24,043 nt of DNA. It comes from a virus. The stretch is from the IMG/VR virus record IMGVR_UViG_3300017783_000209, positions 1 through 24,043 of that record. One strand, written 5' to 3'. Below the pieces are notes generated by a model, which worked only from the letters and a program-made list of their open reading frames with translations, was not told where the DNA came from and ran no database searches. Below are positions 1-24,043 of the stretch, in pieces; within the stretch, counting starts at the first letter, position 1; each line of letters begins with the position of its first letter. A program made the translations under genes and the position numbers.

Positions 1-72
1 AATGCCGTTCAGGAGTTGACTACTATGGTTAACGAGCTAAAAGCTGAACTAGCTGCCCTTAAGGGCGCTTAA
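1..72 (+). CDS. C-terminal end of a probable tail fibre or similar trimeric protein (partial)
   Basis: The window opens inside a reading frame that runs to a TAA at 70-72. The 23 visible residues contain QELTTMVNELKAELAALKGA, a short amphipathic heptad-like helix with L/V/A at the core positions. Cyanophage tail fibres and S74-peptidase-type spike proteins often end in such a coiled coil followed by ALKGA or similar. That assignment comes from family knowledge and the small accessory genes that follow, since the body of the protein is outside the window. Any protein ending in a coiled coil is an alternative. Confidence 0.55.
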   Translation, partial: NAVQELTTMVNELKAELAALKGA

Positions 73-97
73 ACGCTATTTTCCCTGGAGCTTCCAC

Positions 98-319
98 ATG
101 GCTGACACTCTGACCGCTGAACAAATTGCGCAGAACTACTCTGCTGCTCTTGATAGCGTCACTTTGATTACTGAGCTAATGGCTCTTTCTTCTCGTGACG
201 CTGAGCAAACTGCCACAGTTGCACGCAATGTTGAACACCTTGAGTTGATGGTCGCTAAGGACTACTGGACTTCAGAAGACCTTGACCCTTTCAATGCCGC
301 AATTGCTGCTGGCAAGTAA
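98..319 (+). CDS. Small acidic hypothetical phage protein (73 aa)
   Basis: A 73-residue helical, acidic protein starting at an ATG preceded by CTGGAGC, a reasonable Shine-Dalgarno. It contains no Cys, no membrane segment and no recognisable catalytic motif. It starts 25 bases after the probable tail-fibre gene and ends just before a strong terminator, so it is probably co-transcribed with that gene as the last cistron. Small helical proteins in this position are common in cyanophages, but I cannot assign a role. A virion decoration protein or fibre chaperone is possible but unsupported. Confidence 0.75.
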   Translation: MADTLTAEQIAQNYSAALDSVTLITELMALSSRDAEQTATVARNVEHLELMVAKDYWTSEDLDPFNAAIAAGK

Positions 320-337
320 TTTGCCAACTGGTCGGTC

Positions 338-361
338 GCCCCGTGGCAACGCGGGGCTTTT
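338..361 (+). terminator. Rho-independent terminator after the tail-fibre transcript
   Basis: GCCCCG (338-343) pairs perfectly with CGGGGC (352-357) across an 8-base loop and is followed directly by TTTT (358-361). It lies 18 bases after the stop codon of the preceding gene. Confidence 0.85.
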
Positions 362-391
362 GATTTACACTAAGTCTGCATTCGTTGAGCT

Positions 392-709
392 ATGGCAAAC
401 AACTACACCTGGAAGGTTGGTCAATGCGACCGAACCCTTGAAACTGGCGTTATTACTACGCTTCACTTCACCGTAGCTGCCGAGACCGAGGACAAGGTTT
501 ATTCCGTTGGTTCGTATGGCTCAATCGGTCTTGAAGCTCCTGACGCTGAGGACATGATCCCTTATGACGGCGTGACTGAAGCGCAGGCAGTCTCATGGGT
601 TCAAGCTGCACTTGGCGGTGAAGAGAAGGTTTCTGAAATTCACGCTGCACTTGACGCTCAACTGACAGAGAAGCGCACCCCGACCACTGGCGCTGGTACG
701 CCCTGGTGA
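392..709 (+). CDS. DUF7936-like cyanophage protein (105 aa)
   Basis: This 105-residue protein has the layout I know from the DUF7936 family, which is widespread in cyanophages. It starts MANNYTWKV, followed by beta-strand-like segments, a conserved acidic and aromatic middle with IPYDGVTEAQAVSWVQAALG at about residues 56-75, and a short proline/tryptophan end (GTPW). No biochemical function is established for the family as far as I know. The ATG at 392 follows GTTGAGCT, a weak ribosome site. The stop TGA (707-709) overlaps the GTG start of the next tiny gene, pointing to coupled translation. A longer plus-strand frame at 282-476 overlaps it but has no comparable conserved pattern. Confidence 0.85.
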   Translation: MANNYTWKVGQCDRTLETGVITTLHFTVAAETEDKVYSVGSYGSIGLEAPDAEDMIPYDGVTEAQAVSWVQAALGGEEKVSEIHAALDAQLTEKRTPTTGAGTPW

Positions 710-786
710 CCTTTATCGCTGGTATTGCCACTGGAGCGCTACTCCTGATTGGATTTGCGCTTCTTTCTACTGCTGCTGATGACTGA
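706..786 (+). CDS. 26-aa single-span membrane peptide
   Basis: A GTG at 706-708 overlaps the TGA of the previous gene (GTGA). It opens a 26-codon frame beginning MTFIAGIATGALLLIGFALL and ending STAADD. Almost the whole peptide is one hydrophobic helix with a small acidic C-terminus. Its stop (784-786) overlaps the ATG of the next gene at 779, so three consecutive genes are chained by overlaps. There is no separate ribosome site. Cyanophages commonly carry such micro-membrane proteins between DUF7936 and the next gene, but the function is unknown. The arrangement and hydrophobicity support it, though a peptide this short could be fortuitous. Confidence 0.55.
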   Translation: MTFIAGIATGALLLIGFALLSTAADD

Positions 787-964
787 ACAATTTTTGCAGC
801 CTGATCCGATGATCCCCTGCAAGCCAGGGGCACAGGACACAGAAGCGATGGCCAACCGCGTTAAGTGGTTAAACCATTTATATGTGCGTGATGGTCGCGA
901 CAAGCCTGACCATAAATTTCATGGTCTTTACACCGGCTTGGCTTTGAAATATCGCAATCGATAA
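779..964 (+). CDS. Conserved small cyanophage protein (61 aa) with GRDKPDH...HGLYTGL motif
   Basis: I take the ATG at 779 (MTEQFLQPDP...) rather than the upstream in-frame start at 749, because 779 overlaps the stop of the membrane peptide and avoids a hydrophobic extension that merely reads through that gene in another frame. The product is 61 aa. The segment YVRDGRDKPDHKFHGLYTGL (about residues 36-55) matches a pattern I recall from many cyanophage hypothetical proteins (DGRD.P.H..HGLYTGL). The His/Asp-rich cluster could bind metal, but that is a guess. The role is unknown. Confidence 0.7.
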   Translation: MTEQFLQPDPMIPCKPGAQDTEAMANRVKWLNHLYVRDGRDKPDHKFHGLYTGLALKYRNR

Positions 965-973
965 TTTAGCTGT

Positions 974-1008
974 TAGGGACAAGACAGAAAATGGACACCT
1001 TGTCCCTA
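974..1008. repeat. Perfect 10-bp inverted repeat in the spacer before the beta-barrel gene
   Basis: TAGGGACAAG (974-983) and CTTGTCCCTA (999-1008) are exact reverse complements separated by 15 bases. No T-run follows, so it is a poor intrinsic terminator. It sits 55 bases before the next start codon and could be an operator, an mRNA processing or stability hairpin, or a weak terminator. Confidence 0.6.
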
Positions 1009-1063
1009 CCGAAGCAACAGAAACCAAGTACGGTAGTGCCGGAAAACGTCAACTTACGTTCCA

Positions 1064-1429
1064 ATGATCAAATCAATTGTTTTTGGTGCAGCCGCTGGCG
1101 CACTTGCCTTGGCTCCCCTCTCTGCAATCGCAGGCCCCTATGCCAACGTTGAAGCTAACGCTGGTTGGAGCGGAAACGACTACAGCGGATCAGTAACCGA
1201 CCTGCATCTTGGCTGGGAAGGTGGCGACGGCGTTTACAGCTACTACGTCCAAGGTGGTCCTGCAATCGTCCAGCCTGACGGCGCTGACACTGAGATGGAA
1301 TTTTCCGGCAAGATCGGCGGCGCTGTTGCTGCTTCTGATGCACTGTCTGTTTATGCAGAAATCAGCGGCATCACCGGCGATGACGACAACAGCTACGGCG
1401 GCAAAGCTGGCGTCAAGTTCCTTTTCTGA
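1064..1429 (+). CDS. Secreted outer-membrane beta-barrel-like (porin-like) phage protein, 121 aa
   Basis: Residues 1-23 form a clear signal peptide: a Lys at position 3, a hydrophobic core, then SAIAG just before residue 24. The mature part alternates polar and hydrophobic residues in short strands rich in Gly, Tyr and Asp (DLHLGWEGGDGVYSYYVQGG, ITGDDDNSYGGKAGVKFLF). It ends in a C-terminal Phe, which is the hallmark of bacterial outer-membrane beta-barrels recognised by the BAM machinery. Similar short porin-like proteins occur in cyanophages. At about 98 mature residues it is smaller than the usual 8-stranded barrel, so it may form a partial or oligomeric barrel. No good ribosome site precedes the ATG. 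A strong terminator follows, so it is probably a single-gene transcript. A role in envelope change or superinfection exclusion is inference. Confidence 0.75.
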   Translation: MIKSIVFGAAAGALALAPLSAIAGPYANVEANAGWSGNDYSGSVTDLHLGWEGGDGVYSYYVQGGPAIVQPDGADTEMEFSGKIGGAVAASDALSVYAEISGITGDDDNSYGGKAGVKFLF

Positions 1430-1461
1430 GTAGTCTTAGATCACGGACCTGAACACGCCGT

Positions 1462-1508
1462 AACCCTCCGGTGGGATTTAAATCCTCACACCAAGCCGGG
1501 GGGTTTTT
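1462..1508 (+). terminator. Rho-independent terminator after the beta-barrel gene
   Basis: AACCCTCCGG (1462-1471) pairs with CCGGGGGGTT (1496-1505) with a single T-G wobble. The loop contains its own small palindrome GGATTTAAATCC. The T-run continues to 1508. Confidence 0.75.
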
Positions 1509-1526
1509 CTCTGCTTTGTTTTCGTC

Positions 1527-1766
1527 ATGCAAAAGTATCTGAACGCAATCGGTGCTGTTGGCTTTGTCTTAGCTGCTGCTAACACTGCAGTGATTGTGTT
1601 TGCTGTGGTGCGTGGCCCTGCCATCGTCGAAGAAAACCTTGGCAAGGTGCAAGCTTTGATGATTGAAAAGATGCACAGTGCTTTAAGTGATTCTGTGACT
1701 GAGGCGATGCCCAGCCAGGTCAAAGAATTGATGCCCAGCACCACTGGCCCTGCTTTGCCGTTTTGA
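1527..1766 (+). CDS. Single-span membrane protein (79 aa)
   Basis: The N-terminal third is a hydrophobic helix (about residues 6-28, IGAVGFVLAAANTAVIVFAV). It is followed by a cytoplasmic or periplasmic helical segment and a Pro/Thr-rich end (MPSTTGPALPF). The pattern of an N-terminal anchor plus amphipathic helix is common among cyanophage hypothetical proteins near the structural and lysis region. A holin-like or inner-membrane accessory role is possible, but a single span with a long soluble tail is not diagnostic. The stop overlaps the next ATG by one base (TGATG), so translation of the DUF3310 gene is probably coupled. Confidence 0.7.
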   Translation: MQKYLNAIGAVGFVLAAANTAVIVFAVVRGPAIVEENLGKVQALMIEKMHSALSDSVTEAMPSQVKELMPSTTGPALPF

Positions 1767-1996
1767 TGTCAGATTCCATCAACTCTCCGTCCCATTACAA
1801 CCAAGGTCGAGTCGAAACAATTGAAGTGATTGAGGACGCCGTCAGGGACGCTGATGATGTCGTGAGCGGTTATCTACTTGGGCAGACACTCAAGTATTTG
1901 TTGAGGATGTGGCATAAGGGAAATGCACTCCAAGACGCAGGCAAGGCCAGTTGGTATTTGGATCGCTTGATTGCAAAGATGCAGGGCGATGCCTGA
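1766..1996 (+). CDS. DUF3310 protein (T7 gp1.7-like nucleotide kinase family)
   Basis: The 76-residue product shows the full DUF3310 signature: SPSHYNQGRVETIEVIED near the N-terminus, then GYLLGQTLKYLLRMWHKG, then DAGKASWYLDRLIAKMQ. This family includes T7 gp1.7, described as an atypical nucleoside monophosphate kinase. In many phages the domain stands alone, as here, and its activity is not proven in each case. An ATG at 1766 is preferred over the TTG one codon upstream. It overlaps the previous stop by one base and its own end overlaps the next gene, so it is mid-operon. A role in deoxynucleotide supply would agree with dcd and thyX elsewhere in the window. Confidence 0.85.
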   Translation: MSDSINSPSHYNQGRVETIEVIEDAVRDADDVVSGYLLGQTLKYLLRMWHKGNALQDAGKASWYLDRLIAKMQGDA

Positions 1997-2600
1997 GATT
2001 CGCACTATTGGGATCAACGACATCCGGCTTTGGGATGGTATCCCTGCTATGTCCGTGCCAAAAGCACCGCCAGTGACGGTCAATATCGGCGTTCCAATCG
2101 TGGATTTGCCGTCATTTGACCCGATGGATTTCAGGCCAAGCAAATTAGTGTTTGATCCTGAGGCTGTCCTGCCAAACCCTTCGACGCCTGAAACACCAAA
2201 GCCGCCAACGCCAACTGCGCCTCAGCTTCCCAAGACTGCTGTTGACGAAGACCCAAGATGTCCGCCGCTTCGTGCGAAGGAGGTTGGAACGCTTGTCCAA
2301 AATGGTTCAAAAAGAATTGCGGGCTACGAGATACAAGACGGTAAATGCGTCGTCCTGTATGAAGAGATCAAGTTGCCTGAACAAGTCATAGCAGCAATTC
2401 CGTCATTGCCGCAGGTCACAACCGTAGGGGTTACCGCTGCTGTGGGTGTTACTGCTGCGCTAGCTACGCCGCTTCTGCTTAAGGCGGTGAAGCCTATCGT
2501 GAAGAAGATTGGGAAGAAGATCCAGAAGATTTTGGGTCGTAAGGCGAAACCTGTAAGCGTTTTTCAGCGGAGGCGGGCGCAACGGTTGGCGCGGAAATAG
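1989..2600 (+). CDS. Proline-rich protein with C-terminal membrane span and basic tail (203 aa)
   Basis: The ATG at 1989 is preceded by GCAGGGCG and overlaps the DUF3310 stop; a TTG at 1971 is the only longer option. Residues 1-70 are rich in Pro, Val and Asp (valine/proline beta-like stretches). A Pro/Thr-rich linker follows (STPETPKPPTPTAPQLPK), then a small globular part with two Cys (RCPPL, GKCVVLYEE). After that comes a hydrophobic Ala/Val/Leu helix near residues 148-168 and a strongly basic tail (KKIGKKIQKILGRK ... RRRAQRLARK). The layout suggests a membrane-anchored or envelope-associated protein. The last 107 bases overlap the convergent minus-strand gene. Function unknown. Confidence 0.7.
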   Translation: MPEIRTIGINDIRLWDGIPAMSVPKAPPVTVNIGVPIVDLPSFDPMDFRPSKLVFDPEAVLPNPSTPETPKPPTPTAPQLPKTAVDEDPRCPPLRAKEVGTLVQNGSKRIAGYEIQDGKCVVLYEEIKLPEQVIAAIPSLPQVTTVGVTAAVGVTAALATPLLLKAVKPIVKKIGKKIQKILGRKAKPVSVFQRRRAQRLARK

Positions 2601-3375
2601 CGTGCCTGTGCGGTAAAACTTGCCCTGGTTTTGGTTTGATTACTACGTCAGCGCAGACAGCAAAATAAGGCGATCTGGGGTGAAACTCGATGCCTTTTAG
2701 TTTTAGGTCTCCGCAGTTTTTGAGCCTAGCGATTTCATATTCAAGGCGTTTCGTCTCAATAATCTGCTGGTGCATACGGATATTGGCATCAGCCATTGCT
2801 TTGCATCGTTCTTGCAACCCACCATCTAGGGGGATTGTGGCTTGGAGAGACAAACCACCTGACCAGTTGTGCGTATCCTTTTGATTTGTCCTTTTTCGCA
2901 TGTGGTAGATGATTGATCCTGGATTGTCGAGTAGGCCATCATCATCCAAGTCAGAAATATCATATACAGGGTCAAGAACGTGACCCATGAACGGCAATTG
3001 CCAGCTTTTAGTCCTGTTGACATATGGCGTGATGGTGATGATTGGCCCTTGGCATTGAATGCCATTGCCGTAAGAGTTAGTGAACGCTTGTGATGGAGCA
3101 ATCATCACAGCTTGATTTGTGACACTGCCAGAACTGGTTGCTGTTGGAGCGGCAGTAGCAGAAACGCCGCCAATAGTTTCTGCGTTAGCCGGTGACGCTA
3201 GGACTACTGCGAGAAGGTAGAGATAGTGTCTGTGATTTGCTCGATTTCGGTTACGCGCTGAATTGTGGTTACGTTGCTGAGCCCTGGCCCTGAATAGGTT
3301 TCTGAGAACTGAAATGCTGCGCCAGGGTTGGCAATTCTCCAATTTGGTTTGTTGCCTACGTCCAGAGCTGACCAT
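2494..3375 (-). CDS. Exported phage protein; real start unclear
   Basis: The convincing part runs from about 3225 down to 2494. It begins with a signal-peptide-like stretch (YLYLLAVVLASPANAETIGG), followed by TAAPTATSSGSVTNQAV, GIQCQGPIITITPYV, DLDDDGLLDNPGSIIYHMRKR and a helical part ending in RSPYFAVCADVV. This order matches an uncharacterised exported protein I associate with cyanophages. The oddity is the start. The only ATG, GTG or TTG upstream of the signal peptide in this frame is the ATG at 3375, 171 bases inside the preceding gene. The intervening 50 residues (Arg/Gln/Asn-rich) look like an out-of-frame shadow. Possible explanations are an unusual start codon, a frameshift from the upstream gene, or a sequence error. 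The 3' end overlaps the convergent plus-strand gene. Confidence 0.6.
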   Translation of the reverse strand: MVSSGRRQQTKLENCQPWRSISVLRNLFRARAQQRNHNSARNRNRANHRHYLYLLAVVLASPANAETIGGVSATAAPTATSSGSVTNQAVMIAPSQAFTNSYGNGIQCQGPIITITPYVNRTKSWQLPFMGHVLDPVYDISDLDDDGLLDNPGSIIYHMRKRTNQKDTHNWSGGLSLQATIPLDGGLQERCKAMADANIRMHQQIIETKRLEYEIARLKNCGDLKLKGIEFHPRSPYFAVCADVVIKPKPGQVLPHRHAISAPTVAPASAEKRLQVSPYDPKSSGSSSQSSSR

Positions 3376-3629
3376 TCTTTTACTGTTGTAGTGCCTGGTG
3401 TGAGGCTGGCCCCATTTACAGGTTCAACGTTAGTGCCGCTGACAGAGTATTCCCAGCCAGTTCCATAGGTTTCACTGACGATTGTTTCAGTGACATTACT
3501 GGTGGTTTCAGTATGGCTCGTCATTGAGCCAGTTGAAAAATTGGGCACCACTGGAACGCTTTGGGCTGGTTTAGCAAGAGAGAAAGCCTCACCAACTAGC
3601 CCGCATAAAAGCAGCAGTAGAACACGCAT
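3204..3629 (-). CDS. Exported hypothetical phage protein (141 aa)
   Basis: The ATG at 3629 overlaps the TGA of the upstream gene (TGATG), so I choose it over the TTG at 3632. It encodes a hydrophobic N-terminus (MRVLLLLLCGLVGEAFSLA) that looks like a signal peptide. A Ser/Thr/Val-rich beta-like body follows (TTSNVTETIVSETYGTGWEYSVSG, PGTTTVKEWSALDVG) and a C-terminal TIQRVTEIEQITDTISTFSQ. Phrases such as AFQFSETYSGPG echo AFSFSQSYTQGD in its upstream neighbour, so the two are probably related by an old duplication or serve in the same structure. A virion surface or exported adhesion role is inference. Confidence 0.75.
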   Translation of the reverse strand: MRVLLLLLCGLVGEAFSLAKPAQSVPVVPNFSTGSMTSHTETTSNVTETIVSETYGTGWEYSVSGTNVEPVNGASLTPGTTTVKEWSALDVGNKPNWRIANPGAAFQFSETYSGPGLSNVTTIQRVTEIEQITDTISTFSQ

Positions 3630-4117
3630 CAATCGATTGTCAGTTCGGTCACGATTTGACCGATTGCAAGGGTATTCGCTCCACCAGCTGTAACCGTGAT
3701 TGCTCCAGTTGGTGCGACCGTACCTGCTAGGTCTCCTGCGGTTCCTGGTGCAGTGGACTGCAGGCTAGAGAAGTTAGGCACAGCGCCTGCAGTTATGGCT
3801 GATGTTGGGACGGCGTCACCTTGAGTGTATGACTGACTAAAACTAAAAGCGTTGCCAGGTGTGTCCTGGGTTACAGCGATAGTGCCAGGATTGTAAACGC
3901 CGCTAGTAATAGTGCCAGTGGAAATAGTGTTCGCTGTAGTTCCGTCGGTAGTGTCAACGCCTGAACCTGAAATGCTGAATGAAGAGCCAATGCGATTTGC
4001 TGTAGTCATCGCACCACCAACCTGAAGCTGAACAGAGCTTTGGATTTTGTGGCTGATGTCGGCTTTTGCTGCTGGGCTAAGAGCCAGCAAGGTGATCAAG
4101 GGCAAAAAGCGTTTCAT
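3629..4117 (-). CDS. Exported Gly/Ser/Thr-rich protein (162 aa), probable virion or secreted protein
   Basis: A textbook signal peptide (MKRFLPLITLLALSPAAKA, predicted cut before DISHK) precedes a low-complexity beta-rich body. That body is full of Thr, Ser, Gly and Ala (SGSGVDTTDGTTANTIST, GDLAGTVAPTGAITVTAGGA). Cyanophages carry similar proteins with SSVQLQVGG near the mature N-terminus and AFSFSQSYTQGD in the middle, usually uncharacterised. The start overlaps the upstream stop by four bases (ATGA), and the stop overlaps the downstream start. The four minus-strand genes here are therefore one translational chain. No catalytic motif is visible. Confidence 0.8.
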   Translation of the reverse strand: MKRFLPLITLLALSPAAKADISHKIQSSVQLQVGGAMTTANRIGSSFSISGSGVDTTDGTTANTISTGTITSGVYNPGTIAVTQDTPGNAFSFSQSYTQGDAVPTSAITAGAVPNFSSLQSTAPGTAGDLAGTVAPTGAITVTAGGANTLAIGQIVTELTID

Positions 4118-4377
4118 TTTGGTGGCTCCTTTGAATCAATCTTAGGTGGCTGTTTTTTCTGCTGGTTAGCAGCTTTGCGTTCAATACCAAAAGAAGCCAT
4201 GGCTCCTGTCAGCAAACTAGCGACAAAGGTATTGTCCATTTTCATCTGAGGGAAGAAACCCAGATAGGAGACAGTCAGTAATGTGGCGCTCCAGACCAAG
4301 ACAGCACATTTCACAAGATCAGCGATTGCGATGCCTTCTTTCTCTTGGCTTTCTTGATTTTCTTGTGGTTCTGCCAT
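4114..4377 (-). CDS. Two-helix membrane protein (87 aa), holin-like topology
   Basis: I use the ATG at 4377 (MAEPQENQESQEKEG...) rather than an upstream in-frame start at 4440, which would run across the divergent gene. After a charged, Gln/Glu-rich N-terminus come two hydrophobic segments: about residues 22-44 (LVKCAVLVWSATLLTVSYLG) and about 54-68 (FVASLLTGAMASFGI). A Lys/Pro-rich C-terminus follows. Small size, two spans and charged ends fit class II holins, but many phage membrane proteins look the same. It is first in the minus-strand block and divergent from another small membrane protein only 26 bases away. Confidence 0.7.
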   Translation of the reverse strand: MAEPQENQESQEKEGIAIADLVKCAVLVWSATLLTVSYLGFFPQMKMDNTFVASLLTGAMASFGIERKAANQQKKQPPKIDSKEPPK

Positions 4378-4403
4378 GATGGGATCAATGCCGAGGTCGA
4401 AGC

Positions 4404-4655
4404 ATGGTCGAAGTTTGGGCTGCTGCAGCTGGTGCGTCAATCACTGTCGCTGGTCTTGGCATCACAGGATTGAAGCAACAGAGCCTGCAGGGGCGTGATT
4501 CGCTGGTGCGTCTAACGACTGCTGTTGATGGCTTGAGCAGACAGCTCGACGTGCTTCATACCGACATTAAAAGCAGGGACCAGGAAGTCTTTGCCAGACT
4601 CAGTGATTTAGAGCAGGCAGTAGCACGGTTGGAAGGTCACGCAAACCGGAATTAG
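4404..4655 (+). CDS. Membrane-anchored coiled-coil protein (83 aa)
   Basis: An N-terminal hydrophobic segment (VWAAAAGASITVAGLGITGL, residues 4-23) is followed by a long heptad-bearing helix: RDSLVRLTTAVDGLSRQLDVLHTDI ... LSDLEQAVARLEGHA. An upstream CGAGGTCG can serve as ribosome site. Short membrane plus coiled-coil proteins of this form recur in cyanophages next to lysis genes. A spanin-like or holin-accessory role is possible because the C39-like peptidase lies four genes downstream, but no lipobox or known spanin motif is present. Confidence 0.7.
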   Translation: MVEVWAAAAGASITVAGLGITGLKQQSLQGRDSLVRLTTAVDGLSRQLDVLHTDIKSRDQEVFARLSDLEQAVARLEGHANRN

Positions 4656-4680
4656 ACTTTTTGCAGTTGATAAACCTGCA

Positions 4681-4851
4681 ATGTTCCTGATCGTCAAGCC
4701 AATCCTTTTTAAGTTCTTGCGTTCTGAGAGCTTGAAGCGCTTGGTTTTAGATCTTTTGAAGGCTTATGCGAAGCGTTCAGACAACACAGTTGACGATTCA
4801 CTCTGTGCGCTTTTAGAGAGAAACCTATTTCCGCAAGTCGCTCAAAAGTGA
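4681..4851 (+). CDS. Conserved 56-aa cyanophage protein
   Basis: ATG at 4681 to TGA at 4849-4851. The product begins MFLIVKPILFKFLRSESLKR and continues LVLDLLKAYAKRSDNTVDD before ending ERNLFPQVAQK. It is an amphipathic, basic-then-acidic helical protein. I recognise the pattern (M.LI.KPIL...LRSE..KRL..DLL.A.A..TDN..DD) from numerous cyanophage genomes, where it stays unannotated. It lies between the coiled-coil membrane protein and another tiny membrane protein, and its stop overlaps the next GTG start (GTGA). It may bind the inner face of the membrane; function unknown. Confidence 0.75.
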   Translation: MFLIVKPILFKFLRSESLKRLVLDLLKAYAKRSDNTVDDSLCALLERNLFPQVAQK

Positions 4852-4994
4852 TCCGCAAGCGCGTCATTTTTGCAATTTTCATTGGGATGCTGACAGTGCT
4901 GTCTGGCACGCTGCTGTCTGCAGCTGGTCTGGTCTATTACACAGGTTTCCTTGATGGCAACAAGCGTTGTGACACGGCAGGATTAGCGCGATGA
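4848..4994 (+). CDS. 48-aa single-span membrane protein
   Basis: GTG at 4848 (overlapping the previous TGA) to TGA at 4992-4994. The product has a basic N-terminus (IRKRV), a long hydrophobic helix (about residues 7-36, with FIGMLTVLSGTLLSAAGLVY) and a short polar tail with one Cys (DGNKRCDTAGLAR). The inside-positive rule puts the N-terminus in the cytoplasm. The stop overlaps the ATG of the C39-like peptidase gene. This is where a holin, antiholin or spanin component would be expected, but the sequence alone does not decide which. Confidence 0.6.
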   Translation: MIRKRVIFAIFIGMLTVLSGTLLSAAGLVYYTGFLDGNKRCDTAGLAR

Positions 4995-5725
4995 CGCCTC
5001 GCCTCGGGAATCTAATGAGCCTTGCGTTGCTCCCCTTCTTTGCCTTTTTCCGCTCTGATAGCCCGCATCAGCTTGCCGCAATCAAAGAGCTAGAGGATGC
5101 GCTGCCTGAAGAGTTGTTGTCGGAAGACGCCGCATGGTTTGAAGCGTGGAAGGCTAGTGGCATTGCCCAGAAGGCAGTTGTTCCTTATGTTCACCAACTA
5201 GATTTTGATTACAAGGGGTATCGACGGTGTTTAGACGCATCAGCGGCAATGTTGGCTCTTATGTACGGCAAGGTGAAAACCGCCGAAGAGTATGGGGAGG
5301 TACGGAAAAGGTTTGGCGACACGATCGACGTGAGAGCCCAAGTAAGGACACTGAGAGAGCTTGGTCTGCACGCCGAGTTCAGGAATGATGCTGATGGAGC
5401 GTTAGTCGAAGCAGAGATCGCCAGCGGTCGTCCAGTCCTTGTTGGCTGGTTACATCATGGAAATATGCTGCGCGGCGAACCACCAATGTGTGATTCGTAC
5501 TCATGCGGGCATTGGAGCGTCATCGTTGGGTTTGAAGGTACGGAATCAACAGGTGATGCGCAGTGGGTGATGCATGACCCAATGGGCGCTCCACGCATTG
5601 AACGTGGTGGGCATGAAACCCGCTACGGGGGCAAGAATGTAAGGGTGCCCCGTGGGACATTCAACCAGCGCTGGCAAGTAGAAGGCCCAGGTTCTGGCTG
5701 GGTGATCCTTGTGGACGACGAATGA
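4991..5725 (+). CDS. C39-like cysteine peptidase, putative lysis enzyme (244 aa)
   Basis: The protein shows the peptidase C39-like pattern. VPYVHQLD carries the Gln (Q69) that precedes the nucleophile; the probable nucleophile is C80 in YRRCLDASAAML. The His follows in CGHWSVIVGFE (H174) and the third catalytic residue in VMHDPMG (D197). The loop GRPVLVGWLHHG before the His motif is also typical. Such domains are annotated as peptidases or endolysins in cyanophages. Cleavage of peptide cross-links in murein is the likely but unproven reaction. An N-terminal hydrophobic stretch (MSLALLPFFAFF, residues 9-20) could act as a signal or signal-anchor sequence. The chain of small membrane proteins before it supports a lysis cassette. 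Confidence 0.75.
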   Translation: MTPRLGNLMSLALLPFFAFFRSDSPHQLAAIKELEDALPEELLSEDAAWFEAWKASGIAQKAVVPYVHQLDFDYKGYRRCLDASAAMLALMYGKVKTAEEYGEVRKRFGDTIDVRAQVRTLRELGLHAEFRNDADGALVEAEIASGRPVLVGWLHHGNMLRGEPPMCDSYSCGHWSVIVGFEGTESTGDAQWVMHDPMGAPRIERGGHETRYGGKNVRVPRGTFNQRWQVEGPGSGWVILVDDE

Positions 5726-5866
5726 TTGGGGCACTACGCATGGTTCTCGCGCCATGAGCTAATTAGCAGGCCGGGTGCCCCTGGCAAGCCTGACTGACCC
5801 GCCTCATAAGAGTGGGAAGTTTAATTTTACTGCTGACAAGTCCAGTAACCTGTGGATTTGAAATAA

Positions 5867-6388
5867 ATGGCAGTTCTTTGCGACTGGGAGATCCGTCTGA
5901 AGTGTGACAGCAGTCAAATGGTGTGGCCTTTTGCCCCGGAACTGTTGAACCCAGCCTCTCTTGACGTAAGGCTTGGTGATCACTTGATGATTGAGTCTGC
6001 CGAAAGCCCCGAATTAAGCCGTGTCGACATCGCAGACAAGACACAAGATGACCCATACCTTCTCCTGCCCGGCGAGTTTTGCTTGGCTGAGACACTTGAG
6101 CGATTTGATTTACCAGAAAACGTCAGCGCACAGTTTGTACTCAAGTCAAGCCGTGCAAGGGAAGGTCTCAATCATCTTCTTGCTGGATGGTGCGATCCAG
6201 GCTGGCACGGAAGCCGTTTAACGCTTGAATTGAAGAACGAACGAAAGCACCACCCACTTCCTCTGTATCCAGGTTTGAAAATTGGTCAGATGGTGTTTCA
6301 TGAGATGAGTTCAACCCCAGCTCAAAGCTACGCACTCGTTGGGCATTACAACGATCATCTAACAGTGATGCCGTCAGTCGCAGCGTAA
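5867..6388 (+). CDS. dcd: dCTP deaminase (DCD/dUTPase superfamily)
   Basis: All main motifs of the dCTP deaminase fold are present in order: NPASLDVRLGDHL (28-40), LLLPGEFCLAETLE (65-78), KSSRAREGL (93-101) and DPGWHGSRLTLEL (110-122). E121 is in the position of the catalytic Glu of E. coli Dcd. YPGLKIGQM (134-142) completes the set. At 173 aa it is slightly shorter than the bacterial enzyme (193). It would convert dCTP to dUTP. Some relatives also hydrolyse dUTP to dUMP, which cannot be judged here. The product pathway leads to ThyX, encoded at 7414-8139. The gene stands after a 141-base spacer and overlaps the next start (TAATG). A weak ribosome site (GAAATAA) precedes the ATG. Confidence 0.88.
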   Translation: MAVLCDWEIRLKCDSSQMVWPFAPELLNPASLDVRLGDHLMIESAESPELSRVDIADKTQDDPYLLLPGEFCLAETLERFDLPENVSAQFVLKSSRAREGLNHLLAGWCDPGWHGSRLTLELKNERKHHPLPLYPGLKIGQMVFHEMSSTPAQSYALVGHYNDHLTVMPSVAA

Positions 6389-6600
6389 TGAGCGATTGGT
6401 ATTGGCTTTACAGCTATGTCTCTGCGTTTTGGGCGACAGTCGTTGTTGGCTGCGCTCAGCCAGTTAATTGGAATAACTGCTGGCCACCTGACTGGCTATT
6501 ACATGGTGTGCATGATTACATACAGGTGAGGTCGACACGCCCTTATTCACAAGAGCGCAAAATCTTGCAATCCATGGAGCAATCTGATGAGCTGGAATGA
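6388..6600 (+). CDS. Small hypothetical protein with hydrophobic N-terminus (70 aa)
   Basis: The ATG overlaps the dcd stop by one base. The N-terminus is aromatic and hydrophobic (WYWLYSYVSAFWATVVVGCA). It may be a signal or membrane segment; CAQP at the end of it resembles a lipobox only loosely. Trp/Asn-rich residues and a polar C-terminus follow. No family recognised. The end overlaps the next gene by 14 bases, so the three genes from 5867 to 6802 form one translational unit. Confidence 0.55.
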   Translation: MSDWYWLYSYVSAFWATVVVGCAQPVNWNNCWPPDWLLHGVHDYIQVRSTRPYSQERKILQSMEQSDELE

Positions 6601-6802
6601 GTGGATGGTCGTCAACCAGTCGTTGGAAGATGAGCTTGCTCTTGAGCGTGCTGTAAGAGCAGTTCAAAAAATTCCAGACCTGGAAACTCTCCAAGGATTA
6701 GCTATCGCCTTGACGAGACAGGCTTGGCATCAGCAAAAACTGATCAAGCAAGCGGTTGGTCGTATCGCAGAGATGGATGCAGTTTATGCATCACTTGAAT
6801 AA
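6587..6802 (+). CDS. Conserved small helical cyanophage protein (71 aa)
   Basis: A short helical protein beginning MSWNEWMVVNQSLEDELALE and continuing with RAVRAVQ..., then LVRQ-like ALTRQAWHQQKLIKQAVGRI. I recall an equivalent pattern (LE..L.LER..RA.Q, then Q..HQQKLL.QA...IAELE) in cyanophage and marine cyanobacterial hypothetical proteins, where it has no function assigned. It closes the short plus-strand dcd operon. Its last bases overlap the end of the convergent minus-strand small gene. Confidence 0.65.
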   Translation: MSWNEWMVVNQSLEDELALERAVRAVQKIPDLETLQGLAIALTRQAWHQQKLIKQAVGRIAEMDAVYASLE

Positions 6803-6933
6803 ATCTTCTTGAGTTCAATCAGCAAGTTGATTACATACTCTTCTTCCGACTCCCGGAAGTAGCGAGTCATTCCGTTGTATTCAAGCCGCCAAAGCTTTAC
6901 GCCATCTTGATCGACAAGTTCAAGGCTTGTCAT
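6784..6933 (-). CDS. 49-aa hypothetical protein, last gene of the thyX operon
   Basis: ATG at 6933 to TAA at 6784. The product begins MTSLELVDQDGVKLWRLEYN and continues GMTRYFRESEEEYVINLLI before a Lys-rich end. It is a compact mixed-charge sequence with a plausible beta-beta-alpha layout. It starts 14 bases inside the end of the Cys-rich gene upstream, the same style of overlap seen throughout. If it is not real, 6803-6919 would be an unexplained gap. No family recognised. The 3' end overlaps the convergent plus-strand gene by 19 bases. Confidence 0.55.
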   Translation of the reverse strand: MTSLELVDQDGVKLWRLEYNGMTRYFRESEEEYVINLLIELKKIYSSDA

Positions 6934-7234
6934 TTGACCAAAAATAAGCGCAGTCCTTAGCGAAAGTGCCGCCAGTCATCCTGCCTTCAGGGCATCCAAC
7001 GCTGCAGTTGGCCTTGACGATTTCCCAGTGAATGCAGCTCATGCATCTAGGTTGGCTACTGCTCAAGCATTTTGCATCAGCATAAAGCTGCTCAGCTTCT
7101 AAAACCGCATCAGGCAGCTCGACTGCCGAGAGCTTGTAAATCATTCGCTCTTTCTTGATCTTTATCTTGACTTGCCACACGCCATCGTTCTGGCTCAAAA
7201 CCATGCGTCCGGCGTGGTAACGCAAAGAAGACAC
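6920..7234 (-). CDS. Small protein with a C-terminal Cys cluster, probably zinc-binding (104 aa)
   Basis: The N-terminal half is basic with short beta strands (VWQVKIKIKKERMIYKL) plus a helix. The C-terminal half carries the pattern C-M-S-C-I-H-W ... C-S-V-G-C-P-E-G-R-M-T-G-G-T-F-A-K-D-C-A-Y-F-W. I know this cluster (CxxCxHxxxxx..CxxGxPExxxxGGxFAxxCxxF) from cyanophage and cyanobacterial small proteins. It looks like a structural metal site or a redox cluster. A GTG at 7234 is used, four bases after the previous stop; the ATG at 7204, preceded by GGACGC, is a realistic alternative. Function unknown, possibly nucleic-acid binding. Confidence 0.7.
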   Translation of the reverse strand: MSSLRYHAGRMVLSQNDGVWQVKIKIKKERMIYKLSAVELPDAVLEAEQLYADAKCLSSSQPRCMSCIHWEIVKANCSVGCPEGRMTGGTFAKDCAYFWSNDKP

Positions 7235-7237
7235 GAT

Positions 7238-7417
7238 TTATCCGTACATTTGCTTAATTGTCTCGGCAAGCGCAAGTGCTGCCGATTGAGTCTCTTGAGT
7301 CGGCCCCCAATGCACAACTTTGCCATCAAAGAACCATGGCTTGAATATGCAAAGCTTGCCATAAGGACAAGGATGCGCGCCGGCACTCATTGGCAACACA
7401 CTTGAGCTATATGTCAT
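7238..7417 (-). CDS. 59-aa hypothetical protein following thyX
   Basis: The ATG at 7417 overlaps the thyX stop by four bases (ATGA). I prefer it to a longer frame from 7480, which only reads thyX out of frame. The product begins MTYSSSVLPM and includes AHPCPYGKLCIFKPWFFDGK, with two Cys six residues apart, then a helical, Ala-rich end (ETQSAALALAETIKQMYG). It may be a tiny metal-binding or structural protein. No family recognised. Confidence 0.6.
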   Translation of the reverse strand: MTYSSSVLPMSAGAHPCPYGKLCIFKPWFFDGKVVHWGPTQETQSAALALAETIKQMYG

Positions 7418-8139
7418 GGTGCAAGCCGTGCTTTGCCTAGCCGCTTTTGCACGTAATAGTCCATTACCTGCGGTGCCCAAGACTCAAGGCAAGGCAAAAT
7501 CAACTCGCATAATTCGACGATTTCTTTTTGAGCGTCAAGCTTGGACCTTAGGTCAAGGAAATGCAGCGCACTTCTTAGATTGAAGCTGACGACAAAATTC
7601 TGCCTGAAATTAAACGGAAGAAGATCTCTTGCATGTTCTTCAGCATGACCATCTTGCAATTTATAGGCATAGACTTTTGCAAGATGCTTTGCAATCTCAA
7701 TATCAGTCTCACGCATGGTTTGGCTGTAGGCATATTTCCTGCCACCTCTGCTTCTGTAGCTGCCAACCGGCCTAAAATAAAACAAGTCCTCAATGTCAAT
7801 TCCATTTTCAAAGAAATACTTATAAATACGCTGCCCGGTGTAGCGCATTGATTGAACGTCAAAGCTCACCCCAACGCGATGAGTTCTGGCTTGCTGCATA
7901 ACAGAGTGCGGAAAGCCTGTTACTGAAAAGCTAATTTGCGGATGCTCCAACGGACCGTAATGGCCTCTTTCGCCATTCAACAAATGCTTCACGACTAACG
8001 CACCAGCGTCAAGCTCAGGCGGGGCTTGCACGTCTGCAACTGAACCCTCGTAATAGTCTTGGTGCATTGCTAGCCATATCATTCGCTGTGGCTCAAAAGT
8101 TTGGCTCAGCACTTTGACGTAAAAACGAGAATCAATCAT
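7414..8139 (-). CDS. thyX: Flavin-dependent thymidylate synthase ThyX
   Basis: The ThyX signature appears at residues 85-100 as RTHRVGVSFDVQSMRY, a variant of the classic RHRx7S motif with an extra residue (RTHR...S...SMRY). I recall this form from cyanobacterial and cyanophage enzymes. FAD and substrate-binding segments elsewhere also match: LEHPQISFSVTGFP (64-77), and ARDLLPFNFRQNF plus LRSALHFLDLRS in the C-terminal half. At 241 aa it is of normal length. It methylates dUMP to dTMP using methylene-tetrahydrofolate, NADPH and FAD. The gene sits in a minus-strand operon with small unknown proteins and complements dcd nearby. The weak ribosome site four bases after the upstream stop suggests coupling. 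Confidence 0.95.
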   Translation of the reverse strand: MIDSRFYVKVLSQTFEPQRMIWLAMHQDYYEGSVADVQAPPELDAGALVVKHLLNGERGHYGPLEHPQISFSVTGFPHSVMQQARTHRVGVSFDVQSMRYTGQRIYKYFFENGIDIEDLFYFRPVGSYRSRGGRKYAYSQTMRETDIEIAKHLAKVYAYKLQDGHAEEHARDLLPFNFRQNFVVSFNLRSALHFLDLRSKLDAQKEIVELCELILPCLESWAPQVMDYYVQKRLGKARLAP

Positions 8140-8142
8140 TGC

Positions 8143-8562
8143 TCAAAGGTTGAATTCTTTTTTGGTTTGACTTTCCGCTAAGCGTCGCGCTTTCTCGTAT
8201 AAACGATCAGCCTCTAGCGGACCAATACGCTTAGTCACTTGCTGCCTGAAAAAAGACAGGTGATACTGAATAGTAAAGGGCAGATGCGGCGGAGCTTGAT
8301 AGTCCTCGACTCGCTCAAGAAAAACCCTTACGACTTCTTTCTTGACGCTTAGCTTATGCAGCCAATCATAATCTTCGCAGTCTTTTTCTTTGTTGAATTT
8401 ATCATTTAATCCATCGAGGGCTCTTTCAAGCTCAGTCTTGAGTGACTTTGCCTCGCTAGGCGATAGGCTGTTTATTTCATCAGCGTATAGCCGCCTATTT
8501 AAATATCTACTTTCAAAGAAAGAGTTGTCAAAAAACTCTTGAGTGTACTTGGTTTCAGACAT
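8143..8562 (-). CDS. Helical hypothetical protein (139 aa) upstream of thyX
   Basis: A strongly charged, mostly helical protein with no Cys-pair or membrane segment. Its helices include SPSEAKSLKTELERALDGLN and TIQYHLSFFRQQVTKRIGPL, and it ends in a basic-helical tail (RLYEKARRLAESQTKKEFNL). One internal region (DCEDYDWLHKLSVKKEVVRVF) is acidic then basic. I do not recognise a family. Position directly ahead of thyX with a three-base gap suggests the same transcript. Protein-protein interaction or host-takeover roles are conceivable but unsupported. Confidence 0.7.
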   Translation of the reverse strand: MSETKYTQEFFDNSFFESRYLNRRLYADEINSLSPSEAKSLKTELERALDGLNDKFNKEKDCEDYDWLHKLSVKKEVVRVFLERVEDYQAPPHLPFTIQYHLSFFRQQVTKRIGPLEADRLYEKARRLAESQTKKEFNL

Positions 8563-8586
8563 AAGATAATACTGTAAGAGGTAATT

Positions 8587-8829
8587 TTAAGGCAAGGTTA
8601 CCTTAATCGCACAAAGGCTTGGTTGTATGTGTGCCAGTGGGTTGGCTTTTCTTATCATCCATGCACCAAGTCGACCAACAGGTTGCAGCAGATTACTGGG
8701 CTCTGCTGGGGGGATTGGCTTGATGTATTGGATTGTCCAGCTTGGAGGCTGAATCAGCATGATTGGGCGTCTAGTGCCCCACCGCAACAGGGTTAGTCCA
8801 ACACGCTCAGCTGTTTTCGATAATTGCAT
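8587..8829 (-). CDS. Possible small basic protein (80 aa)
   Basis: An ATG at 8829, 23 bases inside the end of the upstream gene, opens an 80-residue basic frame. It contains RWGTRRPIMLIQPPSWTIQ and PIPPAEPSNLLQPVGRLGAW. It is the only sizeable frame filling 8583-8806 in an otherwise gene-packed minus-strand operon, which is the main argument for it. Composition (Pro, Ile, Leu, Arg) is acceptable but not diagnostic, and no family is recognised. Confidence 0.45.
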   Translation of the reverse strand: MQLSKTAERVGLTLLRWGTRRPIMLIQPPSWTIQYIKPIPPAEPSNLLQPVGRLGAWMIRKANPLAHIQPSLCAIKVTLP

Positions 8830-8998
8830 TGATAAGTACCTGCTGTCCGTTTGCTAATTCAATCGCATCTGACAAGTCATTCAGCAGCCCCAGCAATGAT
8901 TCTGCGGGAACTGGAACATATGCATCCTCCGGCAAGGACTCAAGGTCCCGCCGGGTCTGCTCAAAGATCAGCTGCCAAGGTGAGCTTGGGATTTCCAT
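8807..8998 (-). CDS. Small acidic hypothetical protein (63 aa)
   Basis: The ATG at 8998 lies one base after the stop of the SSB candidate, so I use it instead of the longer in-frame start at 9070 that would read through that gene. The product begins MEIPSSPWQLIFEQTRRDLE and continues SLPEDAYVPVPAESLLGLLNDLSDAIELANG. It is an acidic amphipathic helical protein. No family recognised. Its place immediately after the recombination genes suggests it is co-expressed with them. Confidence 0.6.
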   Translation of the reverse strand: MEIPSSPWQLIFEQTRRDLESLPEDAYVPVPAESLLGLLNDLSDAIELANGQQVLINAIIENS

Positions 8999-8999
8999 T

Positions 9000-9434
9000 T
9001 CAGAAGAAGTCGTCCTGCTTTGGCTCAACCACTTGTCCGGCCGTGCCTTCCGCCAACGTAGCTGCAGCACTGTCGACTGACGTTGACTGCTCTTTTTCTT
9101 CTGCTGCGCTCTTGGCCTCCTTAGCAGCCATCATCACCTTGTAATTCGGTTCATAGCTGAGAGCGAGGTACTTTTTGCCGGTTTTTGATTCCTGCTGATA
9201 CCCCGAAATCTTTACCGGCACAACAACTTCGTTTAGGTAATCGTCTGTTTGCAGGCTGTCACTCCTAAGCGCATAATGCAAATACTCAACTAACATCGGA
9301 AGTTGAGATTTAGGGATAGAGAGAGTCCCTGTCATGTGCGGGTAGTTTTTATTTGGGTCGTACTTCTCTTTGTACAGCCTTTGGTGATCTTCAGCGGTGT
9401 TCTTGAAGATGTTGGACTTAAACTTGAATTCCAT
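9000..9434 (-). CDS. Putative single-stranded DNA-binding protein with acidic C-terminal tip (144 aa)
   Basis: I use the ATG at 9434 (MEFKFKSNIFKNTAEDHQRL), since the longer frame overlaps the helix-turn-helix gene. Residues 1-105 alternate beta strands and charged loops (HMTGTLSIPKSQLPMLVEYL, EVVVPVKISGYQQESKTGKK, YLALSYEPNYKVMM), consistent with an OB-like fold. A low-complexity, Ala/Ser/Glu-rich linker follows. The last five residues are QDDFF, an acidic plus aromatic tip like those of bacterial SSB and T7 gp2.5. The gene lies two cistrons after a RecT-like annealing protein, where phages often place SSB. The assignment rests on tail, layout and context, not a clear family match. Confidence 0.5.
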   Translation of the reverse strand: MEFKFKSNIFKNTAEDHQRLYKEKYDPNKNYPHMTGTLSIPKSQLPMLVEYLHYALRSDSLQTDDYLNEVVVPVKISGYQQESKTGKKYLALSYEPNYKVMMAAKEAKSAAEEKEQSTSVDSAAATLAEGTAGQVVEPKQDDFF

Positions 9435-9438
9435 TGAA

Positions 9439-9624
9439 TTACTCGTGAGAAACGATGTTGTTCTCTTCATAAGCTTCGATATCTTGAAGCCTATAAAGAA
9501 TTTTTGCACCTATCTTTAGGTACTTAGGTCCAGTTCTTGCGATGCGCCAGTTTTGCAGGGTTTTTGCCTTGCACTGCCAGCGTTCCGCAAGATCTTGCTC
9601 AGTCAAAAAAGTCGTCGATGTCAT
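9439..9624 (-). CDS. Helix-turn-helix DNA-binding protein (61 aa, excisionase/MerR-like)
   Basis: The sequence FLTEQDLAERWQCKAKTLQN followed by WRIARTGPKYLKIGAKILYR and LQDIEAYEE is a standard HTH_17/excisionase-type fold. In it, helix LTEQDLAERW, recognition helix AKTLQNWR, a wing (GPKYLKIG-KILYR) and a final DIEAYEE helix follow in order. I take the ATG at 9624, 26 bases inside the end of the recT-like gene, instead of an upstream start at 9735 that reads through it. No integrase is in the window. A regulator of the recombination operon is as likely as a true excisionase. Confidence 0.78.
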   Translation of the reverse strand: MTSTTFLTEQDLAERWQCKAKTLQNWRIARTGPKYLKIGAKILYRLQDIEAYEENNIVSHE

Positions 9625-10270
9625 CAGTTTTGACCTCAAGGACTTGCTCTGGCTCAGTTTTAGGGGCCATTGCGTTGTTGATCTGATCGAGCTTGGATTC
9701 CGGTGGCTCAGGAGCAACCGAGACCTCGGCTTCAATCACTTCATTCTCCTCAACGCTCTGGATGCCCAAAATTAAATCGGAGATATGGAAGCGACCAAAG
9801 GCACTTGCTGCTCGATAGCGCAGCATTACTTCCGGCATGGTTTGCCACTTGGGGTTTTTGATCCACCCTTCCTTCTTCGCCATGTCCATGGTGATCCGAG
9901 GCCCGGAGACTTGCTCGCCACTGGTTTTAAGCACAGCGAAGCACTGGCAAGAGTCAGCAGTCTCGTCGTAGGTGAAGCCTTCAAACCGACCAGACCCTTG
10001 AATCAAGCCGATGATGAACTGGCTGCTCCAGCTAGGTCGGCCATGGATCACGTTGAGGTTTTGCATCACCTGAAAAGGCGACATTCCCATCCGGTTGGCA
10101 ATTTCAATCGCCACGATGCAATTCGGTAGCCCCGCTTGACCTCGATAAGCCTGAGGCACTAAAGCACTGTCAGCGAGCGACGCAGCAATACGCTGCGCCG
10201 ACTCAAACGACTGAATGCTCGAATACACCGACTTGTTTGATGTAGTTGTTAGAGCAGACGAGTCGGTCAT
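9599..10270 (-). CDS. RecT-like single-strand annealing protein (223 aa)
   Basis: The core ALVPQAYRGQAGLPNCIVAI, EIANRMGMSPFQVMQNLNVI, HGRPSWSSQFIIGLI and KWQTMPEVMLRYRAASAFGR-FHISDLILGI matches phage RecT-family recombinases, especially the R-A-A-S-x-F and D-L-I-L-G-I segments. These proteins anneal complementary single strands and work with a 5'-3' exonuclease; the RecE-like nuclease is encoded three genes upstream. The ATG at 10270 has a very good ribosome site (GGAGG, 9 bases away) and overlaps the previous stop (TGATG). The C-terminus ends in DDIDDFFD, an acidic-aromatic tip resembling that of SSB. Confidence 0.8.
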   Translation of the reverse strand: MTDSSALTTTSNKSVYSSIQSFESAQRIAASLADSALVPQAYRGQAGLPNCIVAIEIANRMGMSPFQVMQNLNVIHGRPSWSSQFIIGLIQGSGRFEGFTYDETADSCQCFAVLKTSGEQVSGPRITMDMAKKEGWIKNPKWQTMPEVMLRYRAASAFGRFHISDLILGIQSVEENEVIEAEVSVAPEPPESKLDQINNAMAPKTEPEQVLEVKTDDIDDFFD

Positions 10271-10542
10271 CAGACAGTTCCTCCAATGGAGCACTCAGGT
10301 GCTGGCTCTTGAATCGTGCCAAGCGCTTGCTCCATCCTTACGCGAAGGTCACTGAGATTTTGATTCTCAGGCTCACGCTCATTAGCAGCGATCTGCACCG
10401 CGTTCTTCAGAAGCCATGTGGCAAAGCCGTGGTCAGTCTCAAAGCCAGCATTAACGCGAAGCTCTTTGATCTTGTCGCCATACCAAGGGTTGAGAGTGAC
10501 CTCAACCTTTGTCTTGTTCTTGGATCCAGGTAAACGTGCCAT
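10270..10542 (-). CDS. Hypothetical protein (90 aa), possible DNA-binding
   Basis: The protein opens MARLPGSKNKTKVEVTLNPW, a basic start followed by a beta-like VEVTLN segment. It then has helices (DKIKELRVNAG, DHGFATWLLKNAVQIAANER) and an acidic C-terminal helix. A short strand followed by two helices is the general shape of ribbon-helix-helix proteins, but no clear RHH signature is visible, so this is only a suggestion. The stop overlaps the recT-like start. A strong GGAGG inside its 3' end serves the downstream gene. Confidence 0.6.
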   Translation of the reverse strand: MARLPGSKNKTKVEVTLNPWYGDKIKELRVNAGFETDHGFATWLLKNAVQIAANEREPENQNLSDLRVRMEQALGTIQEPAPECSIGGTV

Positions 10543-10656
10543 TTGAAAAAAGGTAAATGGTGTAGTTGATCCTGGGCCTTACACCTCTGGCGGGAGGATG
10601 CCCAGTTTGATGCGGGGTTTGCAGGCTCTGGCACGGTTAAACGGCTCGCGCTCCTG

Positions 10657-10806
10657 TTATCCCCGCTTTTTCTTGAAGATCTTGTAGAAAGCAAGCTCAA
10701 GAGCAGTCAGCTTTGGCTTGCGTTTTCGCAAAGAGTTCTTTGCGTGTTCTTTAGCTGCTGCAATCACCTCTTCTGGGCGGTTGCGAGGATCACTTGGCCA
10801 GGGCAT
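10657..10806 (-). CDS. 49-aa basic protein
   Basis: ATG at 10806 overlapping the upstream TAA by one base (TAATG), stop at 10657. The product begins MPWPSDPRNRPEEVIAAAKE and continues with a very basic helix (HAKNSLRKRKPKLTALELAF, KIFKKKRG end). The high Lys/Arg content suggests nucleic-acid binding. A 97-aa frame at 10407-10700 covers part of this stretch but shows no such coupling. Confidence 0.55.
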   Translation of the reverse strand: MPWPSDPRNRPEEVIAAAKEHAKNSLRKRKPKLTALELAFYKIFKKKRG

Positions 10807-11372
10807 TAGGAAAGAGCTGCATACATTGATTTCTTGAAAGGAACCCTTCGGGGCTTGTGGGCCTTAGGCTTCCTCTCTTCGGCCTTTGCCTCGCGATATC
10901 GCTTCTTCAAAAGGGCAAGCATTGCCTCTAAAATTTTGCGCCACTCAGCGGCAGACATTGCGGGCGTAAAAATATAATCTTCATGTCCATTACGGGTTAC
11001 GTCATAAGAGAAGCCTTTGTACTTGCCTTTATGAAGTGATCTGTCAAGTATAATGAAATCTGACGTTTTGCCGTCTCGGTTATAACGCATACGTTTTGCC
11101 GTCTTGTTTTTATGATAATCAAGATATCTTTTTATGTTAAATATTTGCAACTCAATCGCTCTTGAGCCCTCAAGCAAAATGGTTCGCTCCTCTACTGAGC
11201 GACGGAGCACTTTAGGGAACTCTGCTTCAGCCTCACCCACGGGCTCAAGTAAGTAAAAACCCATGTGAGCCTGACCATATTCGCAGTCTTTGTAAAAGAC
11301 TTGCTCGTACAGATAAGGATGGTCCTTCTTGAGTTCGATCAAGCAAGCCTTTGTATTGACCGTGCGTTCCAT
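10806..11372 (-). CDS. Hypothetical protein (188 aa)
   Basis: A mixed alpha/beta protein with a basic C-terminal third (RYREAKAEERKPKAHKPRRV). The middle contains HMGFYLLEPVGEAEAEFPKV, IELQIFNIKRYLDYHKNKTA and SDFIILDRSLHKGKYKGFSY. I do not recognise a family or catalytic motif. It directly follows the RecE-like nuclease on the same strand (its ATG sits at the nuclease stop). Helical basic ends and this position suggest a DNA-associated accessory of the recombination module, but that is inference. Confidence 0.7.
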   Translation of the reverse strand: MERTVNTKACLIELKKDHPYLYEQVFYKDCEYGQAHMGFYLLEPVGEAEAEFPKVLRRSVEERTILLEGSRAIELQIFNIKRYLDYHKNKTAKRMRYNRDGKTSDFIILDRSLHKGKYKGFSYDVTRNGHEDYIFTPAMSAAEWRKILEAMLALLKKRYREAKAEERKPKAHKPRRVPFKKSMYAALS

Positions 11373-12202
11373 TAGTACAGCTCAATAGGTTGGTGATCAG
11401 CACCAGGAGTGCCATCTTCTTTAGGCAGCATCCACTTCGGCAAAGAAATCATCTCTGCCTGAGCGTTGTAGCCCGGATAGATGCCAGATCGAGTCCATTC
11501 ATGGATGTTGAATAGATCCTCATAGGCATGCTTGCGGCCAAGATCAATCATTGCCTGATCAGCTACATACACCCCAGTGTTGAATGGCCGTGTCTTTTCG
11601 ACAGCGATAAAGATAAAAGCATCAGGCCTCTTGTCTGTTGCCATCTCAATGACATCTAAATACCAAGCAGCTTGAACGAAATAGCGAAAATTAACTACGC
11701 TTTTCTGAAAGCCTTTTGGCGATGCATCCTGAGTGGTCTTGAGGTCAATCACTAAGCTTCCGTCGTCAAGAATAAAGTCAGGTCTGCATTTCAATTTTGT
11801 TCCAGTATCAGAGTCAGTCGCAAAATAACTTTGCTCTGACTTGCCTTTCCAGTCACCATTCAGCAGCCCACGCGCAAAACCGTGCTGTGTCATCGACTCG
11901 ATCATGCTGTCGAGTGCATATGAATCAGAGTTGTTGAGCAATATTTTGTCGGCATGCTCAGCAACGAAAGCCTTGCCTTCCTTGGTCGTTTTCTTCAGTC
12001 CTTCTGGCATTCGGACTGCGACTTGATCAAAGTCCTCACCCGGCAAAGCTGCTGCGTGGAGCGCTGTTCCAAGGTCGAAAGCCGCCGTTGAAGACTGGGG
12101 AGGACCGAATTTTTTATCAAAAAAATGACGACCGCTACGACGAGCCGCGTCCAAATCGCTTTTAGATATTGCCTCATGACCGTGATACTCCTCATTTGTC
12201 AT
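11372..12202 (-). CDS. RecE/DUF3799-like PD-(D/E)XK exonuclease
   Basis: The N-terminus, MTNEEYHGHEAISKSDLDAARRS, has the YH...ISKSDLD entry typical of RecE/exonuclease VIII-type phage nucleases. It is followed by AFDLGTALHAAALPGEDF. The PD-(D/E)XK core is KCRPDFILDDGSLVIDLKTT. RPD supplies the first acidic residue; DLK is the second acid and the Lys. FRYFVQAAWYLDVI is the conserved helix behind it. The predicted activity is 5'-3' digestion of double-stranded ends, giving tails for the RecT-like partner. I use the ATG at 12202; a GTG at 12223 would add seven residues. It is the first gene of a long minus-strand operon and is divergent from the helicase. Confidence 0.85.
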   Translation of the reverse strand: MTNEEYHGHEAISKSDLDAARRSGRHFFDKKFGPPQSSTAAFDLGTALHAAALPGEDFDQVAVRMPEGLKKTTKEGKAFVAEHADKILLNNSDSYALDSMIESMTQHGFARGLLNGDWKGKSEQSYFATDSDTGTKLKCRPDFILDDGSLVIDLKTTQDASPKGFQKSVVNFRYFVQAAWYLDVIEMATDKRPDAFIFIAVEKTRPFNTGVYVADQAMIDLGRKHAYEDLFNIHEWTRSGIYPGYNAQAEMISLPKWMLPKEDGTPGADHQPIELY

Positions 12203-12271
12203 TGAGGGACAGTGTGCATCCACTGGGGGTGTTGCGCGTTGCCCTCACAACATATATGGTAAATCCACCCA
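12203..12271. promoter_or_regulatory. Short divergent control region between nuclease and helicase
   Basis: Only 69 bases separate the divergent genes, so promoters for both should lie here or overlap gene ends. On the plus strand TTGCGC (about 12228-12233), a 17-base gap and TATGGT could form a weak sigma70-type promoter (3/6 and 4/6 matches). An AT-rich ACATATATGGTAAAT patch lies near 12250-12262. The match is poor and I give it little weight. Confidence 0.3.
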
Positions 12272-13654
12272 TTGCAACCCCCTGTATCCCATTTGATTAC
12301 CCTTAGGCCCTATCAGACCTTGGCGATATCTGGGCTGCGCGACTCCTTTAGAAAAGGTCACCGCTCAGTGCTCCTGCAATGCCCAACCGGCGCAGGTAAA
12401 ACGGTCATCTTCTCAGAGATAACCCGCAGCGCAGCAGCTAAAGGTAAGTCCGTTTTTATCCTTGTCCATCGACGTGAACTCGTAAAGCAAGCATCAGCAA
12501 AACTCACAGATGCTGGTGTTCAGCACGGGATCATTTCCGCTGGCTTCGAACCCAGCAACCATCTAGTCCAAGTCGCCTCAGTTCAAACACTCGTAAGGCG
12601 CTTCCACTTGGTTTCAGAGCCAAACCTCATCATCATTGATGAAGCGCATCATGCGGTCGCTGGCTCTTGGCTAAAAATTTCAGACCACTTCGTACACGCA
12701 AAGATTATCGGGGTGACAGCCACCCCAAGCCGTTTAGACGGCAGAGGGCTTGGTTCAGTGTTCGACGCCCTGGTATTAGGGCCATCCGTCGAGCAGCTCG
12801 TAAAGCTTGGCTTCTTATGTCCCCACAAGGTTTTCGCGCCGCCAATAGTGGCGGACCTGTCCACCGTCAAAACGAGAGCAGGTGACTATGCCAAAGACGA
12901 TCTCGACCAAGCGATGGATCGCCCAACGATTACGGGAGACTGCATTGCCCACTATCGCCGTTTGGCTGATGGTCTCCCTGCTATTGCTTTTTGCTGCTCA
13001 ATAAAACACGCAAGCTCTGTCTGTCAGTCTTTCAATGCAGCTGGCTATCGCGCAAAGCTCGTCACCGGCAACATGTCGATGGAAGACAGAGACGAGGCAA
13101 TCGCAGGCTTAGCCGATGGTCGCACTCAGATTCTCTGCTCCGTAGATGTTGTCTCTGAGGGCACCGATGTTCCAGCCGTTTCAGCAGCAATCCTTCTTCG
13201 GCCAACACAATCAGAAGCGCTCTACCTCCAGCAAGTCGGCAGAGTCCTCAGGCCGCAGCCCGGCAAGATCGCAATTGTTCTGGATCACGTTGGCAGTACT
13301 CGCAAACATGGCTTTGTTGATGACCGCCGCCTATGGTCACTCGATTCCAAGCCCAAGCGACAACGCAAAGACGAGCCAGCAGTATCCGTCCGTCAATGCC
13401 CCGTATGCTTCGCAGCTTTTAAGCCACAACCAATCTGCCCATGCTGCGGGCATGAGTTCCCCAACAAAACTCGCACACTTACTCAGCGTGAAGGCGAGTT
13501 AAAAGAGATGCGCCGCGAGGATGTTCGCGAACGCAAAGAGCGCAGGAAAGAGCAAGGCAGGGCGAAAAGCTTGCCTGAACTTCTCGCCTTGGCTGATCGT
13601 TTGGGCTACAAGCGCGGTTGGGCGTACAAAATCTTTTATGGGAGGAAGTATTGA
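12272..13654 (+). CDS. SF2 DNA helicase (DEAH type) with C-terminal zinc-finger (460 aa)
   Basis: Helicase motifs are present in order: Walker A CPTGAGKT (37-44), VHRREL (65-70), DEAH (123-126), TATPSR (149-154), SEGTDVP (295-301) and QQVGRVLRPQ (320-329). After the helicase core come a basic linker and a CPVC...CPCCG cluster (C376, C379, C389, C392), probably a zinc finger, then an Arg/Glu-rich helix and a helical end. Phage helicases of this class unwind or remodel DNA at forks or in recombination. The start is a TTG at 12272 or the in-frame TTG at 12293 just before ITLRPYQ; no ATG exists in frame. It starts the plus-strand replication operon. Confidence 0.88.
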   Translation: MQPPVSHLITLRPYQTLAISGLRDSFRKGHRSVLLQCPTGAGKTVIFSEITRSAAAKGKSVFILVHRRELVKQASAKLTDAGVQHGIISAGFEPSNHLVQVASVQTLVRRFHLVSEPNLIIIDEAHHAVAGSWLKISDHFVHAKIIGVTATPSRLDGRGLGSVFDALVLGPSVEQLVKLGFLCPHKVFAPPIVADLSTVKTRAGDYAKDDLDQAMDRPTITGDCIAHYRRLADGLPAIAFCCSIKHASSVCQSFNAAGYRAKLVTGNMSMEDRDEAIAGLADGRTQILCSVDVVSEGTDVPAVSAAILLRPTQSEALYLQQVGRVLRPQPGKIAIVLDHVGSTRKHGFVDDRRLWSLDSKPKRQRKDEPAVSVRQCPVCFAAFKPQPICPCCGHEFPNKTRTLTQREGELKEMRREDVRERKERRKEQGRAKSLPELLALADRLGYKRGWAYKIFYGRKY

Positions 13655-13689
13655 GGTCCAGTTCTTAAACCCCCGCTTATGCTTGCTGC

Positions 13690-14043
13690 ATGGCCAACAT
13701 CGAGACCAATATCCAGCAGCGGATTCGTCTCGCACTTGGCACACGCCAAGACGTGCGCTTATTTAGGAACCAAGTCGGTCAGCTTCCAGATCCCCGGACT
13801 GGTCGGCCTGTTCAGTTCGGCCTTGCGCGTGGGTCGGCTGACATCGTCGGGTGGAAGACCATTGAGGTCACACCCGATATGGTCGGCCAAAAGCTCGCTG
13901 TCTTCACTTCCATCGAAGTCAAAACATCAACTGGACGATTGACTGGACCTCAGCGAAATTGGATGCATACTGTGCAAACCGCTGGCGGTTTCGCCGGGGT
14001 GGCAAGGTCCCCAGAAGATGCCTTGCAGATTATTTCCGCCTGA
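13690..14043 (+). CDS. VRR-NUC domain nuclease (117 aa)
   Basis: A single-domain VRR-NUC protein. RLFRNQVG (23-30), GLARGSADIVGW (44-55) with the metal-binding Asp, then VFTSIEVKTSTGRLTGPQRNW, containing the catalytic ExK (EVK). It ends AGVARSPEDALQII. Stand-alone VRR-NUC proteins are common next to phage replication helicases and act as structure-specific or Holliday-junction nucleases. It follows the helicase by 35 bases. The context (helicase before, primase-helicase after) points to repair or processing of replication intermediates. Confidence 0.9.
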   Translation: MANIETNIQQRIRLALGTRQDVRLFRNQVGQLPDPRTGRPVQFGLARGSADIVGWKTIEVTPDMVGQKLAVFTSIEVKTSTGRLTGPQRNWMHTVQTAGGFAGVARSPEDALQIISA

Positions 14044-14067
14044 TACCAGGCACTTTGCTTCTTACCA

Positions 14068-16212
14068 ATGCCCGCTCTGTCGCTTGACCTTGCTCAGACC
14101 AAGCAGTTCACTGCTCTTCTCAAAAAACAAAAAGGCCAGCTTCGCCTTCGTGCTTTCTACCCAGCCGGTCATCCCTTCAAGTCCTCAGACTCTGGACGTA
14201 AAGGCGAGCCGTCACGCCCAACCGTAGAAGGTTGGCAGCAAGAAGGTCGCGGTGTTTACGCCGTTATCAACGATGGCGGTGACACCGACTCAGAAATCAC
14301 CGCATGCAGAGCAGTCTTCTGCGAGTGGGACGATCGTCCTAAAGAATGGCAAGTCGATGCATGGAAAACCCTTCAACTCCCGGAGCCGACACTTCAAGTC
14401 GACACTGGTGGCAAGTCAATCCACAACTACTGGATTTTTGACGAGCCCATCTCCGTTGAAGACTGGCGCTCTATCCAAACCAGACTCCTTGATCACGCTG
14501 ATGCTGATCGCTCTTTAAAAAATCCATCTCGTGTGATGCGCCTTCCAGGCACTTTTCACATCGACTCAGATGGCAGTACAGGTGGGCAGTGCAAAATTAT
14601 CAGCGCTGCATCCACCTACTACACCACCAAAGACATAGAGAAAGCTCTTCCCTCTAAGAAGATGCACGAAAAGATGTCTGAGGCGAATCGCTTCAGCGAT
14701 TACAAGCCCAGACCTCTCGATGAAATTCGCGACGCACTATCAAAGGTCCCGTCCCGTAAGCCAGGCACCGGCACTTATCACACCTATCGCAACCTGTTCT
14801 GGGGACTGATCAAAGCCTGCGAGGAAGCAGGTGGCACTGCAGATGACGCTATCTCGATGATGGAGTCCAACTCACCCAGCTGGAAAGGTCTTCGCCAAAT
14901 CGCAAGTTCTGGCGGTGACAAGGTTACGGCTGGCACGTTCTGGTATTGGGCAAAACACAACGGATGGAGACCGCCAACCCCACCGCAGCGCCAGGAGCCA
15001 GACATCCCCGCACTCGCAAAAGCATTTGAATCCGGTGATCTTGAATCAACCGGCGAACGCCTTCAAAAATGGGAAGCTGATCAGCTCCTTAGGTTCTTGC
15101 GCAGCCTCAGCCGTGAATACAGATACAACGTCTTCACCCAACAGATCGAACAAGAAGATGAGGTCGTTGAAGGTATTGAGCGCTTCTATCTAAAGCTTGC
15201 GCAGATGGGAGTCAAGGTCACCAAAGAAGTCTCAATCGATTGCCTCGTCGAAGTCGCGCAAGAGAACAAGTACGACCCAGTCAAGGCATACCTCGAACAC
15301 TGTGCCAACACCGTCGAGCCCACTTACATCGACACGCTCTCCAGCCAATGGCTAAGGCCAGACGATCAGTCCGCAACAGAGCCGACTCTCTACGACAACA
15401 TGATCAAATGCACCCTTATCGCTGCAGTGCGCAGGGTGTTTGAACCTGGCTGCAAATTTGATCAAGCCTGCGTGCTGATGGGTGAGCAGGGTGCTCGTAA
15501 GTCTTCATTTTGGAAGGCTCTGGGAGGGCACTTCTTCTCCGACGCACTTAGAGACATCCAATCCAAAGATGACCTGATGGTTCTGCATCGCAGCTGGATC
15601 ATGGAGTGGGCTGAACTTGATCACATCACTGGCAAAAGACACGCCGGACAGATCAAAGCTTTTCTCTCACAGTCAACCGACATGTTCCGCGTGCCATATG
15701 GCAAAGCAACTGAAGCTTTTCCTCGTCGCGGCATCATCGTTGGTTCGACCAACAGGTCTGATGGCTTTTTGGTGGATGACACTGGCAACCGCAGATTCTG
15801 GGTCATACCAGTTCAAGCAACTCACAAGAATCCGATCAACGTCGATCTGCTGATGAAAGAAGTCGACGCTATCTGGGCGTCTGCTGTTCACGCTTACAAG
15901 AACGGTGAGCCATGCCAGCTCACGATCGAGCAGGAAGAACAGGTCTACAAAGAAAACATCAACTACATGCTCGATAGTCCTTGGCGTTCACCGATCGAAG
16001 ATTGGCTGTCTCAACCTAAAAATAAGTACGTTCCTGTCACTGTTGATTTACTTTTAACCGACGCGGTCGGCAAGCCGGTGGAACGCCAGACCAAGGGCGA
16101 TCAGATGCAGGTTGCGTCCATTCTTAGGGAGCTTGGGTTTAACAGACGCAAAAGTCGCGTGAACGGCAGTCTCAAATGGGTCTACAAACGAGACTCAGAC
16201 CAAGACTCGTGA
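14068..16212 (+). CDS. Primase-polymerase/VapE-type helicase fusion (714 aa)
   Basis: The N-terminal half resembles archaeo-eukaryotic (RepB/prim-pol-like) primases: an acidic pair in RAVFCEWDD (E86, D88), the His motif in GGKSIHNYWIF (about 114-124), and SRVMRLPGTFHID (about 153-165). The C-terminal half is a virulence-associated-E-type SF3-like ATPase. It has a Walker A at about 471-480 (MGEQGARKSS), a Walker B-like WIMEWAEL (about 510-517), KAFLSQSTDMFRVPYGK, a sensor GSTNRSDGFLVDD and TGNRRFWVIPV. The usual Gly before Lys in the P-loop is Arg here (GARKS). Such proteins prime and unwind at phage and plasmid origins. An iteron-like inverted-repeat region starts 12 bases downstream, which supports an initiator or replicative-helicase role. 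Confidence 0.88.
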   Translation: MPALSLDLAQTKQFTALLKKQKGQLRLRAFYPAGHPFKSSDSGRKGEPSRPTVEGWQQEGRGVYAVINDGGDTDSEITACRAVFCEWDDRPKEWQVDAWKTLQLPEPTLQVDTGGKSIHNYWIFDEPISVEDWRSIQTRLLDHADADRSLKNPSRVMRLPGTFHIDSDGSTGGQCKIISAASTYYTTKDIEKALPSKKMHEKMSEANRFSDYKPRPLDEIRDALSKVPSRKPGTGTYHTYRNLFWGLIKACEEAGGTADDAISMMESNSPSWKGLRQIASSGGDKVTAGTFWYWAKHNGWRPPTPPQRQEPDIPALAKAFESGDLESTGERLQKWEADQLLRFLRSLSREYRYNVFTQQIEQEDEVVEGIERFYLKLAQMGVKVTKEVSIDCLVEVAQENKYDPVKAYLEHCANTVEPTYIDTLSSQWLRPDDQSATEPTLYDNMIKCTLIAAVRRVFEPGCKFDQACVLMGEQGARKSSFWKALGGHFFSDALRDIQSKDDLMVLHRSWIMEWAELDHITGKRHAGQIKAFLSQSTDMFRVPYGKATEAFPRRGIIVGSTNRSDGFLVDDTGNRRFWVIPVQATHKNPINVDLLMKEVDAIWASAVHAYKNGEPCQLTIEQEEQVYKENINYMLDSPWRSPIEDWLSQPKNKYVPVTVDLLLTDAVGKPVERQTKGDQMQVASILRELGFNRRKSRVNGSLKWVYKRDSDQDS

Positions 16213-16223
16213 GTCTCGCAAAT

Positions 16224-16421
16224 GTTCCCACCTGTTCCCACCTTGTTCCCCCATCCATAACGCTGAGACCCGTTCCAGCCCAAGGTTGTTCCCACTGTTC
16301 CTACCTATAACCCTTACTTTTATGAATTTAATAAATAGGGGGGTAGGAGCAGTAGAAGGGGGGTTGGGGGCGTTTTGGGAAACTCCTAAGAAAAGGTGGG
16401 AACAGGTGGGAACGTGGGAAC
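16224..16421. other. Putative replication origin: GTTCCCACCT iterons in a long inverted repeat
   Basis: Left side: two tandem GTTCCCACCT (16224-16233, 16234-16243), then degenerate copies at 16245 (GTTCCCCCAT), 16272 (GTTCCAGCCC), 16288 (GTTCCCACT) and 16297 (GTTCCTACCT). Right side, inverted: AGGTGGGAAC at 16394-16403 and 16404-16413, then GTGGGAAC at 16414-16421. The 21 bases at 16224-16244 and 16393-16413 are exact reverse complements. A second, inner dyad pairs 16294-16305 with 16342-16353 (11 of 12). Between them is an AT-rich core (about 16314-16337, with TATGAATTTAATAAAT) followed by G-runs on the plus strand. Iterons, an AT-rich core and the primase/VapE neighbour are the classical signs of an origin; operator use by the ParB-like protein is an alternative. 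Confidence 0.65.
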
Positions 16422-16462
16422 ACCCTGTCTCATGCTCGACGAGCTGACAAGAGAGTGCTACG

Positions 16463-17266
16463 GTGGCACAGCGAATAAAAACTCGAATGAATCAGGTCAT
16501 TGAAGTTGTTAATGAAATGTCGGAACTTGAGGCTCGGCATCTCATCGCTGATATCAAGAAGAACATCACCACAGTTAGGGCGCAAATTTATGAATTAGAT
16601 CGCCGGCAAGGTTGGAAGGCTCTTGGCTATCGCAGCTTCACGGCTTGCTGCATGGAAGAGTTCCCAGAGCTGCATGAGCGGACCATTCGCCGTCAGTTGT
16701 ATGCCGCGCAGATAGAGGACACCCTCAAAAAAGAGTTAGGGCCAGATGGCCCTAAAAAACTGGGTGATACGCCCGAAGCTCATCTTCGTCCTTTAGTTTC
16801 CGTCAAAAACGACGATGAGACCCTTGTCGCTGCTTACTCAAAAGCTCAGGACATTGCCAGGGAAGAAAACCAAGGCAAGCTGACTCAGGAAATTGTCACT
16901 CGTGCGGTTGAGCAGGTTCGGCCTGAATACGAATGGACAGAAGACGAGCTAAAACGCAAAGCCATTGTTGAAGCTGGCGGCACTGTCGTGGCAAACATGC
17001 ACCAAGACACTGACCGGGCGCTGCTCACTTGGGCCAGGAAGACCGACCGCTTTGTTCGCATTGATCGCACTAGCGACTGGGGCAATCCTTTCGAGATGGG
17101 GCCTGACGGTGACCGAGATACGGTCTGTGACTCGTATGAAATTTTTTTTCCGCGAAAGTTCAGCCTCCACAACCGCCTGGACGAGCTGAAGGGCAAGGTT
17201 CTTGGTTGCTGGTGCTATCCCCAGCGTTGCCATGGCATGTACCTAATTCAATCCATGGAGAAGTGA
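16463..17266 (+). CDS. ParB-like N-domain fused to C-terminal DUF4326 domain (267 aa)
   Basis: Residues 1-110 are helical (MSELEARHLIADIKKNITTV, YELDRRQGWKALGYRSFTAC, HERTIRRQLYAAQIEDTL). They resemble the helix-turn-helix-bearing part of ParB/plasmid-type DNA-binding proteins in cyanobacteria and phages. After an acidic linker the C-terminal part matches DUF4326: VVANMHQDTDRALLTWARKT, RFVRIDRTSDWGNPF, ELKGKVLGCWCYPQRCHG. DUF4326 is widespread in phages with unknown function. A GTG at 16463 is used; ATG at 16487 would lose eight residues. The gene starts 42 bases after the iteron region, so the N-domain may bind those repeats. Confidence 0.75.
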   Translation: MAQRIKTRMNQVIEVVNEMSELEARHLIADIKKNITTVRAQIYELDRRQGWKALGYRSFTACCMEEFPELHERTIRRQLYAAQIEDTLKKELGPDGPKKLGDTPEAHLRPLVSVKNDDETLVAAYSKAQDIAREENQGKLTQEIVTRAVEQVRPEYEWTEDELKRKAIVEAGGTVVANMHQDTDRALLTWARKTDRFVRIDRTSDWGNPFEMGPDGDRDTVCDSYEIFFPRKFSLHNRLDELKGKVLGCWCYPQRCHGMYLIQSMEK

Positions 17267-17267
17267 C

Positions 17268-17978
17268 ATGGCTTTGTACGAAGACTGCGTTTGCCTCGCG
17301 CAAGCCCGTTTAATTGAGGGCACAAGAAAGAAGGCACATGTTTGCACTATTGCCCTCCACCGGCCATCTGGTGGTTTCATCCGCCTCTGTCTACCTTTCA
17401 ACTCATCACCTGAGTCTGAGATTCGTCGTTGGGACTTATTCGCTTTTGAGGGCGTTCCAGACAAAAAGGATACAAGGAGAGAGAGCGTCGGTCTGCAGGC
17501 TTTCTTAGGCAAGCACGGCCAAGCCACTAATGGTGAGCGAAAGGCTATTCATAAGCACATTCTCTCAACCTACAAATATGAGCAAGAGATGAATGAAGAA
17601 AGACAGTCAGTCGGCATCTTGCTTTTTGACAAAAACACCGTTGTCTTTGAAACAGGCCCACTTTCCTCAAGGGAAGAGGAGTATCGCCTGATAATGCAAG
17701 ACAAGGGATTGTTTTTCCCGGACCACAAGCTGTATATGACTGCAAAGTCGCAAGGATATCAGTCTCGTCACTTCAAGAAGCAAGTTCTTGAATGGAACTT
17801 CTTTGAAGCGCTACGGAAAGGGCTTGACCCTTTGTCCGCTTTTACTAATTACAAATGCCCTTATGCCATTTTAGGAAACACTACTTACCAAAGAAATGGC
17901 TTCATGATTGTCTCCTTCTTGTCTGCTCCATCAGGTTTTATGTCTTATGCCTGCCAACAACAGCTCTCTTTGATCTAA
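17268..17978 (+). CDS. Hypothetical protein (236 aa), possible OB-type N-domain
   Basis: Starts one base after the previous stop. The N-terminus, VCLAQARLIEGTRKKAHVCT, then IALHRPSGGFIRLCLP and WDLFAFEGVPDKKDTRRESV, resembles the start of proteins described as dual OB-fold-containing, which I only recall loosely. The C-terminal half is helical with FFEALRKGLDPLSAFTNYKC and a hydrophobic patch FMIVSFLSAPSGFMSYAC. No catalytic motif is clear. It is co-directional with replication genes, and its stop overlaps the start of the RHH protein (TAATG). Confidence 0.65.
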   Translation: MALYEDCVCLAQARLIEGTRKKAHVCTIALHRPSGGFIRLCLPFNSSPESEIRRWDLFAFEGVPDKKDTRRESVGLQAFLGKHGQATNGERKAIHKHILSTYKYEQEMNEERQSVGILLFDKNTVVFETGPLSSREEEYRLIMQDKGLFFPDHKLYMTAKSQGYQSRHFKKQVLEWNFFEALRKGLDPLSAFTNYKCPYAILGNTTYQRNGFMIVSFLSAPSGFMSYACQQQLSLI

Positions 17979-18121
17979 TGCCCTCAAAGCTGCCTCGTTT
18001 GAACGTCGTCATGGATCACACTCTCAGGGACTGGATTGAAAAGTCCCGTCGTCCTACCGAATCGGCTGCTGCATTCATAAGAAGAGTCTTGCATGAGCGA
18101 TTAGAGCAGGATCGGTCCTAA
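17978..18121 (+). CDS. Ribbon-helix-helix-like DNA-binding protein (47 aa)
   Basis: An ATG at 17978 overlapping the upstream TAA. The product begins MPSKLPRLNVVMDHTLRDWI and continues EKSRRPTESAAAFIRRVLHE. The short strand (LPRLNVVM) followed by two helices (TLRDWIEKS and ESAAAFIRRVLHERLEQ) is the CopG/Arc-type layout, with the turn at SRRPTES. It is probably a dimeric repressor or partition-associated protein. A longer frame starting at 17855 would read the previous gene out of frame and is not used. Confidence 0.65.
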   Translation: MPSKLPRLNVVMDHTLRDWIEKSRRPTESAAAFIRRVLHERLEQDRS

Positions 18122-18167
18122 GGAGACCCGCTACTGTGGAAAACATGGACCGGCATCGATTGGGTTT

Positions 18168-18896
18168 ATGACACAAGTTTTGAAAGTTGACATCGACGAT
18201 GCAATTAAAAAGCTCAACTTGGTTCAAAGAGCGCAGGTTCCATTCGCTGCCAAGCTCACCCTGCAAAGGCTTGCTAAGGCAGTAACTAAGAAAGACATTC
18301 CTGCACACATGAAGGAGGTCTTCCAAAGCCCAAATAATTTGACACTCAAAAGCCTTAACTACAAGGTGGTTGGTAACTATGAAGTCAAGCTCGATTTCAT
18401 CGATAGCGTCCCCAAGGGCAATGCCCCAACCAACTACTTAGCGCCTGTCACTCGTGGCGTCCAAGGCAACCAGGCGTACGAGACCAAGTTCAGCAGATTT
18501 GTCAAAAAAGCTGGCATCGTTCCCAACAACTATTATCCAATCCCGTTCAAAAGTAATCTTCGTACAAATAAATACGGCAAGCCATCTCAAGGCGAGTACA
18601 GCACAGCATGGAGTCGCCTGCAGGTTGCAGGCTCTCCCGGCAAGCGAAAGGATCGTTATTTTTCTATCCCAGACAACAGGATGCGCGGTGTCAGCAGAAA
18701 GCAGTTGACCTTGTTTGGCTTGTCTGAAGGTATTTACAGAGTAAAAGGAAAGAGCAACCTTCAGCTCTTGTTCACCTACGCAAAACGCCCGCCAACAGTG
18801 CCCAAGATCTTCGACTATTACGGTGTTGTTGGAAAAAAGGTTTCCAAGCGCGCTCCAGGAATTTTCAGAGACGCCTTGCGTCAGGCGCTCAAGTGA
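18168..18896 (+). CDS. Hypothetical protein resembling phage minor tail/completion proteins (242 aa)
   Basis: A basic alpha/beta protein with two helices at the start (AIKKLNLVQRAQVPFAAKLT, LQRLAKAVTKKDIPAHMKEV), then FQSPNNLTLKSLNYKVV and YLAPVTRGVQGNQAYETKFS, followed by RFVKKAGIVPNNYYPIPFKS. The order (Ala/Lys-rich helices, F..P...T...L, a YL.P...G.....T...) is reminiscent of GPZ/DUF6441-type minor tail proteins. That is a loose impression, and its place among replication genes is unusual for a structural protein. The stop overlaps the GTG start of the ligase gene (GTGA). Confidence 0.45.
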   Translation: MTQVLKVDIDDAIKKLNLVQRAQVPFAAKLTLQRLAKAVTKKDIPAHMKEVFQSPNNLTLKSLNYKVVGNYEVKLDFIDSVPKGNAPTNYLAPVTRGVQGNQAYETKFSRFVKKAGIVPNNYYPIPFKSNLRTNKYGKPSQGEYSTAWSRLQVAGSPGKRKDRYFSIPDNRMRGVSRKQLTLFGLSEGIYRVKGKSNLQLLFTYAKRPPTVPKIFDYYGVVGKKVSKRAPGIFRDALRQALK

Positions 18897-19726
18897 ATTA
18901 CGATCGCGACTTACCTTTGCTCTTGTCCTTCATGTCGATCGCTGCTTTGCGCACTGAATTGCGCATGCTTAACAAGTCTGTGCGTAACGCAGACTCCTCG
19001 TATCGCATGGGCGATGCGCGCATGTCTGACATTGAGTTCGACGATCTAGACAGGCTGCGCAGCTTGGTCGCTGATCAGTTGAGGCGAAACGCACCTCATG
19101 CACCTGAGCTTGAGGAAGACGACAGCATTGTTCTGCTGAGCTTGGACAACAAGCCGTTTGAGCAATGGATTGAAGGGTTTGAGGAGAGCACGATCTTTAC
19201 GGTGCAACCCAAGATCGACGGTTGTTCGTTAGCTGTGCGTTATGAGGACGGCGTTCTCGTCGCTGCATCAAAGCGCTGCGGCAGTGATGTCCTTGGCATT
19301 GCACGCAAGGTTGACGGCATCCCTCACACCATTAACGAGCCAGGAGTTTTTGAGGTACATGGTGAGCTGCACGGCTGGGATAAAGACTCCCAGAAGCGTT
19401 CAGCTAAGGCATTAAATGCCAGTGGCACCACCAAAGGACTGCACTTCAGTGCTTATCGCGTTGTCGATGCTGTTGGCCACGAGCTGGCGACATTGCAGCA
19501 CCTGCGAGGGTTGGGTTTTGATGTGCCAGAAACATTGACTTGCAGTGATCCAAGAGATGCTCGGTCCTTGCATGCAGAGTGGATTCTTGGTCGTGTGTTT
19601 GACAGATATCCAACTGATGGCATCGTGGTCAAAGTGCTTGAGCACTCCTTGCAGGATGCGCTTGGCCAATCCAGCGGGGCAAAGCCCTGCCCTAAATGGG
19701 CCTTAGCAATGAAGCACTATGCGTGA
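18893..19726 (+). CDS. NAD+-type DNA ligase reduced to its adenylation region (277 aa)
   Basis: The LigA pattern is clear: DSSYRMGDARMSDIEFDDL in the NMN-binding Ia region, IVLLSLDNKPFEQW (79-92), and catalytic motif PKIDGCSLAVRYEDG with K107. GELHG follows at 157-161 and TDGIVVKV at 241-248. The final motif PKWALAMKHYA (267-277) stands at the very C-terminus. The enzyme therefore stops after motif V and lacks the OB-fold, zinc-finger, HhH and BRCT domains of the roughly 670-residue bacterial enzyme. It may be a minimal phage ligase or need a partner. GTG at 18893 overlaps the previous stop; ATG at 18932 is an alternative. Confidence 0.85.
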   Translation: MNYDRDLPLLLSFMSIAALRTELRMLNKSVRNADSSYRMGDARMSDIEFDDLDRLRSLVADQLRRNAPHAPELEEDDSIVLLSLDNKPFEQWIEGFEESTIFTVQPKIDGCSLAVRYEDGVLVAASKRCGSDVLGIARKVDGIPHTINEPGVFEVHGELHGWDKDSQKRSAKALNASGTTKGLHFSAYRVVDAVGHELATLQHLRGLGFDVPETLTCSDPRDARSLHAEWILGRVFDRYPTDGIVVKVLEHSLQDALGQSSGAKPCPKWALAMKHYA

Positions 19727-19910
19727 AGAGGAATTAATCGAACAGCGTCAGTATGCGCAGCGTGTGCTGATGAACGCTGGGATTCAGCCCGTCAAGGTTG
19801 ATGTGATCAACGGTCGCCTGACTGTGCCTAAGAACCAGCTCACCAAAGCCCGCAAAGTAATTCAGTATTTTGAGTGGCCATTTCTTGTGATGCCACTGAC
19901 TGCGAATTGA
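19719..19910 (+). CDS. Small hypothetical protein (63 aa), last gene before the AT-rich region
   Basis: ATG at 19719 overlaps the end of the ligase gene by eight bases. The product begins MREEELIEQRQYAQRVLMNA and includes VKVDVINGRLTVPKNQLTKA, then IQYFEWPFLVMPLTAN. It could be a helix followed by a small beta-alpha unit. Being directly coupled to a ligase that lacks its DNA-binding domains, it is worth testing as a ligase partner, but there is no motif to support that. No family recognised. Confidence 0.6.
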   Translation: MREEELIEQRQYAQRVLMNAGIQPVKVDVINGRLTVPKNQLTKARKVIQYFEWPFLVMPLTAN

Positions 19911-19913
19911 TGC

Positions 19914-19993
19914 GGGACTTGCAAGGGTTCGGTTTTAGGTATACACAAGAATTTTCAAAAAGGGTGGGGGACTCGCAAGGGGTCGGTTTTAAG
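19914..19993. repeat. Two imperfect 26-bp direct repeats
   Basis: GGGACTTGCAAGGGTTCGGT (then TTTAGG, 19914-19939) and GGGACTCGCAAGGGGTCGGT (then TTTAAG, 19968-19993) differ at three positions and start 54 bases apart. They lie immediately after the last replication gene and open the AT-rich region. No promoter or hairpin explains them; regulator sites, recombination sites or packaging signals are all possible. Confidence 0.6.
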
Positions 19994-20481
19994 GGCTTTT
20001 ACGTTTTCACACACACTCACACACAAAATCTAGTACAAATGTACTATTGAGAAAATGTGTCTCTTATTGATATTGAGACTCATTCTCAATAAGAAAGAAT
20101 ATTTTGCAAAAAATATTAGCGCCTTAAGTAACACAAACTCAAAAAAGTCGATGTAAAAAACGCATCGCAATATTTTTTGACGATGAAAAGAATTTTCTTT
20201 AATTTTCAAGGTTCGTGATGTTTTGCGCTGTTTTAGTTCGTGACACAAACTGCCACGGCGCGTAGCGTTTCGCCGTGCCAACACCGTGCCAACGTGCGAC
20301 GTTTTCGCCTTCTCTCCACGGTCAGGGATCCACGCGGCCGCCAAGGGTGGGGATGGGTCGCGCACGCCGCGCACGCGCACGTAAAACCACCTCAGAAAGT
20401 GGCACACAAGGGCGGGGATCCCGTGAATTTCTGTTATTATTAATTACGCGCACATACGCGCGTTGCATTTGCTACTTGCCC
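19994..20481. other. Gene-free transition region: AT-rich with inverted repeats, then GC-rich
   Basis: No supported gene lies in 19911-20481. The first part is AT-rich (16 G/C of 60 bases in 20101-20160) and carries a CA tract (about 20009-20025). Inverted repeats are TAGTAC/GTACTA (20031-20036, 20041-20046), TATTGAGAA/TTCTCAATA (20045-20053, 20083-20091), CTTATTGA/TCAATAAG (20063-20070, 20086-20093) and an 11-base perfect pair at 20107-20117 and 20169-20179. Within the second pair lies TGAGACTCATTCTCA (20074-20088), a Fur-box-like dyad with one mismatch. From about 20240 the sequence is GC-rich. It has a hairpin CACGGCG/CGCCGTG (20254-20260, 20271-20277), and then TTATTATTAATTA near 20433-20445, which might be part of a promoter for the next operon. 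Confidence 0.6.
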
Positions 20482-20634
20482 GTGAATTCAACCCCTGACC
20501 GTCTCCGGTCCGATCTCGCAGCCATGCGAGACCGACACGACGAGACAGACCGGCGGATCCTCCAGCTGATCGCCGATACTGCCGAACTGGACGCGCGCGT
20601 TTCCGCGATGCTCGCCGAGGATCGGCCCGAGTGA
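20482..20634 (+). CDS. 50-aa helical protein opening the GC-rich operon
   Basis: I use the GTG at 20482 (MNSTPDRLRSDLAAMRDRHD), since the longer frame from 20275 covers the hairpin-rich transition region and encodes an implausible Arg/Gly-rich stretch. The rest, ETDRRILQLIADTAELDARV, is a highly charged heptad-like helix, so a coiled-coil dimer is likely. The stop is ten bases before a hairpin. No family recognised. Confidence 0.5.
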   Translation: MNSTPDRLRSDLAAMRDRHDETDRRILQLIADTAELDARVSAMLAEDRPE

Positions 20635-20643
20635 CAATCAGAC

Positions 20644-20670
20644 AACCGTCCCTAAGCGTGGGGCGGTTTG
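20644..20670 (+). terminator. Hairpin after the 50-aa gene, weak terminator or attenuator
   Basis: AACCGTCCC (20644-20652) pairs with GGGGCGGTT (20660-20668), with one wobble, over a 7-base loop. Only three T residues follow, so termination may be partial. Its position lets it set the level of transcription into the genes that follow. Confidence 0.5.
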
Positions 20671-20746
20671 CTGAATTATCCGGCAGACTCTCAATCAAGC
20701 AGCTGACGCGCTGCTTTTTACCTTTGTTCCCTTGCTCCTTTTAATC

Positions 20747-20986
20747 ATGCTCAGATTCTCGGAATCCACAAACGAGATCACCGGCGCCGTTATGGGCGCC
20801 GTTGGAATCGCCGCAATCTATGGCGGAATCGGGGTCTGTCTCCTCGGCGACATGCGCGGCATGGATATCAGCCTTGCCGGCTGTCTCACGACTAGCGCCG
20901 CCGCCGTTCCGCTGTCCGCCGCCGCCAAGCAGCGCCGCGAAGCTTACGCGGAATTGTGCGCGCAGTACTCCACGCGCCGGGGTTGA
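20747..20986 (+). CDS. Small membrane protein (79 aa)
   Basis: ATG at 20747; an upstream start at 20732 would only add a hydrophobic pentapeptide. Residues about 13-34 (GAVMGAVGIAAIYGGIGVCL) form one membrane helix, and LAGCLTTSAAAVPLSAAA (about 45-62) is a probable second. A charged, Arg-rich C-terminus follows. Codons are GCC/GGC/CGC-rich, unlike genes left of 20,000. The leader has a pyrimidine-rich GTTCCCTTGCTCC segment that recalls the 29-base leader repeat found before two later genes. Function unknown. Confidence 0.6.
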   Translation: MLRFSESTNEITGAVMGAVGIAAIYGGIGVCLLGDMRGMDISLAGCLTTSAAAVPLSAAAKQRREAYAELCAQYSTRRG

Positions 20987-20990
20987 TCTA

Positions 20991-21254
20991 ATGAAAGCCA
21001 TTCATCCCGCTACATCCGACAGCATCCGCCGCGCGACTATTCGCAAGCGTCGCCGCGCCGCTGTCACCCGCGCGTCACTGTTCGGGTTCTCTTTCGCTGC
21101 CTCTGTCTTTGCTCTTTTTCCCTTAGCCAATCAGGCGCAGAAGCACAGCGAGACACAACGCGGCGCCATCGCCGCCGCTGCCCTTATGGGTTCCGTTGTT
21201 TTGGCTGGTTCGTCGCTGATTCTCTCAGCCGCCGCCGCTGATGAGGTTCAATAA
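20991..21254 (+). CDS. Small two-span membrane protein (87 aa)
   Basis: ATG at 20991, four bases after the previous stop. A strongly basic N-terminus (IRRATIRKRRRAAVTR) should face the cytoplasm. Two hydrophobic segments follow: about residues 28-48 (SLFGFSFAASVFALFPLA) and about 62-83 (AAAALMGSVVLAGSSLILSA). The tail is short. The stop overlaps the next ATG by one base. It pairs with the preceding membrane protein in layout, so the two may act together. No family recognised. Confidence 0.6.
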   Translation: MKAIHPATSDSIRRATIRKRRRAAVTRASLFGFSFAASVFALFPLANQAQKHSETQRGAIAAAALMGSVVLAGSSLILSAAAADEVQ

Positions 21255-21580
21255 TGCAGAACATTTCTGCACTGATCGCCGCACCTTTCGCGGCTCTTTC
21301 TTTCGCTCTGCCAGTCCGTCCCGAACCTGCCGCGCTATGGCGTGCGGGCGAGTGGATGACGTGCGCGGAGTTCTCCGAACTACTCTGTGATTGCACGGGC
21401 TGGACTGTTAAGCCTGGCATTGACCCAGACGATTCCGACGGTGTCGGCCACTGGCTCATAGATCCCTCGGGTGATCGCCAGGGCGATATCTGGCCCGGCC
21501 CTGATCTCGACGATCTCCAGCTCTGGGTCGGCGAACGTATCGACGAAGCGCTAAACGCGGCCGATGGCTGCGAATTCTGA
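21254..21580 (+). CDS. Acidic hypothetical protein with hydrophobic N-terminus (108 aa)
   Basis: The ATG overlaps the previous TAA. Residues 1-20 (MQNISALIAAPFAALSFALP) are hydrophobic and could be a signal or a membrane anchor, though positive charge is lacking. The rest is acidic and Trp-rich (GEWMTCAEFSELLCDCTGW, DPDDSDGVGHWLIDPSGD, GPDLDDLQLWVGERIDEALN). Such acidic, Asp/Trp-rich small proteins are sometimes host-interaction or DNA-mimic proteins, but this is only an idea. The stop lies at the first base of the first 29-base leader repeat. Confidence 0.6.
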   Translation: MQNISALIAAPFAALSFALPVRPEPAALWRAGEWMTCAEFSELLCDCTGWTVKPGIDPDDSDGVGHWLIDPSGDRQGDIWPGPDLDDLQLWVGERIDEALNAADGCEF

Positions 21581-21608
21581 ACCCTTATCCCTTGCCCTTG
21601 CTCTCATG
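21580..21608 (+). repeat. Leader repeat, copy 1 (29 bases, ends in a start codon)
   Basis: The sequence starts AACCCTTATCCCTTGCCCTT and ends GCTCTCATG. It is identical to 22125-22153, and in both cases the final ATG is the start of a gene. The upstream gene stops within its first base. It contains no purine-rich ribosome site. Confidence 0.85.
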
Positions 21609-21923
21609 TTTGATCTATTCACTGTTCCCGGCTGCTCGGTTGAGTATCGCGGGCCAACTGACACGCGCGGCTCTCGTTGGGTCGCCGTAATCCGTCGCGG
21701 CCGTGATCGTTCCGACTGTTACCGCGCGGCCTGTCCTTTTGAACAGGGCGCTATTGAAGCCGCGCGCTTAGCTGTTCAGCGTTTCAATGAAAGGGCCGTT
21801 AAATCTGAGTCTGATAAATGGCACGTTTTAGGTCATCCGCTATCTATGGATGGCGGCGACACATACGTCTTCCCAGTTGGCCCGGACTATCTCCGCTCAT
21901 CTGTCGCGTGTTTTGAACAATGA
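21606..21923 (+). CDS. Hypothetical protein (105 aa)
   Basis: I choose the ATG at 21606, since the same 29-base leader ends in the start codon of a later gene. A longer start at 21564 would only translate that leader. The product begins MFDLFTVPGCSVEYRGPTDT and continues with RWVAVIRRGRDRSDCYRAAC, then an Ala/Arg helix and KWHVLGHPLSMDGGDTYVFP. It is a mixed alpha/beta, three-Cys protein without a recognised family. Codons are GC-rich. It overlaps the next gene by four bases (ATGA). Confidence 0.6.
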   Translation: MFDLFTVPGCSVEYRGPTDTRGSRWVAVIRRGRDRSDCYRAACPFEQGAIEAARLAVQRFNERAVKSESDKWHVLGHPLSMDGGDTYVFPVGPDYLRSSVACFEQ

Positions 21924-22126
21924 AAACCGACCCGAAACTAACGGCCGAACAAATCGCGCGCCTGTCTGCTGAGATTCTTAAGTGCCAGCGACTGCTTCGG
22001 AAGCTATGGAGCGACGACGCGCGCCGCGAAGTGCTCGCGCGCCGTCGCACGCTTTACCGGATCATGTACGCGATCCCCCAAGGTGTGCCCGTTCCGATTG
22101 ACTGGCAACCTTGCCCTCACCCTTAA
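21920..22126 (+). CDS. Small helical basic protein (68 aa)
   Basis: ATG at 21920 overlaps the previous stop. The product begins MKTDPKLTAEQIARLSAEIL and continues KCQRLLRKLWSDDARREVLA, then RRRTLYRIMYAIPQGVPVPI. The first 50 residues form a basic helical bundle and the tail is Pro-rich. The stop codon lies inside the start of the second leader repeat. The basic helical shape may suit DNA or RNA binding; no family recognised. Confidence 0.6.
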   Translation: MKTDPKLTAEQIARLSAEILKCQRLLRKLWSDDARREVLARRRTLYRIMYAIPQGVPVPIDWQPCPHP

Positions 22127-22153
22127 CCCTTATCCCTTGCCCTTGCTCTCATG
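22125..22153 (+). repeat. Leader repeat, copy 2 (29 bases, ends in a start codon)
   Basis: Exact second copy of 21580-21608, 545 bases downstream on the same strand. The TAA of the upstream gene overlaps its first two bases, and its final ATG (22151-22153) starts the 361-residue gene. Confidence 0.85.
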
Positions 22154-23236
22154 CCTTCCATCCACCCTTACGCGCCGCGCGGCATTCCTTCCGACGTGGT
22201 CGACCTTATGGCGCGGTTCGGACTGAATGTCCGTGACCTGCTCACCACCGACCGCCAAAACGCCAAACTTAAAAAGGGCCAAGCCATGGCTCGTGCGCTG
22301 ATCTTGCACCATCTCCCGGCCCGTGCCCTGGCTGCTGCTATCACTCCAGACAATGACGCAAACGGCGCCGCGTGTCGTTCTTTCATCCCTTCATTACTTG
22401 AGATCGCCGAACGCGAACGATTGACCGCGCGCGCCATGGCTTGGAACGGTTGCCCGTGGGCTACTGCCGGATGCGGCGGAGATGGTGGCGGCTGTCTCGC
22501 GTTTTCCGGTCATGGCGGCATGGGGCAGACGGTCGCCGCTGCCCGTGGCCGTCGCACGCTTGCCATGCTCAGCTCGTCAGAAAGTTACGGACGTGCGATT
22601 TTCTGGGCCGTGCTCCGTCACCTGCGCGCAGCGCGCCGCGACGGTTTGCCGCTGTCAGTGCGTCTCAGGGGAACCGACGAGGGTCCCGTGATCGGCTGGC
22701 ATCGGTTGCCGGTGATGATCACAAGCGCAGAAGCGCGCAGCATCGCCGACCGTTACGGCGTGGAAACCATGCCGGGAATTCTGCCGATGGGTCAACGCTT
22801 AGACGTGCCTGATCTCTTCGCTTATGAGTACAGCAAAGCGGGAACCGATGGAGCTCTAGGCCTAATCGCGCAGCGCGCCGGGGGCTTTGACATCACTGCC
22901 AGTTTTGCGGCGGATCGCGCGACGGCGTGCCATGACGGACTGGCAGCACTTCAGAACGGTTTCCGCTTGGCTGTGCCCGTTGCCGTGAAACGCGGCGATC
23001 CTCTGCCGGTCGGCCTGACGTTGAGCCACGGCCGCGAATCGATCAGCGTCCCGTGTGTCGACGGCGACCGCCATGATCACCGCTGGCTCGATCCGCACGG
23101 TGTCGCCGTCATGCTGCGCACTAAGCGCAGCGCCGGAAGTGTGGCCAGTGTGGCGGATTTGTTCAGTTTGCAGCCACACGACAGGCCGCAGCGGCTGGCA
23201 GATGGTGTCGTTCGTCTGGCGTGGGCTGAGCCATGA
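22151..23236 (+). CDS. Phage protein with CPW-x4-C...C-x3-SGHG motif (361 aa)
   Basis: The protein has a recognisable pattern that I know from actinophage and some other phage genomes (related to DUF7227-type proteins). It includes DRQNAKLKKGQ near residue 34, CPWATAGC (C101-C108), then a third Cys (C115) and LAFSGHG (116-122). VAAARGRRT (128-136), FAYEYSKAG and a C-terminal CVDGDRHDHRWLDPHG follow. The Cys triad may bind a metal, and a TIM-barrel-like fold has been suggested to me by layout only. No reaction is established. It is by far the largest gene in the GC-rich operon. The stop overlaps the next gene by four bases (ATGA). Confidence 0.7.
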   Translation: MPSIHPYAPRGIPSDVVDLMARFGLNVRDLLTTDRQNAKLKKGQAMARALILHHLPARALAAAITPDNDANGAACRSFIPSLLEIAERERLTARAMAWNGCPWATAGCGGDGGGCLAFSGHGGMGQTVAAARGRRTLAMLSSSESYGRAIFWAVLRHLRAARRDGLPLSVRLRGTDEGPVIGWHRLPVMITSAEARSIADRYGVETMPGILPMGQRLDVPDLFAYEYSKAGTDGALGLIAQRAGGFDITASFAADRATACHDGLAALQNGFRLAVPVAVKRGDPLPVGLTLSHGRESISVPCVDGDRHDHRWLDPHGVAVMLRTKRSAGSVASVADLFSLQPHDRPQRLADGVVRLAWAEP

Positions 23237-23523
23237 TCGCGCGTTACTGGCACCCGCACGCCCTGCGCCGTCCCATGCGAGAGATCGCCGCGCGCTACCC
23301 CGTCACCTATCGCAAGGTCGGAGAGGCCATGACTGCGCAAGGTTTTGACGTTGACCTATGCGGCGCTGATCTGTCGGCCGCTGAGTCCTTCCGGCTGTTC
23401 GTCGCGATCCTCGCAGCGATGCCGCCGGATGTTGTCCCTTATGGCTCCATGGGAGACGAGACGCCATGGGGCCGAATTGATTGGTTGCCTTTCCTTATAA
23501 GCCTGCAGCGCGGCGACACCTAG
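23233..23523 (+). CDS. Hypothetical protein (96 aa), last gene of the GC-rich operon
   Basis: ATG at 23233 overlapping the previous stop by four bases. The product starts MIARYWHPHALRRPMREIAA, then RYPVTYRKVGEAMTAQGFDV, DLCGADLSAAESFRLFVAIL and WGRIDWLPFLISLQ. The N-terminal half is helix-turn-helix-like (REIAARYPVTYRKVGEAM). That could mean a winged or HTH DNA-binding protein, but it is not a clear match. A classical terminator follows 25 bases after the stop. Confidence 0.6.
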   Translation: MIARYWHPHALRRPMREIAARYPVTYRKVGEAMTAQGFDVDLCGADLSAAESFRLFVAILAAMPPDVVPYGSMGDETPWGRIDWLPFLISLQRGDT

Positions 23524-23548
23524 CACCACAGCCACTAACTAGACACCG

Positions 23549-23573
23549 AACGGCCCCGCGTGGGCCGTTTTTT
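23549..23573 (+). terminator. Rho-independent terminator ending the GC-rich operon
   Basis: AACGGCCC (23549-23556) pairs perfectly with GGGCCGTT (23562-23569) over a 5-base loop, and the T-run extends to 23573. It closes the whole 20482-23523 transcript. Confidence 0.9.
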
Positions 23574-23820
23574 ATGCTGTTTTATCGCAGCTGCGCCGAG
23601 GACCGCCTGAGACGGGCCGGGCATGCTGCCCGGCAGGCTGACCCCTAAGCGCGACGAGACAGGCCTTCAGGGCGCCCCTAGGGGTGTGTTTTGCTGTGCC
23701 GTGCTGTTCTGACGCGCTATCGGGCACGAAAGCAGGGCAGCAGGGCAGCAGGGCAGGGCAGCAGGGCAGCGGCCGCGCACGCGGCGGCGACAATCTGCCA
23801 AGGTCGGCCCGTAAATGTGG
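23574..23820. other. GC-rich gene-free spacer with hairpins and a short tandem repeat
   Basis: No gene is supported from 23524 to the end of the window. This part holds a 7-bp perfect hairpin (GCCGGGC/GCCCGGC, 23616-23634), the palindrome CCCCTAGGGG (23675-23684) and a GCAGGGCA tandem array. The array has three units at 23732-23755 and another at 23761-23768 after a shorter GGGCA. A NotI-type GCGGCCGC (23769-23776) follows. Composition is still that of the GC-rich operon. Confidence 0.7.
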
Positions 23821-24043
23821 TTTGTAGATTAATACAAACTAAAATATATTTAAGCTAACACGAATTAATAATTCCTAGCGATTGAAGCTAATAAATAGTA
23901 GCTGTTATTTGTTATTTAAGCTATTTATAATAAATAGCAATCGTTAAGTAGTAGCTTACATCGACAGTCGTAGGAATTGTTTATATGTTGATGCTAACAA
24001 AAGGGTCCTTCCTGGCTGTGCGTTTGTGTTCCCTCCAGATCGG
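23821..24043. other. AT-rich gene-free region with nested inverted repeats
   Basis: Composition drops sharply (12 G/C of 60 bases in 23881-23940). Inverted repeats are GTTTGTA/TACAAAC (23820-23826, 23833-23839), AATTCCTA/TAGGAATT (23870-23877, 23971-23978) and CGATTG/CAATCG (23879-23884, 23938-23943). The 19-base perfect palindrome GCTATTTATAATAAATAGC (23920-23938) lies within the second. AAGCTA occurs near 23852, 23885 and 23918. I see no coding frame or clear promoter. The nested symmetry suggests an origin, a protein-binding array or a structured junction of the GC-rich block. Confidence 0.6.

Follow-up and report, generated by a model that had tools for sequence, protein, structure and literature searches.

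The intergenic site downstream of the PrimPol-VapE gene

The window analysed here is a 24,043-base viral record from IMG/VR. Within it, the stop codon of a gene for a 714-residue PrimPol-VapE protein (position 16212) is separated by a 250-bp gap from the next open reading frame, which starts at 16463. Eight iteron-like copies are found within 200 bp, all of them lying between these two genes. The features discussed below are as follows.

14068-16212, + strand: PrimPol-VapE, the proposed initiator (Pfam, phmmer, Foldseek)
15979-16191, + strand: C-terminal winged-helix domain, residues ~638-708, the proposed iteron reader (AlphaFold, covariation)
16144-16146, + strand: codon of Arg693, a wing residue and the best predictor of iteron base 6 (covariation)
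16156-16158, + strand: codon of Arg697, which covaries with iteron base 1, Arg going with G (covariation)
16171-16173, + strand: codon of Leu702, which covaries with iteron base 2, Leu/Pro/Gln going with T and Arg with G (covariation)
16224-16253, + strand: left outer arm, three forward iterons (GTTCCCACCT, GTTCCCACCT and GTTCCCCCA)
16288-16306, + strand: left inner iteron pair, forward GTTCCCACT and GTTCCTACCT, abutting the AT-rich core
16306-16338, no strand: AT-rich core, the presumed unwinding element, 83% A+T over 30 bp (16306-16335)
16337-16391, + strand: G-rich tract with its G runs on the + strand, ending in GGGAAACTCCTAAG (composition, alignment)
16394-16421, - strand: right arm, three reverse iterons, two perfect and one with a single mismatch
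16463-17266, + strand: protein with a C-terminal DUF4326 domain (phrog_464), not required for the site

Across a 148-nt spacer, the two 21-bp sequences at 16224-16244 and 16393-16413 form inverted arms with 100% complementarity. A perfect inverted pair of this length within ~200 bp is expected by chance about 1e-6 times per window (24,043 x 200 x 4^-21). If one mismatch at most is allowed, the window contains seven occurrences of GTTCCCACCT, where 1.15 would be expected; no shuffle reached seven. Six of these near-matches fall inside 16224-16421, the lone other being a one-mismatch match at 2281. The iteron-like copies start on the + strand at 16224, 16234, 16245 (degenerate), 16288 and 16297, and on the - strand at 16396, 16406 and 16414. 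The first lies 11 bp past the VapE stop, and its placement is similar in relatives. Both the inverted repeat with its further degenerate copies and the AT-rich core, as given in a preliminary description of this DNA, are thus real. The same description included a second, 12-bp dyad (16294-16305 with 16342-16353). This dyad is present here (92%). Since its right half sits within the G-rich tract and is not matched in L033, L035 or L039, all close relatives, it looks like chance, and it was rejected as a functional element because it is not conserved. Cumulative GC skew dips locally here, a weak signal given the gene strand switches close by.

Next to the right arm (16424-16430; 140-240 bp past the VapE stop in related loci), the sequence GTCTCA/TGAGAC is over-represented: 14.5 occurrences are expected and 91 are counted, spread over 46 of 109 loci.

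The PrimPol-VapE protein

The protein consists of an AEP primase-polymerase (~1-190), a linker/PriCT-like region, a VapE superfamily helicase (435-633) and a C-terminal winged helix (~638-708). The AEP part resembles the PrimPol of cyanophage S-2L, 6zp9 (phmmer E=2e-34; Foldseek 1.7e-16), and the helicase part matches Pfam PF05272 with E=2e-68. The best solved relative of the VapE helicase is 7pds, PriRep1 with dsDNA, matched by Foldseek with E=1e-13 and by phmmer ('similar to D. nodosus vapE') with E=2.7e-27 over residues 390-606. We take PriRep1 to be a SaPI protein.

When the C-terminal domain is modelled alone with AlphaFold, pLDDT is ~90 across most of it; the full protein gives a low pTM of 0.44. 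The predicted elements are three helices (640-648, 659-667, 676-689) followed by two wing strands (691-698, 701-708). Structural comparison of this domain returns mainly winged-helix proteins, together with PriRep1 (Z 5.9), middling Z values that speak to the fold only and not to function. A sequence profile of the domain finds nothing significant in the PDB, and Foldseek with the domain alone yields no match with E < 0.001, its weak matches including many winged helices.

A constant layout with a changing iteron word

In relatives of the VapE protein, from IMG/VR and from named phages, the gene is followed, at nearly equal spacing, by forward iterons, an AT-rich core, a G-rich tract and reverse iterons, in this order and whatever gene comes next. 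This layout is kept in relatives with 55-80% protein identity and in two with ~30% (L006, L011), and most of the iteron words stand far above shuffles. Some VapE relatives have no clear iterons by this method (e.g. L121, L145, L289-L291), the iteron calling being heuristic. The comparison with relatives proposed in the preliminary description thus finds the repeat and its layout kept where VapE is kept. The two-arm form, thought there to be unusual for its symmetry, turns out to be standard among relatives in the VapE family. A scan of a genome collection added a single relative, a Cyanobium bin.

Iteron orientation follows the same plan. Among 51 scorable loci, the iterons left of the core run one way by 104:1, and those on the right are mostly opposite (137:25). 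In 114 related loci the equivalent of the AT-rich core averages 76% A+T, GGGG is present in 80%, and base composition to the right of the core is 40% G against 14% C, the reverse of that on the left. The G-rich tract that separates the AT core from the right arm is itself conserved in these 114 loci and ends in a GGGAAACTC-like sequence. A role of this tract in strand choice, priming or holding the bubble open is possible.

The iteron word, in turn, differs between lineages. It is GTTCCCACC in the window, GTTCCAACC in L033 (80% identical protein), TGTCCAACC in L035, GTCCAACC in L036-L039, TGCCTAACC in Synechococcus phage S-LBS1 and GTTCCTACC in L042 and L048. Within a locus the copies tend to switch in concert: within-locus entropy at base 6 averages 1.27 bits, whereas shuffling the copies among loci gives 1.60 and never less than 1.53. 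A further panel of 16 loci, mostly 25-35% identical in protein and excluding the APSE-5 locus L163, which has toxin-subunit genes, includes about ten with their own iteron word in the post-VapE gap, such as GGTCACCC, TGTTGCAT, CTGCAACA and CGGGACAA. These come from Staphylococcus, Corynebacterium, Paenibacillus and Streptococcus phages, among others. Clear iterons are absent, by the same method, from about six of the 16 (e.g. Ln8, BS162P3, S-ESS1, Mica).

The exact 19-mer of the window occurs in 26 IMG/VR contigs; in 13 of them it immediately follows a gene for VapE or a fragment resembling one. Arrays of GTTCCCAC in both orientations and with different spacing are found in L017, L021, L025 and L029, with no VapE in the examined stretch; those of L021 and L029 lie near terminase genes.

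Covariation of iteron bases with VapE residues

After alignment of 109 non-redundant VapE proteins, each locus was assigned a class according to base 6 of its iterons, using only the DNA (frame C[CT]N-AC). The class is unambiguous at 78 loci and ambiguous at the other 31. Residue 693 is the top-ranking of 319 VapE columns for base 6, with a mutual information of 0.74 of 0.96 bits, the next column reaching 0.45. Arg goes with C/T (44 loci) and Lys/Gln/Ser with A/G (30 loci), so that 74 of the 78 fit. The idea of residue 693 was first seen by eye on 37 of the same proteins, and the 319-column scan is therefore not independent of it. At that stage the rule appeared to have no exceptions, a claim given up when larger sampling yielded four (L293, L297, L298 and L310). 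All four belong to one clade, in which Lys stands alongside the iteron TGCCTACC; another wing residue may compensate. Base 1 picks residue 697 and base 2 picks residue 702, both of which also lie in the wing.

A tree was built from the helicase core, the C-terminus being left out. The base-6 class changes ~18 times on this tree. In eight supported independent contrasts residue 693 is concordant in seven and discordant in none, and the next best residue scores 3.9. The corresponding sign test (p=0.016) applies to the residue 693 column alone and would not by itself survive correction over all columns. As a control, the same procedure was applied elsewhere on these contigs, to four further stretches of DNA, and gave no association.

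The prediction was also fixed beforehand and applied to new loci, one of its two named queries, L340, having been swapped for L252 before scanning. This gave 25 loci not >97% identical to earlier ones, many of them related to one another and to the training set. All of the 20 that could be classed agree on residue 693. For residue 697, 25 of 25 agree, of which only two had Arg. Base 2 could be called at only three loci, and at one of them residue 702 disagreed. Carried by eye to distant VapEs, such as those of YeP4, JessA and PS3, the residue rule fails.

Taken together, the association of residues 693, 697 and 702 with iteron bases points, indirectly, to the VapE C-terminal domain as the part of the protein that sets iteron specificity.

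A probable replication origin read by the upstream-encoded helicase

It appears very probable that phage replication starts from an origin at 16213-16421 and that the PrimPol-VapE encoded immediately upstream reads this origin with its C-terminal winged helix. The preliminary description had likewise proposed an iteron-type origin of the adjoining primase-helicase, and this is supported both by a layout that is kept with VapE and by a word that covaries with the VapE C-terminal domain. An origin bound by the phage's own helicase is the best reading since the protein is homologous to the SaPI Rep type and the site is equivalent.

In the proposed mechanism, VapE subunits would bind the iterons on either side of the AT-rich core through the winged helix, a step in line with the covariation. 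Two helicase rings would then assemble head to head, as suggested by the left and right iterons facing each other and by the SaPI precedent. The rings would open up the AT core and be loaded facing opposite ways, and the fused AEP primase would begin synthesis on the exposed strands, leading to bidirectional replication. Coevolution of the cis site with the wing of the protein would explain why the origin word varies among lineages and the layout does not.

A broader proposal, which we favour by a modest margin over its negation, is that VapE-type initiators carry a readable wing code in which residues 693, 697 and 702 correspond to bases 6, 1 and 2. Matched changes of wing and iteron would diversify origin specificity on a fixed two-arm layout, giving compatibility groups that could be predicted from sequence.

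The preliminary description had also given a downstream 'ParB-like' gene a part at the site. A centromere-like partition site bound by that protein would suit clustered repeats, which are typical of such sites and here lie directly upstream of 16463-17266. The protein encoded there carries DUF4326 (phrog_464) and gave no match to a ParB domain, and no iteron arms (scores near chance) precede 11 non-redundant DUF4326 homologues that have no VapE upstream. The repeats, on the other hand, accompany VapE beside other downstream genes and covary with VapE residues. A partition function is thus very improbable, and a ParB-parS site was rejected because no ParB domain was found in the protein encoded beside the repeats. 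Still less probable is a packaging, recombination or mobile-repeat sequence unconnected to replication initiation. Inverted repeats do occur in such elements, and the 19-mer contigs L021, L025 and L029 have the arrays described above, away from any VapE in the examined stretch and in two cases near terminase genes. The fixed post-VapE place across families, the AT core and lineage words that track VapE argue against it.

Two readings leave VapE in a different role. The site could be a transcriptional operator through which VapE or a phage repressor controls the downstream operon or its own, with replication starting elsewhere; it is intergenic between two co-directional genes, and initiators often autoregulate. 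Yet no sigma-70-like promoter is found in 16150-16520 (the search covered this promoter type), inward-facing arms flanking an AT-rich core suit an origin better, and the site lies downstream of vapE rather than at its promoter. We regard this reading as improbable, although the site may have a secondary regulatory role. Slightly less probable again is an origin bound by host DnaA or by another phage protein, with VapE acting merely as helicase. A separate initiator is used by many iteron origins. Here, though, covariation peaks in the VapE C-terminus (the scan covered VapE columns), and the homologous Rep and Cch2 bind unaided (PMC7581432). The DnaA-box pattern TTWTNCACA, the one form searched, has no match in the site and two in the window against 1.9 expected. 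A DnaA-dependent origin was rejected since the site holds no cluster of boxes of this form.

Comparison with known systems

In SaPI origins the iterons form two sets with an AT-rich region between them. The window shares with them this layout, a homologous helicase, and a putative origin made of several short iterons directly downstream of the helicase's own gene. In SaPI Rep, iteron recognition just downstream of the gene is assigned to the C-terminal domain, and the protein apparently binds as two hexamers (Ubeda et al. 2007, as related in PMC7581432), both of which have their likeness in the arrangement proposed here. The window differs in coming from a cyanophage and not a satellite, in the fusion of an S-2L-type primase to the helicase, in its iteron words and in the G-rich tract beside the AT core. 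SCCmec Cch2 likewise uses its C-terminal domain to bind short direct repeats, which lie in a putative origin shortly past the end of its own gene; unlike the protein of the window it is a Primase_Cterm/D5-type helicase, with only three iterons and no two-arm layout described (PMC7581432).

Phage P4 offers another parallel. Its alpha protein likewise joins a primase to a helicase and has a C-terminal domain that binds the origin, as is proposed here; P4 needs two separate, distant elements with iterons, ori1 and crr. In contrast, six of the seven near-matches in the window, a 24-kb record that is possibly incomplete, lie in one 200-bp cluster.

The S-2L PrimPol (PMC8065100; 6zp9) and the primase-polymerase of S-LBS1 share the architecture of the window's protein. 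Strong iteron arms (TGCCTAACC) follow the S-LBS1 gene, and S-2L has a weak candidate, barely above shuffle (CCGTGCCG). The examined stretches of the two phage records carry no origin annotation, and the portion of the S-2L paper that was searched gives no origin description (PMC8065100). The S-2L study states that no function is described in the literature for VirE, the matching family.

The kind of system, a helicase with a downstream iteron origin, is known. What is new is the concerted switching of words with a readable correspondence between residues and bases; no report of VapE-linked iteron switching was found in the literature searched, which left most subscription papers out of reach. 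Phages very commonly encode VapE-like helicases, and a concrete role is offered for these here, that of self-loading origin initiators. The finding also marks where VapE-linked origins would lie, and it provides a natural series of matched protein-DNA variants in which an initiator and its origin would change specificity without losing function.

Other features of the window

From 20250 to 24043, after a short A+T-rich stretch, G+C jumps to ~60% and PHROG matches are few. A blastn search of this segment against phage records gave no match, and it is either a different module or the product of chimeric assembly. It contains a 32-bp direct repeat (21577-21608 and 22122-22153, 97% identical and 545 bp apart), each copy of which is at or near the start of an open reading frame. 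Before this segment, 18893-19726 encodes a short protein with the adenylation domain of NAD-dependent DNA ligase only (Pfam PF01653), shorter than a full ligase.

Follow-up and report, generated by a model that had tools for sequence, protein, structure and literature searches.

The GC-rich block at the right of the window (the whole 24,043-nt stretch analysed) is the right-terminal arm of a phage genome, lying between an NAD-dependent DNA ligase gene and cos/TerS and carrying an operon with a GP88-family gene. It is a recurring gene module of viruses infecting picocyanobacteria, the host of one of its two phage lineages (lineage A, below) being a presumed one. Taken together, the evidence makes it probable that this cyanophage arm is an old, exchangeable GP88 module whose left border is under host LexA/Fur-like control.

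Composition and genes of the right arm

A first-pass annotation of the same DNA had placed a composition step at 20,240–23,820, and an independent segmentation recovered it at nearly identical limits (20,252–23,811). The GC content of this island was 0.616 vs 0.500 over 1–20,000, and no 3,560-bp stretch to the left of position 20,000 exceeded 0.531. Both borders were AT-rich, as annotated (0.312 over 20,001–20,250 on the left; about 24% in the right border and 0.323 over 23,812–24,043), and contained the record's lowest-GC 230-bp windows. The reported shift in codon choice was also seen, GP88 being more GC-rich than the other genes at all three codon positions (0.69/0.55/0.66 against 0.56/0.42/0.52). 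In all 78 related loci compared, GP88 was richer in GC than the remainder of the locus, and in 66 of 72 it also surpassed each window of equal size taken outside the island.

A plain GC-rich donor is expected to give an excess mainly at the third codon position. Because the excess in GP88 was equal at all three (+0.15, +0.15 and +0.16; 72 loci), codon bias of a donor was rejected as too simple an explanation. A GC drive acting near the genome end was disfavoured because AT-rich GP88 islands occupied the same cos-proximal place (loci L008 and L161) and because the islands of the second lineage (lineage B) lay near nrdA, away from any mapped end. The AT-rich islands of L008 and L161 had small-gene families in common with the GC-rich islands.

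As shown in Table 1, the block carried its own plus-strand operon of eight consecutive ORFs followed by a terminator-like hairpin, both as annotated. The ligase gene upstream of the island was kept in relatives. Island borders were set by script, and the many minus-strand island ORFs, apparent antisense artefacts, were ignored. Three sigma-70-like sites were found in the left-border region against 1.9 by chance, a weak signal. A family scan of nine block ORFs detected no integrase, transposase or other mobility gene, and no long direct repeat (att duplication) was found flanking the block. The window contained no tRNA and no Rfam match, and a search of NCBIfam returned nothing useful.

Table 1. 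Features of the right part of the window
Feature	Position	Strand	Remarks
NAD-dependent DNA ligase-like gene	18893..19726	+	phrog_3869, E 6.7e-23; last named replication-arm gene
Two GGGACTYGC...CGGTT repeat copies	19911..19991	+	repeat D4; head of left border
AT-rich left border; presumably promoter and operator of the island operon	20001..20250	.	31% GC
LexA box AGTACAAATGTACT	20032..20045	.	exact match to cyanobacterial consensus
Two weak sigma-70-like promoter matches	20047..20100	+	overlap the Fur-like box
Fur-like palindrome TGAGACTCATTCTCA	20074..20088	.	1 mismatch
50-aa coiled protein gene	20482..20634	+	homologue in L004, 54%; GTG start picked by eye within ORF 20275–20634
Small ORF of island operon	20748..20987	+	no family match
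Small ORF with hydrophobic stretches	20991..21254	+	relatives in L085, L160
Small ORF, phrog_35755	21254..21580	+	E 6.4e-5; relatives in L085, L086
Small ORF	21606..21923	+	family in 7 lineage-A islands; repeated CCCTTGCCCTTGCTCTCATG leader precedes start
Small ORF	21920..22126	+	relative in L160
GP88 (PF17338), main island gene	22151..23236	+	three invariant Cys
Small ORF	23233..23523	+	57% identical relative in L008, there outside the island
Intrinsic-terminator-like hairpin	23548..23570	+	ends operon
AT-rich right border	23812..24002	.	precedes cos region
Predicted cos region, GGGTCC... to right physical genome end	24003..24043	.	end column common to eight related contigs

Conserved place, genome end and exchange

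A search for the same block in other phages, as proposed in the first-pass annotation, found GC-rich GP88 islands in two phage lineages whose terminases are unrelated (12 of 82 loci were without lineage assignment), lineage B being S-CBS4-like. Many phages were syntenic with the same composition profile, an outcome that the annotation itself had set as refuting a transferred cassette. In lineage A, GP88 lay 2.4–5.1 kb past the ligase (nine distinct phages with both visible) and 0.3–0.8 kb ahead of TerS (8 of 8 with TerS visible); in lineage B it lay 1.5–4.2 kb ahead of nrdA (39 of 39 with nrdA visible). Composition steps at one point could suggest an assembly chimera of two organisms, a caveat of the annotation, but the order primase–ligase–AT gap–GC-rich GP88 block was the same in independent contigs and the junction with these flanking genes recurred in independent metagenomes, making the chance of a chimera practically negligible.

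The right end of the window (an IMG/VR record), the only one of its ends visible, fell within 2 nt of a homologous end column common to eight related contigs. Three relatives of 55–58 kb had the same 9–13 nt at both ends (13 identical nt in G029 and G031; in G036, 9 of about 12 nt were exact); they were three of the seven lineage-A contigs with both ends compared, the other four ending elsewhere. Judged from the sequences, these shared terminal nucleotides are cohesive (cos) ends. The AT-rich borders are best read not as insertion scars but, on the left, as a regulatory region and, on the right, as the cohesive genome end. The block would be the right arm of a ~55–58 kb cyanophage with cohesive ends, in which a rightward operon of small genes and a GP88-family gene is set between the replication genes and cos, and the AT-rich right border would lead to the packaging end.

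The lineage-A GP88 proteins of GC-rich type formed one clade (support 100/99), and their divergence between phages was about that of the neighbouring ligase. Recent transfer is unlikely because this clade is a single, old one. Across the ligase and the gene that follows it, the DNA of L006 and L008 was 80–82% identical; the two had nothing in common over the island (64% vs 37% GC) and matched again at the cos end. This clean swap between GC-rich and AT-rich versions indicated that the module is exchangeable. Of the proposed transferred cassette, a unit with definite borders that can be exchanged whole stood, but recent transfer did not, given the single GP88 clade and its ligase-like divergence. 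A satellite or integrating element was not supported either, no integrase or other mobility gene having been found in the block. That a mobile cassette or satellite was recently dropped into the window's phage is very improbable: the sharp composition step and the exchange between L006 and L008 would fit such an event, but the well-supported clade, the fixed place in two lineages, the lack of a mobility gene and a bacterial genome home limited to two MAG contigs argue against it. The module would be an old resident of its lineage, swappable whole for versions of other base composition.

Synechococcus phage S-CBS4 (NC_016766) was ~85% identical in DNA to the lineage-B contig L128 around RNR and TerL, but its deposited record was without the island, and the two ends of that record fell at the island entry and exit points of L128. 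Either S-CBS4 is genuinely without the island or its record is gapped there. The Synechococcus siphophages S-LBS1 and KBS-S-2A resembled the window in the DNA of the primase and of the ~16.5 kb gene, and the replication proteins of S-LBS1 were relatives, but the GP88 island was not seen in either record.

The GP88 protein and its possible chemistry

The annotation had recognized a Cys-motif family of actinophages in the block, and this proved to be GP88 (PF17338). The window protein matched the profile with 25.2 bits (gathering cut-off 24.4) over residues 94–174 only, i.e. the middle of the protein. All 44 aligned members matched PF17338 at E ≤ 0.01, L006 being the sole one under the cut-off (22.7), and three Cys were invariant among them. 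GP88 of L104 matched 253 phage records, with Mycobacterium phages making up 237. Fold matches of GP88 in BFVD, at E 4e-13 and below 1e-6, carried the name Gene product 88 domain-containing protein. The window protein thus resembled GP88 of Mycobacterium and other phages in its profile match above the cut-off and three invariant Cys, and the actinophage relatives also lay near the right genome end (e.g. at about 50.4 of 53 kb); it differed in belonging to its own GC-rich subfamily, 25–28% identical to the classical type. The family was reached only via an alignment (A1): a single-sequence scan of viral contigs with the window protein gave no match, tblastn against phages and plasmids gave none at E 1e-5, and no near or distant DNA match of the block was found in phage and plasmid collections.

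No match to GP88 was found among PDB sequences, and Foldseek of the GP88 model against PDB gave nothing at E ≤ 0.001. In two GP88 models (window and L008), radical SAM enzymes topped the VIA list, accounting for all five distinct entries with Z ≥ 5 for the window and for eight of the nine with Z above 5 for L008. The best Z of this radical SAM/partial TIM barrel likeness was 6.3 and 6.8 in the two models, below the noise line of 8. GP88 also differed from radical SAM enzymes in that the CX3CX2C cluster motif was absent (C-x6-C-x6-C in the window, C-x5-C-x3-C in L008) and the Pfam radical SAM model was matched by no GP88 member. The structural models suggest that GP88 chemistry may be of radical-SAM type.

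Palindromes of the left border

The inverted repeats annotated at both borders exist but were modest in general, the meaningful ones being the LexA-type and Fur-like palindromes on the left. In the 24 kb of the window, the box at 20,032 was the sole match to AGTACWNWTGTACT at up to 2 mismatches, and the Fur-like box at 20,074 was the sole match at up to 3. An unbiased palindrome listing picked out the TAGTAC and TATGCG palindromes. After removal of near-copies by identical 60-bp GP88 stretches (leaving 64 loci, or 57 with left border), and counted as non-independent events in loci that remain interrelated, TAGTAC-N4-GTACTA had 48 copies, spread over 28 of the 64 left borders (43 kb in total), vs 1 in 675 kb elsewhere, AGTAC-N4-GTACT 55 vs 1 (0.005 expected from Markov simulations) and TATGCG-N6-CGCATA 27 vs 0. 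In 1.04 Mb of control loci without detected GP88, exact LexA sites still numbered 5 and exact Fur sites 2; L015, L032, L044 and L049 may show the same border in truncated or GP88-less relatives. The LexA, Fur-like and TATGCG motifs were all absent from 7 of 16 lineage-A left borders, the near relative L085 included. GGGACTY..CGGT-like repeats were present in the left borders of both lineages (lineage A, 10 of 16; lineage B, 12 of 31).

We know of no regulator matching TATGCG-N6-CGCATA, and TGAGAATNATTCTCA, which we take to be the Fur site form of other bacteria, may not be that of the cyanobacterial host. The Anabaena FurA consensus (PMC4005646) is an AT-rich 19-mer having only the ATTCTCAATAA half in common with TGAGAATNATTCTCA. 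The 20,032 box, upstream of the operon, was an exact match to the LexA consensus of the host group; as given in PMC3091678 for cyanobacteria, the recA/lexA LexA boxes of Synechococcus are of AGTAC-N4-GTACT-like form.

The AT-rich left border would be the control region of the island, with putative host LexA operators and Fur-like boxes in many relatives and a single site of each kind, the Fur-like one imperfect, in the window. Host stress regulators would most likely keep the operon repressed until an SOS response or a changed iron state, brought on by infection or stress, releases it.

The palindromes could instead be sites of a phage protein or a replication origin, resembling LexA and Fur sites by chance or mimicry, as might be suggested by the third family (TATGCG-N6-CGCATA), which matches no regulator that we know of, and by the arrays next to AT-rich DNA, which resemble origin repeats. 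We consider this unlikely: two separate motif types fit host regulators, the LexA type matching the published consensus (PMC3091678), and the near relatives L101 and L104 differ in dominant type.

Some phages carried many copies per genome (eight Fur-like boxes on the left and eight on the right in L101; six LexA-like boxes on the left in each of L104 and L142). Such arrays might be decoys that titrate host LexA/Fur after phage replication, unlocking host SOS and iron genes and not the island operon. The boxes in right borders, away from the operon start, and the site number and spacing that vary among relatives would also fit decoys, but we regard these as improbable, for boxes are few or absent in most borders, the window carries just one of either type, and early in infection a single genome would supply too few sites.

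Control of the operon by host regulators, the preferred reading, resembles that in GIL01, in which a phage operon is reported to be SOS-controlled and phage genes to be tied to host LexA (PMC6182141); it differs in being read from sites only, in involving several regulator types and in concerning phages not known to be temperate. In a literature search, mostly outside subscription journals, no paper turned up on the GP88 island, on LexA/Fur sites in cyanophages or, by accession, on PF17338.

Genomic islands that stand out in composition are usually read as fresh foreign DNA. The odd composition described here recurred at fixed positions in about 80 phage contigs, drawn from two unrelated lineages and with GP88 identity down to ~40%; since it persists through such divergence, something maintains or renews it. 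The comparison with L128 suggests that the S-CBS4 reference genome may be missing the GP88 module. We propose, tentatively, that two unrelated lineages of picocyanobacterial siphophages carry an exchangeable module of GP88 and small genes, kept distinct in composition, with a border that gathers operator arrays for several host stress regulators (LexA, Fur-like and a TATGCG type); through it, a phage of lytic type may read or titrate the DNA-damage and iron state of the host and run an Fe-S enzyme from a new radical-SAM-like family. Should the border sites prove functional, cyanophages of abundant picocyanobacteria would be connected to the SOS and iron regulons of their hosts, and there would be an initial clue to the chemistry and control of a phage gene that is very widespread.

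The GC-rich island and its recurrence

The shift in base composition that the first-pass annotation had reported between 20,240 and 23,820 was real and sharp (see table); left of the GC-rich island, the GC fraction of every 3,560-bp stretch stayed within 0.53. The plus-strand operon and the terminator claimed for this block were also supported, as its eight ORFs read as one rightward operon closed by a terminator-like hairpin. The large gene of the island encoded GP88 (PF17338; phrog_1617 at 2.6e-22). The left 20 kb carried a phage lysis gene and a replication/recombination set (endolysin, dCTP deaminase, ThyX-like, RecT-like, exonuclease VIII-like, helicase, VRR-type nuclease, primase-helicase and NAD ligase). 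The window is the entire IMG/VR record, and its DNA similarity pointed to Synechococcus siphophages KBS-S-2A and S-LBS1.

Features of the window by position
Feature	Position	Observation
Left part	left of 20,000	GC 0.50
Inverted repeat GTTCCCACCTGTTCCCACCTT	arms 16224-16244 and 16393-16413	perfect, 21 nt; in gap 3′ of primase gene
phrog_1924 match (minor tail protein family)	18168-18896	within replication arm, adjoining ligase
AT-rich left border	20,001-20,250	GC 0.31
Candidate LexA box	20,032	exact; unique in 24 kb
Fur-like box	20,074	one mismatch; unique in 24 kb
GC-rich island	20,252-23,811	GC 0.62
Repeated leader, two copies (97%)	21577-21608; 22122-22153	32 nt, pyrimidine-rich, ending in ATG; each before an island gene; without Shine-Dalgarno sequence
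Right border	beyond 23,811	GC 0.32
Last seven letters	24037-24043	AGATCGG

An assembly chimera, which the first-pass annotation had named as an alternative to exclude, was contradicted by contigs of other samples, which showed the same order of primase, ligase, small gene, AT-rich gap and GC-rich GP88 island. A profile search yielded 80 viral contigs and, with near relatives, 82 loci were analysed. Among the 78 loci of the GC-rich type, GC of GP88 was higher than that of the rest of the locus in 78/78, and among the 72 testable ones it surpassed all windows of equal size outside the island in 66; two of the six exceptions were from a 62–63% GC phage. Island medians over all loci were 2.6 kb in length and 0.67 (vs 0.49) in GC. 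The GP88 subfamily occurred in just two bacterial-genome records, both MAG contigs.

Exchange of the island in two phage lineages

Twenty loci, including the window, belonged to lineage A (S-LBS1-type TerL phrog_15, ligase, primase) whereas lineage B, which is S-CBS4-like (TerL phrog_2, ribonucleotide reductase), comprised 50; the other 12 lacked the length needed for assignment. The island's place was constant in each lineage, 5′ of TerS in A and 5′ of nrdA in B. The S-CBS4 reference record (NC_016766) ends and begins exactly where its close relative L128 enters and leaves a 6.9-kb stretch with the GP88 island (L128:6968-13881), and may be without this part.

Two related contigs, L006 and L008, were 80–82% identical across ligase and the next gene, and similarity resumed in the final 57–65 nt at the cohesive end (cos). 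Their islands (64% GC in one, 37% in the other) had nothing in common except a 77-nt stretch at the left edge. The AT-rich island of L008 was matched by L161, and small-gene families were common to AT-rich and GC-rich islands. These results indicated that the module was exchanged whole at this place, its composition travelling along.

In a GP88 tree, 17 GC-rich lineage-A proteins formed a single clade (100/99) nested among lineage-B proteins, indicating that GC-rich GP88 entered lineage A once and then stayed. Three AT-type proteins formed another clade (L008 and L161 of A, L163 of B), so this type was also common to both lineages. Divergence of the window GP88 from its relatives was about that of ligase (GP88 vs ligase identity 61% vs 46% against L085, and 38% vs 36% against L006). 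Thus, the proposed transferred cassette held as regards whole-module exchange, but the GC-rich type was not newly acquired in the window. The GC shift was of equal size at the three codon positions and extended to non-coding DNA; together with the existence of both GC-rich and AT-rich versions, this favours recurrent donor exchange over a single selective force as a possible reason for the separate island composition.

The right border and genome end

Eight contigs (L085, L087, L089, L091, L092, L105, L006 and L008) ended at one homologous column, ~40 nt 3′ of GGGTCC, and six further contigs continued through it into the TerS side. Since the window stopped within 2 nt of this column, its right end was considered the physical genome end. 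Four other lineage-A contigs examined at their ends had termini elsewhere. Both ends of the relatives G029 (58,260 bp) and G031 (55,495 bp) carried identical 13 nt, and those of G036 (56,266 bp) had 9 exact nt in common, then one mismatch; judged by sequence, these terminal repeats have the appearance of filled-in cohesive ends. The window's last seven letters are identical to the start of a common Illumina adapter. Such an ending would likewise be consistent with a fixed DNA end, and a few bases at the terminus of the record may not be genomic. Tandem 26-nt repeats were seen at a contig end (G030 ends, L178:1-3500 and L179:1-1134), near the island's left border in L090/L091.

Left-border sites, GP88 and predicted control of the operon

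All gapped palindromes, without motif choice, were listed for 64 left borders (43 kb) and 675 kb elsewhere. TAGTAC-N4-GTACTA was present in 48 copies in 28 loci, vs one elsewhere; TATGCG-N6-CGCATA in 27 copies in 19 left borders, vs none elsewhere, and restricted to lineage B and unplaced loci (e.g. L128, L122 and L103); and TGAGAA-N3-TTCTCA in 12 copies in left and 11 in right borders, vs three elsewhere. The second main border motif, distinct from the TATGCG type, resembles Fur boxes of other bacteria. Exact LexA-type, Fur-like and TATGCG forms were observed 55, 9 and 27 times, vs 0.005, 0 and 0.005 in simulations that preserved the dinucleotide composition of the borders; 81 loci without detected GP88 (1.04 Mb) held 5, 2 and 0 sites.

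The TAGTAC palindrome equals the cyanobacterial LexA consensus AGTACWNWTGTACT given in PMC3091678, where boxes of this form precede Synechococcus recA and lexA. The Anabaena FurA site AAATAAATTCTCAATAAAT (PMC4005646) has ATTCTCAATAA in common with the window's Fur-like site. The probability of an exact LexA box arising by chance in the window's 350-bp border is ~5e-5, and a close LexA and Fur-like pair recurs in L004, L015 and L032.

When distinct loci possessing a left border were counted, at least one of these motif types (three in all) occurred in 9/16 of lineage A, 27/31 of B and 9/10 unplaced (LexA type alone, 7/16, 20/31 and 7/10). None was found in the left borders of seven lineage-A loci (the near relative L085, and L087, L088, L089, L092, L105 and L008), so the sites were frequent, not universal. 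The left border is a predicted regulatory zone.

Two independent GP88 models were confident (pLDDT 89.9 and 85.0). Foldseek detected no solved relative of them. A second structure aligner ranked radical SAM enzymes top for both, namely PFL-activating enzyme, anSME and lipoyl synthase (Z 5.1–6.3) for one and EpeE, QueE, TigE, viperin and Cfr (Z 5.4–6.8) for the other, values within the range attainable by unrelated folds. Neither the standard radical SAM cysteine motif nor, by Pfam scan, a radical SAM domain was found in GP88, and the modelled likeness is a lead, not membership. Three invariant cysteines behind the first barrel strand would fit a metal or Fe-S site.

The sites, their position and their conservation were observed, and a LexA-controlled operon released on damage is the most likely reading. 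The island operon would be held under host LexA on entry or during infection, with a Fur-like regulator acting in addition in many relatives. Upon DNA damage or degradation of the host, LexA would be cleaved and the operon released; the main product of this operon may be an Fe-S enzyme.
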